DNA from: Pseudanabaena sp. BC1403
GTDB lineage: Bacteria > Cyanobacteriota > Cyanobacteriia > Pseudanabaenales > Pseudanabaenaceae
Direction: 5' to 3'
Assembly (NCBI RefSeq): GCF_002914585.1
Contig: NZ_PDDM01000010.1
Coordinates: 62,001 to 126,000 of the forward strand
DNA: 64,000 nt
Both the position numbers and the translations under genes were made by a program. Positions 1-64,000 of the stretch are shown here, in pieces (the stretch's first letter is position 1; every line of letters starts with the position of its first letter). A model generated the notes under the pieces. That model ran no database searches and was not told the DNA's origin. It was given only the letters and a program-made list of their open reading frames with translations.

Positions 1-30
1 TTTGCCGTAGCTGCTTAATCTTAATCATAT
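1..30. other. window edge, possible gene fragment
   Basis: Two readings are possible and neither can be settled. On the plus strand bases 1-18 read FAVAA followed by TAA, which could be the tail of a gene entering the window. On the minus strand an ATG at 26-28 opens a frame (MIKIKQLRQ) running off the left edge. The adjacent hairpin at 31-77 fits either a terminator or a spacer element. Confidence 0.2.
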
Positions 31-77
31 AAAACCCAGAAAGTAGAAGGGGGACCCCCTTCTACTTTCTGGGTTTT
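31..77. repeat. long inverted repeat (hairpin) upstream of hom
   Basis: The arms start AAAACCCAGAAAGTAG and end CTACTTTCTGGGTTTT, and the loop lies in a G-run/C-run core. The arms pair almost perfectly. It lies 75 bases before the hom start and could terminate an upstream transcript. It belongs to the group of intergenic palindromes seen all over this window. Confidence 0.8.
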
Positions 78-151
78 AAAATTCATCGCGTCCCAAAAAA
101 ACTACAATAAAAGCTAATAGAAATCGACAAAAATCAAAACGAATTAAGACT

Positions 152-1459
152 GTGACATATAAAGTTGGACTTCTCGGATTAGGAACAGTTGGCACAGGTG
201 TTGCCAAAATTCTCCAAGACCCTGCGGGTCGCCATCCCCTGCTACCTAATATCGAAATTTCTCGCGTGGGTGTGCGATCGCTAGCCAAGCAGCGTGATGT
301 GGAGATCGATCCCAATATTGTCACAGATGATTTGGAGTCTATCGTTAATGACCCTGCGATCGATATCGTGGTTGAGGTTATTGGCGGGATCGAGCCAGCT
401 AAGAGTTTGATCTTAAATGCGATCGCTAATGGTAAGCATATTGTCACTGCAAACAAAGCTGTAATCGCTAGGCATGGCAACGAAATTTTTTCCGCAGCCA
501 AACAAAAAGGTGTATATGTAATGCTAGAAGCTGCGGCTTGTGGTGGTATTCCTGTAATCCAAGCACTTAAACAAAGTCTTGGTGGCAATCGCATTAGCGA
601 ATTAACGGGGATCGTTAATGGCACAACCAATTACATTTTGAGTCGCATGTATTTCGAGGGTGCTGATTTTGATAAAACCCTCGCGGAAGCACAACAGTTA
701 GGCTATGCCGAGGCCGATCCTACTGCTGATGTCGATGGCTATGATGCGGCGGACAAGATGGCAATTTTAGCGAGTCTTGCTTTTGGCGATCGCATTAAAC
801 TTGAAGATATTTATCGTGAAGGTATCCGCTCTATTACTAGTGCTGATATTGGCTATGCCAAAGAGTTGGGTTTTACAATTAAGCTCCTAGGTATTGCACG
901 ACGCACTGATAGCAATACTGGCGGCAAAGATGACAGCAATCTGGAAATTCGGGTACATCCGACGCTAATTCCCATCCAACATCCGCTTGCAAATATTCAT
1001 GGTGTAACCAATGCAGTGCGTATTGAAGGAGATCCCATCGGAGAAGTTGTATTCTCTGGTCCTGGTGCAGGTGCAGGTGCGACTGCTAGTGCTGTAGTTG
1101 CAGATATTATTAATGTGGTCGCTGCTCTGAAATCTATGCCCAATCACGTCAATCAATTAATGGGCTGTTCCCACGAGCAATACGCTAAAATTGCGCCAAT
1201 TGAAAATACCGTGACGCAGTTTTATGCAAGGTTGCTAACCCATGATAAGCCAGGGGTGATTGGCGATCTTGGAACTGCTTTTGGTAAGCACTGCGTCAGC
1301 TTGAATGCAATTTTGCAAAAAAATACGATCCATGACGGTCTGGCTGAAATCGTGGTAGTAACCCAAAGGGTTAGCGAGTATAACTTCCAGCAAGCGATCG
1401 CCTCCATCCGCGAGTTGCCAACCTTACACAGCATTCCTACAGTGCTCCGAGTTCTGTGA
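152..1459 (+). CDS. hom: homoserine dehydrogenase
   Basis: This enzyme reduces aspartate semialdehyde to homoserine with NAD(P)H, the branch point toward threonine and methionine, in the cytoplasm. The 435-residue protein opens with a Rossmann nucleotide-binding loop (GLLGLGTVGTGV, about residues 6-17). The family core follows, with ANKAVIARHG near residue 110 and the GTTNYILSRM stretch near residue 155. A C-terminal ACT domain starts near residue 362 (LLTHDKPGVIGDLG) and normally mediates feedback by threonine. Length and domain order match the usual bacterial enzyme. The start is GTG at 152; the protein begins TYKVGLLGLG directly after it, leaving little room for another start. A long antisense frame overlaps the first 480 bases but has no family signature. 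It is flanked on both sides by palindromes, so it is probably monocistronic. Confidence 0.95.
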   Translation: MTYKVGLLGLGTVGTGVAKILQDPAGRHPLLPNIEISRVGVRSLAKQRDVEIDPNIVTDDLESIVNDPAIDIVVEVIGGIEPAKSLILNAIANGKHIVTANKAVIARHGNEIFSAAKQKGVYVMLEAAACGGIPVIQALKQSLGGNRISELTGIVNGTTNYILSRMYFEGADFDKTLAEAQQLGYAEADPTADVDGYDAADKMAILASLAFGDRIKLEDIYREGIRSITSADIGYAKELGFTIKLLGIARRTDSNTGGKDDSNLEIRVHPTLIPIQHPLANIHGVTNAVRIEGDPIGEVVFSGPGAGAGATASAVVADIINVVAALKSMPNHVNQLMGCSHEQYAKIAPIENTVTQFYARLLTHDKPGVIGDLGTAFGKHCVSLNAILQKNTIHDGLAEIVVVTQRVSEYNFQQAIASIRELPTLHSIPTVLRVL

Positions 1460-1470
1460 GAGACAAAAAA

Positions 1471-1523
1471 GCCCAAATTTGGAAGGTCACGTCCCTGTGG
1501 GGCGTGACCTTCCAAATTTGGGC
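1471..1523. repeat. inverted repeat, likely terminator of hom
   Basis: Arms beginning GCCCAAATTTGGAAGGTCAC pair with the reverse complement ending TTTGGGC, and the core is CGTCCCTGTGGGGCG. A run of A/T follows. It lies 12 bases after the hom stop and between convergent genes, so it could terminate both. The same core type (TCCCTGCGGGG) recurs at 16747-16793 and, as a variant, at 23022-23069. Confidence 0.8.
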
Positions 1524-1550
1524 TTAAAAAAATTTGCGATTAACCCTGAG

Positions 1551-1638
1551 AAGGAAAATTTGACTTGTCTCCTGAATTTTTCTTCTCAAGAGCTAAGGAA
1601 AATTTGACATCTCTCCTGAATTTTTTTTCTCAAGAGCT
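1551..1638. repeat. 44-bp tandem duplication at the 3' end of a glycosyltransferase gene
   Basis: Two adjacent 44-base copies (1551-1594 and 1595-1638) differ at only a few positions. Because 44 is not a multiple of three, the copy shifts the frame. The minus-strand TAG stop (1593-1595) of the glycosyltransferase lies exactly on the junction. The distal copy still encodes the same residues in the matching frame and would end in PSQG and TAA at 1540-1542, so the ancestral C-terminus is still readable. Confidence 0.85.
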
Positions 1639-2396
1639 GTGGAATCAGAACTTGTAATAGAAAGTCGTTTACTAATGAACCAGCGAAACGCTCTAATAAA
1701 ATCGAGACTAGAGGACAGAAAGCGTTTTTTACCGAACTTAGTATATCCAGAATATCGAGGGAACCAAGGGGTAGGAACCTCAGTAATGTGGTAGCCAAAG
1801 CCAGATAAAACAGCCAACAAATAGCGATGCGTAACAACATCCATAGGAAGCGCCGCAACTAATTCTCTAGGTATAAGCTTGATCCAGTTCATATCATGAA
1901 TTTTTAAGCCAAAGAGAAGACGGCAAGTTGTATTTGCTATCTTAGAAGCTAATTTTTTTCCATCTCCGCGATTTTGTCGCCATCCTGCTACTCCGTGTAC
2001 TTCCTTAGTACAAGCCTCTAACAATATTGGGATATCCAATTCAGGATTAGACTCTAAATCGGCTTGGCCCCAAAGAATCCAATCATTATTGGTATTAGCG
2101 ATCGCAGTTTTCCATACACCAGTTACTCCAAGGCGCTTAGGATGAGTAATTACAGTCAAAAAATCATATTTTTGCTGTAACTGAACTAAAATTTTGGGGC
2201 TTTCATCAGTACTGCCATCGTCAATAAGGACTACAGGTAACGTAAATCCAAGACGCAAAAAGGCTTTTTCAATTAAATCAAACAGTCTTTCAAGGTTGCC
2301 TTCTTCATTTAAAGCAGGTATGACAACTGTTACAGAGCGACTTTCTAAAGGGAGTTGCTGAGGCAAATTAGCTGTAAGCATGGAAGATCCTGACAT
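1593..2396 (-). CDS. family 2 glycosyltransferase (dolichol-phosphate-mannose-synthase-like)
   Basis: This is a cytoplasmic or membrane-associated GT-A glycosyltransferase that would move a sugar from a nucleotide donor to a lipid or glycan acceptor. In the 267-residue protein the N-terminal GT2 signature VVIPALNEEGNL (about residues 24-35) is clear. The DDGST motif (VLIDDGSTDES, about 56-66) and a GQADLESNPELD segment in the place of the usual DAD motif follow. No membrane segment is evident, unlike GT2 proteins with C-terminal helices. A start inside the leader (MLTANLP, about 15 bases downstream) is also possible. The C-terminus has been altered by a 44-bp tandem duplication that supplies the stop codon. 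It is divergent from the GT4 gene at 2740 and probably belongs to the same glycan island. The exact sugar cannot be read from the sequence. Confidence 0.85.
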   Translation of the reverse strand: MSGSSMLTANLPQQLPLESRSVTVVIPALNEEGNLERLFDLIEKAFLRLGFTLPVVLIDDGSTDESPKILVQLQQKYDFLTVITHPKRLGVTGVWKTAIANTNNDWILWGQADLESNPELDIPILLEACTKEVHGVAGWRQNRGDGKKLASKIANTTCRLLFGLKIHDMNWIKLIPRELVAALPMDVVTHRYLLAVLSGFGYHITEVPTPWFPRYSGYTKFGKKRFLSSSLDFIRAFRWFISKRLSITSSDSTALEKKNSGEMSNFP

Positions 2397-2739
2397 AAAG
2401 TTAGAAGCCTAATTTAATGTTCTGATTTTGCAAAGCGTAATCTATATTATTTGTTCATTATTTTTTATGAAATACTTTATAAAATAGTATTTCATTCTAC
2501 GTATTTTAGCTTAGGCGAGCTTTAATATGAGATTCCGATAAACTTTTAGCACAGTCTTACCATTTCGGTTTCTCAGCGTCTATGATGCTCCAAATATTGC
2601 ATAAAGAAAGATTTTTGATGTGCATCTCTTACTACAAATAATTGTTCAAATAAGAATCGATTGAAAACTTTTATGTGATCTTACCCAAGCTTTAAAATCG
2701 CAAATAAATCGTCAAAATATTATTTCAAGTATTTTAACT
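2397..2739. other. divergent intergenic region of 343 bases
   Basis: A/T-rich DNA lies between two divergently transcribed glycosyltransferases. It must hold promoters for both directions, but I could not pick convincing paired -35/-10 boxes. No long palindrome, RNA gene or ORF is visible, which makes it one of the few long spacers here without a hairpin. Confidence 0.5.
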
Positions 2740-3942
2740 ATGTCTATTGATCTTCGTGACAAACACATCCTTGTAATCTCATCGGTTTATCCGACTACAT
2801 CTGATGGCAATCATGGAGCATTTATCCGTGAAACTGTATTGCAACTGCGATCGCTTGGAATCCGATTTACAATTTTTGCTCCAGCGTACGAAGGGTCTCA
2901 GACTCATAATCTAGATGATATTGAAGTTTATCGGTTTCGATACTTTTTTAAACGGTTTGAGAATCTAGTTCGAGACGGTGCACCCACAAAACTACAAAAG
3001 CAACCTTTATACATATTAGTTGCCCTTTTATATATTTTGCTTGGGACATGGCAACTGTTTTGGCTATGTAAAAAACAAAAACCTGACTTAATCCATGTTA
3101 ACTGGCCATTTCCTCATGGTTTAATGGCTTACCCTGTAAGCAAACTACTTAGCATTCCTATGCTTTTTAGCTTTCATGGAGCCGAGCTTCTGCTAGCTAA
3201 AAAATTTAGTTTTGTTGGTTCAATCTTGCGCTGGCAAATACCAATGGCTAAGGGCGTAACTGCCAATTCTTCATTTACACAAGCACTAATTCAAAAGCTC
3301 TACAGTGGAGATGTTAGTGTCATCCCCTATGGCTTAACAATTGAGCCTAAAACTCCATGCGTGAGAAATCTCGAAGAAGATACCAAACTCTTGTTTGTGG
3401 GTCGGCTCGACGAACGTAAAGGGCTTCGCTACCTATTAGAGGCTTTACCGTTAGTTCTTCGCAAATATCCAGTACGTTTGCGCATTGTTGGTAAAGGGAT
3501 CTTAGAAGATGAGATCAAGCAGCAATGTCAGGAACTAAAACTAGGTGAAATAATTGATTTCTTGGGGTTTGTAAGTAAAGAAGAATTGGCAAATGAGTAC
3601 GCATCTTGCAATATTTTTGTTTTACCAGCTATTGTAGATAGCAAAGGAGATACTGAAGGCTTAGGTATTGTTATGATTGAAGCATTAGCTCATGAAAAAC
3701 CTGTAATTGCCAGTGCTGTTGGCGGTATTGTTGATGTTATTCAATCTGGTGTTACAGGATTACTAGTAAATGAAAAAGATCCTGAAGCGCTCTCTCAATC
3801 AATTATTGAACTCATTGCTGATCCAGTTCGAGCAAAGGAGCTAGGTCAAAGAGGACTAAAAGATATTCAAGAGCGTTTTGGATGGTCACGTCTCGTTTTG
3901 CTATGGCAGGATGTGTTTACAAAAGCCTTGGTAAAAACATAG
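2740..3942 (+). CDS. family 4 glycosyltransferase
   Basis: This is a GT-B fold retaining glycosyltransferase acting in the cytoplasm on a sugar-nucleotide donor. The 400-residue length is typical of the family. The N-terminal acceptor domain begins ILVISSVYPTTSDGNHGAFIRE (about residues 10-31) with the glycine/asparagine loop of GT4 enzymes. The C-terminal donor-binding domain shows LLFVGRLDERKGLRYLLEA (about 217-235). The E-x7-E signature follows (EGLGIVMIEALAHEKPVIAS, about 306-325). A hydrophobic stretch near residues 85-105 (LYILVALLYILLGTWQLFWL) may tether it to the membrane. It is the first gene of a plus-strand run ending near 14.3 kb, with a 61-base gap to the next gene, so co-transcription is plausible. 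The acceptor is unknown. Confidence 0.9.
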   Translation: MSIDLRDKHILVISSVYPTTSDGNHGAFIRETVLQLRSLGIRFTIFAPAYEGSQTHNLDDIEVYRFRYFFKRFENLVRDGAPTKLQKQPLYILVALLYILLGTWQLFWLCKKQKPDLIHVNWPFPHGLMAYPVSKLLSIPMLFSFHGAELLLAKKFSFVGSILRWQIPMAKGVTANSSFTQALIQKLYSGDVSVIPYGLTIEPKTPCVRNLEEDTKLLFVGRLDERKGLRYLLEALPLVLRKYPVRLRIVGKGILEDEIKQQCQELKLGEIIDFLGFVSKEELANEYASCNIFVLPAIVDSKGDTEGLGIVMIEALAHEKPVIASAVGGIVDVIQSGVTGLLVNEKDPEALSQSIIELIADPVRAKELGQRGLKDIQERFGWSRLVLLWQDVFTKALVKT

Positions 3943-4003
3943 GTAAAAACATAATTTAGATGATTATAAAAACTAGATTCTATTCATCTTAGTAAGTGTA
4001 AAT

Positions 4004-5311
4004 ATGGCAATCCCTCGTCCTTTATCTCGTCTTTTGTTAGTACTTCTAGTCATCATTCCACTTGGAATTATTGGCGTTCTAGCAGTTACTATTTTATTGC
4101 CAACTTTAAAAAACCCTGAGTCTCGCAGCTATTCATCCGATATTGGTTATCCAGCTCGACAACGTAAAGCAGGCAAACCAATTAAGGTAGAAACAGCATT
4201 GGTGAGTCAGCAACCTATAGATGATTCTGTTTCAGCTCCTGGTGAGTCGGTTGCCTTACAGGAGGTTGATCTTCAGCCTCTAGTGTCGGGATCTGTCGCA
4301 AAAGTATATGTACAAGAAGGCGATCGCGTAACTAAAGGTCAACCATTAATCGAGCTGAACAAAGAACTTTTTGAAAACATGGTTGATACAGCTCGTAATA
4401 ATATTGCGATCTCTGAAGTTGGACTTCAAAGCATAGAGCAGACCGCACAAGAGCAGATAGCTTCGTTGGAAGCAAACGTCCAAAGCCTAAGAGGACGAGT
4501 GGCGATTTTTGACACGAAGCTTAGCCAATCAGAAACTTTAGTTAAAGAAGGAGCACTCTCAAGGTTTCAACTAGCAGATACTGAGGATCTATATCTGATC
4601 CGTAAACGCGATCTCTACACGGCTGAGAGAGAATTGGATCGGACTCGAAATGATCTGGCGCGTCAAGCGGAAAGCCTCCAGCTTAAGTTAAAAAACGATC
4701 AACTTGCCTTGCAAAATGCACTCACAAACTTAGAACGCACCGTAATTTATGCCCCAAACAACGGACTAGTGAGCCAAATCAATATTCATAGTGGCGAGGT
4801 TGCGAACTTGAATACAAAGCTGATGACTTTAAATCAAGATATTGTCTTTAAGGCTTATGTTGATCAAGCTCGTCTAAATACTGTTAAAGTTGGCGATCGC
4901 GCTACAGTAAGATTTGTAGCTTATCCAGGCCAGACTTATACGGGGCAAGTGATCCGACTAAATCCCACAGTTGAAACTAATCCTACTCAGGGCAAAGCTG
5001 GAGTTAATCGACAATTTACTTATTCGGTTTGGATTAGAGTCCAAGATTTGGAAATGTCTCCTGGTTTACAAGGGTATGTGCAGTTTGATCAAGGTAGAAA
5101 CAGTATGGTGATTCCTGAAAGTTCTATCACCCATCTATCTGAGGGTGAAGGTATGGTTATAGTTGCGGAAGGTGGACTGGCTGTAGTTAAAAAAGTTAAG
5201 CTAGGAAGAACTTTCGATAGTCAACGCGAAGTTTTAGATGGATTAGCTTTAGGCGATCGCGTTGTTCTTTCTCCAAGGGCTTTAAATCCTGGTGATAAGC
5301 TAGAGACTTAG
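4004..5311 (+). CDS. membrane-fusion (HlyD/RND periplasmic adaptor) protein
   Basis: This is a periplasmic adaptor that would link an inner-membrane transporter to an outer-membrane exit. The 435 residues begin with one membrane anchor (about residues 8-31). A biotinyl-lipoyl-like hairpin half follows (SVAKVYVQEGDRVTKGQPLIEL), then a long alpha-helical coiled coil (about 125-245). The second lipoyl half comes next (IYAPNNGLVSQINIHSGEVAN), followed by beta-barrel and membrane-proximal segments ending with GDRVVLSPRALNPGDKLET. The order is that of RND/MacA-type adaptors. No RND pump, ABC permease or TolC-like gene lies nearby, so its partner must be encoded elsewhere or it serves the surrounding glycan genes. 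The gap to the oxygenase gene is 64 bases. The Shine-Dalgarno sequence is weak. Confidence 0.85.
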   Translation: MAIPRPLSRLLLVLLVIIPLGIIGVLAVTILLPTLKNPESRSYSSDIGYPARQRKAGKPIKVETALVSQQPIDDSVSAPGESVALQEVDLQPLVSGSVAKVYVQEGDRVTKGQPLIELNKELFENMVDTARNNIAISEVGLQSIEQTAQEQIASLEANVQSLRGRVAIFDTKLSQSETLVKEGALSRFQLADTEDLYLIRKRDLYTAERELDRTRNDLARQAESLQLKLKNDQLALQNALTNLERTVIYAPNNGLVSQINIHSGEVANLNTKLMTLNQDIVFKAYVDQARLNTVKVGDRATVRFVAYPGQTYTGQVIRLNPTVETNPTQGKAGVNRQFTYSVWIRVQDLEMSPGLQGYVQFDQGRNSMVIPESSITHLSEGEGMVIVAEGGLAVVKKVKLGRTFDSQREVLDGLALGDRVVLSPRALNPGDKLET

Positions 5312-5375
5312 CTTTATATTTTTCAATTTTGTGATCAGTATAAATTTTTTTACAGTTTAGTTTAAGGATACGTAA

Positions 5376-6209
5376 ATGCTAAAAGTCATTAATGAGGAAG
5401 TCTGCAAAGATCCTAAAAGTCTAAATAATCAATTCTTGAATGCAATTCCATTCCCTCATATTGTCATAGAAAATTTCTTGCATGAGGATTTGGCAGAAAA
5501 GCTAGTTTCACAATTCCCAGAATTGTCAATGATGCATTCCTCTCATCACTATTTTTTTAATCAAAAGCACGAATTGTCATTTTGGTATCAAGTATCTGAT
5601 TTGTTCTCTCAATTGCATCAAGACTTGCTCTCCGATGAATTCAGGGAATTTATTAGTCAAGTTTCTGGCAAGCAAGTGTTTATGGATGCTGATTACTGTG
5701 GCGAACTTCATCAAGCGTGTGATGGCGGATTCTTAGACATGCATGTTGATTTCAATTTGCATCCCAAAAATCAGACTTGGATTCATGAGTTGACTCTCTT
5801 GATATATCTCAATAAAGATTGGCAAGATGATTATGGTGGTGAGTTGCTGATGCAGCATCATGACAACCCCAAAGTATACGAAGTTGCTCCAGTATTTAAT
5901 CGCTGCACGATTATTCTTTCCAACGAAACAACCTTTCATGGCTATCGGAAGTTAAATCTGCCTGAGAATATAACCCGTAAATCAATTTTAGTGAATTTCT
6001 ATCGAGAAGTTGAACCGAGCCAAATTCCCCCTCGCAGACCAACTGTTTGGGCGACCAAGAAGGTTTCACCGTTGAAAGCCCTACTTGCCAGAATTTATAA
6101 CCCAATCAGTGCACTTAAGCACAGAATATTTGGGCTGACTACGGCGGGAGATCGCGAAGAAGCAAAAAAAATCAAGGAGCAGATTAAAAAAAATCTGAAT
6201 ATAAGGTAG
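5376..6209 (+). CDS. 2-oxoglutarate/Fe(II)-dependent oxygenase
   Basis: This is a predicted soluble dioxygenase that hydroxylates a substrate with O2 and 2-oxoglutarate. The iron facial triad is visible: H123-V-D125 (in DMHVDFNLHP) and H188 (in TTFHGYRKL), with the 2OG-binding arginine about residue 201 (TRKSILVNFYR). The DDYGGELLM segment between them is typical of the prolyl 4-hydroxylase-like branch. The protein has 277 residues, and the tail after residue 210 (PPRRPTVWATKKVSPL onward) is basic and probably outside the catalytic core. That same tail reappears directly downstream as a gene remnant. Placement among glycosyltransferases suggests modification of a sugar, lipid or surface protein, but the substrate is unknown. 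The start at 5376 gives a compact N-terminus and no better ATG is seen. Confidence 0.85.
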   Translation: MLKVINEEVCKDPKSLNNQFLNAIPFPHIVIENFLHEDLAEKLVSQFPELSMMHSSHHYFFNQKHELSFWYQVSDLFSQLHQDLLSDEFREFISQVSGKQVFMDADYCGELHQACDGGFLDMHVDFNLHPKNQTWIHELTLLIYLNKDWQDDYGGELLMQHHDNPKVYEVAPVFNRCTIILSNETTFHGYRKLNLPENITRKSILVNFYREVEPSQIPPRRPTVWATKKVSPLKALLARIYNPISALKHRIFGLTTAGDREEAKKIKEQIKKNLNIR

Positions 6210-6210
6210 A

Positions 6211-6402
6211 AAAAACCTTGAATATGAAGCACCACCTCGGAGACCCACTATTTGGGCAACCAAAAAAGTTTCTCCGCTAAAATCTCTTCTAGCCAAGATT
6301 TATAATCCGATTAGTACGCTTAAACATAGGTTGTTCGGTCTAACTACAGCAGGAGATCGCCAAGAGGCAGAGAAAATAAGAGATCGTAATCTAAACAAGT
6401 AA
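6211..6402 (+). pseudogene. 3' remnant of a second 2OG-Fe(II) oxygenase gene
   Basis: Starting two bases after the stop of the preceding oxygenase, this frame encodes about 60 residues (from NLEYEAPPRRPTIWATKKV to RDRNLNK and TAA at 6400-6402). It matches the last 60 or so residues of the neighbour: PPRRPT-WATKKVSPLK, KIYNPIS-LKHR and FGLTTAGDR are shared. The catalytic part is absent and no start codon or ribosome site precedes the fragment. Codon differences are mostly silent, so the copy is not a recent duplicate. Similar A-rich sequence ending CTGAATAT / CTTGAATAT at both ends suggests a deletion between tandem copies that removed the front of the second gene. Confidence 0.8.
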
Positions 6403-6435
6403 TTAGAGATTTTTATGAGTTAAATTTGTAGACCA

Positions 6436-7806
6436 ATGAAAATTGTATCGCGATCGCTTAATTGGGCTATAGCTCAAGTGAATAGGCAAAAAATAATTCT
6501 TCTTGTCGGTTCTATTGCTTTAATCTTGAGCGCTAGGTCAGCTTGGTATATATTACCTTCAGACACTCTAGAAGCCTTTGGAGCGAGTCTGACAATTGCC
6601 AATTACTATAGGATAATACCAATTATATTTGGTTGCCTAGGGCTGATTTTGACTATTGTACAAGTCAAAATAAAATCCCTGCGCTTACTTTTCTGGAGTG
6701 GATTACTTATAGTTTTACTCTTTCCCTATTTTCAAGTTACTTGGTCGCCTTCGATTACATTTTTAGCTAATAATTATTTCACTCAGAACGCTAGAGTTGA
6801 TCGTCATGTAGAAAAGAATTTCTCGGAAATACAAGCTCAATGGAAGCAAAATATATTCTTAGATAAACCAGACACGCCAGAGCCTAGCTTAAATGCTTTA
6901 ATCGAAAATAGTAGGTTTTTTCAAGTGTCTGGCTTAGAGAAATTCTTTAAGGATGTTCTTGGTTACGATGTCAACTTTTTTGCATACATAAGCCTAAATT
7001 GGGCGATCGCAATTCTTGGCTTTTCGATTAGTTTATTTGGACTATATTTGGATAAAAGCCATACAGCCGTCCCACTACTGGCAAAAGACATAGGAAGATT
7101 ATTGCCGTGGGTATCTATAGTACTTATTTTCTTATCTATATCAATACTAATACCTAATATTATCAATTATCAATTAAATATATCCTATGCAAAAGGAGAA
7201 TATCGCTTTGTGCAGAGTATGAGCAAAACTCTGGCAACTATATATCCTCCCCTACAAGGTGATAATTTCTTTTGGGAGCGAATGGCAAAAGCTGGTTATT
7301 ACAACGAGCAACCAGACACAGCTCTAATTGAACTTGCAAAAGGCTTAGAAAGCTATGACCTAAAAGACTGGATTAATGCTGAAACGCATTTCCAAGAATC
7401 ACTCAATCTTCAACCGAAAAACTTTTTAGTCAGAGGATACCTTGCTTCTGCAATCTTAAATCAGGGCATTAGCGATTTTAACGATTTAGGTAATCGTAAC
7501 GCAGCAACGGCGACTGTTTCTTTTGAAAGAGTTTTAACGATTTTCCCAAATCATACTGAAGCTCTATATGACTTGATGTTAGTTAGCGCTGTTAATGGTG
7601 AGTTTGATAAGTCTGCGGATACTGCCATGAAGATTATAGAAAACCAAAAATATTCACAGCGCCCACGCTCTGCATTATTGGGGCAAGCATATTTACACCT
7701 TGCTTGGAAAGAATTTAAAGATAAAGATTATAAAAATGCTTGGCGACGGTATCGACAATCAGTTGATGATAGCGCTTGGAAAGTAGTTATTGAGGAAGAT
7801 CAATGA
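6436..7806 (+). CDS. membrane protein with C-terminal TPR-like repeats, function unknown
   Basis: I do not recognise a named family. The 456-residue protein has about five hydrophobic helices, near residues 18-40, 60-80, 83-104, 180-205 and 220-243. A roughly 75-residue soluble loop (about 105-180) separates the third and fourth. The C-terminal part (about 290-450) is helical with TPR-like spacing (ALIELAKGLESYDLKDWINAETHFQESLNLQPKN, FERVLTIFPNHTEALYDLM, QAYLHLAWKEFKDKDYKNAWRRYRQS). Its stop overlaps the start of the next gene by four bases (ATGA), implying tight translational coupling with the giant GT39-like protein. A role as scaffold or partner of that enzyme is an inference. The start at 6436 (MKIVSRSLNWAIAQ) is 33 bases after the preceding remnant. 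Confidence 0.7.
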   Translation: MKIVSRSLNWAIAQVNRQKIILLVGSIALILSARSAWYILPSDTLEAFGASLTIANYYRIIPIIFGCLGLILTIVQVKIKSLRLLFWSGLLIVLLFPYFQVTWSPSITFLANNYFTQNARVDRHVEKNFSEIQAQWKQNIFLDKPDTPEPSLNALIENSRFFQVSGLEKFFKDVLGYDVNFFAYISLNWAIAILGFSISLFGLYLDKSHTAVPLLAKDIGRLLPWVSIVLIFLSISILIPNIINYQLNISYAKGEYRFVQSMSKTLATIYPPLQGDNFFWERMAKAGYYNEQPDTALIELAKGLESYDLKDWINAETHFQESLNLQPKNFLVRGYLASAILNQGISDFNDLGNRNAATATVSFERVLTIFPNHTEALYDLMLVSAVNGEFDKSADTAMKIIENQKYSQRPRSALLGQAYLHLAWKEFKDKDYKNAWRRYRQSVDDSAWKVVIEEDQ

Positions 7807-10800
7807 AACGATTTGGCAATTCTCTAATATCTTTAGCTCTGGTTCTAACTCTTGGCTGTTTATTAGGGCTGTTAGGTTTTGCAATATGGGATAAAGCTCC
7901 TACGCCATTAACTTCAGTGTCATGGTCGCCTACAGCACAGTGGATCACAACTCCACAGCCTAGTTATCGACTATATGCTCGTCATACCTTCAATCTAACG
8001 AATAAAGCACAGGCTGCATGGCTGAGATTGAGTGCGGATAATAGTTTTATTCTTTATGTCAATGGTAAACAATTGGGACGGCAATTAGCAACGACAAATA
8101 GTTCTTTGTCTTTTGCAGCTCGCAATACCTTAGCCAATCAGAATATAAATGATAGTGAACACTATGATGTTCGTCTTGAAAATCGATTCATAGGATATCA
8201 TCACCACTGGAAACAAACGTTTTATGTAGATTTATCTGAGGTTTTGAGTACTGGTGAAAATGTAATTGCCTTAGAAGTTCAAAAGCAGCGACAGGATGCT
8301 CGTGTGGTTGTTGAAGGATATATTTATCCTGTGAAGGGAGCAAATCCTCTAAGTATTACAACTGGTGAATCGCAATGGAAAGTATCTTCTCTCGCAGAAA
8401 ACGAGCAAAACATTTCTTGGTTTGAGCCAAATTTTTCTGATGAAAACTGGATAGAACCCAAGTTAGCAGGTGCTATTAAAGAAAAAACTTTTAGTAGATT
8501 GAGTCAGAATATTTTCGAGCGTGTTCTCGAAGGATCTTGGATCACGGGAACCGAGAGTAAAAAGGAAGAACTTTGGTTCAATGGAATTTGGGATGTTCCA
8601 CAATCTCAAGGACGCTCATTTATTCGATTTTCTGGTGATGGAGAATATTTGCTGTTGCTAAATGGGCAGATGGTTAGTACCTACAGGAGTGATGATAATA
8701 AAAAGCTGCACCTATTTGAAGTTACTAATTTGATGCATAAAGGTCAAAATATTCTGAGTGCTAGGTTAGCAAGATCTCTAAATATTAATTCAAATGATTC
8801 TCCAAGAATCCCTTTAGGCTTTTTTTTAGATGGTTGGAGAGAAAATATGAATGGCGAAGTTGTTGATACGATCGCCACTAATTCAAGTTGGCAAACATCT
8901 TCAACACCACGGTTTGATGAATCTTCTCCCAGAGCGATCGCCTTTAGGCTTCCAGATCCTCAAGAATTTAATCGCCTATTTGAAGGTAATGCCTATTTAC
9001 TAAACTATCCTGACTTTTTACTCCATAGTTCCTTTTGGCAAATATTGGGCATGGGAGCAGCTATTGTTAATGCCTTGCTAATTGGGCGATTGGGCTTTAA
9101 TTCATCAGGCATGTTCAACTCATTAATTGCTGGAGCAGGGGTAATGCTGCCAGGCACTTTATTTCTAATCGGCATGGGATTGCTGAAACACCGCTATGCT
9201 GAGTCAGAGATGGGGATACTATTTGCCCATCCTTCGGTCAATGTTCTTATATTGCTTATATTTATTAGCATTCAAGTCATCACTTTATTAGGTGGCATCT
9301 GGAGCAACTCACAATATTCAAATGCTAACCGTAATAGCTTTCAAATTTCACTATGGGCTAAAAAATTTGCTGACTCTTCTCTCGAAAATTGGAGTTGGTT
9401 ATTCACTAAATTACAATTATCTCGTTGGGGACAATGGATTTGGCTAACAATGATTGTTGGCATTGGTTTTGGACTCAGAGCGTATGATTTGGCTGCGACC
9501 GCAAGAGACTCTGATGAAAACACTTCTCTTGATGCAATTAGAGGAATTCTCAATACAGGCGCACCTGTTGCTACTTCAGGGATTTGGTATACTCGTGGTC
9601 CCCTCTATCACTACTCTGTCGCACTCTGGCTCAAGATATTTGGCTACTCTTCTGAAAACGCGCGATTTACATCCGTTATTTTTGGGACAATTACACTGGT
9701 TTTAGTCTTTTTCTTAGCACGAAAGTTTACTGGAAAAATATGGCTAGCACTTCTGATTACAGCAATTTTGGCGATCGACCCTTGGGAATTAGCAATTTCG
9801 CGCAACACAAGATTTTACCAGTTCTTACAAATGAATGTCATGCTTGCCTTCTTGTTTTTTGCAAAGGGTTTTATTTTTAAGGAAGGTAAAATTTATCAGT
9901 CTCTATTTTTTGTTTCGACAATGGCTTTTTTGCTTACTCAAGAAGGTTATTTGACACTTTTACCCTGTTTCCTAATCGGATTTCTCTGCTTTTACAGACC
10001 ATTTTCTCTGAAGAAGGATTGGTCAATTGTTATGAGTACTGCCATCGTAATCTTAATATTTGGGTTTAATTTAATCTTCTTTCTTATTCGTTGCTTGACT
10101 CCACCAGTCGGGATATCAAGTGGATCCTCTGTACAGGTTAAACTTCAGCTAGGAGATATTACTGGCTTTGCGGAAGGTCTGTTAGTTGGTAATAGCAGAA
10201 TCAATGTCATCTATAGTTTGTTTTTCTTATTGGGATTCGTTTACTTCCTAATCAAAAGAAACACCAAATTAATCTTCCTATTTAGTAGTATCTTCCTTTT
10301 CTTATTTTCAATTACAATTTTAGTAGTTCAGATTTCTCCCCGTTATACTTTTGCAATTTATCCACTTTTTGTAACTTTATCAGTTTATAGTGCGTTTTGT
10401 ATTTTAGGAAGTCTAGGGGAAATACTGGAAAATGGAATTAACAAATTATTGCCTTTAAGAGCGATCGCGTTGTTTTGTGTTGCTCTGTTATTTATTGGTA
10501 ATTTGGAGCCTGGTAGGTTACTAGCGGGTTATCAAGATGCTCTAGCCAGAGAAAATCCAAAATTATTTGACTATATTAAAGACCATTTACAACCCAATGA
10601 TGTTGTAGTCGCTAACTTACCTGCTGCTGCCGCTGTTTCACTTGGTAAACTTGATTATTTCCTACCATCTCAAGGCATTTTAAGCCTTGATGGATTTTAC
10701 TTAAATCAGGGGCAAATGATTGATCGGTGGGCAGGTGGTAAGGTAGTTAACAGCGTCGATCAATTTTCCGAAGTCTTAAATAAGTCAAATCGTGTCTGGA

Positions 10801-10979
10801 TTCAGCTAGATGATAACCCTCAACCTCAAGATCCAAACCAAAGAGAACTATATGACTATGTTCGGACGCTAGGAAAATCTGTGTTTGAACCTTATGGGGC
10901 TCGCTTACGTCTGTGGCAAAAAGCAGACGGTATGCTGCCAAGAGAAGCCAACGATGGTAAAGACTTAGGGAATTATTGA
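7803..10979 (+). CDS. giant polytopic GT39/ArnT-like glycosyltransferase with N-terminal jelly-roll domains
   Basis: This is a predicted lipid-sugar-using glycosyltransferase of the GT-C fold with a large N-terminal extension (1058 residues). A signal anchor (about 8-30) leads to two beta-rich segments (about 40-180 and 245-380). These resemble the galactose-binding/rhamnosidase-like modules of glycoside hydrolases: LSADNSFILYVNGKQLGRQ, and FSGDGEYLLLLNGQMVSTYR with NILSARLARS. After a few helices the GT-C core begins near residue 548, with D571-E572 in RDSDENTSLDAIRG, where the family carries its catalytic acidic pair. WYTRGPLYHYSVALWLKIFGYS and AIDPWELAISRNTRFYQFLQM follow, then many membrane helices to about residue 910. 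The C-terminal soluble part includes VVVANLPAAAAVSLGKLDYFL. The jelly-roll modules should face the periplasm, where polyprenyl-phosphate sugars are used. The gene is coupled to the TPR protein by an ATGA overlap. Confidence 0.75.
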   Translation: MKRFGNSLISLALVLTLGCLLGLLGFAIWDKAPTPLTSVSWSPTAQWITTPQPSYRLYARHTFNLTNKAQAAWLRLSADNSFILYVNGKQLGRQLATTNSSLSFAARNTLANQNINDSEHYDVRLENRFIGYHHHWKQTFYVDLSEVLSTGENVIALEVQKQRQDARVVVEGYIYPVKGANPLSITTGESQWKVSSLAENEQNISWFEPNFSDENWIEPKLAGAIKEKTFSRLSQNIFERVLEGSWITGTESKKEELWFNGIWDVPQSQGRSFIRFSGDGEYLLLLNGQMVSTYRSDDNKKLHLFEVTNLMHKGQNILSARLARSLNINSNDSPRIPLGFFLDGWRENMNGEVVDTIATNSSWQTSSTPRFDESSPRAIAFRLPDPQEFNRLFEGNAYLLNYPDFLLHSSFWQILGMGAAIVNALLIGRLGFNSSGMFNSLIAGAGVMLPGTLFLIGMGLLKHRYAESEMGILFAHPSVNVLILLIFISIQVITLLGGIWSNSQYSNANRNSFQISLWAKKFADSSLENWSWLFTKLQLSRWGQWIWLTMIVGIGFGLRAYDLAATARDSDENTSLDAIRGILNTGAPVATSGIWYTRGPLYHYSVALWLKIFGYSSENARFTSVIFGTITLVLVFFLARKFTGKIWLALLITAILAIDPWELAISRNTRFYQFLQMNVMLAFLFFAKGFIFKEGKIYQSLFFVSTMAFLLTQEGYLTLLPCFLIGFLCFYRPFSLKKDWSIVMSTAIVILIFGFNLIFFLIRCLTPPVGISSGSSVQVKLQLGDITGFAEGLLVGNSRINVIYSLFFLLGFVYFLIKRNTKLIFLFSSIFLFLFSITILVVQISPRYTFAIYPLFVTLSVYSAFCILGSLGEILENGINKLLPLRAIALFCVALLFIGNLEPGRLLAGYQDALARENPKLFDYIKDHLQPNDVVVANLPAAAAVSLGKLDYFLPSQGILSLDGFYLNQGQMIDRWAGGKVVNSVDQFSEVLNKSNRVWIQLDDNPQPQDPNQRELYDYVRTLGKSVFEPYGARLRLWQKADGMLPREANDGKDLGNY

Positions 10980-11038
10980 ATTTACCCAATTTTTTATTCA
11001 ATTTTTTACTCAACTTTTAAAGCCGCTAGAAGCCATCT

Positions 11039-11992
11039 ATGAAAGATAAGTTACCAATTCTGTTAAAAACAACGGTCAGTTTCGGACTACTCGCTTTTAT
11101 TTTTACGCGCATTGATCTCAACCAAGTGTTGAGCCGTCTGCAAAATCTTTCTTTTCCTTTTGTTCTTTTTGCTTTGCTCTTCTATACTGGCTGTCAATGG
11201 CTTAGCTGCCTAAGATGGCAAGTCGTGCTTAAGTCTGCTGGGTACCATATACCAATTCGCTATTTACTGAGTAGTTATTTTGCGGGGATGTTTGTCAGTA
11301 TCTTTTTGCCTAGTTCTGTTGGGGGAGATGTTTATCGTGTTTATCGGATTACCAAAGCGATCGACGCACCAGAAGCAGCTTTCGCATCAGTTTTCCTAGA
11401 AAGATTTACTGGGTTAGCAGCCGTTTTTGCGCTTGCTCTTGTCGGTATTCCCCCAGCACTAAAAATTATTGGTAGTTGGGATATTGTTGTGCTTTTCCTT
11501 TTCTGTTCTGGCATCATTTGGGGCGGTTTTCTTTTGATTGCTAGTCCTTTGCTGCTGCGTTGGAGCAGACCTTGGTTATTGAAAATAAGGCTTGGTGGTT
11601 TGTGCGATCGCCTTGACAAAGTTCAGCTTGTCGTTATTCAATACCTTAAACATCGACAATCCCTTGGACTAGCGATCGCAATTTCCTTTGTTGTTCAGTT
11701 ATCCATAATTTTTTATCAATATCTCCTTGCTCAACAATTACAAATCCCCATCTCATATTTAGCACTTTTAGTATTTACACCCATTTCTATAGTGGTGACC
11801 TTGATGCCGATTTCTTTGGGCGGATTAGGAATTCAAGAAGGTTTATGGGCTTATCTATTTACTAGAATTGGATTAACAGCTGAGCAGGCTGTCCTTTTAT
11901 CTCTCACTTTCACAGTACTAGGATGGATTCTTGCGCTTCCTGGAGCCATAATTTTGTTTCTAGATTCTAAAGGCTTAAAACCCACAAAATAA
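11039..11992 (+). CDS. flippase-like / lysylphosphatidylglycerol-synthase-TM family protein (UPF0104)
   Basis: This integral membrane protein of 317 residues has about eight hydrophobic helices and no soluble domain. Recognisable family features are the N-terminal LLKTTVSFGLLAFIFTRIDLNQVLSRL, the FAGMFVSIFLPSSVGGDVYRVYRI segment (about residues 81-104) and PISLGGLGIQEGLWAYLF near residue 260. Proteins of this family (related to the membrane half of MprF and to AglD) are often found with glycosyltransferases and are proposed to move lipid-linked molecules. Here it would fit translocation of a glycolipid for the neighbouring GT39-like enzyme, which is an inference. It lies 59 bases after the GT39-like gene and 25 before the next gene, consistent with one operon. 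Confidence 0.8.
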   Translation: MKDKLPILLKTTVSFGLLAFIFTRIDLNQVLSRLQNLSFPFVLFALLFYTGCQWLSCLRWQVVLKSAGYHIPIRYLLSSYFAGMFVSIFLPSSVGGDVYRVYRITKAIDAPEAAFASVFLERFTGLAAVFALALVGIPPALKIIGSWDIVVLFLFCSGIIWGGFLLIASPLLLRWSRPWLLKIRLGGLCDRLDKVQLVVIQYLKHRQSLGLAIAISFVVQLSIIFYQYLLAQQLQIPISYLALLVFTPISIVVTLMPISLGGLGIQEGLWAYLFTRIGLTAEQAVLLSLTFTVLGWILALPGAIILFLDSKGLKPTK

Positions 11993-12017
11993 TAGGAATA
12001 ATAGGAGCAAAAAATAG

Positions 12018-13100
12018 ATGATGATCAAATATTTATTGGCAATGATTTCAATATTGACTTCTTTTCTCTTCTCACCAGAAAAATTCTTCTGGTATTCTTT
12101 GGGAAATAACACACCATTTGCTGAAGCTCAAACTCCTGCTGGTTCGCAGTGGAGTGTCCTCACAAAAGCCGATCCCAACTTTTTGGCTTTCTTAGTAAAA
12201 GCTGTTGTTGTTGACAGTAAGAATGGTGCGATCGGCCGAAATCGCGATGGCTTTATGACTGTAGGTTTTCAGCGTTACTCCAGTCGATTTATTGCCTATG
12301 GCATCTTGACAAAAAATGTCCAATTAGTTGATCTTGGAATCAAAATCATAGAGTACCCTCTATCTTTTCAGAAAACTGATGGAAGCTTTGAGGATTATTC
12401 TCCTGAGAGTAAAGGCAAGAGTTCTGCTAGTAGTGTGGCGTTTTACTTAAATGATTTAGGTGAAAGTTTATTGCTGTGTCAAAAGTCTAAATGGTTTCAA
12501 GAAAGCAAGGAAACTAGCTATCTACGCACAAAAATCATCGAAATGAAACCGACTATCTCCAAATCTCTAACTTGGTTGATGTCACAAGAATCTGAACTCA
12601 TCAAAGGAGACGGAAATGGAAGAGCTACCAATCGTCTGTGGAAGGATGCCAATGCCTTTTATCTGACAGGTAGAGTGTTAGATCGTATAGATGCAGTAAG
12701 ACTAGGTGAAAAATTTGCCATGATGTCATTGCAACAACAGAACGCTGAAGGCGCATTTTTAGAGCAATATGGTTTTGACAGTAGCTACCAAGGTGTTTCT
12801 ATTGAACAAGCTGTGCTGTTTTATACAAATTTGAGTTCTCAAGCTAATCAAAGACCGATTGTGTGGGATGCTATTAAACGAGCTGTTGCACTCGAATTAA
12901 AATCCATTCTATCTAGTGGCGAAGTTAATACAAAGGGCAATACAAGGGTTACTGTGGGGGGAGAAACCTACTTTGGCAAGGAGAAAACAGTAGATTACTT
13001 GGCATTGGTGGATGGGCTAAGTTACTATTATCATCTAACTCAAGACCAAAGTATCAAAGATACCCTAGATCGAGTATTTGTTTTTTATTCCAAAAAGTAA
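12018..13100 (+). CDS. exported protein, possible alpha/alpha-toroid glycan-acting enzyme
   Basis: There is no certain family assignment. The 360-residue protein starts with a hydrophobic leader (about residues 4-20), and Ala-Glu-Ala lies near residue 35, so it is probably exported. The mature part is helical with repeated pairs of helices and aromatic/polar loops: NRDGFMTVGFQRYSSRFIAYGIL, LSFQKTDGSFEDYSPESKGKSSASSVAFYLNDLGESLLL, QQQNAEGAFLEQYGFDSSYQGVSIEQAV. The GSFEDY and GFDSSYQGVS loops resemble substrate loops of toroid-fold glycoside hydrolases and polysaccharide lyases, but no decisive catalytic motif can be named. An AGGAG ribosome site at 12003-12007 supports ATG at 12018, with another ATG three bases later. 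Its place at the end of the glycan island suggests polysaccharide trimming or turnover. Confidence 0.6.
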   Translation: MMIKYLLAMISILTSFLFSPEKFFWYSLGNNTPFAEAQTPAGSQWSVLTKADPNFLAFLVKAVVVDSKNGAIGRNRDGFMTVGFQRYSSRFIAYGILTKNVQLVDLGIKIIEYPLSFQKTDGSFEDYSPESKGKSSASSVAFYLNDLGESLLLCQKSKWFQESKETSYLRTKIIEMKPTISKSLTWLMSQESELIKGDGNGRATNRLWKDANAFYLTGRVLDRIDAVRLGEKFAMMSLQQQNAEGAFLEQYGFDSSYQGVSIEQAVLFYTNLSSQANQRPIVWDAIKRAVALELKSILSSGEVNTKGNTRVTVGGETYFGKEKTVDYLALVDGLSYYYHLTQDQSIKDTLDRVFVFYSKK

Positions 13101-13453
13101 TTCCTTTCTGGATATATTTTCATGTTTTCTTCTATCAAAATTCGTGAAAACCTCGCAGCACAGTCTTTATTGAATGTATTTATTATATTTAATATTAGTT
13201 CTCAAAATGTAAGGGGGTATTCTGAGATTCATACTCCTTTGCTAGGTTATTATACCAATTCTCGAAAGTGCTACTACACTGTCGAGAATTGGTGTAATAA
13301 CCTAGATGCCAAGATTCATACATTATTTGTCTGTCTTAGTAAGGATGACGATCGCTATAAATCACAAGACTATATTGATTGAACATGATCAGTATTGATC
13401 TGATACATCTCGAATAGTGAAAATTTAAAACCTGTGAATTGAGAGAGCATTAT
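13101..13453. repeat. 353-base spacer containing a 64-bp inverted repeat
   Basis: The spacer between the exported protein and the downstream GT2 holds an inverted repeat at 13242-13305. Arms of 24 bases (CTAGGTTATTATACCAATTC and its complement) have one mismatch, and the loop is 16 bases. A frame of 86 codons crosses the hairpin (13122-13382), but its residues are largely repeat-encoded and it is not listed as a gene. The repeat probably ends the upstream transcript. Promoter elements for the GT2 may lie in 13310-13440 but none is clear. Confidence 0.7.
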
Positions 13454-14293
13454 ATGGAATTCCCATTGGTATCAGTTATCGTTCCAACTTATAACTCTGC
13501 TGATTTTTTGGAGCCATGCCTGAAATCTATTCTTGAACAGGGCTATGAAAAAACTGAACTAATTGTTGTAGATAATAACTCAAATGACAATACTAAAATG
13601 ATTGCAAAAAAATACACTGAGCATGTCTATAACAAAGGTAATGAAAGAAGTGCTCAAAGAAATTTTGGTGTCCATCAATCGAATGGTGAGTACGTTTTGA
13701 TGATTGATAGCGATATGGTATTGACTAAGGGGGTTGTACAAGCCTGTGTTGAGGTTGTCCAGAAAGATTTACAACTTAAGGCATTAATTATTCCCGAAGA
13801 ATCATTTGGTGAAGGTGTCTGGGCTAAATGTAAGAAACTAGAAAGATCCTTTTATAGTGGTGTTGATTGGCAAGAAGCGTCAAGATTTTTTGATAAGAAT
13901 GCGTATCTTGAAGCTGGCGGCTATGACGAGGCTATGACGGGATGGGAAGACTATGATCTACCTAATCGCATTGAGTCAAAGCATGGCACTGGGAGTATTG
14001 GTCGTGTTAAAACGTTAATTTATCATAACGAGCGTAAACTGAATTTGTTCGCATCCTGCCGCAAAAAGTTTTACTACGCAAAAACCTTAGATCTATATAT
14101 TCATAAGGATACAAACAAAGATAGACTGCATAAACAAACTTCAATTATTCGTAGATACGGAGTTTTCTTTGCAAACCCTTCCAAGCTTTTCAAGAACCCA
14201 CTTTTAGGAATTGGTATGTTATTTATGAAAACATGTGAGTTTGCCGCTGGAGCTTCTGGTTATGTGGTCGGAAAATTTTCATCCAAGCAATGA
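13454..14293 (+). CDS. family 2 glycosyltransferase
   Basis: This is a GT-A glycosyltransferase with the full set of GT2 signatures: PLVSVIVPTYNSADFLEPCL at the N-terminus, IVVDNNSNDNT (about residues 37-47), the metal-binding DSD in YVLMIDSDMVL (about 78-88) and GGYDEAMTGWEDYDLPNR (about 154-171) carrying the catalytic ED pair. The ATG at 13454 is chosen because a GAGAGAG purine run lies seven to thirteen bases upstream and the GT2 beta strand follows at once. A TTG at 13439 would add five residues. The C-terminus has a weakly hydrophobic segment (NPLLGIGMLFMKTCEFAAGASGYVVG) that could be amphipathic. It is the last gene of the glycan island and convergent with the dihydroorotase-like gene, only four bases apart. 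Confidence 0.88.
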   Translation: MEFPLVSVIVPTYNSADFLEPCLKSILEQGYEKTELIVVDNNSNDNTKMIAKKYTEHVYNKGNERSAQRNFGVHQSNGEYVLMIDSDMVLTKGVVQACVEVVQKDLQLKALIIPEESFGEGVWAKCKKLERSFYSGVDWQEASRFFDKNAYLEAGGYDEAMTGWEDYDLPNRIESKHGTGSIGRVKTLIYHNERKLNLFASCRKKFYYAKTLDLYIHKDTNKDRLHKQTSIIRRYGVFFANPSKLFKNPLLGIGMLFMKTCEFAAGASGYVVGKFSSKQ

Positions 14294-14296
14294 TTC

Positions 14297-15544
14297 TCAT
14301 AAAATTTTGCCGATGAGCGATCGCCCTATATAGTAGCTATTTCTCGATTGAGATGCGATCGCACTATCTTTAGCTAGCCATTCTAAGCTTGGATCGAAAA
14401 GAGTTGATCGTTTTGGTAGAGTCAGTCCCAAGATTTTAGCTGGGTTAACACTAAGGGCTTGCCAAAGCTCACTAGCTGTTAATAATCCTGTAACCACTAA
14501 GTTTTGCCAGAGGACGGGGAGAGCAAACTCTAAGCCGATCGCACCTGCGGGTGCAACCTCAAAAGGCACGACTTTTTCTTCGTAAGCGCAGGGAGTATGG
14601 TCGATCGCAATACTATCAATTGCTCCTGATTTAATACCTGCAATCAACGCAAGGCGATCTCTTTCGCTGCCGAGGGGAGGCATCAAGCGGAGATTTGGGT
14701 CATAGGTTTCTAAATCGCGATCGCAGTGACAGAGATGTAACCAAGTTGTGCTGGCGGTTACAGGTAATCCATCATTTTTGGCTTGAGCAATTAGTTCCAC
14801 ACTCTGATCGGTGGAGAGCCGCATGAAATGGGTGGGTGCTTTGGTAAGGCGGACTAACTCAATTAAGGCGGCAAGAGCTACGGTCTCGGCGGCGGCAGGA
14901 TAACCTGTCATGCCATATTGTAGCGACCATTTCCCTTCTCGAATTACGCCACTACCTGCGAGGTCAGGGTTTTGAGGAAATAGGGCAATTGGTTTACCAA
15001 GCGGTTTGATATATTCCATAGCGCGGCGAACCAGCAGTAAATTAGCGATCGGTTTGCTATCAGTAAAACCAATTACGGATTCGGCTAGCTCGGCAATATC
15101 GGTGAGTTGTTTCCCTTCTAAGCCCTTGGTGATTGCGCCCCATGGTTGCAGAATATCTCCATGTTTTTGCTGCACATTGCGCCAAAATTCTAGGGCGGCA
15201 ATATCGTCGATTGCGGGTTGGGTATTGGGCAAAACGCCAATCGTAGTAAATCCCCCATTTTTAGCCGCTTGCACTAGCTCAGATATCGTTTCTCTAGATT
15301 CATGCCCTGGTTCGCTACTTTTACTATAAAGATCAATCATCCCAGTTCCTAAGATCACACCTGAACGCTCATCAATATTTATTGCCTGAGGAATTTGGGA
15401 TTGATCAAAGTTAGTGTGGATTTGGCGATCGCCATCAACAAAAACATCGGCAAAAGTTTCCACAATCTTTGCGGATGAATCTGCATCAAGAATACGTACT
15501 TGCTTAAATAGAACTGGATAAGCAATGGAATTTTCTAAAGACAT
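14297..15544 (-). CDS. dihydroorotase homologue, probably non-catalytic (PyrC'-like)
   Basis: The protein (415 residues from ATG at 15544) has the fold and length of class I dihydroorotase, the pyrimidine-pathway enzyme that cyclises carbamoyl aspartate. Conserved blocks include GTGMIDLYSKSSEPGHESRET, VLPNTQPAID, LRLMPPLGSERDRLALI, DSIAIDHTPCAYEEK and the AGAIGLEFALPVL end. However, the DxHxH metal motif expected after GMID reads Y73-S-K75, so both histidine ligands are missing. The mid-protein His-His region reads TTWLHLCHCD. The late Asp-His pair is retained. Inactive partners of aspartate carbamoyltransferase with this loss are known (PyrC' in Pseudomonas), so a structural role is more likely than catalysis. 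The longer frame to 15586 is unlikely because it is encoded by the adjacent A-rich palindrome. Confidence 0.8.
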   Translation of the reverse strand: MSLENSIAYPVLFKQVRILDADSSAKIVETFADVFVDGDRQIHTNFDQSQIPQAINIDERSGVILGTGMIDLYSKSSEPGHESRETISELVQAAKNGGFTTIGVLPNTQPAIDDIAALEFWRNVQQKHGDILQPWGAITKGLEGKQLTDIAELAESVIGFTDSKPIANLLLVRRAMEYIKPLGKPIALFPQNPDLAGSGVIREGKWSLQYGMTGYPAAAETVALAALIELVRLTKAPTHFMRLSTDQSVELIAQAKNDGLPVTASTTWLHLCHCDRDLETYDPNLRLMPPLGSERDRLALIAGIKSGAIDSIAIDHTPCAYEEKVVPFEVAPAGAIGLEFALPVLWQNLVVTGLLTASELWQALSVNPAKILGLTLPKRSTLFDPSLEWLAKDSAIASQSRNSYYIGRSLIGKIL

Positions 15545-15551
15545 GTTTGAC

Positions 15552-15617
15552 AAGTAAAAAGGAAAAAGGAAAAAGGAAAAAAGCAATTATTTCTTTTTTT
15601 CCTTTTTCCTTTTTACT
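15552..15617. repeat. purine/pyrimidine inverted repeat
   Basis: Repeated GGAAAAA units on one side and TTTTTCC units on the other form a long imperfect palindrome with an AT loop. It lies between the dihydroorotase-like start and the lipoprotein stop. It may end the lipoprotein transcript. Confidence 0.7.
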
Positions 15618-15628
15618 TTACAACGGTT

Positions 15629-16648
15629 TTACTGAACAATATTTAGCGATCGCTGATTTTGGTAGTAGCTCCGCCATTGCCATTTGCCTTGTGTATCGAC
15701 AGTGGGGGTAAACACACGCACATCAAGCGAATTTAAGCCAATTTCTTGGACGATAATTTCAGGGTAGCGATCGCCATTGATCTCTTGGATGCCATAAAGG
15801 GCATAACTGCTAACGCTATCATTGATGTAGGAAAGCGCTCTAGTATGGGTCAAAATCGGCTCTGATGTCCAATCTCCGTTTGCCGATTTCCGTAACATTA
15901 CTAACATGCTGTACTCTTGGCGCTCAAGGGCGGAGCGGGATAGAAACTCTTTCCACACTTGGGGATCGAATCCTGCTGGACGAATTGGATTGTCGAGGCG
16001 TAAACCTGCAATGATTTCAGGCTGATTGTCACCATCGATATCTGCACATACTAACGAGGCGATCGCTACTTGCGAGGTTGATGCTTGATTTGCACCAAGT
16101 TTTAGAAATAAATTACGCGATTTTTCCAGTATAAGGGGTTGAATTTTGCTGGGGCAGTTAAAAAAGTAGGTGCGATCGCTTGCCGTATTAATGTGATCGC
16201 TAGCCACAATTGTTAAATTGGGCTGACGCAAAATGGCAGGATCAAGGATCTTTGTCGGTTGATTTTTATCACTTTCGGCTGGTGCTTGCACTTTAAAACT
16301 TGCGATCGCGCCAAAAGCATCTGAGCCACGCACTGCACTCACTTGGAACATTCCAAGGGGTTTGCCAAACTGCATCAATGCAAATTTACTACCCACAGGG
16401 ATCGATTGAATTACCCGATCTAAACTGCCGAACTGCTCCACCAAATCCGAAGGGACAATACCTTCGATCGTTTTGCCATCGGGAGAAGATTGGATAAACA
16501 AGAAAATAGGTATAGGTTTTTTGTCAGCTTCAGGTTTTTTGTCATTATTGGGGCTAACGCAAGCATTGAGACCAATAGCAATTCCTAAAATTACGAGAGA
16601 TGTAGCTATAGAGCAGTGAATTTTGTTTTTGGATTGTCTAAATGGCAT
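15629..16648 (-). CDS. lipoprotein with FG-GAP/VCBS-like motifs
   Basis: The function is unknown. From ATG at 16648 the protein has 339 residues. A basic N-terminus (MPFRQSKNK) and hydrophobic core (SLVILGIAIG) end in the lipobox LNAC, so the mature protein should be lipid-anchored at that cysteine. A longer frame to 16708 exists, but its extra 20 residues are encoded in a hairpin (16681-16717), and the signal peptide favours the inner start. Two calcium-blade-like motifs are visible toward the C-terminus: VCADIDGDNQPEIIAGLRL and IQEINGDRYPEIIVQEIG. These resemble FG-GAP/VCBS repeats of beta-propeller proteins. The middle contains a GSKFALMQFGKPLGMFQV segment. It is probably exposed on the outer face of the inner or outer membrane. 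No enzymatic signature is seen. Confidence 0.7.
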   Translation of the reverse strand: MPFRQSKNKIHCSIATSLVILGIAIGLNACVSPNNDKKPEADKKPIPIFLFIQSSPDGKTIEGIVPSDLVEQFGSLDRVIQSIPVGSKFALMQFGKPLGMFQVSAVRGSDAFGAIASFKVQAPAESDKNQPTKILDPAILRQPNLTIVASDHINTASDRTYFFNCPSKIQPLILEKSRNLFLKLGANQASTSQVAIASLVCADIDGDNQPEIIAGLRLDNPIRPAGFDPQVWKEFLSRSALERQEYSMLVMLRKSANGDWTSEPILTHTRALSYINDSVSSYALYGIQEINGDRYPEIIVQEIGLNSLDVRVFTPTVDTQGKWQWRSYYQNQRSLNIVQ

Positions 16649-16680
16649 GATATGCAAGCAGTCTAGAGGTATCTGTCTCA

Positions 16681-16717
16681 AAAATATAAGTGTGTGCAAA
16701 GCATACACTTATATTTT
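16681..16717. repeat. hairpin upstream of the lipoprotein gene
   Basis: The arms AAAATATAAGTGTGTGC and GCATACACTTATATTTT pair with one mismatch around a loop AAA. It shares the GCAAAGC loop type seen at many other intergenic palindromes here. Confidence 0.75.
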
Positions 16718-16746
16718 ATGTAAATAGATGTAATTAATTACAAGCC

Positions 16747-16793
16747 CAAATCTGTAAGGTTTCGTCCCTGCGGGGCAAAACCTTACAGATTTG
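16747..16793. repeat. inverted repeat, likely mscL terminator
   Basis: Arms CAAATCTGTAAGGTTTCGTC and the matching GGCAAAACCTTACAGATTTG have a CCCTGCGGGG core. It lies about ten bases after the mscL stop on the minus strand. The core type also occurs after hom (1471-1523). Confidence 0.75.
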
Positions 16794-16803
16794 AGAATTT
16801 ATT

Positions 16804-17223
16804 TTATTTGGATTCCATCACTTCGGCTAAGCGTTCGACAGCTAATGTCAGGCGTTCTTGAGGATCAGGCTTGACTTCCGCAGCTTCTTCACGAACTTCT
16901 TTGCGCTTCATTGCCTCAAAAGAACGAATGAGTAGGAAGATCACAAAAGCGATAACGAGAAAGTTAATCACAGAGGCAAGAAACACACCATATTTAATTC
17001 CATTGATTTGCAACAGAGCAAGATCCTTAACATTTGCAGCTTGGAGTGCTGGATTCAGCAGCAAAGGGGTGATGATGTCCTCGATCAAAGAAGTGACAAT
17101 TTTGCCAAAAGCGCCGCCAATGACTACAGCAACTGCCAAATCAATCACATTACCCTTCATGATAAAGTCCTGAAAGTCTTTCATAAAACCTCCAGCAGCA
17201 CGTCTACTGTTTTGCAAAGCCAT
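16804..17223 (-). CDS. mscL: large-conductance mechanosensitive channel
   Basis: This homopentameric inner-membrane channel opens under membrane tension to release solutes during osmotic downshock. The 139 residues match the family length. The N-terminal amphipathic helix and first pore helix are clear (GGFMKDFQDFIMKGNVIDLAVAVVIGGAFGKIVTSLIEDIITPLL, about residues 11-56). A periplasmic loop follows, then the second helix (FLASVINFLVIAFVIFLLIRSFEAMKRKE, about 80-108). The charged C-terminal bundle is present (EAAEVKPDPQERLTLAVERLAEVM). A strong AAGGAG ribosome site precedes the ATG at 17223. The MscS gene lies about 1 kb away, so two osmotic safety valves sit close together, on opposite strands. 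Confidence 0.95.
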   Translation of the reverse strand: MALQNSRRAAGGFMKDFQDFIMKGNVIDLAVAVVIGGAFGKIVTSLIEDIITPLLLNPALQAANVKDLALLQINGIKYGVFLASVINFLVIAFVIFLLIRSFEAMKRKEVREEAAEVKPDPQERLTLAVERLAEVMESK

Positions 17224-17296
17224 AAAATATTCTCCTTAAACTAAGTATGGTCTTAACGAGCGGCGTTTCGCACCGCCCATTACTTATAACTCTTTG

Positions 17297-17374
17297 CGCT
17301 CAAAAATAACCCAATAAATTTTTTAAAGGTATTTGCAAATACCTTTAAAAAATTTATTGTGGTTATTTTGAGCG
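17297..17374. repeat. 78-bp inverted repeat between mscL and a small membrane protein
   Basis: The arms (starting CGCTCAAAAATAACCCAATA and ending GTGGTTATTTTGAGCG) are almost perfect and meet at TATTTGCAAATA. The left flank carries CTCTTTGCGCTC, a variant of the CGCTTTGCGCT flank seen near other palindromes. Confidence 0.8.
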
Positions 17375-17398
17375 TCGATTGTTATAAAGAAATAGATT

Positions 17399-17827
17399 TT
17401 AATTATCAGTCTTTTGATCACGTTTTACAGATCGAGATTCGTTACGTTCAGAAAAAATCTTTAACGATGGTAAGGCGATCGCTTGATGACGATACAAGCG
17501 ATACATCAAATACATACAGAGCGCGAAATAGCCCGAACTTAAGGTTGCTTTCATTAGTTCGGCGGTAACCTGCAAAGTTTCACCCTCCGTTGGTACGCCG
17601 CCCATTGCCCCATAGGCGATCGCCCAAGTCAGCATCAAGGCGATCGCCACTTGGCTAACATCGCGGACTTTACGGCTGCTTCTTTGACGAATCAAGGCTA
17701 ACGCCGATGGAATCAGTCCAAATACTGGCATTAAACAAAAAAACATTTCAATTCGTTCTTTGGTCGAATCTCGAGATATTTGTTCTGGTTTCTCGATTAG
17801 GCGATCGCGCTTAGAATAACGGCTCAT
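17399..17827 (-). CDS. small membrane protein of unknown function
   Basis: This is a 142-residue protein that I do not recognise by name. It has about three hydrophobic stretches: IEMFFCLMPVFGLIPSALALI (about residues 26-46), VAIALMLTWAIAYGAMGG (about 60-77) and YFALCMYLMYRLYRHQAIAL (about 98-117). Basic hydrophilic tails lie at both ends. The arrangement suggests a three-helix inner-membrane protein. It is transcribed in the same direction as mscL but separated from it by a 78-bp palindrome, so it is probably an independent unit. The codon use and HIP1 sites look like those of neighbouring genes, which supports a real gene. Confidence 0.65.
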   Translation of the reverse strand: MSRYSKRDRLIEKPEQISRDSTKERIEMFFCLMPVFGLIPSALALIRQRSSRKVRDVSQVAIALMLTWAIAYGAMGGVPTEGETLQVTAELMKATLSSGYFALCMYLMYRLYRHQAIALPSLKIFSERNESRSVKRDQKTDN

Positions 17828-18272
17828 AAATTTACCTTTGCTTCTGTGACGATGTTAGCTCTCATATATCGCTTTGCGTTTAAACCCAAACAAATAAATT
17901 TATTGGGGTCTTCTGATCGTAAAGCAAGGAACCACAAGAAATTTTGCAAAACGTCGCTTTGCAACGTTTTGCAAAATTTCTTGGTTCGAGTTTAATCGCA
18001 AAGCGAAGTAAAAGCGTGGCAGATAATTTTATAAAAATTAACAAACTAAAAAACTCTATGAGATTTACGCCACCATAAGTCAAAATCTATAACGGTCAGT
18101 CAGATATGGCAGTTTTCATTGTGCCGTAGGCACAATGAAAACTCAAAAACCTTACTGGGATTAATTTTTTATTTTCAAATGAGATCATACTCATTTGAAA
18201 ATAAAAAATTAATGGAAATTGGCGTGAAATTTACAGCTTCGTTAATTTTAAAGGGAGAAAGTCTTTACTTCT
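17828..18272. repeat. 445-base spacer with three hairpins
   Basis: This spacer between divergent genes holds three inverted repeats. One is at 17930-17986 (arms AACCACAAGAAATTTTGCAA and complement, loop with CGCTTTGCAACG). One is at 18111-18143 (perfect 15-base arms AGTTTTCATTGTGCC, loop GTA). One is at 18160-18213 (perfect 23-base arms, AT-rich). The first is flanked by CGCTTTGCGTTTAAACCC on the left and AATCGCAAAGCGAAG on the right, themselves roughly complementary, making a larger composite element of about 130 bases. No ORF in it looks coding. Confidence 0.75.
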
Positions 18273-19088
18273 ATGGATGCAGCAACTATTCAAACTTTTA
18301 TTGCTACTAACTTAAATCTGCTGGCTGGAGCAGCTTTTAAAGTTATTGCCGCGATAATCCTCTGGTTTATTGGGCGCAAACTGATCGATTTTTCGATCTC
18401 CATCACCTCCAGCACGCTAAAAAAACAACGTATTGATGCAACACTGATCAGCTATCTGACTTCTAGCCTTTCAGTGTTATTAAACATCATTCTAGTTGTA
18501 GCTATTCTTGGATACTTTGGTGTTGAAACAACCTCCTTTGCTGCGCTTTTAGCGGCGGCTGGTATAGCGATCGGTGCTGCATGGAGCGGCTTATTAGCTA
18601 ACTTCGCCGCTGGGGTATTCCTGATCGTCTTGCGTCCATTTCAAGTTGGTGATTTTATCTCCGCTGGTGGTATCACAGGCACGGTTGTAGAAATTGGCTT
18701 ATTTGTAACAACCATTGATACACCTGACAATGTGCGTACATTTGTTGGTAACAACAAACTTTTCTCTGACAATATTCAAAACTATTCCACCAATCCTTAC
18801 CGTCGCGTTGATCTTCAAGCACAACTAGATCATTCTGTTAACTCCAATGAAGCAGTGCGAGTTCTCCAAGAACGGATTCGCAATATTCCCAATGTAGTTA
18901 GCAATCCTGCTCCTGTAATTGAAATTATTGACTTCACCCCAATGGGGCCAGTGCTTGCAGTACGTCCTTTCTGCAACAATGCTCACTATTGGCAGGTCTA
19001 CTTTGACACCAATCGAATTATTCGTGAAAGCTTTAGTGAGTCAGGGTTTCCTGTTCCTCAACAACACTTCCAAATTCGTCAGTCTTAA
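18273..19088 (+). CDS. small-conductance mechanosensitive channel, MscS family
   Basis: This is a predicted heptameric tension-gated channel of the inner membrane. The 271 residues are close to E. coli MscS length. Two N-terminal helices (about residues 17-36 and 60-90) precede the pore helix TM3 with its Ala/Gly pattern (ALLAAAGIAIGAAWSGLLANFAAGVFLIVLRPFQVGDFI, about 91-129). A beta domain (GITGTVVEIGLFVTTIDTPDN) and the alpha/beta C-terminal domain follow. A GGGAGAAAG ribosome site lies upstream of the ATG at 18273. It is flanked upstream by a block of palindromes and downstream by a terminator-like hairpin, so it is likely monocistronic. A role in hypo-osmotic relief beside MscL is expected from the family. 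Confidence 0.92.
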   Translation: MDAATIQTFIATNLNLLAGAAFKVIAAIILWFIGRKLIDFSISITSSTLKKQRIDATLISYLTSSLSVLLNIILVVAILGYFGVETTSFAALLAAAGIAIGAAWSGLLANFAAGVFLIVLRPFQVGDFISAGGITGTVVEIGLFVTTIDTPDNVRTFVGNNKLFSDNIQNYSTNPYRRVDLQAQLDHSVNSNEAVRVLQERIRNIPNVVSNPAPVIEIIDFTPMGPVLAVRPFCNNAHYWQVYFDTNRIIRESFSESGFPVPQQHFQIRQS

Positions 19089-19090
19089 AC

Positions 19091-19121
19091 CCCAAAAGCC
19101 TCGCTAAGCGAGGCTTTTGGG
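19091..19121. terminator. hairpin terminator after the MscS gene
   Basis: The arms CCCAAAAGCCTCGC and GCGAGGCTTTTGGG pair perfectly around a TAA loop immediately after the stop. The same core AAGCCTCGCTAAGCGAGGCT is used between mazG and the gene at 50664-50843. Confidence 0.8.
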
Positions 19122-19142
19122 CAATCACTATATTTCCGAATT

Positions 19143-20048
19143 ATGCAGCCAACTAAATTTCCATCGATTATTACGCCTTCGCAAAAAGTCCGCGTCATTG
19201 CTCCTAGTGGTGCATTACGTGAAAGGGAACGCTTTGAACAAGGTCTAAAAATCTGGCGCGATCGCGGTTATGAATTGACTATACCTGAAGATCTTAGTCA
19301 GCCTTGGGGCTATTTAGCTGGGACTGACGAGCACCGCTGTCAGCAATTTGTTGAGGCTTGGAATGATCCTGACTGTGTAGCGATCGCCTGTGCGAGAGGT
19401 GGCTATGGCTCAATGCGGTTACTCGAAAAACTTGATTGGCAAGAACTTAGCGATCGCCCTAAATGGTTAATTGGCTTTTCTGATATTACGGCTTTACTCT
19501 GGGGCTTGGCAAAACAGAAGGGGATTGGCGGCTTACATGCTCCAGTTATCACGACATTAGGCAATGAACCAGAGCGATCGCAACAGCAATTATTTGATTG
19601 GCTGGAAGGAAAAGTTGATGCGATCGCATTATCAGGGGAAGGATGGGGCAATGGTCAAGCTACAGGTGTTCTCTTACCTGCAAACTTAACTCTCGCGACG
19701 CATATTATCGGTACAGATATTTGCCCTGATCTAGAGAATGTAATTTTAGCGATCGAGGATGTATCCGAGGCTCCTTATCGGGTTGATCGCATGTTAACCC
19801 ATTGGCGTTGGTCGGGACATTTGCAAAAATTAAAAGGGATTGCGATTGGGCGTTTTAGTCAATCGGAAGTTTCTACTCCTAGTTTTACAATGGAAGAAGT
19901 ATGGCGCGATCGGCTAACTGATTTAGGAATTCCGATTGTGATGCATTTGCCCTTTGGTCATGATGGAGAAAATGCACCCTTATCCGTTGGTTGTATTGCT
20001 AAAATTGATGCCGATCATGGGACTTTATCTTTTACGCGATCACATTAA
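19143..20048 (+). CDS. LD-carboxypeptidase, S66 (LdcA/MccF) family
   Basis: This is a serine peptidase of peptidoglycan recycling that cleaves the L,D bond between meso-diaminopimelate and D-alanine of muropeptides, usually in the cytoplasm. The 301 residues match the family. The N-terminal KVRVIAPSGALRERERFEQG and CARGGYGSMRLLEKLDW (about residues 78-95) are typical. The nucleophile serine lies in IGFSDITALLWG (about 107-118). The catalytic glutamate is in LAIEDVSEAPYRVDRML (about 201-217) and the histidine in LPFGHDGENAPLSVGC near residue 278. All three catalytic positions are intact. The start at ATG 19143 lies 22 bases after the MscS terminator hairpin. It may also be annotated as a microcin-immunity MccF homologue, which belongs to the same family. 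Confidence 0.9.
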   Translation: MQPTKFPSIITPSQKVRVIAPSGALRERERFEQGLKIWRDRGYELTIPEDLSQPWGYLAGTDEHRCQQFVEAWNDPDCVAIACARGGYGSMRLLEKLDWQELSDRPKWLIGFSDITALLWGLAKQKGIGGLHAPVITTLGNEPERSQQQLFDWLEGKVDAIALSGEGWGNGQATGVLLPANLTLATHIIGTDICPDLENVILAIEDVSEAPYRVDRMLTHWRWSGHLQKLKGIAIGRFSQSEVSTPSFTMEEVWRDRLTDLGIPIVMHLPFGHDGENAPLSVGCIAKIDADHGTLSFTRSH

Positions 20049-20050
20049 CC

Positions 20051-20170
20051 CTGCACTCAAGCCCTGCACTCAAGTGCGGGCTAAAAGCTAAAACCCGTTG
20101 AAACGGGTTAAATTTCTCTAGTCGGTTTCAACCGTCTTTAGCTTTTAGCCAAGAACTTGAGTTCTTGGTC
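20051..20170. repeat. nested inverted repeats between LD-carboxypeptidase and surE
   Basis: Several short hairpins are nested: AACCCGTTGAAACGGGTT (20092-20109), CGGTTTCAACCG (20123-20134) and CCAAGAACTTGAGTTCTTGG (20149-20168). They sit within a longer pairing of GGCTAAAAGC with GCTTTTAGCC. This composition is a familiar cyanobacterial intergenic repeat. It lies between convergent genes. Confidence 0.75.
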
Positions 20171-20191
20171 TATTTACGCTTTGTACGCAGA

Positions 20192-20974
20192 TTATAGAGC
20201 CGTTAATTTTTCTGTCCATGTTTGCAAAAATGGCATCGCGGAAGAGAAAGTCAAATCATACTTAAGTGGCGTAATCGTCACGTAATTATCTCTAATCGCT
20301 TGAATATCTGTATCTGCTTCCGCTTCTTCTTCAACTACTACACCAGATAACCAGTAGTATGTCTTCCCACGCGGATCGATACGCTTCTCAAATAGATCCT
20401 TATAGCGACGAATCCCTAAACGAGTGACTACAGCTCCGCAAATATCTGCTTCGGGAATTGCGGGGATATTTACATTAAGTAGAATCGCTTCTTCGAGAGG
20501 ATAAGCTGCGATCATCTTGACTAATTTTTTGGCAAAATTGGCAGCAGCACTATAGTCTGGATGTGAAAAACTAGCCAAACTAAAGGCAATACTTGGCACA
20601 CCTTCTAGTACTCCCTCCATCGCAGCCGATACCGTACCAGAGTACAAAACATCCGTTCCTAAATTAGCGCCGCGATTAATACCCGATAATACTAGATCTG
20701 GGCGATCGATTAATAATGCATCAAGGGCTAATTTCACCGTATCCGAAGGCGTACCCGAACATGCCCAAGCTTCAATTCCCGCAGGATAAACGCCAGAAAT
20801 TTGATCAACTCGCAAAGGCTCTTGCAAAGTTAGGGCATGTCCTGTTGCCGATCGCTCACGATCTGGACAGACAACTGTAATCCGATGCTCAGTGTCACTA
20901 AGGGCCTCGGCTAGCGCTCTTACCCCCGCTGCATAAATGCCATCGTCATTACTAATAAGAATATTCATTTTCAA
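20192..20974 (-). CDS. surE: 5'/3'-nucleotidase SurE
   Basis: This metal-dependent nucleoside monophosphate phosphatase also trims short polyphosphate or RNA ends in other bacteria, and is cytoplasmic. The 260 residues match the family. The N-terminal metal site [20 protein letters not shown] (about residues 5-24) contains the DD pair. [21 protein letters not shown] follows near residue 36, and [25 protein letters not shown] (about 99-123) includes the conserved asparagine. A second ATG two codons in (MNILISNDD) is an equally good start and would give the more usual N-terminus. It is separated from the DUF2808 gene by two palindromes, so it is likely independently transcribed. Confidence 0.95.
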
Positions 20975-21006
20975 ATATGAAATTTACAGCAATTTGCAAT
21001 CAAAAT

Positions 21007-21065
21007 AACCGCAAGAGTTTAGTTAAAAGTGCTGCAAGGCAGCACTTTTAACTAAACTCTTGGTT
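21007..21065. repeat. 59-bp inverted repeat upstream of surE
   Basis: Arms AACCGCAAGAGTTTAGTTAA and complement, with inner AAAAGTGCTGC/GCAGCACTTTT, surround an AAG loop. Flanks are TTTACAGCAATTTGCAATC on the left and GGTTTCAGCGCTTTGCGCTA on the right. The same flanks accompany the palindrome at 55468-55538. Confidence 0.8.
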
Positions 21066-21097
21066 TTGGTTTCAGCGCTTTGCGCTATAAGCCGCCC

Positions 21098-21136
21098 AAA
21101 ACTATAAAGGCTCGCAACGCGAGCCTTTATAGTTTT
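21098..21136. terminator. hairpin abutting the DUF2808 stop codon
   Basis: Perfect 17-base arms (AAAACTATAAAGGCTCG) surround loop CAACG. The hairpin reaches into the stop codon at 21135-21137 of the minus-strand gene and likely terminates it. Confidence 0.75.
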
Positions 21137-21671
21137 AATCGAGAGTGATCACCCATGAGCCAAAATATTGAGGTACGGGGATGTCAGCACGCATGACTCT
21201 GCCGTCAAACTGATAGAAACCGCTATAGTCGGGATTTCTGACGTTGGATAGCACGGCTCGAATTGCTGTTTTGGATGGAATTGGCTCTTTGGGGATAATC
21301 GTAATGCGGCGAGTTTCTTTATCCCAAGTTGCCGATTCAATCTCTAAGTCTTTGCCCCCACGGCATTGATCGGTTACGCGCAGTTTCATGTCTGATGTAT
21401 CAAAGCTGCCATTAAAATGATCAGGGTAGGTAATGATCACTTCGGAAACTTTGAATTTCTGTGGCTTTACTTCTAAATAATAACGATCGCTACGACCACT
21501 GCCGCCATTGTCAAGACAATAGTCAAGTGCACTATCTTTGATTCCGCCAAAAAGAATAAATCCTGCATTGGATTGGGCGCGAACTACAGATGGCGAAACT
21601 ACAGCACAAGCTACAGCTAGACAGGAAACAATACCCAGTTTTTTGATCATTTGGATCTTCATAAATCTCAC
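21135..21671 (-). CDS. exported DUF2808 protein
   Basis: This is an uncharacterised exported protein of a family common in cyanobacteria. The 178 residues begin with a signal peptide: basic start, hydrophobic core LGIVSCLAVACAVVSP and cleavage likely after VRAQ near residue 33. The mature domain shows the usual DUF2808 features: GIKDSALDYCLDNGG with a cysteine, YYLEVKPQKFKVSEVIITYPDHFNG, the second cysteine in VTDQCRGGKDLEI, and a proline-rich late segment (IIPKEPIPSKTAIRAVLSNVRNP). The pair of cysteines may form a disulfide. An alternative start four codons in (MKIQMIKK) is just as likely. It precedes surE on the same strand, but palindromes separate the two. No biochemical function is known to me. 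Confidence 0.85.
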   Translation of the reverse strand: MRFMKIQMIKKLGIVSCLAVACAVVSPSVVRAQSNAGFILFGGIKDSALDYCLDNGGSGRSDRYYLEVKPQKFKVSEVIITYPDHFNGSFDTSDMKLRVTDQCRGGKDLEIESATWDKETRRITIIPKEPIPSKTAIRAVLSNVRNPDYSGFYQFDGRVMRADIPVPQYFGSWVITLD

Positions 21672-21688
21672 AAGACAATACTATTATG

Positions 21689-22312
21689 CTACGCACTGAT
21701 CATTCTGACGAAATTTGATAGTAAATGTATCCCGTCATTGGATGATTTTTCGGGATGAAATTGTACAGCCATCACATTATCTTTGGCGATCGCTACTGTA
21801 ACTGTTTGGCTACCATGTGTTGTTGTCGCTGCTGTCACAGAGCTATCAACGGGTGCGGTGAAATATGAATGTACAAAATACATCCAAGGACTAGCGCCCA
21901 AGTCTTGCCAAAGCGCACAATTACTTTGCCTTAGTTCTAGCTGGTTCCAGCCCATATGCGGGATTGTCAAATTAGGCTCATGACTAAATCGTTTGACTTG
22001 ACCTTTGATGATACCTAAGCCAGCTTCTTGTCCCTCTTCGCTGCTTTCAAATAGGATTTGCATCCCTAAGCAAATTCCTAAAAATGGCTTGCCCGATGCG
22101 ATCGCATCATGTATTGGCTGTTCTAGCTTAGTCGCTCGCAATTTTTGCATCGCAGGATCAAATGCTCCTACCCCTGGCAAAACAATAGCATCGGCATCAG
22201 CCAACTCTTGCGGATCATTGGTGACGATTGGGGTTGCGCCTGCCATCTCTAGACCTTTGCAGGCTGAGTGTAGGTTGCCCATGTCGTAGTCGATCACTGC
22301 CACAACTGGCAT
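21689..22312 (-). CDS. hisH: imidazole glycerol phosphate synthase glutaminase subunit
   Basis: HisH hydrolyses glutamine and channels ammonia to HisF in histidine biosynthesis. The 207 residues match the family. The start VAVIDYDMGNLHSACKGLEMAG is typical. The class I amidotransferase nucleophile cysteine lies in PFLGICLGMQILFE (about residues 76-89), preceded by VLPGVGAFDPAM (about 47-58). The His/Glu of the triad are in VQFHPEKSSNDG (about 183-194). All three triad residues are present. The histidine pathway partners are not adjacent, as is normal in cyanobacteria where his genes are scattered. Only 17 bases separate its stop from the start of the DUF2808 gene downstream, so read-through into that gene is possible. 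Confidence 0.95.
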   Translation of the reverse strand: MPVVAVIDYDMGNLHSACKGLEMAGATPIVTNDPQELADADAIVLPGVGAFDPAMQKLRATKLEQPIHDAIASGKPFLGICLGMQILFESSEEGQEAGLGIIKGQVKRFSHEPNLTIPHMGWNQLELRQSNCALWQDLGASPWMYFVHSYFTAPVDSSVTAATTTHGSQTVTVAIAKDNVMAVQFHPEKSSNDGIHLLSNFVRMISA

Positions 22313-22379
22313 GATATTACTCCTGTTTAATAGCCTTGCAATGGGGAACTTTAAACCCCTTTATCCTTTCTAAAGCGAT

Positions 22380-22385
22380 TATAAT
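22380..22385 (+). promoter_or_regulatory. candidate -10 box
   Basis: A perfect TATAAT lies 25 bases before the first possible ATG (22410) of the exported protein, in the spacer divergent from hisH. No convincing -35 hexamer is seen at the usual distance. Confidence 0.3.
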
Positions 22386-22409
22386 GGCTGAAGTCCTGAA
22401 AAATACATC

Positions 22410-22868
22410 ATGAGGTTTAGGATGGCTGACAGGCGAATTGTTAATCATGTTTTATTAGTGCTAAGTATTGGCGCGATCGCTCCCTTAGCGATCGCTAAGC
22501 AGGCTGCTGCCGAGGAGAAAATCAGTATCCCTCAAGCACCCGTTGAGCCAAGTCTCTGGTGGAAAACTCAACGGTTACAGGAAGGTTGGGTGGAAAATAT
22601 TGAGATCGATGCAGAATCAAGACAGGCGATCGTCACGATTAATACAACTAGATGGACAGCTTCTGATTATTTGCAGAGATTTAGTTTTCTATTTAAGCTA
22701 GGCACTGAAGCCCAAAAGCAAAATTTTAATGTGTTGTTGCACAATCGCCGCGATCAGAAGATTGCTGAGTACAGCACTATAGAGGAGCGTTGGCGAATTG
22801 ACCCAAAATCTTTAGGTGCAGAGCCTTTTCGGGTAAATTCTCCAGGAGTTTTTCAGCAACAGTTTTAA
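22410..22868 (+). CDS. small exported protein of unknown function
   Basis: I do not recognise a named family. The protein has 152 residues from ATG 22410, or 148 from the ATG at 22422 (MADRRIV), which has purine-rich GAGGTTTAGG just before it and is also plausible. A signal peptide is clear: basic DRRIVNH, hydrophobic VLLVLSIGAIAPLAIA and a cleavage site after QAAA near residue 34. The mature part contains PSLWWKTQRLQEGWVENIEIDAESRQ and a WTASDYLQRFSFLFKLGTEAQ stretch, with no cysteines. It ends FRVNSPGVFQQQF. The pattern suggests a small periplasmic or envelope protein. It is divergent from hisH and followed by a block of repeats. Confidence 0.7.
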   Translation: MRFRMADRRIVNHVLLVLSIGAIAPLAIAKQAAAEEKISIPQAPVEPSLWWKTQRLQEGWVENIEIDAESRQAIVTINTTRWTASDYLQRFSFLFKLGTEAQKQNFNVLLHNRRDQKIAEYSTIEERWRIDPKSLGAEPFRVNSPGVFQQQF

Positions 22869-23197
22869 TAAAAATAGGACTTACGCAAAAGGACGAAATG
22901 TAGGGGCAATTCATGAATTGCCCCTACGGTAAAATGTGGGTTTTAAGACTTTTTTGCGTAAGACCTAACAAACATAGAAAATCACAACAATTTTCTATAA
23001 TTACTTGTGCAAAATAAATTACAAAGCCCTTAAAGTTTTGCCCTGCTGGGCGCAACTTTAAGGGCTTTGGGTATGGTTATTTACAGCGCAAAGCACTGTA
23101 ACTTTCAAAATATCCTAGCCATTTTTAGGATTGCTGTAATAGGTTTAGCCTCTCTACAAAACTCTGGTTGTAATATATACAAGAAGGGAGATGTAGG
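22869..23197. repeat. 329-base spacer with a MITE-like nested repeat and a hairpin
   Basis: At 22875-22967 lies a 93-base element with outer ends TAGGACTTACGCAAAA and TTTTTGCGTAAGACCTA. It encloses a perfect 26-base palindrome, TAGGGGCAATTCATG and complement (22901-22926). This architecture resembles cyanobacterial miniature inverted-repeat elements. At 23022-23069 a second hairpin (arms CAAAGCCCTTAAAGTT) has a CCCTGCTGGG core and is followed by TTACAGCGCAAAGCACTGTAA. The promoter of the giant kinase gene should lie in 23070-23180; no clear boxes are visible. Confidence 0.75.
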
Positions 23198-26100
23198 ATG
23201 TGTAAATCAATTATGGCTAGTAGCGATCGCTTTCCTACAATCAACGGCTACCAACTAGATCAGCAAATTTATGCTGGTAGCAGAACAATTGTCTATCGAG
23301 GCATATGCATAGCTGATAGTCAGTCTGTGGTGCTGAAAATGCCAAGAAGAGATCGCCCCACACCTCAAGATCTGCTGCGATTGCGGAACCACTACACGAT
23401 CGCCAAAAAACTGAATTTTGCAGGAATAGTCCAGACCATATCTTTAGAAAACTATGGTAATGGATTGGTTCTAGTCATGCCCGATGAGGGATATATCGCT
23501 CTCTCAGATTATATTTTAGCTAATCCTCTCAGCCAAATCGAGGTTTTGGCGATCGCGCTCCAACTTGCGACGATTCTTGAAGAAATCTATCGCCATCGCG
23601 TAATTCATAAAGATATCAAACCCAGCAACATCCTAATTGACCTAAATACTAAGCAGATCAAACTAACAGATTTTGGACTGGCGACATTACTACCCCAAGA
23701 AACTCAAGAGATCGTTGGCAGCAATGTCTTAGAAGGGACACTCGCATATATGTCTCCTGAACAAACAGGACGAATGAATCGGGGGGTAGACTATCGCTGC
23801 GACTTTTACTCACTAGGAGTAACTTTATTTGAACTATTGACGGGTCAATTGCCATTTAAGTCAGATGATCCCTTAGAAATCGTGCATTGTCATCTTGCTA
23901 AGCCAGCACCACTAGTAAGCGAGTTCAATCCAGAGATCCCAGAGGCGATCGCCCAAATTGTCTTTAAACTAATGGCAAAAAATGCCGAGGATCGTTACCA
24001 AAACGCATTGGGGTTAAAGCATGATCTCGAAGCCTGTCTGAATCAGCTTAACCAAACAGGAACCATTTCAGAGTTTGCTATCGGCACAAGAGATCTTAGC
24101 GATCGCTTCACCATCCCCGAAAAACTCTATGGTCGAAAAAGAGAGGTTGATCAACTGTTGGAGGCATTCGATCGAGTTGCCACAGGCAGTACCGAAATGA
24201 TGTTAGTCGCAGGTTTTTCCGGGATTGGCAAAACTACCATAATCAATGAAGTTCATAAACCTATTACTAAGCAAAGAGGCTATTTCATTAAGGGTAAATA
24301 TGATCAATTTCAGCGGAATATTCCTTTTTCTGCTTTTGTTCAAGCTTTCCGAGATTTGATGGGGCAATTGCTCTCAGAAAGTGATGCTCAACTGCAAACA
24401 TGGAAAGCTAAAATTCTGGAAGTGGTGGGTGATAATGGGCAAGTTTTAATTGATGTGATTCCCGAACTGGAACTGTTTATTGGCAAACAACCACCAGCCC
24501 CAGAACTATCAGGAACTGCCGCCCAAAATCGCTTCAATCTGTTAATGCAGTACTTTATCAAAGTATTTACCAGCCAAGAGCATCCTTTAGTGATGTTTAT
24601 TGATGACTTGCAGTGGTCAGATTCTGCCTCTCAGAACTTACTGAAATTGTTGATGCAGGATACTAAGCATTTGTTGTTTTTGGGTGCTTATCGAGACAAT
24701 GAGGTTTCACCAGTTCATCCATTTATATTGACAGTAAATGAAATCATCAAAGCCGAAGCTATAGTGCATACAATGACACTACAAGCATTAAGTTTGGAAG
24801 ATACAAATCAATTAGTGGCTGATACATTGAATTGTGAATTGCCCCTAGCTCAACCATTAACAAAATTGGTGTACCAAAAAACCCAAGGAAATCCTTTTTT
24901 TGCGACTCAATTCCTTAAATCATTACATCAAGATCAGCTAATTAAATTTGATGTTAATTTAGGATATTGGCAATGTGATATAGCTGAAGTAAAAGCCCAA
25001 GCATTTACAGATGATGTTGTGGATTTTATGAATTCACAATTGCAAAAACTACCACCTATAACGCAGCACATATTGCAGTTGGCAGCTTGTATTGGCAACT
25101 CTTTTGATTTAGATACTTTAGCTATGGTTTCAGAGCAAACAGTCACGGAAACATCAGATGCTTTGTGGGAAACATTGCAAGAAGGATTGATTTTACCGAC
25201 TAATGATGTTTATAAATTTTATATCGGGAAAGAAGGTCAAGTATTCACACAAAAAAATCAAGAAAGCGTTAGATATAAGTTTCTGCACGATCGTGTCCAA
25301 CAGGCTGCTTATTTACTAATTTCAGAAGACAAAAAGCAGGAAACCCATTACCAGATTGGACAATCGCTATTGCGTCATACATCCCCAGAAAAACAGAAAG
25401 AAAATATTTTTGATATCGTTAGTCATTTGAATATAGCCAGAGAGTTAATTACTACCAAATCACAAAGATGTGAATTAGCGCAGCTGAACCTTGTTGCTGG
25501 AGAAAAAGCCCTTACTGCCACGGCTTATAGTGCGGCTGCTAAATATTTTCATAATGGAATTAAGGCTCTAGATGTTGATAGTTGGCAATGTGAATATCAG
25601 CTGACACTATCTCTTTATAAATCTGCAATTAAGGCGGAATATCTGAATATTAACTTTGCCGAGGCTCAAACTTTAGCAGATTTTACTTTAGAACATACAA
25701 CTAGCCTACTCGATCGAGTCCAAATTTATGAGCTGCAAATGCAAATGTATATGGCTCAGTCAGAAATGCCAAAAGCACTGGCTGTAGGAGTTTTGGCTCT
25801 GGAGATGCTGGGCGTAGACTTAAACAATTCTCTTGTCTCTTCAGCAATTCAACTACCAAAACTATCCTCTATAGAATCATTACCATTTATGCAAGATGCT
25901 CATCAACTTGCAATTATGCGGATCCTGATGGCAATTTTTGCGCCAGCCTATACAACCCAACCAGAATTACTATCGCCGATCGTCTTAACGATGATTGACC
26001 TCAGTTTAAGGCAGGGACATTCCTCGCTGACTGCCTTTGCCTATGTATTTTATGGGATATTTTTGTGTGGTTTTGAGAAAGATTTAGATAAAGGATATTA

Positions 26101-29100
26101 CTCAGGTTTACTAGCCTTAAAAGTCCTAGAAAGATTTTCTGCTAGAGAGTTGGAGTGTAAAGTTAATAATTTATTTAATGTTTTTATCAGACCGTGGAAA
26201 GAACCTCTTATGGATACCATCGAACCACTAGAAAGAGCTAGTCAAGATGGTTTTGAAATGGGAGATATTGAGTATGCTAGTTATGCAACTGCCCATTGCT
26301 GTACTTATCGCTTTCTGGCTGGAGAAACCTTAGAAGAGGTACAACAAAAGCAAAATATTGCCCTTGAGATTTTGCAGCCAATTAAACAAGAGCACTCTCT
26401 TGGCAACGCTCAAATTTGGCAACAACTTGTTTCTAATTTGTTGGGAGATGTCACGGAGCTAAGGCAATTGTCAGGGGAATATTTTGATGAAACTGAACTT
26501 CTATCTGTTTATTGTGCAGGGAACGATCGCTCCCTACCGTTTACAGCCTACTTGGCTAAATCTATTCTCAACTATTTATTTGCAGATTATTTGATGGCAG
26601 TGACATCAGCACTCAAGGCAGCAGACTATGCTGAGGCTGCGATTGGGATAACCGTGGGGATTCACAACTTCTATTATTCTCTTGCCCTATTAGCCCAGTG
26701 CCTTGATTTACAAGCATCAGAAAACAGAAGTACCTCAACTATTCATCAACAATGTCAATCCCTGCTAGACCAAGTAGAAATCAATCAAAAAATCATGGAA
26801 GTATGGGTTGGTCACGCTCCGAAAAACTTTGCCCATAAATTTGATTTGGTAGCAGCAGAAAAATGTCGAGTATTAGGACAAAAAGCTGAGGCTATGGAGC
26901 TATATGACAAGGCGATCGCTGGAGCAAAAAACCACCAATATATCCAAGAACAAGCCCTAGCTAACGAATTAGCCGCTAAATTCTTTCTTGCTTGGGGCAA
27001 AGAGAAAGTCGCTCAAGTCTATATGCAAGAGGCGTATTATGGCTATGTAAGCTGGGGCGCAATCGCCAAAGTCACCGACCTCGAAAATCGCTATCCCCAA
27101 CTTCTCGCGCCTATTCTTCGAGACTCTCTTGGCTCTTTCCAGAAAAAAACTACAAGTTCCTCTGGTAGCACCTCTGAAGCAATCGATTTAGCGACTCTAC
27201 TAAAAGCATCTCAAGCAATTTCAGAAGAGATAGAGCTTTCAAAGCTCTTAGAGGCGCTCCTAAATATTGCCAATATTAATTCTGGAGCCGATAAATGCGT
27301 TTTATTGTTGCAATCAGAACCAGAGTTGCAAATTGCTGCTCTCGTGGAATCTGGACAACCTTCGCAAATCTTGCCCTCTCCCATATCCTTAGAACATAGT
27401 GAGGATATGGCGATTTCTATCGTCAATCAGGTCAAACATAGTTTAGAACCCATAGTTTTGAGTGATGCACGACAAGATTCCCGATTTGCAAGCGATCGCT
27501 ACATCCTCAAATATCGACCTAAAAGCGTTTTGTGTATGCCTATTCTGAAACAAGGCAAGTTAATCGGGATTTTATATCTAGAAAATAGCTTGACCATAGG
27601 AGCATTTACCAGCGATCGCCTTGAAGTGCTAAACCTAATTTGTTCTCAAGCTGCAATTTCCTTGGAAAATGCCCAACTCTATCAAACACTGTATGAGAGT
27701 GAAAATAAATTCAGAAGGCTAGTGGAAGGAGCCAATGACATGATCTGGGCTGCAAATTCCGACGGCATATTTACCTATCTCTCTCCCCAATTTCAGACCA
27801 TGTTTGGGTTTCCCATTGATGAATGGGTAGGACAATTCCTTGCGAGTTTGATTCATCCTGATGACTTGGGAAAAACTGCTGCGGCAGCTAAACTTTCCTT
27901 AGAGAGATTAGAAAATATAGCTGGTTTAGAGTTTCGCCACTTATGTCAAGACGGTAGTTATCTATGGGTAATGGTGAATATAACACCCGTCACAGATAAT
28001 GCAGGTAAAGCGATCGGGCTACAAGGCATTTTGCGGGATATCAGCGATCGCAAAAACCTAGAAAGAGAACAAGCCCGTTTGTTGGGAATTCTTGAAGCAT
28101 CATCAGACTATATTGGTACTGCCAGTCCAGATGGTGAAATTACTTGGGCAAACCAAAGATTACGCCAATTTTTAAACCTTGAGCAAAACGAATCATTGGC
28201 AGGTTATCAAATACAAGATTGTCATCCTCAATGGGTTCCGAATCTACTTTATCAAGAAGCAATCCCTCAAGCAATTCAACAAGGTTATTGGACTGGAGAA
28301 ACAGCATTATTGACTCCAGAAGGACAAGACATTCCTGTATCACAAGTTTTGATGGTACATAAAGCCCAAACAGGCGAACTGGAATACCTCTCAACGATTA
28401 TGCGTGATATCAGTGTGCAAAAAAGAACAGAGGCAGCTTTACAAGCATCCGAATCAGAACTACGCAGCTTATTTATGGGGATGGATGATGTTGTCTTTGT
28501 GGTAGATCGAACTGGAACATATCTCAAGGTCGCCCCAACGAATGCAGACAAGCTTTACTTATCTCCTGATATACTCATTGGCAAAAGTATTCAAGAGATT
28601 TTCCCGCCCGAACAATCTGCGCAATTTCTATCAGTAATTTGGAACACTCTCGACAAGCAGCAAACTCAAGAGCTTGAATATAGCTTATTGATCCAAGATA
28701 TGGAATTTTGGTTTAGTGCAAGATGTTCTCCCTTGACTGAGCAATCTGTCATTTGGGTGGCTCGCGATATCAACGATCGCAAAAAAGCTGAAGAGGATAT
28801 GCGAGATAGCGCAGAACGCCTGCGTCTTGCACTAATGGCTGCGAATCAGGGACTATACGACCTCAATCTGCAAACTGGCGAAGCGATCGTCAGCCCTGAA
28901 TATGCCACTATGCTGGGGTACGAGCCAGCCGAATTTCATGAAACAAACGCCAAGTGGATCGAACGGCTGCACCCAGACGATCTAGAGAGAGTTGCAGGTA
29001 CTTATCGGGCATATGTGAATGGAGAAATTGCCAATTACATCGTAGAATTTCGACAACGCACTAAAAACGGTGACTGGAAATGGATTCTCTCCCTAGGCAA

Positions 29101-30280
29101 AGTTGTCGAACGGGACGAGCTTGGGCAACCCTTACGGATGTTGGGAACTCATACAGACATCAGCGATCGCAAAGCTGCGGAAGCACTGCTCCAACAACAA
29201 GCCCAACAACTCGAAGAATATGCCCAGACCTTAGAACAGAGAGTAGAAGAGCGCACCCAAGAACTTTCGCAGGCATTATCCAATCTCCAATCTACGCAAG
29301 CAGAACTGATTCATTCCGAAAAGATGGCAGTACTAGGGCAACTCACTGCCAGCGTCGCCCACGAGATCAATACACCACTAGGGGTGATTCGCGCAGCAAC
29401 AGGCAATATTGTCTCGGCAAGCAATGTCTCTCTTCAGCAATTGCCCCAACTCATGCAAAGCTTGACTTCTCAACAACAAGTAGAGTTTATAGCTCTGGTG
29501 AATGTAGCAATTCAGAAACCCTACTCCCTATGTACCAAAGAAGAGCGACAACTGAGGCAACAACTGCAAAGCGAGCTAGCCATCCAAGGTATTGCTGATG
29601 CTAGTAGCATCGCGAATCAACTCAGTCAGATGCAACTGGGTTCGGATCTGCACCTGTATCAATCGATTCTGCAATCCCCGAACTGTTATGACATTTTGCA
29701 GGTAGCTCACAAGCTGGTATTGCAACATCAAAGCACCAGCAGTATTCAACAGGAAGTAGACCGTGCCGCAAAGATCGTGTTTGCGCTCAAAACCTATACT
29801 CACCGTAGCAAAGCTGGCGAGAAAAGTCTTGCCCAAATTAGCGATGGCATTGAGGTAGCTCTAACGCTCTATCAAAGCCGACTGAAACAAGGCATTGAGG
29901 TGATCCGTAAATATCAAGAAGTTCCCGATATTTTCTGCGACCCAGATGAACTCACGCAAGTCTGGATAAATTTAATTGACAATGCGATCTATGCGATCGG
30001 TCAGCAAGGTACATTAGAAATTTCTATCGCACAGCAAGGAGAATTTGTAGTTGTAGAACTCACTAATTCGGGCGATGAAATTCCCATTAAGATACAGTCA
30101 CATATTTTTGATCCATTTTTCACGACTAAGCCTAGGGGAGAAGGTAGTGGACTAGGCTTAGATATTGTGAGGCAAATTGTCCAAAGACAGGGAGGAGAGA
30201 TCCGAATGCAGAGTCAGCCTAATAACACTACTTTCATAGTGCTGTTGCCCTTACCGATGGTCACTCGAGGACAGCTATGA
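23198..30280 (+). CDS. giant Ser/Thr kinase - AAA ATPase - GAF - PAS x4 - histidine kinase
   Basis: This 2360-residue signalling protein combines two kinase types. Domains in order: Ser/Thr kinase (about 15-280) with VVLK lysine, catalytic HKDIKPSNI (about 136), DFG (about 158) and MSPEQ. Its glycine loop is poor (AGSRTIVYRG). An AAA_16-type ATPase follows, with Walker A GFSGIGKTT (about 338) and Walker B FIDDLQWSD (about 467). A long helical TPR-like region runs about 560-1320, then GAF (about 1330-1490), four PAS domains (about 1505-1995) and a coiled coil. The histidine kinase has H2055 in SVAHEINTPLG and an ATPase domain with NLIDNA and GEGSGLGLDIV. A helical insert of roughly 120 residues separates H-box and N-box. 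It is cytoplasmic; no membrane helices are seen. A GAAGGGAG ribosome site supports ATG 23198, though ATG 23213 is possible. This architecture is known in cyanobacteria as trifunctional kinases; the signal is unknown. Confidence 0.92.
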   Translation: MCKSIMASSDRFPTINGYQLDQQIYAGSRTIVYRGICIADSQSVVLKMPRRDRPTPQDLLRLRNHYTIAKKLNFAGIVQTISLENYGNGLVLVMPDEGYIALSDYILANPLSQIEVLAIALQLATILEEIYRHRVIHKDIKPSNILIDLNTKQIKLTDFGLATLLPQETQEIVGSNVLEGTLAYMSPEQTGRMNRGVDYRCDFYSLGVTLFELLTGQLPFKSDDPLEIVHCHLAKPAPLVSEFNPEIPEAIAQIVFKLMAKNAEDRYQNALGLKHDLEACLNQLNQTGTISEFAIGTRDLSDRFTIPEKLYGRKREVDQLLEAFDRVATGSTEMMLVAGFSGIGKTTIINEVHKPITKQRGYFIKGKYDQFQRNIPFSAFVQAFRDLMGQLLSESDAQLQTWKAKILEVVGDNGQVLIDVIPELELFIGKQPPAPELSGTAAQNRFNLLMQYFIKVFTSQEHPLVMFIDDLQWSDSASQNLLKLLMQDTKHLLFLGAYRDNEVSPVHPFILTVNEIIKAEAIVHTMTLQALSLEDTNQLVADTLNCELPLAQPLTKLVYQKTQGNPFFATQFLKSLHQDQLIKFDVNLGYWQCDIAEVKAQAFTDDVVDFMNSQLQKLPPITQHILQLAACIGNSFDLDTLAMVSEQTVTETSDALWETLQEGLILPTNDVYKFYIGKEGQVFTQKNQESVRYKFLHDRVQQAAYLLISEDKKQETHYQIGQSLLRHTSPEKQKENIFDIVSHLNIARELITTKSQRCELAQLNLVAGEKALTATAYSAAAKYFHNGIKALDVDSWQCEYQLTLSLYKSAIKAEYLNINFAEAQTLADFTLEHTTSLLDRVQIYELQMQMYMAQSEMPKALAVGVLALEMLGVDLNNSLVSSAIQLPKLSSIESLPFMQDAHQLAIMRILMAIFAPAYTTQPELLSPIVLTMIDLSLRQGHSSLTAFAYVFYGIFLCGFEKDLDKGYYSGLLALKVLERFSARELECKVNNLFNVFIRPWKEPLMDTIEPLERASQDGFEMGDIEYASYATAHCCTYRFLAGETLEEVQQKQNIALEILQPIKQEHSLGNAQIWQQLVSNLLGDVTELRQLSGEYFDETELLSVYCAGNDRSLPFTAYLAKSILNYLFADYLMAVTSALKAADYAEAAIGITVGIHNFYYSLALLAQCLDLQASENRSTSTIHQQCQSLLDQVEINQKIMEVWVGHAPKNFAHKFDLVAAEKCRVLGQKAEAMELYDKAIAGAKNHQYIQEQALANELAAKFFLAWGKEKVAQVYMQEAYYGYVSWGAIAKVTDLENRYPQLLAPILRDSLGSFQKKTTSSSGSTSEAIDLATLLKASQAISEEIELSKLLEALLNIANINSGADKCVLLLQSEPELQIAALVESGQPSQILPSPISLEHSEDMAISIVNQVKHSLEPIVLSDARQDSRFASDRYILKYRPKSVLCMPILKQGKLIGILYLENSLTIGAFTSDRLEVLNLICSQAAISLENAQLYQTLYESENKFRRLVEGANDMIWAANSDGIFTYLSPQFQTMFGFPIDEWVGQFLASLIHPDDLGKTAAAAKLSLERLENIAGLEFRHLCQDGSYLWVMVNITPVTDNAGKAIGLQGILRDISDRKNLEREQARLLGILEASSDYIGTASPDGEITWANQRLRQFLNLEQNESLAGYQIQDCHPQWVPNLLYQEAIPQAIQQGYWTGETALLTPEGQDIPVSQVLMVHKAQTGELEYLSTIMRDISVQKRTEAALQASESELRSLFMGMDDVVFVVDRTGTYLKVAPTNADKLYLSPDILIGKSIQEIFPPEQSAQFLSVIWNTLDKQQTQELEYSLLIQDMEFWFSARCSPLTEQSVIWVARDINDRKKAEEDMRDSAERLRLALMAANQGLYDLNLQTGEAIVSPEYATMLGYEPAEFHETNAKWIERLHPDDLERVAGTYRAYVNGEIANYIVEFRQRTKNGDWKWILSLGKVVERDELGQPLRMLGTHTDISDRKAAEALLQQQAQQLEEYAQTLEQRVEERTQELSQALSNLQSTQAELIHSEKMAVLGQLTASVAHEINTPLGVIRAATGNIVSASNVSLQQLPQLMQSLTSQQQVEFIALVNVAIQKPYSLCTKEERQLRQQLQSELAIQGIADASSIANQLSQMQLGSDLHLYQSILQSPNCYDILQVAHKLVLQHQSTSSIQQEVDRAAKIVFALKTYTHRSKAGEKSLAQISDGIEVALTLYQSRLKQGIEVIRKYQEVPDIFCDPDELTQVWINLIDNAIYAIGQQGTLEISIAQQGEFVVVELTNSGDEIPIKIQSHIFDPFFTTKPRGEGSGLGLDIVRQIVQRQGGEIRMQSQPNNTTFIVLLPLPMVTRGQL

Positions 30281-33200
30281 TCCAGACAACTGTAAACATT
30301 GGCGATCGCTTTCCTACAATCAACGGCTACCAACTAGATCAGCAAATTTATGCTGGTAATAGAACATTTGTCTATCGAGGCATACGCTTAGCCGATGGGT
30401 TGCCCGTTGTGTTGAAAACGTTGACAAGCGATCGCCCTACACCTCAAGATCTGCTGCGATTGCGGAACCACTTCACGATCGCCAAAAAACTGAATTTTGC
30501 AGGAATAGTCCAGACCATATCTTTAGAAAACTATGGTAATGGATTGGTTCTAGTCATGCCCGATGAGGGATATATCGCTCTCTCAGATTATATTTTAGCT
30601 AATCCTCTCAGCCAAATCGAGGTTTTGGCGATCGCGCTCCAAATTGCGACGATTCTAGATGAACTGTATCTTCAGCGAGTGATCCACAAAGATATCAAAC
30701 CCAGCAATATCCTAATTCATCCCATTACTAAGCAGATTAAGGTAACTGATTTTGGTTTAGCGACATTACTACCCCACGAGACGCAGACGCTAATTAGTGC
30801 AAATATTTTAGAAGGAACCCTCGCATACATGTCTCCCGAACAGACTGGACGGATGAATCGGGGGATTGACTATCGCAGTGACTTTTATGCTCTAGGTGTG
30901 ACTTTATTTGAACTATTCACAGGACAATTGCCATTTCGTTCAGACGATCCCTTGGAAATAGTACATTGTCATATTGCTAAATTAGCACCATTAGTAAGTG
31001 AATTCAAGTCAGAGATCCCAGATACAATCACACAAATCGTCGCCAAGCTGATGGCAAAGAATGCCGAAGATCGCTATCAGAGTGCGTTGGGATTAAAGTA
31101 TGACCTAGAAATCTGCCTAAATCAACTTAAACAGACAGGAATCATTATACCGTTTGAGATTGCGACAAGAGATATTAGCGATCGCTTCACTATTCCCGAA
31201 AAACTGTACGGACGAGAGACAGAAGTAGCCAGTCTCCTGTCCACATTTGACCGAGTATCACAAGGCAGTAGCGAAATGATGCTAGTGGCAGGTTTCTCAG
31301 GTATCGGTAAAACCTCTGTAGTAAACGAAGTTCACAAACCAATTGTCAGACAACATGGCCATTTTATTAAGGGCAAGTTCGATCAGTTTCAGCGCAATAT
31401 TCCCTTTAGTGCTTTTGTGCAGGCTTTCCGCGACTTGATGGGGCAGTTACAATCAGAGTCAGATCTACAGCTACAAACATGGAGAGATCGCATTCTCGAA
31501 GTGACTGGTGAAAATGGACAGATTTTGATCGAGGTGATTCCTGAACTAGAAAATATTATTGGCAATCAACTACCAGCGCCAGAGCTATCAGGCAATGCCT
31601 CTCAAAATCGCTTCAATCTATTGATTCGGAAGTTTGTTCAAGTCTTTACCACTGCCGAAAATCCCTTAGTTTTATTTCTGGATGATTTGCAATGGGCAGA
31701 TCTAGCTTCCTTAAAATTATTGCAACTATTGATGCAGGATACGGGACATCTATTGGTGTTGGGTGCTTATCGCGATAACGAGGTCTCACCTGTGCATCCG
31801 TTGATGTTGACAGTGGATGAGATCGTTAAGGCGGGAGCAACGGTAAATACGATTTCCTTACCACCTTTGAAGCAAGAGGATCTAAATCAGTTGGTGGCAG
31901 ACTCCTTGATTTGCGATTTGTCCATTGCACAGTTGTTAACCGAATTGGTTTATGAAAAGACTAAAGGTTATCCTTTCTTTGCTAGGCAGTTCCTCAAAGC
32001 GTTATATGAGGATGGTTTGATTACCTTTAATTGGAATGGGCGGTCTTGGCAATGGGATTTTTCTCAAATAGCTTTTGCCATTAGCGATGATGTGGTGGAG
32101 TTTCTGGCACGGCAATTGCAGAAGTTGCCTATAGAAACACAGGATATCCTCAAAATAGCAGCTTGTATTAGTGCACAGTTTGATTTGCAGACCTTAGCGA
32201 TCGCTTTCCAACAATCCCTAGAAAATACCGCAAAAGCATTATGGAAAGCATTACAGGAAGGTTTAATTATTCCAACGACTGAAGCCTATAAGTTCTTTAC
32301 CCAATCTGATACGAGTTCTATTTTGCAAACTGATGTGAATGCAACTTATAAATTCCTGCACGATCGCATTCAACAGGCAGCCTATTCACTGATTCCCGAA
32401 TCTCAAAAAGAGTTAGTACATCTCGATATTGGTAGACTGCTGCTAAATCGTACATCTAGCGAAGAGCAGGAGTTGCAACTGTTCCATATTGTTAATCATC
32501 TTAACCGTGGCATATCGCTCATTGATGATAGAAAAGAAAGGGAATCTTTAGTTTATCTCAACTGGCGGGCTGCCAAAAAAGCGCGAACCTCCTCAGCTTA
32601 CGAAGCAGCGACAAGCTATCTAAATATGGGATTGGAGCTTTTAGATGCTCAATGTTGGCAAAATCAGTACAGTCTGACACTAAGTTTACATCAACTGGCT
32701 GCTGAGATTGCATATCTGTCTGGGGAATATACTCAGATGGAAATTCTGATTGCGAGAGCATTACAACAGACTAAAAATCAGTTGGATCGGGCAAAATTAT
32801 ATGAGATTCAGATTTTAGCTCTAGTAGCTAAAAATCAAGCCCATGAAGCAATCTCCTATGCTCGTCAGATTTTGACTAACTTTGGTGTTCAACTTCCTAA
32901 GAAAACATCCAAACTGCGAACGATCATCGGATTTTTTACAACGGTCTATCTGATGATTGGCACTAGTCCTGAGGATTTGCTATCACTGCCTGCTATGTCA
33001 AATCCCTATAAATTAGCAATTTGCAATCTCTTTAATGCCATTGGTGCGGCAGCCCAAAGCAGTTTATCCGAGATTCTTCCATTTATGACTTTTAAGGGCA
33101 TTTCTCTATATCTCCGTTATGGTAATGTTCCTAAATCATCGATGGCATATACAGTCTATGCTTTTTTACTCTGTGAGAAGCTTGGACAAGTAGATAAAGG

Positions 33201-36200
33201 GTATGCCATCGGAAAAGCCGCGATCGCTCTATGTCACCAAACCGCATCCAAGGAAGCCTTGGCTCCTACTTTATTTCTCTGGACTCGTTTTATTTCTTAT
33301 CGTAAGGAGCACCTAAAAAGTTCATTACCACTACTGATGGAAGCATATCAAGTGAGTTTGGAGGTGGGTGATAATGAGTATGCTGCTTATAGTCTCTGTG
33401 TATATTTCACGCAATCCTATTGGATTAGCCCTAGTCTTGTGGATTTGCAAAGGGACGCGATCGCTAGTCTCCCTACTTTGCAGAAACTTCAGCAAACTTC
33501 GATGACAGATATGCATAATCTTAACTGCCAGATTTTGGAAAACCTCATAACTAAACCCGACGATGTTTGTCAAATTACTGGACGTTTTTTTGATGAGACT
33601 GCGATATCTAAAAGCGATCGCCAACTGCAAGTTTATGCAAGCTTACGCAAACTTCAGCTTGCTTTTTTGTTCTATCGATACCCGTTAGCTATGGAACAAA
33701 TTACGATCATCGAAGCCCTGATCGGCATAATTGATGGAACCTTTGTTAAAACGCTTTTCTATTTTTATGATGCTCTCATCAGATTAGCGCAGTATCCCTA
33801 CCTATCAAAAAAGCAACAAAGGGCTTACCTAACTAAAGTACGCGCTACTCAAAAGTATCTCGCGAGATTCGCTAAATCTGCTCAGATGAATTATCAACAC
33901 AAGGTCGTATTGATAGAAGCCGAATATCTGCGCGTTTTAGGAAAATTAAGTCAAGCGAGAGATTTGTATGATCGCGCGATCGCTGGAGCCAAAGAAAATG
34001 GCTACGTCCAAGAAGAAGCCCTCGCCAATGAACTCGCTGCGAAGTTCTATCTCGATTGGGGAAAAGAGAAAATCGCTCAAGTATACATGATTGACGCATA
34101 TTATGGTTATATGCGTTGGGGAGCAACAGCCAAAGTTACCGACATAGAAAATCGTTATCCCCAACTGCTCACGCCTATTCTTCAGAAAGCTACTCCCCTT
34201 GGTTCTATCAATACAAGATCTAGTAACTCCTCTAATAGCAACTCTGAAGCAATAGATCTAGCGACACTTCTCAAAGCCTCTCAAGCAATTTCTGAAGAAG
34301 TTGAACTTGACAAGCTTTTGATAACGCTCTTAAATATTGTGATCGCTAATGCTGGTGGAGATAAATGTGTCATACTGCTGCTAGTTGCACAGGAATTACA
34401 AGTCGAGGCTCTAGCGAAATATGGACAGACATCGCAAATCCTGTCATCACCGATATCTCTAGAATCAAGCGAAGATGTGGCGGTTGGTTTGGTAAATCAG
34501 GTCAAGCGCAGTTTAGAGCCATTAGTTGTGAATGATGCGCGTGTAGATGCTCAATTTGCAGGCGATCGCTACATTATCCAACATCAGCCCAAAAGCATTC
34601 TATGTACACCCATTCTCAAGCAAGGGCAGTTAGTGGGGATTTTATATCTAGAAAATAGTTTGACCGTGGGAGCGTTTACAAGCGATCGCATTGAAGTCTT
34701 AAATCTAATTTGCTCTCAAGCCGCGATTTCCATCGAAAATGCCCGACTCTATCAAACCCTCCAACAGAGTGAAAATAAGTTTCGAGCCTTTGTGGAAAAT
34801 GTCAACGATATCATTTATGCGATTACTCCAGAGGGAGCCTTTAGCTATCTGTCTCCACAGTTTAAAGACATGCTGGGCTACGATGTCAGCGAATTTTTGA
34901 ATCAGTCTTATGACGGATTAATCCATCCAGATGATATCTCCGCCATAATTGCCTCGCACCAAAAACTCTTTGAAACTGGGCAGAAACAATCTGGGCTGGA
35001 GTTTCGGTTAAAACATAAGAATAGTGAATGGGTATGGATGACTTGTAATAATGCCCCGATCTTTGATGACCAAGGTCGTGTAATTGGGTTGCGTGGAATT
35101 GCGCGAGATGTTAGCGAAAGAAAGCGACTGGAAGCCGAGCATCATCAGACCGAAGTCGCTCTGGCTGAGAGTGAGAGAAAATTCAGAAGGCTAGTGGAAA
35201 GAGCCAACGACATGATTTGGTCTGCACGGGCAGACAGCACCTTGACTTATCTCTCTCCCCAATTTCAGACCATGTTTGGACTATCTCCGTCTGAGTGGGT
35301 AGGACAATCCTTTGCGAAACTGATTCATCCCGACGACTTAGAAAGGGCTATTGCACCTGCTAGATTGGCACTGGAGCAAGATGAGAATCAGCAAAACATA
35401 GAGTTTCGGCATTTATGTCGAGACGGTAGCTATCTATGGGTAACACTGAACATGACCTCCATCAAAGATGATGAAGGCAATGCGATCGGACTACAAGGTA
35501 TTGTGAGAGATATCAGCGATCGCAAACAGACAGAAACCATCTTGAGGCATTATGAGCGGATGATCTCATCCTCTCCAGATGGGATGGCTCTAGTTGACCG
35601 AAACTATACCTATCGATTGGTCAATCAAATCTATTTAGATCGTAATGGTCAGAAATTGGAAGATATTATTGGACACTCGATTCCTGATTTCAATGGTGAA
35701 GATACGTTCCAAAATTTGATTAAACCAAGGTTAGATCGATGTCTTGCGGGTGAAACGATTCGATATGAGGATTGGTTTCACTACAAAAAATTAGGTGATC
35801 GCTTTATTCGAGTTACCTATTCTCCATATTTTGAGGAGAACGGTGTGATCGTAGGCGTAGTCGTTAATACCCGAGACGATACAGAGCGTCGAAGGGTAGA
35901 GATATCTCAAAAACAAAATGAAGAAATGTTTCGCGCCACTTTTGAGCAAGCTGCTGTGGGAATGGCACAGGCAAACTTAAATGGACAATTTGTTAAACTC
36001 AACCAGAAATTTTGCGATATTATTGGCTACACTGAAGCCGAGCTAATCAATAAATCCTTTGAGGAAATTACATACCTTGATGACATTGCGATAGACAAGG
36101 CAAATATTAGGAAACTGCTGGCAGAAGAGAGTAAGTCATTTTCCATAGAAAAGCGATACATTCACAAAGATAGTCGCATTATTTGGATAAACCTTAATGT

Positions 36201-38511
36201 ATCGCTAATATATAACTTGAATGGAGAGCCAGAATACTTTATTGGGGTCGTTCAAGATATTAGCGATCGCAAACAAGCAGAACAAAGCCTCCAAGCTGAG
36301 AGAATGCGGTTGCAAATTGCCCTAGAAGCTTCCGAAATGGGTACTTGGGAGTCCAATATGGATACAGGCTATTGGTCAGAACGGACAGAAGCGATTTTTG
36401 GCTTTGCCCCTGGTACATTCTCTGGAGATCGCGAGGCTTTTCTGAAACTGGTTTATGCCGAAGACCAAGCGCGAGTATTTAGCGCCCTTGCTCATAGTTT
36501 TACCACCCAATCCCCCTACAAAGTCGAATATCGAATTAACCACCCTCATGGAGAAATCCGTTGGGTGGCTGTGAATGGGAAAGTAGCTCAAAATGAAGAT
36601 GGCACTGGCGGGCGTATCATTGGCGTAGCAGTTGATATTACCGAGCGCAAACAAGCCGAGGAAGCTATTCGCTTAAACCAAGAACAATTGCAACTAGCTC
36701 TTGAAGGCTCAGGCGATGGCTTGTGGGATTGGAATATTGTGACTGGTGAAGCCTACATGAGTCCCCGATGGCTGGGAATGTTGGGCTACGAGGTTGGCGA
36801 ACTTCCAGATCGTGTCGATACTTGGAGTCAATTATTCCATCCTAACGATCTACCTACAGTGATGGACTTACTCAATGCCCACCTGCAAGACAACACAGTT
36901 CCCTATCGGGTTGAATATCGAGCCCTTTCTAAAACTGGAGAGTGGAAATGGATGGCGAACTACGGCAAAGTAGTTGCCTTTGATGCCGATGGCAAGCCTT
37001 TACGGATGGTTGGTTTGCAGAGAGATATCAGCGATCGCAAACAAGCCGAACTTATGTTACAGCGGCAGCTAACCGCCGTTGAGGCATCATTGGATGGCAT
37101 TGCCATTCTCAAAAACGACAATTACATTTACTTAAATGAAGCCCACGCCCAAATCTTTGGTTACGACTCACCCGCAGAGTTGATCACCAAAACTTGGCGC
37201 GATATGTATATGCCTGAAGAGGTTCGCAAGTTTGAACAAGATATATTTCCGATCTTGATGGAGCAAAAACACTGGCGTGGCGAAGCGATCGCAAAGCGTA
37301 AAGATGGCACAACCTTTGATGAAGAACTGTCACTGATCATTTCAGGGAATGGCGATCTGATCTGCGTTTGTCGCGATATCAGCGATCGCAAAGCCAATGA
37401 AGCACTGCTCCAACATCAAGCACAACAACTCGAAGAGTATACCCAGACCCTAGAACTGAGAGTGGAAAAACGAACCCTAGAACTTTCGCAGGCATTATCC
37501 AATCTCCAATCTACACAAGCAGGACTGATTCAATCCGAAAAGATGGCAGCATTAGGTCAACTTACCGCCAGCGTCGCCCACGAGATCAATACGCCTCTAG
37601 GTGTGATTCGCGCGGCCACAGGTAATATCGTCGCAGCAAGCAGTATATCTCTTCAGCAATTGCCTCAACTCATGCAAAGTCTGACTTCTCAACAACAGGA
37701 GGAGTTCCTGAGTTTGGTGAATGCCGCCCTTCAGAAGGTTCAGCCTCTATCTACCAAAGATGAGCGGCAAATGCGGCGACAACTACAAAGCGAACTAACA
37801 GCACAAGGTATTACCGAAGCCGCCAGCATTGCGACTCAACTCAGTCAGATGCAACTGTCTTCTCATCTTGAGCTTTATCAATCCATTCTGCAAGCCCCAA
37901 ACTGTTATGACATTTTACAGGTGGCATACAAGCTAGTATTGCAACATCAAAGCACCCATAGCATTCAGCAGGAAGTAGACCGCGCTGCTAAGATCGTATT
38001 TGCTCTCAAATCCTATAGCCATCAAAGTCAAAATAATGATGAGAAGATTCTTGCCCAAATCAGCGATGGTATTGAAGTCGCCCTGACGCTTTATCATAAT
38101 CGCCTCAAACATGGAATTGAGGTGATCCGCAATTACCAAGATGTTCCTGATGTTCTCTGCGACCCAGATGCACTAACTCAGGTATGGGTAAATTTGATTG
38201 ACAACTCCATCTATGCTATGGGACAACAGGGCAGGCTAGAAATTACTGTAACGCAGGAACATGAGTATGTGGTTGTGACGATCACAGATTCTGGCGGTGG
38301 AATTTCTTCAGAAACGCAAGCAAACATTTTCGAGCCGTTTGTAACGACTAAACCGAGAGGAGAAGGCAGTGGATTAGGATTAGATATTGTCCGACAGATC
38401 GTGCGAAAGCATAATGGCGACATCCAATTTCGGAGTCAACCTAGCCAAACTACTTTCATCGTTCTGATACCAATCATTAAATCGCAAGTTTTATCCAAAC
38501 AAAGTATCTAA
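30277..38511 (+). CDS. giant Ser/Thr kinase - AAA ATPase - GAF - PAS x7 - histidine kinase (paralogue)
   Basis: This 2744-residue paralogue of the preceding protein overlaps it by four bases (ATGA), so the two are translationally coupled. The same domain order is present. Ser/Thr kinase (about 8-280) has VVLK, HKDIKPSNI, TDFG and MSPEQ. The ATPase has Walker A GFSGIGKTS (about 339) and Walker B FLDDLQWAD. A TPR-like helical middle and GAF (about 1324-1490) follow. About seven PAS domains are present instead of four (about 1498-2372), most ending in the ISDRK type linker. A coiled coil and a histidine kinase with H2435 in SVAHEINTPLGVIR and GSGLGLDIVRQIV complete it. The extra PAS units account for most of the length difference. 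Its first 120 codons include a 179-bp stretch identical to the upstream gene. Both proteins may heterodimerise through their kinase ends, which is an inference. Confidence 0.92.
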   Translation: MIQTTVNIGDRFPTINGYQLDQQIYAGNRTFVYRGIRLADGLPVVLKTLTSDRPTPQDLLRLRNHFTIAKKLNFAGIVQTISLENYGNGLVLVMPDEGYIALSDYILANPLSQIEVLAIALQIATILDELYLQRVIHKDIKPSNILIHPITKQIKVTDFGLATLLPHETQTLISANILEGTLAYMSPEQTGRMNRGIDYRSDFYALGVTLFELFTGQLPFRSDDPLEIVHCHIAKLAPLVSEFKSEIPDTITQIVAKLMAKNAEDRYQSALGLKYDLEICLNQLKQTGIIIPFEIATRDISDRFTIPEKLYGRETEVASLLSTFDRVSQGSSEMMLVAGFSGIGKTSVVNEVHKPIVRQHGHFIKGKFDQFQRNIPFSAFVQAFRDLMGQLQSESDLQLQTWRDRILEVTGENGQILIEVIPELENIIGNQLPAPELSGNASQNRFNLLIRKFVQVFTTAENPLVLFLDDLQWADLASLKLLQLLMQDTGHLLVLGAYRDNEVSPVHPLMLTVDEIVKAGATVNTISLPPLKQEDLNQLVADSLICDLSIAQLLTELVYEKTKGYPFFARQFLKALYEDGLITFNWNGRSWQWDFSQIAFAISDDVVEFLARQLQKLPIETQDILKIAACISAQFDLQTLAIAFQQSLENTAKALWKALQEGLIIPTTEAYKFFTQSDTSSILQTDVNATYKFLHDRIQQAAYSLIPESQKELVHLDIGRLLLNRTSSEEQELQLFHIVNHLNRGISLIDDRKERESLVYLNWRAAKKARTSSAYEAATSYLNMGLELLDAQCWQNQYSLTLSLHQLAAEIAYLSGEYTQMEILIARALQQTKNQLDRAKLYEIQILALVAKNQAHEAISYARQILTNFGVQLPKKTSKLRTIIGFFTTVYLMIGTSPEDLLSLPAMSNPYKLAICNLFNAIGAAAQSSLSEILPFMTFKGISLYLRYGNVPKSSMAYTVYAFLLCEKLGQVDKGYAIGKAAIALCHQTASKEALAPTLFLWTRFISYRKEHLKSSLPLLMEAYQVSLEVGDNEYAAYSLCVYFTQSYWISPSLVDLQRDAIASLPTLQKLQQTSMTDMHNLNCQILENLITKPDDVCQITGRFFDETAISKSDRQLQVYASLRKLQLAFLFYRYPLAMEQITIIEALIGIIDGTFVKTLFYFYDALIRLAQYPYLSKKQQRAYLTKVRATQKYLARFAKSAQMNYQHKVVLIEAEYLRVLGKLSQARDLYDRAIAGAKENGYVQEEALANELAAKFYLDWGKEKIAQVYMIDAYYGYMRWGATAKVTDIENRYPQLLTPILQKATPLGSINTRSSNSSNSNSEAIDLATLLKASQAISEEVELDKLLITLLNIVIANAGGDKCVILLLVAQELQVEALAKYGQTSQILSSPISLESSEDVAVGLVNQVKRSLEPLVVNDARVDAQFAGDRYIIQHQPKSILCTPILKQGQLVGILYLENSLTVGAFTSDRIEVLNLICSQAAISIENARLYQTLQQSENKFRAFVENVNDIIYAITPEGAFSYLSPQFKDMLGYDVSEFLNQSYDGLIHPDDISAIIASHQKLFETGQKQSGLEFRLKHKNSEWVWMTCNNAPIFDDQGRVIGLRGIARDVSERKRLEAEHHQTEVALAESERKFRRLVERANDMIWSARADSTLTYLSPQFQTMFGLSPSEWVGQSFAKLIHPDDLERAIAPARLALEQDENQQNIEFRHLCRDGSYLWVTLNMTSIKDDEGNAIGLQGIVRDISDRKQTETILRHYERMISSSPDGMALVDRNYTYRLVNQIYLDRNGQKLEDIIGHSIPDFNGEDTFQNLIKPRLDRCLAGETIRYEDWFHYKKLGDRFIRVTYSPYFEENGVIVGVVVNTRDDTERRRVEISQKQNEEMFRATFEQAAVGMAQANLNGQFVKLNQKFCDIIGYTEAELINKSFEEITYLDDIAIDKANIRKLLAEESKSFSIEKRYIHKDSRIIWINLNVSLIYNLNGEPEYFIGVVQDISDRKQAEQSLQAERMRLQIALEASEMGTWESNMDTGYWSERTEAIFGFAPGTFSGDREAFLKLVYAEDQARVFSALAHSFTTQSPYKVEYRINHPHGEIRWVAVNGKVAQNEDGTGGRIIGVAVDITERKQAEEAIRLNQEQLQLALEGSGDGLWDWNIVTGEAYMSPRWLGMLGYEVGELPDRVDTWSQLFHPNDLPTVMDLLNAHLQDNTVPYRVEYRALSKTGEWKWMANYGKVVAFDADGKPLRMVGLQRDISDRKQAELMLQRQLTAVEASLDGIAILKNDNYIYLNEAHAQIFGYDSPAELITKTWRDMYMPEEVRKFEQDIFPILMEQKHWRGEAIAKRKDGTTFDEELSLIISGNGDLICVCRDISDRKANEALLQHQAQQLEEYTQTLELRVEKRTLELSQALSNLQSTQAGLIQSEKMAALGQLTASVAHEINTPLGVIRAATGNIVAASSISLQQLPQLMQSLTSQQQEEFLSLVNAALQKVQPLSTKDERQMRRQLQSELTAQGITEAASIATQLSQMQLSSHLELYQSILQAPNCYDILQVAYKLVLQHQSTHSIQQEVDRAAKIVFALKSYSHQSQNNDEKILAQISDGIEVALTLYHNRLKHGIEVIRNYQDVPDVLCDPDALTQVWVNLIDNSIYAMGQQGRLEITVTQEHEYVVVTITDSGGGISSETQANIFEPFVTTKPRGEGSGLGLDIVRQIVRKHNGDIQFRSQPSQTTFIVLIPIIKSQVLSKQSI

Positions 38512-38575
38512 CAATAACGATATCCCTATAATTTATCTCTGGCAACCTTCATCTGATTTTAAAAAGCCTCTATCT

Positions 38576-40090
38576 ATGTTCTTCCCTAATTCCGAAATAA
38601 TTTTGATTGTTGATGATACACCGATTAACTTAGATGTTATTTCCGATGTACTGATTGATGCTGGATTTGAGGTAGCATTCGCTACTAATGGCAAAATGAT
38701 GTTAGAGCAACTGCAATGGCAATTACCAGACCTGATCTTACTTGATGTTGAGATGCCGATTATGAACGGATTTGAAATCTGTCAAAAATTAAAAGAAATT
38801 GATGTCGTAAGGGAGATTCCAGTGATCTTCATGACGGCTCTAGCGGATGCTAAAAGTAAAGCTAAGGGATTTGAACTAGGAGCTGTCGATTACATTACTA
38901 AGCCGTTTCAAGAGGCTGAAGTACTGGCAAGAGTCGCAACCCATCTACAATTAAGACGTTTCACCAAAAGCCTAGAACAGCAAGTCGCTGAGCGCACATC
39001 TGGATTAGAACAAGCCAGTCAACAACTTGAGAAATATTCCCAAACCTTAGAACAAATGGTAGAAGATCGTACGCAGGAGCTCTCCAAAGCATTAGCGACT
39101 CTCCAAGCCACCCAATCCGAGCTGATTCATTCCGAAAAAATGGCTGTATTGGGACAACTCACCGCTAGTATTGCTCACGAGATCAACACGCCTCTAGCTG
39201 TAATTCGCGCTGCTACAGGCAATATCGCCACGGCAAGCAGTACCTCCCTTCAGCAATTGCCTCAACTCATGCAAAGTTTATCTCCCCAGCAACAGGAAGA
39301 ATTTTTGAAATTGGTGAATACATCTCTTCAGCAGACTCAGACTTTATCTACTAAAGAAGAGCGGCATCTGCGGCGACAACTGCAAAGCGAACTAACAGCC
39401 CAAGGCATTGCTGAAGCAGATAGTATTGCGATGCAACTCAGTCAGATGCAATTGAGGGTAGATCTACATCTTTATCAATCCATTCTGCAAGCCCCGAACT
39501 GTTGCGACATTTTACAGGTGGCATATAAATTGTTAATGCAGCGACAAAGTACCCTTAGCATTCAGCAGGAAGTAGATCGCGCCGCTAAGATCGTGTTCGC
39601 GCTCAAAACTTATAGCCATCAAAGTCAAAATAACGAGAAGAGTTTTGTCCAAATTAGCGATGGGATTGAGATAGCTCTGACGCTCTATCAAAGTCGATTG
39701 AAACAGGGCATTGAAGTTATCCGCAAATACGACCCAGTACCCAATCTTTTTTGTGATCCAGATGAACTCACACAAGTGTGGGTAAATTTAATTGACAATG
39801 CCATCTACTCGATTGGACAGCAAGGCACTTTAGAGATTTCTATATCGCAGCAATCAAAATATGTAGTTGTAGAAATAACAGATTCTGGTAATGGCATTCC
39901 GATAGAGATGCAGGAAAAAATTTTCGAGCCGTTTGTGACAAGTAAACCGAGGGGGGAAGGTAGCGGTTTAGGATTAGATATTGTCCGACAGATCTTGCAA
40001 AAACACGATGGTGATATTCAAGTTAGAAGTCAGATCGGTCGAGCCACATTTTCGGTTATAATTCCTTTAACTGAAGACAGGGAGTCCTGA
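38576..40090 (+). CDS. receiver-histidine kinase carrying the same kinase core as the giant kinases
   Basis: This is a 504-residue cytoplasmic hybrid with the receiver first. The receiver (about residues 8-125) is intact: DD in LIVDDTP, phospho-acceptor Asp in LLDVEMP, Thr in FMTALAD and Lys in ITKPFQ. A coiled coil (about 130-185) leads to a histidine kinase with H201 in SIAHEINTPLAVIRAATGNI and the catalytic domain (NLIDNAIYSIG, GEGSGLGLDIVRQI). From the coiled coil to the C-terminus it is closely similar to both upstream giants, including the unusual helical insert (LQQLPQLMQSL, HLYQSILQAPNCCDILQVA, SIQQEVDRAAKIVFALKTY). It therefore looks like a receiver fused to a copied kinase module. 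It lies 64 bases downstream of the second giant, probably in the same transcript. Confidence 0.92.
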   Translation: MFFPNSEIILIVDDTPINLDVISDVLIDAGFEVAFATNGKMMLEQLQWQLPDLILLDVEMPIMNGFEICQKLKEIDVVREIPVIFMTALADAKSKAKGFELGAVDYITKPFQEAEVLARVATHLQLRRFTKSLEQQVAERTSGLEQASQQLEKYSQTLEQMVEDRTQELSKALATLQATQSELIHSEKMAVLGQLTASIAHEINTPLAVIRAATGNIATASSTSLQQLPQLMQSLSPQQQEEFLKLVNTSLQQTQTLSTKEERHLRRQLQSELTAQGIAEADSIAMQLSQMQLRVDLHLYQSILQAPNCCDILQVAYKLLMQRQSTLSIQQEVDRAAKIVFALKTYSHQSQNNEKSFVQISDGIEIALTLYQSRLKQGIEVIRKYDPVPNLFCDPDELTQVWVNLIDNAIYSIGQQGTLEISISQQSKYVVVEITDSGNGIPIEMQEKIFEPFVTSKPRGEGSGLGLDIVRQILQKHDGDIQVRSQIGRATFSVIIPLTEDRES

Positions 40091-40180
40091 TCCCCAATTA
40101 ATCATACTCATGATTTAGATTAAAGAACTGCTGCATTTTTAATTACCTTATTTTATCAACTCCGACTTTAGAGATCCCTG

Positions 40181-41371
40181 ATGAATAACCTCACTATTAT
40201 TTGTGTTGACGATGAGCGTAATGTTCTTCTGATGCTTAGAAACCAGTTAATGCGTTTTTTCCCAGATTACAAAATTGAAATTGCAGAAAGTGGAGCTGAA
40301 GCATTAGAAGTTATTGAGGAGATTTTGTCTAATGGGTTTGATGTTGCTTTAGTAGTTGCTGATCAGATCATGCCAAAGATGAAAGGGGATGAGTTTTTGA
40401 TCGAACTCCATACTCGATATCCTGAGATTCTCAAGGTGATGCTGACAGGTCAAGCCAATGTTGAAGATATTGGTAATGTAGTCAATCGAGGTAATCTCTA
40501 TCGTTTTATATCTAAGCCATGGAACGAAACGGATTTGCAACTAACTGTATCGGAAGCCTTGCGGAAATTTCAGCAAGAGAAACAAATTATCAAGCATCAG
40601 TTAGCCCTAGAGCAAACTAATCTGGAGTTGATAGCGTTGAATAGGGATCTCGAAAGTGCTAATGTAGAACTCGCAAGGGTTTCCAAGCTCAAAGATGAGT
40701 TCCTCTCCATGATGAGCCATGAACTACGTACACCATTCACCTCTATCTTAGGGGTATCAGAATGTTTGCTTGATGAAGTTTATGGCACAATTAATCCGAG
40801 TCAAAAGAAAGCGATCGCCATTATCGAAAGTAGCAGTAATCATCTACTGAAATTGATTAATGATATTTTAGATATCTCAAAACTTATAGCAGGTATACTA
40901 AAGCTCAGTATCACATCTGTAGTGATTGCGGATTTGTGTGATTCAAGTATAGAGGCTGTGAAACAACAGGCTCTTAAAAAACAGATTCAAATTACGACAA
41001 ACTTGGCTCCAGATATAAAATCTATTGAAGTTGATCCGCTACGGATGAGACAAGTATTGATCAACTTACTCGATAATGCGGTCAAATTTACCCCCAATGG
41101 CGGTAGGGTGAGTTTGGATGTTTTGAAAATTAACTCTTGGATTTGTTTCTCAATTACTGATTCTGGGCTTGGCATTGCCACTAGCGATCAAAGTAAGCTA
41201 TTTCAGCCATTTGTTCAACTTGACAGTGGTCTCAACCGTAGCTACGAAGGGACAGGAATAGGACTTGCCATAGTGAAGCAAATCATCGAACTCCACAACG
41301 GTTATGTTGATTGCAGTAGTGAGATTGGTCAGGGCACTTGCTTTACTGTTCGCCTACCATCTATGTCTTGA
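40181..41371 (+). CDS. receiver-histidine kinase
   Basis: This 396-residue protein has an N-terminal receiver of the VADQIMP type (about residues 4-120: CVDDERNV, VVADQIMPKMKGDEF, VMLTGQA, SKPWNETDLQL). A coiled-coil linker (about 125-165) leads to a canonical HisKA domain with H180 in MMSHELRTPFTSILG and an ATPase domain (NLLDNAVKFTPNGG, DSGLGIA, YEGTGIGLAIVKQI). All phosphotransfer residues are intact. No sensory or membrane domain is present, so input probably comes through phosphorylation of the receiver by another kinase of the block. The receiver is highly similar to that of the next gene, and the leaders before the two ATGs also resemble each other, indicating a duplicated 5' end. It lies 90 bases after the preceding gene. 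Confidence 0.92.
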   Translation: MNNLTIICVDDERNVLLMLRNQLMRFFPDYKIEIAESGAEALEVIEEILSNGFDVALVVADQIMPKMKGDEFLIELHTRYPEILKVMLTGQANVEDIGNVVNRGNLYRFISKPWNETDLQLTVSEALRKFQQEKQIIKHQLALEQTNLELIALNRDLESANVELARVSKLKDEFLSMMSHELRTPFTSILGVSECLLDEVYGTINPSQKKAIAIIESSSNHLLKLINDILDISKLIAGILKLSITSVVIADLCDSSIEAVKQQALKKQIQITTNLAPDIKSIEVDPLRMRQVLINLLDNAVKFTPNGGRVSLDVLKINSWICFSITDSGLGIATSDQSKLFQPFVQLDSGLNRSYEGTGIGLAIVKQIIELHNGYVDCSSEIGQGTCFTVRLPSMS

Positions 41372-41552
41372 TATACTATCAATAATAATGTTGTGTGCTG
41401 AAGTAACAAACACAATTTTTATAAAAAGTTAATAAATTGCGATATTTTTTGTGATCAATCTTGCAATCTTTGGGCTTGATCGCACTAAAGAATATTTCTA
41501 AGCAATCCGATGCAAAGGGGTTGAGCTTTTACCCACACTTGATTGCAGTTCT

Positions 41553-41566
41553 ACTGCGTAAGTCCT
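41553..41566. repeat. half-site of a dispersed repeat
   Basis: CTGCGTAAGTCCTA here is the complement of the TAGGACTTACGCA end of the MITE-like element at 22875-22967. Only one end is present, so this is a remnant or a solo end. It sits in the 237-base spacer between two receiver-kinase genes. Confidence 0.5.
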
Positions 41567-41608
41567 AAATTTATTAACTATCGTCAATTCTGACTTTGGA
41601 GACAAGCG

Positions 41609-44600
41609 ATGAGCAACCCAACAATTCTTTGTGTTGACGATGAACGCAATGTTCTTTTTGCCCTTAGAACCCAATTAATGCGATACTTCCCTGACTTTGC
41701 GATTGAAATTGCCGAAAGTGCAGAAGAAGCTTTAGAGGTTGTTGAGGATATTCTAGACAACGGGCATGATCTGCCACTTGTGATTGCAGATCAAATTATG
41801 CCTAGCATGAAAGGCGATCAGTTTTTGATTAACCTGCACGATCGCCATCCTAAAATACTCAAAGTTATGCTAACAGGGCAAGCGCGTGCCGAAGATGTGG
41901 GCAATATTGTCAATCGTGGCAGTCTCTATCGGTTTATGTCAAAACCATGGAATGAGCAAGATCTCCAACTAACTGTATCTGAGGCTTTACGAAGTTATCA
42001 GCAAGATCGCACAATCGAGCAACAATACTTAGACCTCAAACAAGCTAAATGCGAATTAGAAGTGTTAAATACCAGTTTGGAAAAGCAGGTACAAGAACGC
42101 ACCCTACAAATACAGATCAGCGAAGAACGATATCGAATAATTTCTGAAATTAGCCCCGTTGGGATTTTTTGCAACGATACTAAAGGCGTTTGCACATATG
42201 CAAATGCCAAAACCCTAGAAATTACTGGACTAACTTTAGATGAAAATTTAGGTGATGGCTGGGGTAAAAACTTACACCCTGACGATCGCGATTGGATGTA
42301 TGCCGCTTGGAATAACTTTGTCGAACAGGTAAATCTAGGGAATGATCCTGAATATTGTCTTGAACATCGATATCTTTTTTCTGATGGTTCTGTTAAGTGG
42401 GGGATTGTTCAAGCCGTTCCCGAACGCAATATAAATGGTGATGTTGTTGGATTTGTCGGTTCATTATCTGATATTAGCGATCGCAAAAAAAATGAAGAAG
42501 CTCTAAGGCTCAGCGAAGCCAAACAGCGTGCTTTGATAGAAGCTTTACCTGATTTAGTTATGCGGGTTAACCGAGAAGGGATATATCTTGATTTCTACGC
42601 GACTAACGCTTTCAATGTGATTGGTAAAACTGGAGACTTTGTAGGTGATCATGTGAAAGACACCCTACCACCTGATTTGGGAGCAAGACGCATGCAAGCG
42701 ATTCATAATGCTTTAGCAACCAAAGAAATGCAAGTCTATGAGCAGGAGATTATGGTTGGGGGCATCTTACAAATTGAAGAATTTCGGTTGGTAGCTTGTG
42801 GTGAAGATGAAACTCTGATCATAGGGCGGGATATCAGCGATCGCAAAATTGCTGAAAAAGCCTTACAGGAAAGTGAATCCCATAAAGCTGCCTTAATTAG
42901 AGCTTTGCCCGATCTACTCATGCGAATCCGTAAAGATGGAACCTATCTAGAATTCCATAGTACGGAGAGCTTTAAAATCTTTGGGAAGCCTGAAGACTTT
43001 GTTGGGTCTAATCTAAATAAGGATTTACCTCCTAATGTAGCTGAACAAAGAATGCAGATGATCAATGCGGCTCTTGAAACTGGGAGTATTCAACTTTACG
43101 ATCAAGAGATATTGGTGGATGGCAAGACTCAAACCGAAGAAGTGAGAATTGTCCCTTATACAGAAGATGAAGTTTTGCTTTTAGTTAGAGATGTTAGCGA
43201 TCGCAAGCAATCAGAATTAGCACTTCAAAGTTTGATGGAAGGTACTGCCTCGGTTACTGGCAAAGAATTTTTCCCAGAATTAGTTAAGCATATTGCGATC
43301 GCCCTTGATGTTTCCCACGTCCTCATTTCCAAGGTGTCTGGAGAAAACCTAGAAACTATGGCATGGTATGCCGACGATCAGGTTCAGCCTAATCTTACCT
43401 ATCCAATTGCTCATACTCCCAGCGGAACAGCTTTTCAAGCTGGAATCTACAACTGTTCTTCTGGAGTAAAACAACTATTCCCTCTTGATGAGGATTTAGT
43501 AAAAATGGATGTAGATAATTATATAGGAATGGCATTACAAAATTCTGCGGGTGAAAAGATCGGGGTGATTTGTGTCCTAAATCGCGAACCATTAGCAAAT
43601 CCAAAACGGGCGGAACTATTACTGCGTATCTTTGGAGCGAGGGCATCTGCCGAACTAGAGAGAATGCAGGTATTTGAAGATTTACAAATATTGAATACAG
43701 AGCTAGAGCAACGTGTACAAGAACGAACACAGGAGCTATTAAAAGCTCGTAACTTTTTAGAATCAATTATTGAAAATTTACCAGTGGCTCTATTCGTCAA
43801 AAATGGCAAAGAAGAAAGATTTGGCGAATTTTTGCTGTGGAATAATACTTGTGAAAGTCTGTTTGGTTTGACCAAAGAGCAAGCAATTGGTAGGGTGCTC
43901 TATGATATTTTCCCTAAAGAGCAATCTCATTTCTTTAATGAGAAAGATCGTTCATCATTTGCGCTCGGTAAAATTGAAGATATTCCTGAAGAACCAATTG
44001 ACAGTTTGACTTTAGGTCGCAGAATTCTGCATACCGTTAAAGTGCCTATATTCGATGAGCATAGTAACCCTGATTATTTGATCTGCATTTCTGAGGATAT
44101 TAGCGATCGCAAAACCGCAGAACTAGAACGCGATCAGCTTCTCCAAGAATTATCTCAACTAAATAAAAGCCTCGAACTCCGAGTCAAAGAACGAACTGCC
44201 GCACTTGTAAACGCCCAAGAGCGGATTATTGCTCAAGAAAAACTTGCCGCACTTGGTACGCTCACGGCTGGTATTGCCCATGAGCTGCGTAACCCACTTA
44301 ACTTTGTTACAAACTACGCACTCGGCTCAATTGAACTCAGCCAAGAATTGCTGGAGACAATTCAGCCTTTGTTCCCTTCTTTAGATCTCGACACCTCAGA
44401 TTTGGTCGAGTCATTGATCTCAGACCTCCAAGAAAATTCCACGACTATTCGCGCTCATAGTCGAAGAGCCGAAAATATCATCGCTAATATGATGCAACAT
44501 GCCCGTACTGATGATGCAAAGATGATGCCGCATCCGACTCAAATTAATGATTTACTTGACCAATCCTTAAAACTGGCGTATCACAGTAAGAAAATGCAAG

Positions 44601-45037
44601 ATAGTGACTTTAACATCACGATTCAGACTGACTATACTGCCGATTTAGATTTAGTAGATCTAGTTACTGGATCTATGAGTCGGGCTTTCATTAATCTCAT
44701 TGATAATGCTTGTGATGCTATGCGTTACCAAAAGAATCTTTTAAACTTATCTAAAGATACAGAAAAATATCTGCCTACCCTCCACCTTTCGACGCGCAGT
44801 CTAGGCGATCGCGTCGAGATTCGGATTCGTGACAATGGTTGTGGCATTCCTCAAGATATCCAAGTAAAGATCTTAGATCCTTTCTTTACAACTAAACCGC
44901 CGGGAGAGGGTACTGGGCTAGGTCTTTCTCTCACTCACGATATAATTGTCAAGCAACATAAAGGCACTTTAGCTATTAATACTGATACTAGCCAATTTAC
45001 TGAAATAATTGTTACGATACCTAACAGATATACTTGA
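41609..45037 (+). CDS. receiver - PAS x3 - GAF - PAS - histidine kinase
   Basis: This 1142-residue cytoplasmic sensor kinase starts with an intact receiver (about 4-120: CVDDERNV, VIADQIMPSMKGDQF, VMLTGQA, SKPWNEQDL). A coiled coil and three PAS domains follow (about 170-295, 300-420, 425-540). The second and third are near repeats of each other (ALIEALPDLVMRVNREGIYL and ALIRALPDLLMRIRKDGTYL). A GAF domain (about 545-690) and a fourth PAS (about 718-845, FLESIIENLPVALFVKNG) precede the kinase. The kinase has H891 in GIAHELRNPLNFVTNYA and an ATPase domain with NLIDNACDAM and PGEGTGLGLSLTHDI. It is a different kinase subtype from the giants. GGAG at 41598-41601 lies seven bases before the ATG. 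Its receiver and leader resemble those of the preceding gene. Confidence 0.92.
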   Translation: MSNPTILCVDDERNVLFALRTQLMRYFPDFAIEIAESAEEALEVVEDILDNGHDLPLVIADQIMPSMKGDQFLINLHDRHPKILKVMLTGQARAEDVGNIVNRGSLYRFMSKPWNEQDLQLTVSEALRSYQQDRTIEQQYLDLKQAKCELEVLNTSLEKQVQERTLQIQISEERYRIISEISPVGIFCNDTKGVCTYANAKTLEITGLTLDENLGDGWGKNLHPDDRDWMYAAWNNFVEQVNLGNDPEYCLEHRYLFSDGSVKWGIVQAVPERNINGDVVGFVGSLSDISDRKKNEEALRLSEAKQRALIEALPDLVMRVNREGIYLDFYATNAFNVIGKTGDFVGDHVKDTLPPDLGARRMQAIHNALATKEMQVYEQEIMVGGILQIEEFRLVACGEDETLIIGRDISDRKIAEKALQESESHKAALIRALPDLLMRIRKDGTYLEFHSTESFKIFGKPEDFVGSNLNKDLPPNVAEQRMQMINAALETGSIQLYDQEILVDGKTQTEEVRIVPYTEDEVLLLVRDVSDRKQSELALQSLMEGTASVTGKEFFPELVKHIAIALDVSHVLISKVSGENLETMAWYADDQVQPNLTYPIAHTPSGTAFQAGIYNCSSGVKQLFPLDEDLVKMDVDNYIGMALQNSAGEKIGVICVLNREPLANPKRAELLLRIFGARASAELERMQVFEDLQILNTELEQRVQERTQELLKARNFLESIIENLPVALFVKNGKEERFGEFLLWNNTCESLFGLTKEQAIGRVLYDIFPKEQSHFFNEKDRSSFALGKIEDIPEEPIDSLTLGRRILHTVKVPIFDEHSNPDYLICISEDISDRKTAELERDQLLQELSQLNKSLELRVKERTAALVNAQERIIAQEKLAALGTLTAGIAHELRNPLNFVTNYALGSIELSQELLETIQPLFPSLDLDTSDLVESLISDLQENSTTIRAHSRRAENIIANMMQHARTDDAKMMPHPTQINDLLDQSLKLAYHSKKMQDSDFNITIQTDYTADLDLVDLVTGSMSRAFINLIDNACDAMRYQKNLLNLSKDTEKYLPTLHLSTRSLGDRVEIRIRDNGCGIPQDIQVKILDPFFTTKPPGEGTGLGLSLTHDIIVKQHKGTLAINTDTSQFTEIIVTIPNRYT

Positions 45038-45284
45038 AAAATTTAATATACTAACTGATGTTACATGGAATGTCTTCCTGCGGTAGCTTTTGTACTCGGC
45101 TGGCACTGGGGAGCAGCCCCAACGGATTTTATTTTTGGATAGGGGTCAATTCCCTCATGGTTGACCTACTTCGCGATTCAGCAAGAGGTTTATTATGTAC
45201 GTTCCCCGTCCCATTAGTTACTAACCCAATATTAGAAAGATTTATATATATTGATATTCAGGATACCTACTCCAAAAAGTAACT
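45038..45284. other. 247-base spacer, possible degenerate coding relic
   Basis: No hairpin is visible. A 74-codon frame (45058-45282) exists but has no family signature. In another plus frame, LPAVAFVLGWHWGAAP followed by a stop reads protein-like, so the segment may be a decayed fragment. I cannot identify its source. The promoter of the downstream gene could also lie here. Confidence 0.3.
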
Positions 45285-47027
45285 ATGAAAGAAGAGACAA
45301 ATTTAGTACTAGTAGTTGATGATGAGTTTGAAATCCAACGTCTTTTTAAGCAAATATTTAGAAAAAGAATTCGGAATGGGGAGCTTAGTTTTCAGTTTGC
45401 TCAAAATGGATTAGAAGCACTAGAGATTCTACGGGAATCGAATTCGATTGACATGATCTTGACTGATATCCAGATGCCGAAGATGGATGGATTAACCTTG
45501 TTGACAAACTTAGCAGAGTTTGAGGGGCCTCTGAAAGCCGTGGTTATTTCCGCTTTTGGGGACATGAAGAACATTCGCGCAGCCATGAATCGTGGGGCTT
45601 TTGACTTTTTGATAAAGCCCATTGATTTTGAAGACTTAGAAATTACAATTAACAAAACGCTAGCATTTGTTCATGATTTGAGAGATCAAAAGCAAAAACT
45701 TCAATCAACTCTAGATCGACTCCATAGCTTAGTATTTTACGACCAACTGACTGGCTTAAGCAATCGCTATGGACTGCTGCAAAAAATCGCTCAAAGTATT
45801 GAATTAAAAAGAACGGAAGGCATTTCTTTCGCAGTATTAAAGCTAGATGTAGAACGCTATCCTATAATTAAGTCGGGTTTTGGACATAAGCTTAGCGATC
45901 GCCTCTTAGTTGAAATTGCTTATCGCTTGGGGAACTGGAATATTCCATCTAAAGTCGTCGCTCGATTGGAAAGTAATGAATTTGCGATATTGCTAAAGGA
46001 TGTTAAAGATTTATCCACTATTAAAGATTATATTCAACAGCTTCATCAACTTTTCAATATTCCAGTTCAACTTGAGGAGATTACGATATCATCAAAAACG
46101 CATATAGGGGCGGTCACAAGCGACTTAGAAGATAAACAGCCAGAAGGCTTTTTGAGGGCGGCTGACACTGCCTTCGACTACGCAAGGCATGATCGAGAAC
46201 GTACGATTTTCTTTAATGATAGTATGCAACGGAAGGCTATCCATCGATTGAACCTTGAAATTAATTTACAAGAAGCGATAGAATCCAAGCAAATACTAGT
46301 GCATTATCAGCCAATTTTTTCATTGCACAATGGGAAAATTATAAGCTTTGAAGCTTTGGCTCGGTGGCAGACTCCAAGTCAAAGATGGATCTCACCGCTA
46401 GAGTTCATTCCATTAGCAGAAGAAACAGGACTGATTGTTCCATTAGGTCGTGACCTCTTATCAGAAGCTTGTTCACAGCTTGGGCGATGGAAAGCTCAAT
46501 TCCCTGATGTTTGTCCAGACAGCATTAGCGTTAATCTATCGAGCTTACAATTGATTGATCCATCGCTGTTAGAGGATATTGATCGCAGTCTAAGCTCCGC
46601 AGGCTTAACTGGAGAAAGCTTGAATTTAGAAATTACTGAGAGTGTGTTAATGAAAAACATCGATACTGCGATCGATGTTTTAGCCCAACTTCGGAAACGA
46701 TCAATCGGTCTATCAATTGATGACTTTGGTACGGGCTATTCTTCTCTCTCTTATCTTCAATCTCTACCAATCACAGCCTTGAAAATTGATCGCTCTTTTA
46801 TTAAAGAGATTGACACTAATTCAAATAGTTTGGAAATCACTTCAATGATTATTAACCTATCTAAACAGTTGAAACTAAAAGTAGTTGCCGAAGGCATAGA
46901 CAAAGAATCACATACTAATGTTTTGAGATCGCTTTCCTGTGACTATGGGCAGGGATTTTTGTTCTCTCCACCAGTTGATGTAGCTGCCGCAACTAATCTG
47001 ATAGCTGCTCAAGGTTTAAGGCTATAA
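45285..47027 (+). CDS. receiver - degenerate GGDEF - EAL c-di-GMP phosphodiesterase
   Basis: This is a 580-residue response regulator with output on cyclic di-GMP. The receiver (about 7-125) is intact: VVDDEFE, LTDIQMPKMDG, VISAFGD, LIKPIDF. The GGDEF domain (about 150-310) begins FYDQLTGLSNRYGL, but the signature loop reads ESNEF instead of GGDEF, so diguanylate cyclase activity is unlikely. The EAL domain (about 325-575) keeps every catalytic block I can check: FEALARW, SVNLSSLQL, LEITESVLM, SIDDFGTGYSSLSYL, ALKIDRSFI and VVAEGID. The protein should therefore degrade c-di-GMP when its receiver is phosphorylated, presumably by one of the kinases upstream. It is the last plus-strand gene of the signalling block. 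In cyanobacteria c-di-GMP governs motility versus surface attachment, which links the block to the glycan island only by inference. Confidence 0.92.
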   Translation: MKEETNLVLVVDDEFEIQRLFKQIFRKRIRNGELSFQFAQNGLEALEILRESNSIDMILTDIQMPKMDGLTLLTNLAEFEGPLKAVVISAFGDMKNIRAAMNRGAFDFLIKPIDFEDLEITINKTLAFVHDLRDQKQKLQSTLDRLHSLVFYDQLTGLSNRYGLLQKIAQSIELKRTEGISFAVLKLDVERYPIIKSGFGHKLSDRLLVEIAYRLGNWNIPSKVVARLESNEFAILLKDVKDLSTIKDYIQQLHQLFNIPVQLEEITISSKTHIGAVTSDLEDKQPEGFLRAADTAFDYARHDRERTIFFNDSMQRKAIHRLNLEINLQEAIESKQILVHYQPIFSLHNGKIISFEALARWQTPSQRWISPLEFIPLAEETGLIVPLGRDLLSEACSQLGRWKAQFPDVCPDSISVNLSSLQLIDPSLLEDIDRSLSSAGLTGESLNLEITESVLMKNIDTAIDVLAQLRKRSIGLSIDDFGTGYSSLSYLQSLPITALKIDRSFIKEIDTNSNSLEITSMIINLSKQLKLKVVAEGIDKESHTNVLRSLSCDYGQGFLFSPPVDVAAATNLIAAQGLRL

Positions 47028-47040
47028 CGGTTTACCAATG

Positions 47041-47061
47041 AGGGTTTGCAAAGCAAACCCT
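47041..47061. terminator. hairpin between convergent signalling genes
   Basis: AGGGTTTGC, loop AAA and GCAAACCCT form a perfect stem 14 bases after the EAL gene stop. It shares the GCAAAGC loop with many palindromes in the window. Confidence 0.65.
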
Positions 47062-47110
47062 TATACTAATTACCAAAAATATGACTACAATTTCGGTAAT
47101 TACAGTACCC

Positions 47111-48181
47111 TTATCGTTTGCTATATTTTTCTACCGTTGTCAATAACTCCTTTTCCCCAAAGGGTTTGGTCAGATATTCAGTAGCTCCAACCATCCGCGC
47201 TTTGACGCGATCTATAAAGCCATCCTTTCCAGTGAGCATAATAATTGGAACCTTCGCAAACGCGCTGGACTTACGGAGCATTCCACATAACTCATATCCA
47301 TCAATCTCTGGCATACTGATATCACACAAAATCAGATCAGGATTATGTTGAAAAATTAAGCTTAAAGCTTTAATAGGGCTAGATACTGCCATAACTTGGA
47401 AGCCGTTATTATGCAGAATATATTCAACAGCACGACAAATTGTCACACTGTCATCAACGCATAAAATTCTGGGTGATTTTACTTTTACTTGCGGCGGTAC
47501 ACTCATAGCTAATGGAGTAATTGCAACTTGCCCAAAGGAGATTGCATCGTATATCAATTTACCTATTTGGCTAATATCTCGTTCTGTATATCGCGATAAC
47601 TGACGGATTGTCGTTTTGCCATCAATCCAAGTATTCAAAAGCGGTAAAGCTTCCTGAGTAAGCAATATGGGACATTGATCGATCGATTGTAAAACTGGAT
47701 AAAATCTCTTCCATTGCTGAAGCTGTTGGGAATATCCAGAAGCAATCTGTGAAAACTTGAATTTTGTTAACTTTGGCGTAAGTGCTGCGCTAATTTCAAA
47801 AACAAATGTGCCTTGATAGAGACCAATAATGTCAAACAGCACCTCTCTGATTGTGCTTTCGAGTATCGATTTAGCCTGATCAGGTGTGAGGATTTTGGCT
47901 TCAAGGAGCGCCCAAATTTGACCATACTCTAAAACATTAATCCCCAGCTTTGAGCTAGATAAATGATCCAGCGCATGATCTAAACCTAATCCATGCAAAT
48001 AATCGCGCAAACGAGTCAAGTTACTATCAGTGTCGGTAGCGTAGATCAATTCTCCGTTATCAAAAAATAAAAACCAGAATTGCCCTGTGTTTGATTCAAT
48101 CAACAACTCTCCAGTTCGTTGCCCAAACTCGATTAGGTGGATAATTGTATGTACGTCAATTTCTCTGAGCGTGCCTTGCAT
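47111..48181 (-). CDS. PatA-like response regulator (PATAN/DUF4388 + receiver)
   Basis: This 356-residue cytoplasmic protein opens with a PATAN/DUF4388 domain: MQGTLREIDVHTIIHLIEFGQRTGELLIE, then FLFFDNGELIYATDTDSNLTRLRDYL (about 1-110). A middle helical part (about 110-220) includes ILTPDQAKSILESTIREVLFDIIG and a QLSRYTERDISQIGKLIYD segment. The C-terminal receiver (about 232-350) is intact: ILCVDDSVTI, LILCDISMPEIDGYEL, IIMLTGKDG and YLTKPFGEKEL. This order is that of cyanobacterial PatA/PixG/TaxP1 proteins, which act in phototaxis chemosensory systems and heterocyst patterning. No CheA- or CheY-like partners lie beside it, so it may be an orphan regulator served by the convergent kinase block. 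The start ATG at 48181 is unambiguous because the PATAN domain begins at once. Confidence 0.9.
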   Translation of the reverse strand: MQGTLREIDVHTIIHLIEFGQRTGELLIESNTGQFWFLFFDNGELIYATDTDSNLTRLRDYLHGLGLDHALDHLSSSKLGINVLEYGQIWALLEAKILTPDQAKSILESTIREVLFDIIGLYQGTFVFEISAALTPKLTKFKFSQIASGYSQQLQQWKRFYPVLQSIDQCPILLTQEALPLLNTWIDGKTTIRQLSRYTERDISQIGKLIYDAISFGQVAITPLAMSVPPQVKVKSPRILCVDDSVTICRAVEYILHNNGFQVMAVSSPIKALSLIFQHNPDLILCDISMPEIDGYELCGMLRKSSAFAKVPIIMLTGKDGFIDRVKARMVGATEYLTKPFGEKELLTTVEKYSKR

Positions 48182-48538
48182 GAGGTGTTACAAATTTGAG
48201 TTTTGTCTTTAATATGTAGAAAGATTTGTCCACATTACCAGAATTTCTTTTGTTATAGCTGTCGCCAAGTGTATCAGGATATAAAACCCAAAAGAGAGTT
48301 GCGGAGCTAAACGCCGCAACTCTCTTTTGGGTTTTGATTTTGTCCTAACATGACTGGCAATACATATACCTTGATTTTACAGCGCTTTGCGCTTAAACCT
48401 GAATCAATAAAAATTTAAAAGTCTTGCTTTACAAGAATTTTAAATTTTTTATGTTCGTTTGCTCGAAAATTGCTCTAAGGCATTTTAGTAGCAATTCCTA
48501 TTATAAAAATCATAAAAAAGATTGCTTGGTGCTCTTTT
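48182..48538. repeat. 357-base spacer with two hairpins
   Basis: At 48283-48335 arms AAAACCCAAAAGAGAGTTGC and complement pair almost perfectly; the arm sequence recurs closely at 55652-55702. At about 48409-48450 a weaker AT-rich inverted repeat is preceded by TTTTACAGCGCTTTGCGCTT, the shared flank of the composite elements. Short frames crossing this spacer do not look coding. The promoter of the PATAN-receiver gene must be in 48182-48280. Confidence 0.7.
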
Positions 48539-48922
48539 TTATAAAGGTGGTATACGAGCAATTACGCCACTTTTCAGCGGTTCGGGGCGTTCTTTCCATG
48601 ACAGCATTCCATCAGAGCGATCGCAATATATTTCTGCGCAGGACAAAATAGCTGATGCAGTTGTCGGCATATTTTCAACATCACTGGGCAAGTCCCCAAA
48701 TAAGTAGGAATATTTACCTTCGGAAGCAAAGGTAACAACACAGGCATGGCTACAAGCGCTCATGCAGGAAACAGCACGAATCTCAAACTGCGATCGCGAT
48801 TCCCAACTTTGATGTAATTGAGAAAGCTCTTTTAGTAATTTTTCACCACCACTAACACCTACCTTTTTGCCATTTTGCCAAGTGCTGGCACAGGTAGTAC
48901 AAACTAATAAACTGTGGGTCAT
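48539..48922 (-). CDS. DUF1636 metal-binding-like protein
   Basis: From ATG at 48922 the protein has 127 residues (MTHSLLVCTTCASTWQNG onward). The longer frame to 48982 would add 20 residues encoded by a palindrome and is rejected. The N-terminal CTTC pair and the SCMSACSHACVV segment near residue 63 give a cysteine pattern like that of thioredoxin-like 2Fe-2S proteins, consistent with DUF1636. An iron-sulfur or other metal centre is likely but not proven. The C-terminus (LSWKERPEPLKSGVIARIPPL) contains the KxRPE and R-x-P elements I associate with the family. It is separated from the DUF2973 gene by a palindrome with a GCGCAAAGCGC core. Some relatives are linked to cobalamin or metal metabolism; nothing nearby supports that here. 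Confidence 0.8.
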   Translation of the reverse strand: MTHSLLVCTTCASTWQNGKKVGVSGGEKLLKELSQLHQSWESRSQFEIRAVSCMSACSHACVVTFASEGKYSYLFGDLPSDVENMPTTASAILSCAEIYCDRSDGMLSWKERPEPLKSGVIARIPPL

Positions 48923-48954
48923 TCGTATCTCAATAAAAACAGTTATAGCTATAT

Positions 48955-49009
48955 AAAACCCATTCATAGAGTTGCGGCGCAAAGCGCCGCAACTCTATGA
49001 ATGGGTTTT
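48955..49009. repeat. 55-bp inverted repeat
   Basis: Perfect 26-base arms (AAAACCCATTCATAGAGTTG then CGGCGC, and complement) surround loop AAA, giving the core GCGCAAAGCGC. It ends ten bases before the DUF2973 stop region, so it may terminate that gene on the minus strand. Confidence 0.8.
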
Positions 49010-49017
49010 ATGTTTGA

Positions 49018-49296
49018 TTATTTATCGCCGCTAGGTGATGAGTTGTATAAAGCATCAAGTCTTGAACGAGCATCATCAACGTTAATTGATTTAATTACCA
49101 TTAATGGTTCATCGATATATTTGCCATCCTTATCCCATAATTCAGGATGGGCATATTGAGGAGCTACTCGACGACTACGATTGTCTTGATAGCCTCTTGA
49201 ATCATTTTGGGAAAGTGCAATCATGCTACGAATGAGATTACTGATCGCGAAGATGGAGAGGATCGTAAATGCGAGTATATAAAGGATCTGTACCAT
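49018..49296 (-). CDS. DUF2973 small membrane protein
   Basis: This 92-residue protein has one N-terminal membrane helix (ILYILAFTILSIFAISNLIRSMIAL, about residues 4-28) and a polar tail. The tail contains PQYAHPELWDKDGKYIDEPLMVIKSINVDDARSRLDALYNSSP. That combination, with the HPELWDKDG and PLMVIKS stretches, matches the DUF2973 family, found in cyanobacteria. The topology suggests a single-pass protein with the tail in the cytoplasm. It lies 88 bases downstream of the DUF2605 gene on the same strand. The two families are commonly neighbours in cyanobacterial genomes, which suggests a shared but unknown role. A purine-rich CAAGGAAAG site lies upstream of the ATG at 49296. Confidence 0.8.
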   Translation of the reverse strand: MVQILYILAFTILSIFAISNLIRSMIALSQNDSRGYQDNRSRRVAPQYAHPELWDKDGKYIDEPLMVIKSINVDDARSRLDALYNSSPSGDK

Positions 49297-49384
49297 GTCT
49301 ACTTTCCTTGAAAATATGTAAATTACGTGAATTAATGTTTAAAGTGAAAAATCAGGGACTAAAATTAAAATCAAAGTTAAAGTT

Positions 49385-49702
49385 TTAAATTACTTGATTA
49401 CGATAGTAGCGCATCCCTACGGCTTGACACTCCATAAGTAGCTGATGCCAAGGTCTCATCGTTGTCATGTCTACGCCAACTTGATGTCCTGTAACGCTAA
49501 ACAAGGCTTTTGCCGCCGCAACTTCTTTGAGCGCATTCTCAACCCGTTCTAGTAGATTTTGCTGATCTGATTCTTCTATGAAGTTTAAGCGCTCATTGGC
49601 GAGTAATTTCTGAGAGCGGTTAAACCAATATGTGAAATCTTCTAGTAATGGTTCTAGAAGTTGTCTGAGCATTTCAGGATCAGGACTAGCGGTATTACTC
49701 AT
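49385..49702 (-). CDS. DUF2605 protein
   Basis: This is a 105-residue soluble, largely helical protein. The segments EMLRQLLEPLLEDFTYWFNRSQKLL (about residues 9-33), FIEESDQQNLLERVENALKEVAAAKALF (about 41-68) and MRPWHQLLMECQAVGMRYYRN (about 82-102) match the DUF2605 family known from cyanobacteria. The conserved tryptophans and the MRPWH motif near the end are present. It has no membrane helix, signal peptide or metal motif. It is upstream of the DUF2973 gene, a pairing repeated in many cyanobacteria, so the two are likely co-transcribed. Its function is not known. The spacer upstream (49703-49814) carries the promoters for this gene and divergent mazG. Confidence 0.82.
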   Translation of the reverse strand: MSNTASPDPEMLRQLLEPLLEDFTYWFNRSQKLLANERLNFIEESDQQNLLERVENALKEVAAAKALFSVTGHQVGVDMTTMRPWHQLLMECQAVGMRYYRNQVI

Positions 49703-49814
49703 GGGCGGAACTCCAGCATCAAACTTGATGCTGTATATAGTGTGTTAAAAGCAATATTTTTTTATACATAGTATTATAGCATTTCGTTACTTTTCTTAAT
49801 ATTAAACAAATGTT

Positions 49815-50636
49815 ATGTCTTTAGAACCAACTGTTAATTCTTCGGCTAACTTGATCGCAATGCAGCATTTAATCGATGTGGTGGCAAAGTTGCGATCGCC
49901 AGATGGTGGCTGTCCTTGGGATTTAAAGCAAACACCCGAAAGTTTGATCCCCTATGTGATTGAGGAAGCCTATGAGGTAGTGGATGCAATCCAGAGTGGT
50001 GATAGTAAGGCGATCGCAGAAGAGTTGGGGGATCTGCTAATGCAAGTGGTTTTGCAGTCGCAAATAGCTAGTGAAACTAATCAATTTGCGATCGCAGAAG
50101 TTGCAGAAGGGATCGCTCAAAAGCTGATCCGCCGACATCCCCATGTATTTGGTGATGTTAAGACTGAAAATATGGATGAAATTCATCAAAACTGGGAGAG
50201 AATTAAGGCTGAAGAAAAGGGTGAAGACTTAGCGACGACCCAAAGACTGAGCTACAAACTCAAACGCTATGCGCGATCGCTGCCGCCCTTAACGGCTGGC
50301 ATGAAAATATCTCAAAAAGCTGCTGCGAATGGTTTTGAGTGGGAAAATGCCGATGGTGTCTGGGCGAAATTTCATGAGGAGTTGGATGAACTGCGTCATG
50401 CTCTAGAGCACGAATCAAAGGAAAATCAACAGGCGGAGCTAGGAGATTTACTATTCACCTTAATTAATGTGGCGCGTTGGTATGATCTCGATCCATCGGG
50501 GGCTCTGCAATCAACCAACCATAAATTTATTCAGCGCCTTGAGGTGATTGAGACCTTAAGCGATCGCCCAATTGATAGCTTCACTGCCGAGGAGCTAGAC
50601 AATCTCTGGAAACAGGCAAAAGAGAAACTCAAATAA
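49815..50636 (+). CDS. mazG: nucleoside triphosphate pyrophosphohydrolase MazG
   Basis: MazG hydrolyses (d)NTPs to monophosphates and pyrophosphate and in other bacteria can also lower ppGpp. The 273 residues contain two MazG domains. The first has GGCPWDLKQTPESLIPYVIEEAYEVVDAI (about residues 31-59) and EELGDLLMQVVLQSQIA (about 70-86), with the EExxE and ExxD metal motifs intact. The second has FHEELDELRHALE (about 187-199) and AELGDLLFTLINVARW (about 207-222). The signature KQKRLIRRHPHVFGD equivalent reads KLIRRHPHVFGDV. The length and domain order match the E. coli protein. It is divergent from DUF2605 and ends at a bidirectional hairpin. Two ATG codons precede (49810 and 49815), but only 49815 is in frame. 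Confidence 0.93.
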   Translation: MSLEPTVNSSANLIAMQHLIDVVAKLRSPDGGCPWDLKQTPESLIPYVIEEAYEVVDAIQSGDSKAIAEELGDLLMQVVLQSQIASETNQFAIAEVAEGIAQKLIRRHPHVFGDVKTENMDEIHQNWERIKAEEKGEDLATTQRLSYKLKRYARSLPPLTAGMKISQKAAANGFEWENADGVWAKFHEELDELRHALEHESKENQQAELGDLLFTLINVARWYDLDPSGALQSTNHKFIQRLEVIETLSDRPIDSFTAEELDNLWKQAKEKLK

Positions 50637-50665
50637 AAAAAGCCTCGCTAAGCGAGGCTTTTTTT
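50635..50665. terminator. bidirectional hairpin between mazG and a small cysteine protein
   Basis: AAAAAAAGCCTCGC and GCGAGGCTTTTTTT flank a TAA loop. The run of T on each strand makes it a textbook intrinsic terminator for both convergent genes. The stem core is identical to that after the MscS gene (19091-19121). Confidence 0.88.
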
Positions 50666-50843
50666 ATTTGTCAGCAGGAGCATTTGGAGGCAGAAAACGA
50701 GAATCAGAAATTTCGATCAACTTATCGATTGATGTTTCGGCTAAAAGTTTGCGAGCTTTAGCTAGATATTCTAAGTTGGGGCATTGATCTCCGAGAACAC
50801 AGCCATTGGTGCATTCTTCTTGGCAATTGACTTGGCGAGGCAT
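50664..50843 (-). CDS. small cysteine-containing protein, function unknown
   Basis: From the ATG at 50843 the protein has 59 residues (MPRQVNCQEECTNGCVLGDQ onward). The extended frame to 50876 is possible but adds only a short polar leader. Four cysteines lie in the first third (C-x3-C-x3-C then GDQC), which could bind a metal or iron-sulfur centre. The helical second half is LEYLAKARKLLAETSIDKLIEISDSRF. I do not recognise a named family, though the CPNLEYLAKARKLL pattern looks evolutionarily constrained. It ends in the bidirectional terminator shared with mazG and starts about 60 bases before the tRNA terminator hairpin. Confidence 0.65.
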   Translation of the reverse strand: MPRQVNCQEECTNGCVLGDQCPNLEYLAKARKLLAETSIDKLIEISDSRFLPPNAPADK

Positions 50844-50901
50844 GAGTTTTGGAGTAGTTTGTAAACTAAAATTCAAGGTTACTACAATGTTATCGAAAAA
50901 T

Positions 50902-50930
50902 AAAAAAGCAGCGCCTAACGCTGCTTTTTT
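50902..50930 (-). terminator. terminator of tRNA-Leu
   Basis: AAAAAAGCAGCG, loop CCTAA and CGCTGCTTTTTT form a stem with T-runs, about ten bases downstream of the tRNA 3' end on the minus strand. Confidence 0.8.
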
Positions 50931-50940
50931 ATTTTTAATA

Positions 50941-51021
50941 TGCGGTCAGAGAGACTCGAACTCTCACAGCTTTCGCCACCACCACCTCAAGATGGCGTGT
51001 CTACCATTCCACCATGACCGC
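50941..51021 (-). tRNA. tRNA-Leu (anticodon GAG)
   Basis: Read on the minus strand, the acceptor stem GCGGTCA pairs with TGACCGC and the discriminator is A. The anticodon stem CCATC/GGTGG has one wobble pair and encloses loop TTGAGGT with anticodon GAG, reading CUC/CUU. A T-arm GAGAG-TTCGAGT-CTCTC and an extended variable arm (about GGTGGCGAAAGCT) are as expected for a class II leucine tRNA. The D-loop contains GGTAGACAC. The 3' CCA is not encoded. There is no intron. Confidence 0.95.
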
Positions 51022-51086
51022 AATTGCTTTTTTAGTGCTTAACTATATTACAGCAATAGTGCAAACATGCAATAGATTTTGAATAT

Positions 51087-51145
51087 ATAAAAACCAAAAA
51101 CCTGTACCGCCCGCGCAGCGGGCGGTACAGGTTTTTGGTTTTTAT
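51087..51145. repeat. 59-bp inverted repeat upstream of an alpha/beta hydrolase
   Basis: Perfect arms TATAAAAACCAAAAACCTGT then ACCGCCCGC, and complement, surround a short loop in a GC-rich core. It is followed by ATTGCTGTAAATAAC, similar to the TTTACAGCAATTTG flank of other elements. Confidence 0.8.
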
Positions 51146-51224
51146 ACTTGATTTTTAAAAAATCCAATATGCTATTTTGATCGTAAATTGCTGTAAATAA
51201 CAAAACACAAAGCCTCAAACTTTA

Positions 51225-52145
51225 ATGTCTGAATCATCTCTAGAATCATTGCAACATGAACAGATCCAAAAACGATCGCCTAAGCGTTGGGTTCGCCCTG
51301 TCACGATCGCAGGGATTGTAATCGCCAGTTTTTACAGTTCTGTTTGTGCTGTACTGTGGTTTGGGCAAACGAGGTTAGTCTTTTCACCAGTTAAGGAAAT
51401 TACGACTACACCTGCTGAGTTTAATGCCACGTATGAGGATGTCTTGATTCCTGTCCAGAATGTAGATGGAAAAACTGAAAATATTCATGGCTGGTGGTTA
51501 CCCAATGCTAAGCAAGAAGCAAAAAGTAATTTCGGCGATTCTAAAGTTATCTTGTATTTGCATGGCAAGGGTAAAAATATTAGTGCAAATGCAAAACATG
51601 CTAATCGCTTAATGCGGATGGGTTTCTCAGTTCTAGTAATTGACTATCGCGGCTATGGCAGAAGTGAAGGCGCATTCCCTACAGAATCATCGGTTTACAC
51701 AGATGCTCAGACAGCTTGGGATTATCTAATCCAAAAAGGCTATAAACCAAATCAGATTATGATTTATGGGCATTCTTTAGGTGGTGCGATCGCGATCGAT
51801 CTTGCTGCGAAGCATCCCGATGCATGGGGAATGATTGTCGATGCTTCATTCACTTCGATGAGTGACATGGCTCAACTCGATCCTAAATATCGCATTTTTC
51901 CGATTGATTTGTTAATTCATCAACGTTTTGATTCGATCACTAAGGTGCGATCGCTAGCAGTGCCTGTGCTTTATATTCATGGAACTGCTGATGATCTTAT
52001 CCCCTCAGCCATGTCTCAGCGATTGTATGAAGCAACATCGACAAAAAAACAAATCGTTCTCATTCCCAATGCTGGGCACAATAACACCGCCTCTACTAAT
52101 GAACCACTATATCTAAACTCCATTCGCAGTTTTTTTAAGCTATAG
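51225..52145 (+). CDS. membrane-anchored alpha/beta hydrolase (BEM46/ABHD13-like)
   Basis: This is a serine hydrolase of unknown substrate. The 306 residues start with a cytoplasmic polar segment, then one membrane anchor (VTIAGIVIASFYSSVCAVLWFG, about residues 26-47). The hydrolase domain shows the oxyanion region LYLHGKGKNISANA (about 110-123) and YRGYGRSEG. The nucleophile elbow is GHSLGGAIAIDLA (about 186-198). The acid aspartate is in YIHGTADDLIPSAMS (about 251-265) and the histidine in NAGHNNTAS (about 285-293). All of the triad is intact. The domain therefore lies on the outer side of the membrane or in the thylakoid lumen. The N-terminal TRLVFSPVKEITTTP segment is characteristic of this branch. 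It is likely monocistronic, flanked by hairpins on both sides. Confidence 0.88.
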   Translation: MSESSLESLQHEQIQKRSPKRWVRPVTIAGIVIASFYSSVCAVLWFGQTRLVFSPVKEITTTPAEFNATYEDVLIPVQNVDGKTENIHGWWLPNAKQEAKSNFGDSKVILYLHGKGKNISANAKHANRLMRMGFSVLVIDYRGYGRSEGAFPTESSVYTDAQTAWDYLIQKGYKPNQIMIYGHSLGGAIAIDLAAKHPDAWGMIVDASFTSMSDMAQLDPKYRIFPIDLLIHQRFDSITKVRSLAVPVLYIHGTADDLIPSAMSQRLYEATSTKKQIVLIPNAGHNNTASTNEPLYLNSIRSFFKL

Positions 52146-52184
52146 CAAGTAATTTTATTTGTGTAAGCACTAGATAATGATTTA

Positions 52185-52223
52185 AGAGAAACAGGAAGGC
52201 GCGAAGCGCCTTCCTGTTTCTCT
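52185..52223. terminator. hairpin between the hydrolase and gatB
   Basis: Perfect arms AGAGAAACAGGAAGGCGC and complement surround loop GAA and abut the gatB stop codon. The two flanking genes converge, so it can serve both. Confidence 0.78.
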
Positions 52224-53694
52224 ATTCTGCTAGTTTGTCAGCAATCAATTTATTGGTTGATTGTGGTTCAGCTCGTCCTTGGGTTTTCTTCATGGTTTGA
52301 CCGACAAAGAATCCTAAGAGCTTAGTTTTACCAGCCTTGTACTGTTCCACTTCCTTAGGATTAGCTGCAATAATCTCATCAATGATTTTCTCAAGTTCCG
52401 CACCAGCGAGGACAGTTAACCCTTTAGATGCAACTAAATCCTTAACAGATCCGCCTTTGAGGATGAGCTCAGGCAAGATATCTTTAGCGATTTTGCTGCT
52501 GATTGTTCCATCGGTGATTAGTCTGATCATCTCCCCTAAAACTGTAGGAGTGAGTGCAATATCAGCAATCTTGAGCTTGTTCTCATTGAGATAGGCTGTA
52601 ACGTCACCCATTACCCAATTAAAGACTTGCTTTGGTTCCGCACCAGTGAGAATCGTGGCATCAAAGAATTCGGCAATGCTGCGATCGTCGGCAATCAGAG
52701 CCGCATCGTAGGGAGTCAGCCCAAATTCATCGCGGTAACGTTGACGGTGGGCGGATGGTAGTGTGGGAAGTTCTGAACGATATTGCGCTAACGTAGTCAG
52801 TGGAACTTCGATCGCCATCAGGTCAGGTTCTGGGAAATAGCGATAGTCGCTCGCACCTTCTTTGGAACGCATACTGATTGTGCGTTGAGTGTTTTCTTCC
52901 CACAGGCGAGTTTCTTGTTTGATGACTTCACTACCAGTTTCGATCGCATTCACTTGGCGATTAATTTCAAAATCAATTGCTCTTTGAATCGCATTGAAGG
53001 AGTTCATATTTTTGATTTCCACTTTCGTGCCGAACTTCTCACGCCCAACAGGACGGACAGAGATATTCACATCACAACGTAGTGATCCTTCTTGCATGTT
53101 GCCATCGCAAACACCGAGATAGCGCATAATTCGCCTTAGTTCTTGAGCGTAGGCAGCCGCCTCTGCACCCGATCGCATATCTGGTTCAGAGACGATTTCA
53201 CATAAAGCCACACCTGTACGATTGAAATCTACTAGTGAGTGACTAGAACCTGAAAGGCGATCGCTACCTGCATGTACCAATTTGCCTGCATCTTCTTCCA
53301 TATGCAATCGGGTAATACCAATCCGCTTGGTGCTACCATCTTCTAGTTGGATTTCTAGCCAACCATGCTCTGCGATCGGCAGATCGTATTGTGAAACTTG
53401 ATAGTTTTTGGGAAGGTCGGGATAAAAATATTGTTTGCGATCGAATTTACTGTGGGGAGCAATTTGGCAATTGAGGGCTAGCCCAGCTTTGACTGCATAT
53501 TCCAACACTTTTTCGTTAAGAACAGGTAATACCCCTGGCATACCCAGACAGACAGGACAAACATTCGTATTTGGTGGCGCACCAAACTGGGTTGAACAGT
53601 TGCAAAAGATTTTTGAGTTTGTGGTCAACTGGCAGTGGGTTTCTAAACCAATTACGGCTTCGTATTGTGTCTTAGTAGGGGCGGTTGCAGTCAT
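52222..53694 (-). CDS. gatB: aspartyl/glutamyl-tRNA amidotransferase subunit B
   Basis: GatB is the kinase/transferase subunit of the GatCAB complex, which converts Glu-tRNA(Gln) (and Asp-tRNA(Asn)) to the amidated forms. The 490 residues are standard. Visible features are the N-terminal YEAVIGLETHCQL and the zinc-type cysteines IFCNCSTQFGAPPNTNVCPVCLGMPG (about residues 29-54). The catalytic core includes SQYDLPIAEHGWLEI, HMEEDAGKL, SLVDFNRTGVALCEIVSEPDM and MQEGSLRCDVNISVR. A C-terminal YqeY-like tail domain ends in KLLGFFVGQTMKKTQGRAEPQSTNKLI. The ATG at 53694 is consistent with family starts. gatA and gatC are not present here; in cyanobacteria the three genes are usually scattered. Confidence 0.96.
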   Translation of the reverse strand: MTATAPTKTQYEAVIGLETHCQLTTNSKIFCNCSTQFGAPPNTNVCPVCLGMPGVLPVLNEKVLEYAVKAGLALNCQIAPHSKFDRKQYFYPDLPKNYQVSQYDLPIAEHGWLEIQLEDGSTKRIGITRLHMEEDAGKLVHAGSDRLSGSSHSLVDFNRTGVALCEIVSEPDMRSGAEAAAYAQELRRIMRYLGVCDGNMQEGSLRCDVNISVRPVGREKFGTKVEIKNMNSFNAIQRAIDFEINRQVNAIETGSEVIKQETRLWEENTQRTISMRSKEGASDYRYFPEPDLMAIEVPLTTLAQYRSELPTLPSAHRQRYRDEFGLTPYDAALIADDRSIAEFFDATILTGAEPKQVFNWVMGDVTAYLNENKLKIADIALTPTVLGEMIRLITDGTISSKIAKDILPELILKGGSVKDLVASKGLTVLAGAELEKIIDEIIAANPKEVEQYKAGKTKLLGFFVGQTMKKTQGRAEPQSTNKLIADKLAE

Positions 53695-53804
53695 AACGTA
53701 TGCGTTTAGGCGAAGTATTTGGAGAGATAAATAGCGACCTAGCTTGCTAAGTCACTATTTATCAAATCTATTATAAATCCTAGCATTACGATTTGGCATT
53801 TAAT

Positions 53805-54455
53805 CTATCTTCCTGATAAAAACAGATAAAGAATTAGTGTAGCTAAAGCCAAAAAGAAGTAAATTAATGTTAGAACTACAGCAACTGTTACGAACAGAAG
53901 AAAAAGTGGATTCGTCAGAGACATGGCTTGAAATGTCAACGCTAAAAGTTCTTTAGAGTTATTCATTAGAGACTTTGCCTCTTGCAACTTCTTGGCTAGG
54001 ACAAACCAATCTTTTAACCTCTTGCCGATCGCAAATATAAATCGTGTCTTCTGCCTAGGCAAAGATTTGCTTGAATCCTTTCCTGATCTGTCTTGAGAGT
54101 GGGCTAACACTTTATCATGAGCTTCGCCTAGTTCTGAGAAAGTGTTTTTACTTGTTTGGAAAAAATTATTGATTTTTTCAGGTAAGCCGATAACTTCCTT
54201 CAGAGTTAAGTACAGATTTCTAAGGACGTAAGAAGGTAAGCAAATAAATAGTGTAACGGTAATATTCCATGCGATATTGACATTAAATCTCTGCCAGAGA
54301 AAGAAAGCTAGCCAAGCAGCAGATCCAATATTAATCATCAATAAGACAACAATACTATTGATGGATTGAGCGGCAATTTTTACAGGAAGGTGAAGAGATT
54401 CGAGCAATATGTCTTTAAACTTGTTCAGTTGTAATTTCTTATCTGGTTGGTTCAT
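53805..54455 (-). CDS. membrane protein of unknown function
   Basis: I do not recognise this 216-residue protein. It has probably four hydrophobic helices: IVVLLMINIGSAAWLAFFLW (about residues 35-54), NITVTLFICLPSYVLRNLYLTL (about 64-85), and a C-terminal pair LFLLFVTVAVVLTLIYFFLALATLILYLFL (about 184-213). A central cytoplasmic-type region (about 95-180) is rich in charged residues and helical (KINNFFQTSKNTFSELGEAHDKVL, KRLKDWFVLAKKLQEAKSLMNNSKELL), possibly a coiled coil. It lies downstream of the aldolase gene on the same strand with only 20 bases between them, so co-transcription is plausible although a functional link is not evident. Confidence 0.6.
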   Translation of the reverse strand: MNQPDKKLQLNKFKDILLESLHLPVKIAAQSINSIVVLLMINIGSAAWLAFFLWQRFNVNIAWNITVTLFICLPSYVLRNLYLTLKEVIGLPEKINNFFQTSKNTFSELGEAHDKVLAHSQDRSGKDSSKSLPRQKTRFIFAIGKRLKDWFVLAKKLQEAKSLMNNSKELLALTFQAMSLTNPLFLLFVTVAVVLTLIYFFLALATLILYLFLSGR

Positions 54456-54475
54456 TTATTTACTTATGAATTTAC

Positions 54476-55378
54476 TTATTTAGTGTTGTAGGCTTGGCTA
54501 GACAGCATTTCGGCATAGGGCGTTTCATGTAAATGGGCCTTGCCGACGGAGCCAAAGAGATTGAGTTTCTCGATGATCACTTCTTGCATCGCTGCGATCG
54601 CCTCACCCGCAATCTCCAGTAAATCCTTAGGACTATCGCCACATATTTCTAACTTTAGTGCTTGCATATAAGCTTGACGCACTTCTGTATTTACATTAAA
54701 TTTACAGACTCCCAATTGAATTGATTGCTGGATCATTTCTGCTGGTAAACCTGATGCACCATGTAAAACCAAAGGAATATCAACAAGGCTCCGAATTTTT
54801 TCGAGACGCGCAAAATCTAGGCGGGGTGGGCTTTTATATTCACCATGTACATTGCCGATCGTGACTGCGATCGCATCAACTTTGGTTAAATTCACAAACT
54901 CAAAGGCTTGAATCGGATCGGTCATTTTCGTTTCTTTCTCTGCGATCGTTAGACCATCTTCAGTTCCACTAATTCTACCAATTTCTGCTTCCACAACTGC
55001 ATGGAACTTATGGGAGAGGGTCGTCATATCTCTTGTAAATTCCAAATTCTTGTCATAAGGCATGGGAGAGCCATCTGCCATGATCGATCGCACTCCTGCA
55101 TCTAGGGCTAAGCGAATATCACTAGTGGAAGTACTGTGATCAAGATGAATAGAGATTGGGACATTCGCCGATTTTGCGGCTTCGATACACATTTTCACTA
55201 GAGGGAGTTTGCCATAGATGAGAGCGCTAGGATGTAATTGCAGCATCGCAGGACTACGACTGACTTCGGCAGCATTTACTACGGCTTTTACGCCTTCTAA
55301 GTTATAGATATTAAACGCGCCGATCGCATAGGCATTACGTCGTGCGGTTTCTAGAAGTTCCTTAGTCGAACTCAACAT
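54476..55378 (-). CDS. class II ketose-bisphosphate aldolase (fructose/tagatose-bisphosphate aldolase-like)
   Basis: This zinc-dependent aldolase cleaves a ketose 1,6-bisphosphate to dihydroxyacetone phosphate and an aldehyde. From ATG at 55378 it has 300 residues, starting MLSSTKELLETARRNAYAIGAFN, the expected N-terminus. The frame to 55411 would add an unlikely leader. Catalytic Asp and a zinc histidine are in SIHLDHSTS (about residues 79-87). The zinc glutamate lies in VEAEIGRISG (about 130-139), and the other histidines are in TIGNVHGEYKSPP (about 174-186) and LVLHGASGLP (about 204-213). This size and these blocks are nearer the short KbaY/GatY type than the roughly 360-residue main glycolytic class II enzyme. 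Its role could be in a side pathway of sugar use. The upstream spacer holds two palindromes. Confidence 0.85.
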   Translation of the reverse strand: MLSSTKELLETARRNAYAIGAFNIYNLEGVKAVVNAAEVSRSPAMLQLHPSALIYGKLPLVKMCIEAAKSANVPISIHLDHSTSTSDIRLALDAGVRSIMADGSPMPYDKNLEFTRDMTTLSHKFHAVVEAEIGRISGTEDGLTIAEKETKMTDPIQAFEFVNLTKVDAIAVTIGNVHGEYKSPPRLDFARLEKIRSLVDIPLVLHGASGLPAEMIQQSIQLGVCKFNVNTEVRQAYMQALKLEICGDSPKDLLEIAGEAIAAMQEVIIEKLNLFGSVGKAHLHETPYAEMLSSQAYNTK

Positions 55379-55701
55379 GGTGACATTTGATGAAAAATTT
55401 ATGCAATACAATCATATACATTTTGGGTATATAGCAATGCAAATTTTGCTTACAGTCCTTTGCCCTGAAACCCGAACCAATAAAATTGTTAAAAGTGTTG
55501 CAAAGCAACACTTTTAACAATTTTATTGGTTCGGGTTTGTTTGATTGGAAATTGCTGTAGATTTCCAAATGATTCATGTCGATTAGATGGGGCTTTGACT
55601 TCACGCAGCTAGCACATATGGCTATAGCCAGATAAATTAGAACAAAAAAACAAAACCAAAAGAGAGTTGTGGCGCTCCGCGCCACAACTCTCTTTTGGTT
55701 T
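55379..55701. repeat. 323-base spacer with two long perfect palindromes
   Basis: At 55468-55538 perfect 33-base arms (beginning AAACCCGAACCAATAAAATT) surround loop CAAAG. The left flank is TACAGTCCTTTGCCCTG and the right flank contains AAATTGCTGTAGA, so the whole is a composite element like that at 21007-21065. At 55652-55702 24-base arms AAAACCAAAAGAGAGTTGTG and complement, core GGCGCTCCGCGCC, abut the stop codon of the next kinase gene. No plausible gene lies in the spacer. Confidence 0.8.
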
Positions 55702-57306
55702 TCACCTGCCTACAGGCAACTCAACCGTAAAACAACTACCTAATCCGACCTTGCTATTGACGCTCACCTTCCCACCGTGAGATTCGACAATTTGTTTAAC
55801 GATTGCTAGCCCCAATCCAGCTCCTTCATATTGGCGATTGAGATTACCGTCGAGTTGAACAAATGGCAGAAATAGTTTGTCAAGACTTTCTGGAGCAATG
55901 CCAATACCTGTATCCCACACTGAAATCCGAACCCAAGATTTATTGGGAGCATTTGCGGTCAAGGCAATTTGACCAGATTTAGGCGTAAATTTGATGGCGT
56001 TATTAAGTAGATGAATTAGTACTTGACGCATCCGCCTTTCGTCTAGAAATATTTCTGGCAAATTATCATTAATATTCAGCTTAAGTTGAATATTCTTATT
56101 CAAAGCTTGGTATTTAACAAAATCTAGACTAGCTTGACAAAGCTTTGCAATCGAAGTTGATGTCTGATGCAATTCTAAATTGCCAACTTCGATCTTAGAG
56201 AAATCAAGAATATTCTCAATCAACTCTAATAGATGTTCTCCACTACTCTCAATAATTTTTAAAGCTTGCATCTGTTCATCATTAAGAATCCCATATCCAC
56301 ATATAGGTTCTTGTAAAATTTCTGTCAATCCTAAGATGGCATTGAGAGGTGTGCGGAGCTCATGACTGATAGTAGAGAGAAATTCATCTTTGAGTCTGAT
56401 CGCTTTAAGCAAATCTTGATTAACAACTGATAAGATGTCATTTGACTCATTGAGCTTTGATTCTGCTTGCTTGCGATGTCTAATTGCGTCGGCAAGAGCA
56501 ATGCGATCGCTGATATCTCGTGAAATCCCCTGTACTGAGACTGCTTTTCCTAGGGAATTGCGTCGTGGAGTCATATTACAAGACATCCAGACATAGCTGC
56601 CATCTTTTTGGAGATGACGAAATTCAACAGGTAAATCCCCTTTTATATTTGATTTCAATGTCTGCTCAATACTATCTTTAAAACGCTGTAGATCAGCAGC
56701 ATGAACAAGCTTGACCATACTTTCCCCCAGCCATTCAGTATGTTCCCAGCCAAATAGCTCTTTAAATTGAGGAGATAGATAGGTGAGTTTGCCTTCTAAG
56801 TCAATTGACCAAATTAAATCATCTGAGCATTCTACTAAAAGATGGAAATTTTCTTTGCTCTCTAATATTAATTGTTCAGAATAATTTTGTAGGTTAAGAG
56901 AATCAGAGGATGAGTTAATTAGCTGCTCTCGCTGCAATAGATGATCAAGCGATCGCATCAACCTTTTAGGAGTTAAGAATTCTTTAACAAGATAATCTTG
57001 GATACCACTTTTAGTTGCTTGATCTGCAATACTTTCTTCTGCTTGTTTAACTAGCAAAAGTATGGGCAACAATGTCATTTGTTCCTGTTGCTTTATCCAA
57101 TTGAGAAATTCTAATCCACTGTCATCAGTGAGTGGTAAACCGAGCAAAATGATTTGTGGTTTTATCTCTTCACATAGCTCTTTTGCCTTTTCTATAGTGT
57201 TTGCTTCTATGCTTCTATAGCTATTAGAGATATCACTAGTTAGAAAATCAATATATCTAGTACGATGTATTTCCGAATCATCAATTATCAAAATTGTTGT
57301 GCTCAT
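55702..57306 (-). CDS. histidine kinase with an N-terminal pseudo-receiver and PAS domain
   Basis: This 534-residue cytoplasmic kinase begins with a receiver fold (about 4-125): LIIDDSEIH at the start, but the phospho-acceptor position reads G56 in IILLGLPLTDDSG instead of Asp. The conserved lysine stays (LVKEFLTPK). The receiver is therefore unlikely to be phosphorylated. A PAS domain (about 155-275; FHLLVECSDDLIWSIDLEGKLTYLSPQFKELFG, ending ISRDISDR) and a coiled coil follow. The HisKA domain has H315 in FLSTISHELRTPLNAILG, and the ATPase domain shows HLLNNAIKFTPKSGQ, VWDTGIGIA and YEGAGLGLAIVKQIVESHGG. Kinase activity should be intact. No response regulator lies beside it. It ends at a palindrome that overlaps the stop codon. 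Confidence 0.9.
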   Translation of the reverse strand: MSTTILIIDDSEIHRTRYIDFLTSDISNSYRSIEANTIEKAKELCEEIKPQIILLGLPLTDDSGLEFLNWIKQQEQMTLLPILLLVKQAEESIADQATKSGIQDYLVKEFLTPKRLMRSLDHLLQREQLINSSSDSLNLQNYSEQLILESKENFHLLVECSDDLIWSIDLEGKLTYLSPQFKELFGWEHTEWLGESMVKLVHAADLQRFKDSIEQTLKSNIKGDLPVEFRHLQKDGSYVWMSCNMTPRRNSLGKAVSVQGISRDISDRIALADAIRHRKQAESKLNESNDILSVVNQDLLKAIRLKDEFLSTISHELRTPLNAILGLTEILQEPICGYGILNDEQMQALKIIESSGEHLLELIENILDFSKIEVGNLELHQTSTSIAKLCQASLDFVKYQALNKNIQLKLNINDNLPEIFLDERRMRQVLIHLLNNAIKFTPKSGQIALTANAPNKSWVRISVWDTGIGIAPESLDKLFLPFVQLDGNLNRQYEGAGLGLAIVKQIVESHGGKVSVNSKVGLGSCFTVELPVGR

Positions 57307-57408
57307 AAAATTTAGATAATGAGGCTTAGATAGAATTTATTGAACAGAATTTGAAGGTGGACACAGAAATACATCTCAAACTCTGGTGAAGTTTTTAAGG
57401 ATTACTTA

Positions 57409-57489
57409 AAAACGACTTTATAAACTTATCTTACCCTAGAGCACTTAAATAGTTGTCCTAGGGTAAAATATCGGATTCAAGTCGTTTTT
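57409..57489. repeat. nested inverted repeat (MITE-like)
   Basis: Outer arms AAAAACGACTT and AAGTCGTTTTT enclose inner arms TTACCCTAGA and CCTAGGGTAA. The nested outer/inner layout over about 80 bases resembles the element at 22875-22967, and the right end carries TTTTTGCATAAGTTC, loosely like TTTTTGCGTAAGACC. Confidence 0.6.
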
Positions 57490-57541
57490 GCATAAGTTCA
57501 AAATGATTTGGGCTTAAAAAACCACAAAGTTATTCGTTCTA

Positions 57542-57865
57542 TTACAAATATTTCTCTAGGCTATCTCTGTAATTTTCATAGGTTTTGACACCAACTAGAG
57601 TCTCTACTATTTCACCATCTTTAAAAAATAGAACAGCAGGAATGCTCTTCAACCCAAATTGTTTTGCTAAGGGTTTATGAGCATCAATATCTAGTTTCAT
57701 GATCTTGGCGCGATCGCTATAATTTTCAGACAACTGATCAATGAATGGAGCGATTACTTTGCAAGGCCCACACCAAGTTGCAGTGCAGTCCACAACTAAA
57801 AAAGATGTGCTTGTGCGAAGATCTTCAAATTCAGCTTGATCTTGAATAAAAGCGGCAGTATTCAT
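57542..57865 (-). CDS. trxA: thioredoxin
   Basis: This small disulfide reductase has 107 residues. The active site reads TATWCGPCKVIAPFIDQL (about residues 28-45), with the canonical WCGPC motif. The cis-proline region is SIPAVLFFKDGEIVETLVGV (about 74-93), and KLDIDAHKPLAKQFGLKSIP precedes it. The N-terminus (MNTAAFIQDQAEFEDL) has no transit or signal peptide, so the protein is cytoplasmic. The length is normal. Compared with typical m-type thioredoxins the C-terminus is standard (YENYRDSLEKYL). Its gene is monocistronic, with long spacers on both sides. Which thioredoxin subclass it serves among several cyanobacterial isoforms cannot be told here. Confidence 0.93.
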   Translation of the reverse strand: MNTAAFIQDQAEFEDLRTSTSFLVVDCTATWCGPCKVIAPFIDQLSENYSDRAKIMKLDIDAHKPLAKQFGLKSIPAVLFFKDGEIVETLVGVKTYENYRDSLEKYL

Positions 57866-58072
57866 GTTTACTCTAATTAAAAGATAAATGTACTAGGGTG
57901 AATAGTTATTATCACAGAAACTGGTGTAAAGTCTGCACAATGAGAAGTTATATCAATTTTTACAACAATATCAGAATTGCTTGGTTTACAGTAAAATAAG
58001 CAAATGGGTTAATTGATAAGAAGGATAATCTAATGCTTCTATTCTGCCTATCCAATCGAGATTAATTTGACC

Positions 58073-58291
58073 ATGCAATTCGATACTCCTCTCGATTTTG
58101 CCATAAAAACTAGTTCTCAATCAAAATCTTTGCCAACCAGAACTATTAGTCAATCTCACAGCCAATGCTCATTGCTATATCGCGCTTATACAACGGTTAA
58201 ATATCTATTGGATGATCTAGGTTTATCTAAGGAAGAACAGCGATCGCATCTCAAATCAGTTCTTGAAGATCTTCAGGCTTTCTGGAATTGA
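58073..58291 (+). CDS. small protein of unknown function
   Basis: From ATG 58073 it has 72 residues; an in-frame TTG at 58067 is possible but less likely. I do not recognise a family. The first half is polar and probably disordered (TSSQSKSLPTRTISQSHSQ). The second half should form two helices: LLYRAYTTVKYLLDDLGLSKEEQRSHLKSVLEDLQAFW. The helical part has the regular pattern of a real protein, and the gene has its own spacer on both sides. The window has no partner gene that explains it. It is convergent with rqcH and stops 20 bases before that gene's stop. Confidence 0.55.
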   Translation: MQFDTPLDFAIKTSSQSKSLPTRTISQSHSQCSLLYRAYTTVKYLLDDLGLSKEEQRSHLKSVLEDLQAFWN

Positions 58292-58310
58292 ACTTTGCGA
58301 AAATGCTTGT

Positions 58311-60143
58311 TCATCCCATTCTTAAATTAGTTGGTTGTCCCCAAAGAATTTTTTCATGGGTATAGACAACCATTCCTGGCTTTGCTCCTTTAGGCTTGAA
58401 CACATATTTAGGAATCGTACAGACAACAGGAACCTGATCGCTTTGCCTAGCTCGACTGTAATAGGCGGCATAATTGGCGGCAACTTGAAGATCTTGTTCG
58501 TCTGCGATCGCACCCGCAGGTAGACGCAACAACACATGACTGCCAGAAATTTCTTGCGCGTGAAGCCAGAGATCATATTCTCCAGCGATACGAAAGGAAA
58601 TCAGATCGTTTTGATAATTATTTCTACCAACCCAGACCTCAAACCCATTGGGAGTTGTGAAGCGATGACAGTCGGGGATTTCTTCTTGCTTGGTTCTATT
58701 GCTCTTGTTTTTGCCGCCTTTATTATTGGTCTTAGTCCTCGGTGCATATTCGGCGGTTACTTTGAGATAACTTTGCTGAGCTAGTTCTGCCCTAATTTCT
58801 CTTAAAGCAGGAAGTTCGCTTTGCTCTAATAAACTAACTGCGGTAGAAACCTGTTCGAGATAAGTGATTTCCTGCTGCACTGATTCAAGTAATGGGGCGA
58901 TCGCAAGAGCTGCTCGTTTTTGTTTTTGATGTTTTTTATAAAAGGATTGTGCATTCTGGGCAGCATTGAGAGTGGGATCGAGAGGAATAATCACTGGTGC
59001 TTCTGAATGAAAATCAGTAAGTTTAATCTCTTTCATGCCGATTTCCCAGAGATGCAAATGCGCCATTAACAAATCTGCTTTATCTTTAAAATCATCGGCT
59101 TGAGTCGAGAGTTTGAGTCGATCAAGAAATTCATTCTCTTTAATAGTTAACTTGGTTAACTGATTTTGAATCGCTTGGCTAATCTGTTGGTGCAACTGCT
59201 GAAAGGCAACTTGTCCTGTTTGCTGGGAATAGTAGCGATCGCAGAATTCGTTAACTGATAGCAAGGGTTTTAGATCCCCCCCCCTTAACAAGGGGGGAGA
59301 CTTATCTTCTTCCCCCTTGTTAAGGGGGATTGAGGGGGATCTGTCGTGACTTAGGCTAGGGGTGAGGGAATATCCCTTGCCTTCTAAGTGTGGATAGAAC
59401 TGCTTTTGCTCAATAGAAGTCAGCCACATTAGCCAAGCTTGATATAGTGCCTCCCATTCAGAGCGAGTTAAATCAGCAACATTTTTATCGCCATCTAAAT
59501 CTGCGATCGCTATTAGCGATCGCACTAACGAAGAACTAACACCACGATAATTGCTTAATAAATTGCGCTTAATTTCCTTTGGAATCAAGATTAAGCGATC
59601 GCGCCATGAGTCAAAAGATTCACTCAAACTGGGAATAGCTTCGAGTAATGCTGGTGGTAATTCATAGCGATCGCCTGTTTGGATCGGGCGAACTCGCGAT
59701 TGTTTCTGACTAACTTGGTGCGCAGCAGTGACAATTTCACCATTGGCATTTACTAAAATTGCATTGCTGTACTTGCCCATTACCTCTAAATACAGATGCC
59801 ATTGCACTTCGTCATCGGGACGTTTCGCAAATTGCAAATCAATTACACGCTCCCAAGGGCTAGTAAGTTTTACTGAGACAAGGGCAAATCCTGCAACTTG
59901 ATGCAAAATTTGTTGGCTAAAAGTGAAAGTATCAGGCTGTTTTGATGGTGGCGCACTGAGATGCAATCTAGCTGCTTGCGGATGCCAAGATAACAAGAGC
60001 CATTGTTTTTTCTCTAAAGTTCGTAACTGTAAATGAATCGTGTGGCGATCGCTTTGATGTACCTGCTCTAACCTCGCAGGCACACAAGCTATGTTTAGCT
60101 CATGGGTCAAAGCTACAAGTGTTGTTAGATCGGCAGGTTGCAT
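58311..60143 (-). CDS. rqcH: NFACT / RqcH-like ribosome quality control protein
   Basis: RqcH-type proteins bind split 50S subunits with stalled chains and direct alanine tailing; older names are fibronectin-binding protein A or Rqc2 homologue. From ATG 60143 it has 610 residues (MQPADLTTLVALTHELN onward). The longer frame to 60203 includes hairpin-coded residues. The N-terminal NFACT-N domain (about residues 1-250) includes LLSWHPQAARLHLS and FALVSVKLTSPWERVIDLQF. A coiled-coil middle (about 330-475) and the C-terminal NFACT-R domain (about 500-600) follow, with GFEVWVGRNNYQNDLISFRIA, YDLWLHAQEISGSHVLLRL and KPGMVVYTHEKILWGQP. An insertion of about 24 residues between domains (around 267-293, rich in Pro/Lys/Gly) is encoded by a palindromic repeat and is unlikely to be functional. 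Confidence 0.9.
   Translation of the reverse strand: MQPADLTTLVALTHELNIACVPARLEQVHQSDRHTIHLQLRTLEKKQWLLLSWHPQAARLHLSAPPSKQPDTFTFSQQILHQVAGFALVSVKLTSPWERVIDLQFAKRPDDEVQWHLYLEVMGKYSNAILVNANGEIVTAAHQVSQKQSRVRPIQTGDRYELPPALLEAIPSLSESFDSWRDRLILIPKEIKRNLLSNYRGVSSSLVRSLIAIADLDGDKNVADLTRSEWEALYQAWLMWLTSIEQKQFYPHLEGKGYSLTPSLSHDRSPSIPLNKGEEDKSPPLLRGGDLKPLLSVNEFCDRYYSQQTGQVAFQQLHQQISQAIQNQLTKLTIKENEFLDRLKLSTQADDFKDKADLLMAHLHLWEIGMKEIKLTDFHSEAPVIIPLDPTLNAAQNAQSFYKKHQKQKRAALAIAPLLESVQQEITYLEQVSTAVSLLEQSELPALREIRAELAQQSYLKVTAEYAPRTKTNNKGGKNKSNRTKQEEIPDCHRFTTPNGFEVWVGRNNYQNDLISFRIAGEYDLWLHAQEISGSHVLLRLPAGAIADEQDLQVAANYAAYYSRARQSDQVPVVCTIPKYVFKPKGAKPGMVVYTHEKILWGQPTNLRMG
59271..59343. repeat. palindromic repeat inside the rqcH reading frame
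   Basis: AGATCCCCC with CCCCTTAACAAGGGGG on one side faces CCCCCTTGTTAAGGGGG and GGGGGATCT on the other. This is a form of the cyanobacterial repeat normally found between genes, here carried in frame in the linker of rqcH. It codes for residues such as SPSIPLNKGEEDKSPPLLRGGD. Confidence 0.8.
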
Positions 60144-60169
60144 CGTTGTAATCTCATGTATGCATAAAA

Positions 60170-60234
60170 AAGAGTGGGCGCTTTGCGTCCACTCTTTGCT
60201 CATAACAAAGGGGGCGCTTTGCGTCCCTTTTGTT
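60170..60234. repeat. pair of hairpins between rqcH and a DUF6679-like gene
   Basis: Two adjacent stems, AAGAGTGGGCG and CGTCCACTCTT (60170-60196), then AACAAAGGGGGCG and CGTCCCTTTTGTT (60204-60234), both carry a CTTTG loop. Confidence 0.75.
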
Positions 60235-60241
60235 GATGTGA

Positions 60242-60556
60242 TTATTTGTCAGGATCAATACGGGGGCGGATTTGTTCGGCTTCAGGGCAATCATCAGACA
60301 CCAACAGATCGTGCGATGCTATTCCTGTTTTGGTGAACGAAGATAGTCTTTGCGTTACAGCACCAATGCTCTCTAATCTGACCATTTCTTCCCAAGAGCA
60401 AACCTCGTCTTCATCTTCAGTCTCGTAACGAATTGTTACCACGTCTCCTTCAATATCCAATATCTTGGCTCTTTCTAGCCAACGTCCCTGATCCCTCAGG
60501 TAAATCCAAACATCGCTCTTGGCTTCACAAAGTTGATATATTTTGCGATGTAGCAT
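60242..60556 (-). CDS. DUF6679-like cyanobacterial protein
   Basis: This 104-residue soluble protein has no signal or membrane segment. The N-terminal part MLHRKIYQLCEAKSDVWIYLRDQGRWLERAKILDIEGDVVTIRYETEDEDEVCSWEEMVRLESIG looks like a small beta-barrel (SH3/Tudor-like), with an acidic EDEDE stretch (about 47-51). The C-terminal third is polar (TKTGIASHDLLVSDDCPEAEQIRPRIDPDK). The pattern matches a conserved cyanobacterial family I associate with DUF6679; the assignment is from memory and moderate. Two cysteines (C10 and C53) are probably not metal ligands. The gene is separated from rqcH by two hairpins. Function unknown. Confidence 0.7.
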   Translation of the reverse strand: MLHRKIYQLCEAKSDVWIYLRDQGRWLERAKILDIEGDVVTIRYETEDEDEVCSWEEMVRLESIGAVTQRLSSFTKTGIASHDLLVSDDCPEAEQIRPRIDPDK

Positions 60557-60710
60557 TCGCTTATGTCCTCAGGGTTACATAATTTTTAAGGTTAGAGCAT
60601 ACCTCAATAAGGTAAAAAACTAACCATTATCATTGTAAACGACTACATAAGCATTTGAATCTTTTTAAACTACAATTAATCGCTTCCAACTGAAAGAATA
60701 GGTATTGTAA

Positions 60711-60760
60711 AGTGAATAATTAGTGGTGTAAGACTTCGCGCACACCACTAATTATTCACT
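60711..60760. repeat. 50-bp inverted repeat upstream of kptA
   Basis: Perfect 19-base arms AGTGAATAATTAGTGGTGT and complement surround a 12-base loop containing CTTCGCG. It ends 11 bases before the kptA start, overlapping the likely leader, so it could affect its expression. Confidence 0.78.
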
Positions 60761-60771
60761 GGGAAGGAAAT

Positions 60772-61320
60772 ATGAATAAAAATTTAGTTAAACTCAGCAA
60801 ATTTGTTAGCCTTGTCTTACGACATCAGCCTGAGGTAATTGGTCTAAAACTTGATGAAAATGGTTGGGCAGATGTCGATCGCTTCATTGAACTAGCAAAA
60901 AAAAATGGCACAGATATCTCTAAAAGTGTTTTAGAGGAAATAGTTGAAACAAATAATAAAAAACGATTTTCGTTTAATGCTGAAAAGTCTAAGATTCGAG
61001 CTAATCAAGGACATTCTATTGATATTGAGTTAGGTTTAACGCCAAAGCAACCTCCTGAAAAGCTATTTCACGGTACGGCAACAAGATTTATTGAGTCAAT
61101 AAGGCAACAAGGGTTGGTCGCAGGAAACCGACAACATGTGCATATGTCAAGTGATGAAACTACTGCTTTTAATGTCGGTCAGAGACATGGAAAACCAGTA
61201 GTTTTAAAAATTGATACATCGACAATGCTGCAAGATGGATTTGTATTCTTTTGCTCAGAAAATTTAGTATGGCTAACGGATTTTGTCCCACCACAATATC
61301 TTGAATTTCCCATTGAATAA
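60772..61320 (+). CDS. kptA: RNA 2'-phosphotransferase (KptA/Tpt1)
   Basis: KptA removes a 2'-phosphate from RNA using NAD, giving ADP-ribose 1'',2''-cyclic phosphate. In fungi it finishes tRNA splicing. The 182 residues show all the expected family blocks: LSKFVSLVLRHQPEVIGLKLDENGWADVD (about residues 8-36) with the LRH arginine, RFSFNAEKSKIRANQGHS (about 63-80), KLFHGTATRFIESI (about 98-111), NRQHVHMSSDETTA (about 121-134) and ENLVWLTDFVPPQYLEF. The active-site arginine-histidine pairs are intact, so activity is expected. A GGAAGG site just before the ATG supports the start. Bacteria generally lack the splicing step that creates the classic substrate, so the natural role here is open. The gene stands alone between two palindromes, which is compatible with horizontal acquisition. 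Confidence 0.93.
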   Translation: MNKNLVKLSKFVSLVLRHQPEVIGLKLDENGWADVDRFIELAKKNGTDISKSVLEEIVETNNKKRFSFNAEKSKIRANQGHSIDIELGLTPKQPPEKLFHGTATRFIESIRQQGLVAGNRQHVHMSSDETTAFNVGQRHGKPVVLKIDTSTMLQDGFVFFCSENLVWLTDFVPPQYLEFPIE

Positions 61321-61353
61321 TTGTAGTGAGTGGCTTTGCCGCTCACTACAATT
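61319..61353. terminator. hairpin between kptA and the VWA-OmpA gene
   Basis: AATTGTAGTGAG and CTCACTACAATT form arms around TGGCTTTGCCG, with the CTTTG loop again. The genes converge, so it may terminate both. Confidence 0.75.
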
Positions 61354-61358
61354 ATTGC

Positions 61359-63782
61359 TTAACGCTGCTCTTTGAATTGAATAACCACACGACGATTAAA
61401 CGCATTATCCTTTGCCGTAATTTCTTTCCGTAGGGGTTGCAGCCACGATAAAGCTTCAAACGTAACTTTGTAATTACCATCCAAGCCGCGATCGCGCAGT
61501 AATCTCACTACCTCATTTGCTCTTGCTTGTGAGAGGTCAAGATTATAGTCATAGTCTCCCATCTTGTCTGTGTGACCAATGACTTGAATGATTCCTCTTT
61601 TCCCTTGGATTTTTGTCCAGAAATTCTCAATTTTGGTTTCTTCGCCAGATATAAGTTGCGATTCATCAGATGGGAAAAAAACTACTATTTCTGCGTCTGG
61701 ATTCGTAATTGGCAAAATTGATTTATTAATACTGCGATCGCTAGTTTTATTCAGGGTCGAGGAATTTGGATCGTTTGTAAGTGCTATGTTGCGATCGGAT
61801 TTCGCAGTATTTTGGGAATTATTTAAATCGTCAGCACCAGCATTTTTAGGAGGCTTATCTTTATTTGTTTTTGTCGAGGTGTTGATAGAACTATAGTCCT
61901 GAACGTCTGTCTGAGTAACAGATGAGGCTTGCGTATCCACTTTTGGTCTGGGAACAATACCGTACTTCACTAGAGTCGCAAGAGCCATATCTCCAGTTAG
62001 TTTTTGAGGATTAGCGATCGCAATTATGTTGGATTTATTTGCAGACGCATTGCTGGAAATATCTCCAGCTAATTTCTTAGGAGTATCGCCAGAGACTTTG
62101 CCAGCAATACTCCCATGCTTCTGAGGATTGTTACTAGATGACTTATCCAGTGATTTGTCGGAATTATTGACTGATGGCTTGTCAGCAATATCATTCAGCT
62201 TATTATTAGTTTCATCCTTGGCTGCTGGATTGTTTTTTAGATTGGTGGCTGGATTGCTCGCTGCGCGAGAATTCTGGGGATTAGATTGAGTCGAACTATC
62301 TAGTAAGTTATTGTTGGCTTTATTTGTTGAATCTGTCTTCGACTCAATTACGGATTCTTCAATCACCCTAGGTACTGCTTGATTTTGCAATTTCCTATTA
62401 TCTGATCGCTGGATTAAAATGCCAAAGGCGATCGCTGTCCCAATAAAAGCCGCTCCGATCAACAAAGCCGCTAATATTTTCCAAAGGCTGCTTGGTTGGT
62501 TCATCTGATTGCTAGCGATTTCCTGATCTACCTGCTCCTCCACTATGGCAACAGCCTGATCGCTTTCCTGAGCCTGAGTCTCAAAATCGAATAGTTTTTT
62601 CTTGGCTAAAGGGGCGATCGCCATAGCAGTACCTAAAATCACAGCTTGACGAATGCGTTGATTGCCTACCTCTAACTCAAACCATTGCGAATCATCGCGC
62701 ATTAAAAAATCAACTTTGGCAGGTAAACCATTGGTATAGGATTTGACGCAATTTCCTTGATCATCGTAAATAGCGCCGCTATCAGCAATAACTTGATGTT
62801 CATTAACCACTTCCGCAAAAATTTGCGAGAGACTAGTCATTTCATTCGCTATTTTGTAATCCCAAATATCAATATCTAAGCCAGTCTCAAAATCATCTAG
62901 CTCCTGCAACTGATAGCGATCGACATCATTACCAATCCCAATCAAAACCAATTTCAAATAGTTTCTTTTACCGACGGCAATCTCTAACGCTAGCTCTCTG
63001 GTATAGCTCTTGACCTGAGCTAAGTCATCAATTCTGCCATCGGTCAAAAATATATAAATTCCTTGTGGAGCTTGATTATATTGGTTTACGAAATGGGCGA
63101 TCGCAGGTAATAGCTTGGTTGTTTTACCGAGTTGGAAAGTTGCGGGCCCTGCGATCGCTAGCTGCTGACAACTAACATGATCAAATTCACCCAATACTTG
63201 AATCTCATCGCCATTACCACAGCCCCAATAAATTAACGAGGTCTTGCCAGTCCCGTCTAAACTGCCAGCTAGATAAGCTGTAAAATCTTGAACTAATGGC
63301 TGCAAGATGTTTGCAGTATAGTTAATCTCATAGCCGCGCTCTTGGATTTCCGCAAACGCCGCCCGCTCAATCTTCCGAATCGGTTCTCCGTCCTCTAAAT
63401 AAGAACGTAATCGACCTTCCTTAATATAATCAACCAACAGTTTGGGATCGACCCTTGCCTCTACTTTGCGCCCATAGGATCGTTTCATCGAGGCGCTAGC
63501 ATCTAGGGCAATCCCAGTCCGCCAACCTTCAGCAAATTTTCCCTGTGGCTCCATTGCGATCGAGAATTCCACTCGACAATCGGCAATTCCAGAATTTATC
63601 CCTGACATATTCCGCCAAACATTCACCTCGCCAAACTCTGCTGCCACTAGATTAGCTGGCATTTGGTAGCTTTTTGATTCAATTTCTAATTCGTTCTTAC
63701 CTTCATTTTTTATTTTATTTTTTATTTCACCATTGTCTGCACGTTCTAATTCAATAGGCTCGGAATTATTTTCATGTAGCAT
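61359..63782 (-). CDS. VWA domain - transmembrane - OmpA-like peptidoglycan-binding protein
   Basis: This is an 807-residue inner-membrane protein. The N-terminal half (about residues 85-330) is a von Willebrand A domain. The metal site has D94-x-S96-x-S98 (ALDASASMK), FLTDGRIDDLA near residue 250 and IGIGNDVDRYQL. One membrane helix (about 430-455, ILAALLIGAAFIGTAIAFGILI) separates it from a long Asn/Ser/Lys-rich linker (about 460-675). A C-terminal OmpA domain (about 685-807) follows, with IQVIGHTDKMGDYDYNLDLSQARANEVVRLL. The VWA half should lie in the cytoplasm and the OmpA half should bind peptidoglycan in the periplasm. This is an unusual way of joining an intracellular metal-dependent adhesion-type domain to the wall. 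The downstream hairpin is shared with kptA. The upstream gene on the same strand is cut by the window edge. Confidence 0.85.
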   Translation of the reverse strand: MLHENNSEPIELERADNGEIKNKIKNEGKNELEIESKSYQMPANLVAAEFGEVNVWRNMSGINSGIADCRVEFSIAMEPQGKFAEGWRTGIALDASASMKRSYGRKVEARVDPKLLVDYIKEGRLRSYLEDGEPIRKIERAAFAEIQERGYEINYTANILQPLVQDFTAYLAGSLDGTGKTSLIYWGCGNGDEIQVLGEFDHVSCQQLAIAGPATFQLGKTTKLLPAIAHFVNQYNQAPQGIYIFLTDGRIDDLAQVKSYTRELALEIAVGKRNYLKLVLIGIGNDVDRYQLQELDDFETGLDIDIWDYKIANEMTSLSQIFAEVVNEHQVIADSGAIYDDQGNCVKSYTNGLPAKVDFLMRDDSQWFELEVGNQRIRQAVILGTAMAIAPLAKKKLFDFETQAQESDQAVAIVEEQVDQEIASNQMNQPSSLWKILAALLIGAAFIGTAIAFGILIQRSDNRKLQNQAVPRVIEESVIESKTDSTNKANNNLLDSSTQSNPQNSRAASNPATNLKNNPAAKDETNNKLNDIADKPSVNNSDKSLDKSSSNNPQKHGSIAGKVSGDTPKKLAGDISSNASANKSNIIAIANPQKLTGDMALATLVKYGIVPRPKVDTQASSVTQTDVQDYSSINTSTKTNKDKPPKNAGADDLNNSQNTAKSDRNIALTNDPNSSTLNKTSDRSINKSILPITNPDAEIVVFFPSDESQLISGEETKIENFWTKIQGKRGIIQVIGHTDKMGDYDYNLDLSQARANEVVRLLRDRGLDGNYKVTFEALSWLQPLRKEITAKDNAFNRRVVIQFKEQR

Positions 63783-63824
63783 GGCATTCTATTTCTATTG
63801 CTGTTTAATTACCAATTCTCTCAA

Positions 63825-63879
63825 CCCAAATAATAGTTGTCAAACCATACAAAGCAAGGTTTGACAACTATTATTTGGG
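63825..63879. repeat. 55-bp inverted repeat upstream of the VWA-OmpA gene
   Basis: Perfect 22-base arms CCCAAATAATAGTTGTCAAA then CC, and complement, surround a loop containing ACAAAGCA. It lies between two minus-strand genes and probably ends the upstream one. Confidence 0.8.
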
Positions 63880-63889
63880 ATTCACTTAT

Positions 63890-64000
63890 TTATACGAAGT
63901 CTACAACATCTTTCCATTGTTCAGATTCCGTAATCAGAGGTGCATCTAATGGGGTAGGCAAAGCTTCCGAAATGTCTTGCGTCACGTTGCCACCCGAAAA
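63890..64000 (-). CDS. 3' end of an unidentified gene (partial)
   Basis: The minus-strand frame ending at TAA (63890-63892) reads FSGGNVTQDISEALPTPLDA and then PLITESEQWKDVVDFV to the right window edge, 36 residues. It is open throughout and directly precedes a palindrome, which fits a genuine C-terminus. It is too short to classify. As the upstream neighbour of the VWA-OmpA gene on the same strand it may belong to the same system. Confidence 0.55.
   Translation of the reverse strand, partial: FSGGNVTQDISEALPTPLDAPLITESEQWKDVVDFV

Follow-up and report, generated by a model that had tools for sequence, protein, structure and literature searches.

Two giant genes lie in tandem in a window of 64,000 nucleotides from Pseudanabaena sp. 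BC1403 (the whole stretch of DNA that was analysed), and they raise the question of what two such similar proteins, each with a kinase at either end, sense and to what they report. The original prediction was that they form a hetero-complex of fixed ratio, with one common kinase end and two different sensor loads.

The two giant kinases and their predicted middle segment

Both reading frames, P1 (2360 aa, 23198..30280) and P2 (2744 aa, 30277..38511), are open throughout, lie on the forward strand (as do all features given below) and overlap by four nucleotides (ATGA), as had been claimed; a more likely start for P1 is at 23213 (ATGGCTAGTAGC), matching the start of the relative in genome G008. 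Read from sequence, the domain order is Ser/Thr kinase (STK), STAND ATPase, TPR superhelix, GAF, PAS and histidine kinase (HK) tail. In P1, Pfam places the STK at aa 18-275 (23249..24022; PF00069, 1.2e-37, with its motifs), the AAA_16 STAND ATPase at aa 309-494 (24122..24679; PF13191, 1.5e-43, with a predicted model and Foldseek matches to STAND proteins) and the GAF domain at aa 1347-1489 (27236..27664; PF01590, 5.7e-16), followed by PAS domains at about aa 1500-2007 (27695..29218). The corresponding domains of P2 are the STK at aa 18-268 (30328..31080; PF00069, 5e-36), AAA_16 at aa 309-494 (31201..31758; PF13191, 1.6e-41), GAF at aa 1343-1486 (34303..34734; PF01590, 1.8e-16) and PAS domains at 34756..37431. 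Counted as TIGR00229 stretches, the PAS domains number four in P1 and seven in P2, in agreement with the earlier count by eye; a whole-protein scan gave three and seven, and the third PAS of P1 was confirmed when scanned alone.

HstK-type giant kinases were reportedly named in 2001. On their domain content, P1 and P2 are adjacent members of the published cyanobacterial dual-kinase family HstK/cbSTKIII: both carry an N-terminal STK with the catalytic Lys, HxD and DFG, a GAF domain between the STK and the histidine kinase, and C-terminal HisKA and HATPase_c. The family, which includes HstK/Alr2258 of Anabaena PCC 7120, likewise combines an N-terminal STK, GAF (with PAS in some members) and a C-terminal histidine kinase, and is multi-copy (PMC2176072). 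In the available portion of that survey, the STAND/TPR middle that P1 and P2 both have, and its exchange, go unmentioned ('AAA' has 0 occurrences), and the seven PAS domains of P2 exceed every cbSTKIII entry (PMC2176072).

The STK had been described as intact. The catalytic Lys, HKD and DFG are present in both proteins, but the presumed alpha-C Glu column, assigned by our own reading of the alignment (E in 41, Q in 24 and H in 12 of 77 members), holds His in both, and the kinase may be weak or inactive. The ATPase motifs stand as described (Walker A GFSGIGKT, Walker B FIDD/FLDD), with GxxGxGK and DD found in 77/77 aligned members, including P1 and P2. The poor glycine loop is indeed present in both proteins, but it is a trait of the whole family and not a peculiarity of the pair, the first Gly itself being kept in 43 of the 77 members and replaced by S in 30.

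The statement that the two proteins differ mainly in PAS number was wrong: P1-P2 identity is 76% over aa 20-600 and 70% over aa 1240-1490, but falls to 29% over aa 780-1180. No Pfam match was obtained over 24680-27217 of P1. An AlphaFold model of P1 aa 300-1335 (pLDDT 85.1, pTM 0.72, from an alignment of 10 rows) predicts, as the overall fold, a helical-repeat sensor after the ATPase, with the TPR-like superhelix, the proposed sensor, at about aa 698-1300 (25289..27097; model residues 399-1000, most 10-residue blocks with pLDDT >80). The top Foldseek match is 6mfv (E 4.4e-12, TM 0.53 by target), followed by Apaf-1 (3e-8); CED-4 and plant resistosomes match less strongly. P1 resembles TPR-sensing STAND ATPases (6mfv), NLRs and Apaf-1 in its predicted fold and in having the sensor as the variable part, but in P1 the sensor is central, between the STK and the GAF-PAS-HK tail, and 6mfv is only moderately similar (TM 0.37 by query). 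From sequence and model together, the middle of P1 and P2 is assigned as the TPR superhelix of a STAND ATPase, and the main sensor difference between them is this TPR cassette, which the original prediction had overlooked.

Histidine kinase tails and the locus in relatives

The HK tail of P1 (aa 2031-2360, 29288..30277) comprises a DHp domain with inserted helices and a CA domain, as assigned from Pfam, alignment and model; that of P2 (37507..38490) is assigned from Pfam, alignment and tree. HATPase_c scores above its cut-off in both full proteins, whereas HisKA reaches 19.3 and 20.3 bits against a cut-off of 26.9, with only the start of the model matched; about 70 aa separate the two DHp helices. 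The P1 tail by itself does exceed the HisKA cut-off (28.4 bits), still through the first helix only. The predicted insertion in P1 has four helices (about aa 2091-2158, 29468..29671), and relatives can be aligned over its full length. It was not identified as a known domain: Pfam gave nothing convincing, and the 50 Foldseek matches listed were ordinary HK cores or catalytic domains. The claim of intact H/N/G boxes holds for the H-box and HATPase_c of both proteins but not for the G1-box, where Asp is kept in P2 (TDSGGGI) and replaced by Asn in P1 (TNSGDEI). The reading of the P1 HK as a decayed pseudokinase was rejected, as Asn is found in 13 of the 15 array-type HKs compared, P1 included.

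Four further genes lie downstream. They encode a receiver-HK protein of 504 aa with its receiver Asp present (38576..40090; domain search and HK alignment), a second receiver-HK protein of 396 aa (40181..41371), a receiver-PAS-HK protein of 1142 aa (41609..45037) and a receiver-GGDEF-EAL protein of 580 aa (45285..47027), for which the degenerate GGDEF and present EAL motifs point to a phosphodiesterase. A counterpart of the 396-aa gene is present in each of the five mapped loci (our own and those of G008, G012, G020 and G022) and in G001, whose locus is split over contigs. At the G020 locus there is no EAL gene beside the first dual kinase and the receiver-HK gene, so a c-di-GMP output is not obligatory.

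The HK tails were aligned in 26 rows, three from the window and 23 from 79 relative loci; L056, L068, L075 and L078 were omitted, and row ends trimmed by a few codons, where references ran across stop codons. In a tree of HK tails, those of P1 and P2 cluster with the HK of the 504-aa protein (99/98), and a grouping of the P2 tail with its N-terminal orthologues is rejected (AU 1.5e-66). Identity is 74% between the P1 and P2 tails and 74-75% between either and the 504-aa protein. On these comparisons, different heads within the array have had their HK tails exchanged or homogenised; shuffling of HisKA against the STK has been noted in the cyanobacterial kinase survey, as far as that source was available (PMC2176072).

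These data bear directly on the predicted hetero-complex, in which coupling would equalise the amounts of P1 and P2, their kinase ends would pair and their PAS loads would integrate two signals. The common kinase ends are borne out: besides the clustered tails, the STKs are each other's nearest rows (83% identity; SH-aLRT 88, unstarred), and at these identities mixed DHp dimers are plausible. Conservation of the pair as neighbours is found in part. A P2-type gene follows directly behind the first gene in G008 and G012, again with a four-nucleotide overlap (GTGA), but the G022 and G020 loci hold a single giant gene and that of G008 holds three (two in our own genome and in G012). Nor is the PAS number fixed for either gene position. 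First genes carry four (own genome), five (G008), three (G012), four (G020) and four (G022) PAS domains, and P2-type genes carry seven (own genome), one weak (G008 and G001) or none (G012, which has no room between GAF and HK). The HK tail occurs equally in the 504-aa gene and, among relatives, in receptor kinases of the Cache/HAMP and HAMP kinds, and therefore marks out no exclusive P1/P2 pair. With one to three giant genes per locus and PAS loads that vary at each position, an obligate complex of fixed ratio is not supported, and we regard it as unlikely.

Members of the family also lie side by side elsewhere: our own genome holds eight, including two tandem pairs, relatives hold one to five side by side, and one single-contig genome gave 26 matches. 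The literature search returned no account of the reason for so many HstK-type copies. Alr0709/Alr0710 of Anabaena PCC 7120 are adjacent, co-transcribed dual kinases with 75% similarity that are called a recent duplication in the portion of the survey available (PMC2176072). They resemble P1 and P2 as two neighbouring dual kinases; P1 and P2, which overlap by four nucleotides on the same strand, are a candidate transcription unit. Alr0709/Alr0710 combine GAF and HisKA without PAS in that source (PMC2176072), whereas P1 and P2 carry four and seven PAS domains. Control by NtcA and iron is a feature of Alr0709/Alr0710 and no more than a possibility for P1 and P2. The window holds 12 GTAN8TAC sites against 6.9 expected, one of them at -127, with the same sequence at -141 in G008; no such site lies within 400 bp of any listed ORF start in G012, G020 or G022 (where the start is annotated about 40 codons long), and NtcA control is kept as a lead only.

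An anti-phage role was also weighed, in which the STK-STAND half would act as a defence-like, NLR-type receptor and the HK tail as a by-stander or regulator. The predicted STAND fold with a variable TPR sensor is in keeping with it, and antiviral STAND proteins with variable sensors are described in the available part of one report (PMC10907252). Against it, the families listed for P1 and P2 are kinase, ATPase, GAF, PAS and HK domains, with no nuclease, protease or TIR family among them (Pfam, and a second scan listing the best-scoring 25 of 81 and 90 families), and all four genes that follow downstream belong to two-component and c-di-GMP signalling. We consider this reading improbable.

Exchange of the TPR segment among paralogues

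The low P1-P2 identity in the middle was traced by comparing 77 family members that had an uninterrupted frame and matches for STK, AAA and GAF. Both flanks are at least 68% identical in 104 of the 2926 pairs, and the middle of these pairs is 27-36% identical in 26 and 57-97% in 78, with none between; pairs in this and the following counts have members in common and cannot be treated as independent. Between species, one and the same locus can combine flanks of ~91% identity with a cassette of ~30%: flank/middle/flank identities of G020_1 are 91/30/92 with G022_1, 90/31/92 with G008_1 and 91/32/89 with G012_1. As a segment control, pairs with all other segments at least 65% identical were counted. 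TPR identity is below 40% in 4/71 such pairs, while values below 55% are absent for the STK (62 pairs), AAA (59), post-TPR (75) and GAF (59) segments, and segment 521-695 falls to 40-55% in 3/65.

In P1, a mosaic segment at aa 332-1230 (24191..26887; informative sites and AU tests) is akin to C47, a paralogue on another contig of the same genome with the same cassette type, and not to the syntenic first genes (informative sites versus G008_1: 269/47 inside, 24/166 outside; 0/5000 permutations). In P2, the cassette aa 709-1226 (32401..33954) is shared with G008_2 (versus G008_1: 209/34 inside, 91/157 outside; 0/5000 permutations); with P1 in place of G008_1 in the comparison, it spans aa 596-1260 (230/38 inside, 75/150 outside). 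For the trees and AU tests of these segments we selected 30 rows from the 77 aligned members, with test groups picked after the earlier comparisons. A grouping of P1 with C47 and G015C6 is rejected for the STK (p 2.5e-4) and for the right side (1.1e-5), and in the middle the groupings of P1 and of G020_1 with the syntenic first genes are rejected (4.4e-4 and 2.1e-6). Exchange is not limited to the middle, because the STK of G008_3 also differs from that of G008_1 (AU p 0.018).

The edges of the exchanged segment vary. The left edge lies at aa 307-332 in P1, ~700 in G020_1/G008_1/G008_3 and ~785 in G225/G134, and some pairs from a second cyanobacterial family show a gradual transition starting at about aa 400; the segment is therefore not a site-specific cassette. 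Between G008_1 and G008_3, a sharp edge adjoins an identical 1262-bp tract that ends at aa 703. The pattern recurs in the second family (74 members from 60 regions of a longer list), where TPR identity is below 55% in 12/45 pairs, against 0 of 26-28 for each other segment. When 188 aa of the P1 cassette were searched against 194 genomes from the phylum (E<=1e-30), matches came from 8/194 genomes and revealed no reservoir of free-standing cassettes, all 12 places lying in frames of 1807-2368 aa.

An alternative is that the middle is just an ordinary linker or scaffold that evolves fast under relaxed constraint. This would fit its conservation, which is lower than that of any other part across the family (pairwise identity averages 27-37% in 50-aa windows of aa 801-1200 and 35-64% in the other windows), and the 6/67 flank-matched second-family pairs with middles at 45-55%, by which the gap between cassette classes is not absolute. 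It is very improbable given the bimodal pairs of the first set, the AU rejections, the sharp edge beside the identical tract and the closeness of the P1 middle to G015C6 (75%) and C47 (66-86% per window), the flanks of C47 being more distant from P1 than the syntenic genes' flanks are. The sequence comparisons indicate instead that the central sensor piece has been swapped repeatedly between family members that share both kinase ends, comparable to the varied recognition parts of immune receptors; the TPR superhelix behaves like a unit passed between paralogues, with the kinase ends keeping the ancestry of the locus. The presumed recognition part is exchanged and the switch and effector parts are kept, but the P1 segment takes in most of the ATPase, and the HK tails are exchanged too.

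A possible receptor array with a local output

We favour, as the probable reading from sequence and model, a scheme in which P1 and P2 act as NLR-like receptor kinases: their swapped TPR sensors would report into a single local phosphorelay, at the end of which stands a c-di-GMP phosphodiesterase; ligand, activity and output are what we infer. The TPR segment would be the main recognition surface, and ligand binding would relieve STAND autoinhibition and lead to oligomerisation. STAND release may then activate the STK, the HK tail or both, with GAF and PAS adding inputs. Because their HK tails are of the same kind, the heads of the array would signal to the same neighbouring receivers, with the 396-aa and 1142-aa proteins as candidates, and the signal would pass on to the EAL phosphodiesterase and lower c-di-GMP. 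Tandem duplication with translational coupling would add heads to one output, and exchange would alter what each head senses.

Candida albicans Chk1 has the same plan as Mak2/Mak3 of S. pombe. The latter, in the part of the source available, resemble P1 and P2 in combining an N-terminal STK, central GAF and histidine kinase, and in being similar paralogues with overlapping function (PMC5383687). Mak2/Mak3 and Chk1 differ from P1 and P2 in being eukaryotic and in having a receiver domain, and the likeness is one of domain plan. The DGR-diversified STAND antigen sensors of multicellular bacteria also carry a diversified recognition part on a STAND protein; there, in the portion available, reverse-transcriptase mutagenesis acts on C-lectin domains (PMC10907252), whereas in P1 and P2 whole TPR segments appear to be exchanged. 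Our literature search (titles and abstract openings) found no description of TPR-segment exchange in dual kinases.

More tentatively, and with rather less confidence than the reading of P1 and P2 themselves, cyanobacteria might hold a large recombining repertoire of NLR-like receptor kinases. The TPR part would be swapped by homologous recombination between paralogues while the locus-specific HK tail is kept alike, such that any receptor newly formed feeds the two-component output that its neighbours use. Sensor swapping would thereby be connected to two-component signalling rather than to cell death. If the TPR segment is the recognition part, the natural chimeras, with the same locus and ends but a different middle, would give a direct route to the signal of each copy. 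They would also link the NLR principle, in which the switch is fixed and the sensor exchangeable, to bacterial two-component and c-di-GMP signalling.

The tandem pair and its family

The two open reading frames of the original prediction were borne out: P1 (23198–30280, 2360 aa) and P2 (30277–38511, 2744 aa) lie on one strand and overlap by 4 nt (ATGA). The true start of P1 is probably 23213, because the syntenic gene in G008, a relative of the genus, begins with the identical ATGGCTAGTAGC. Both proteins match the Pfam families Pkinase, AAA_16, GAF, PAS and HATPase_c, and the stretch of P1 from AAA_16 to GAF is without any Pfam family at E ≤ 0.1. The PAS count of four against seven likewise holds by TIGR00229 stretches (4 in P1, 7 in P2), while a whole-protein scan gives 3 and 7. 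Both Ser/Thr kinases (STK) retain their catalytic residues but carry His at the presumed alpha-C position (12 of 77 members do), and a 169-bp tract within the STK is identical between them. Upstream of P1, two inverted repeats were seen by eye (22900–22927 and ~23022–23069), and one of these is palindromic around GGGGCAATTCATGAATTGCCCC. An NtcA-like GTAN8TAC lies at 23071–23084, 114–127 bp 5′ of P1, with identical sequence in G008; no such site was found up to 400 bp from the listed starts of the relatives G012, G020 and G022.

P1 and P2 belong to the cyanobacterial dual kinases cbSTKIII, of which HstK (Alr2258) is the named member. The 2007 survey (PMC2176072) describes their plan (N-terminal STK, C-terminal His kinase and at least one GAF between), their abundance in filamentous nitrogen-fixing strains, HisKA–STK shuffling in the family, and Alr0709/Alr0710, two neighbouring dual kinases that are transcribed together. 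Neither the architecture nor a tandem pair is therefore new, and taken by itself the P1–P2 pair amounts to a tandem duplication of the ordinary kind within an established family. Matches at E ≤ 1e−100 were found in 31 of the 38 genomes searched, own included, and the own genome holds eight members, four of them forming two tandem pairs (in the window and on contig 3). The second pair (G000:C3:199058–209900; L007, L008) shows 91/76/89% identity (left flank/middle/right flank) and is also paired in G019 (L055). In another cyanobacterial family, 26 matches at E ≤ 1e−200, not all of them complete, fall in G134, a genome of a single contig, and runs of five neighbouring members, as read by eye from the table, lie on contigs of G230 and G228. 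Outside the cyanobacteria, dual kinases with a STAND middle and a histidine kinase (HK) tail of the kind seen here occur in records titled Thioploca and Desulfamplus (L082 4387–9891; L088 238–5934).

Exchange of the middle region

Sliding identities showed that proteins of the same locus can be ~90% identical on both sides of a middle that falls to ~30%. Across an alignment of 77 members (2926 pairs; flanks, P1 aa 20–600 and 1240–1490; middle, aa 780–1180), both flanks were at least 68% identical in 104 pairs, with the middle at 27–36% in 26, at 57–97% in 78 and at intermediate values in none (pairs share members). The clearest case is the giant gene G020_1 against the first genes of G022 (91/30/92), G008 (90/31/92) and G012 (91/32/89); P1 against P2 gives 76/29/70. 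The table, by our reading, holds six or more separate replacements, of which four are on this locus's backbone and two lie elsewhere. With every other segment held to at least 65% identity, 4 of 71 pairs had a TPR segment below 40% and 3 of 65 had aa 521–695 at 40–55%, whereas no pair fell below 55% for STK (62 pairs), AAA (59), post-TPR (75) or GAF (59). In a second family, also cyanobacterial, for which 15 genomes were searched, 60 regions fetched and 74 members analysed, the TPR segment was below 55% in 12 of 45 such pairs, and every non-TPR segment was the odd one in 0 of 26–28. In the 67 pairs whose two flanks reach 68% identity or more, the middle was below 45% in 27, at 45–55% in 6 and higher in 34, a less clean split than in the first set, with some left edges gradual; the clearest case (93/34/92) involves G134.

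Trees of three segments, built from 30 of the 77 members, conflict. In the STK tree, P1 joins P2 and the first genes of the syntenic loci; in the middle tree, it joins the own-genome contig-47 paralogue (C47) and its G015 relative (G015C6); in the right-segment tree, it returns to the syntenic first genes, at low support (73). AU tests, whose groups were named after earlier identity comparisons and are thus not blind, rejected P1+C47+G015C6 for the STK (p = 2.5e−4; P1 with the syntenic firsts not rejected, 0.49) and the right segment (1.1e−5); for the middle, they rejected the syntenic firsts with P1 (4.4e−4) and with G020_1 (2.1e−6). The third giant gene of G008 (G008_3) departs from the first genes in the STK as well (AU p = 0.018). 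A three-way site test delimited a C47-like segment in P1, aa 332–1230 (0 of 5000 permutations equally strong), with 269 sites for C47 and 47 for G008_1 inside it and 24 and 166 outside; the exchange in P1 therefore takes in the TPR part and most of the ATPase. In P2, the G008_2-like segment spans aa 709–1226 against G008_1 (209/34 inside, 91/157 outside) and aa 596–1260 against P1 (230/38 inside, 75/150 outside).

Left edges of the exchange vary (aa 307–332, ~700, ~785 or gradual), and right edges fall at ~aa 1200–1260, inside a conserved block (for example Ala 76/77, Tyr 75/77 and Glu 76/77). Giant genes 1 and 3 of G008 share 1262 identical bp up to aa 703, diverge in the middle, return to 100% amino acid identity at aa 1220–1259 and are 80–95% identical afterwards; the identical tract is provisional, G008 being a draft assembly of ~60 contigs. 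A site-specific enzyme would fit such edges less well than homologous recombination between conserved blocks.

The locus and its histidine kinase tails

Mapping in four congeneric relatives showed part of the locus to be conserved. In G008 and G012, a P2-type second gene overlaps the first by GTGA; G022 and G020 have one giant gene each. The G008 locus holds three giant genes and a Cache-HAMP kinase paired with a solute-binding protein, then receiver-HK, receiver-PAS-HK and receiver-GGDEF-EAL genes; in G012, two giant genes together with two pairs of solute-binding protein and kinase precede the same three receiver genes; G022 has one solute-binding/kinase pair beside its giant gene, and G020 the receiver-HK only. 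The number of giant genes at the locus therefore ranges from 1 to 3, and PAS number varies along with it: 4 in P1, 5, 3, 4 and 4 in the first genes of G008, G012, G020 and G022; 7 in P2, one weak match in the P2-type genes of G008 and G001 and none in that of G012; and none in G008_3. In G001, the same kinds of genes lie on several contigs. The 1142-aa receiver-PAS-HK is full length in 5 of 38 genomes (own included), with less complete matches in four more, and the array-type HK tail occurs at E ≤ 1e−110 at 23 places in 8 of 38. Pairs of a solute-binding protein and a Cache/HAMP or HAMP HK in the relatives' arrays (L044 6768–10402; L046 3930–7453) bear an HK tail of the same kind as the giant kinases. 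G020 has a second related array (L197 7402–12959), its dual kinase split in two frames (736 and 1174 aa).

Within the tail, Pfam HisKA aligns with the first DHp helix only, because an insertion of ~70 residues, predicted to form four helices, separates the two (P1 29468–29671). At least 79 loci match the tail, and those alignable over its full length include records titled as cyanobacteria, Bacteroidales and Flavobacteriales, Desulfobacterales, Leptospiraceae and Beggiatoa relatives. Also among the matches listed, this HK subfamily with extra residues between the DHp helices extends over several phyla (window 29468–29671, 38576–40090; L057–L134); the insert is variable, since most of the weakest matches listed are ~50 residues shorter.

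Unlike proteins in one array have like HKs. The HKs of P1, P2 and the 504-aa protein are 74–75% identical, and those of G008 genes 2 and 3 and the Cache kinase 87–88%, while G008_2 and G012_2, ~95% identical in their N-terminal part, share 71% in the HK. The HK tree rejects both the N-terminal grouping P2+G008_2+G012_2+G001_1 (p = 1.5e−66) and G008_2+G012_2 (p = 4.5e−5).

Predicted fold, output and interpretation

AlphaFold modelled P1 aa 300–1335 (10-row alignment; pLDDT 85.1, pTM 0.72) as an ATPase followed, after a short mixed stretch, by ~600 residues of helical hairpins. The best solved structure in Foldseek was the TPR-sensor STAND protein 6mfv (E 4.4e−12; TM 0.53 by target, 0.37 by query), followed by Apaf-1 and, more weakly, by CED-4, origin-recognition AAA+ proteins and plant resistosomes.

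Gene order and motifs suggest that one locus-type HK tail is borne by heads with differing TPR, GAF and PAS sensors. The receiver-HK is the best candidate partner of the giant kinase, because G020 retains only this gene beside it. The neighbouring receivers retain the phospho-acceptor Asp, and the last gene (45285–47027, receiver-GGDEF-EAL) combines a degenerate GGDEF (ESNEF) with intact-looking EAL motifs; the predicted output of the array would thus be c-di-GMP phosphodiesterase activity.

The explanation we favour overall, with somewhat better than even confidence, is one of NLR-type dual kinases with swapped TPR sensors, a shared HK tail and a local c-di-GMP output; we place it no higher because the segment exchanged in P1 extends over most of the ATPase and exchange edges are inconstant. 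Judged from sequences and models, the family appears built like NLR receptors, with the TPR region exchanged between paralogues and the HK tail alike within a locus. This build, the TPR exchange and the likeness of HK tails within a locus are the unexpected part, unnoticed in the original prediction. As characterised antiviral STAND proteins sense through their variable repeat domain (PMC10907252), an exchanged repeat domain would most simply mean an exchanged specificity.
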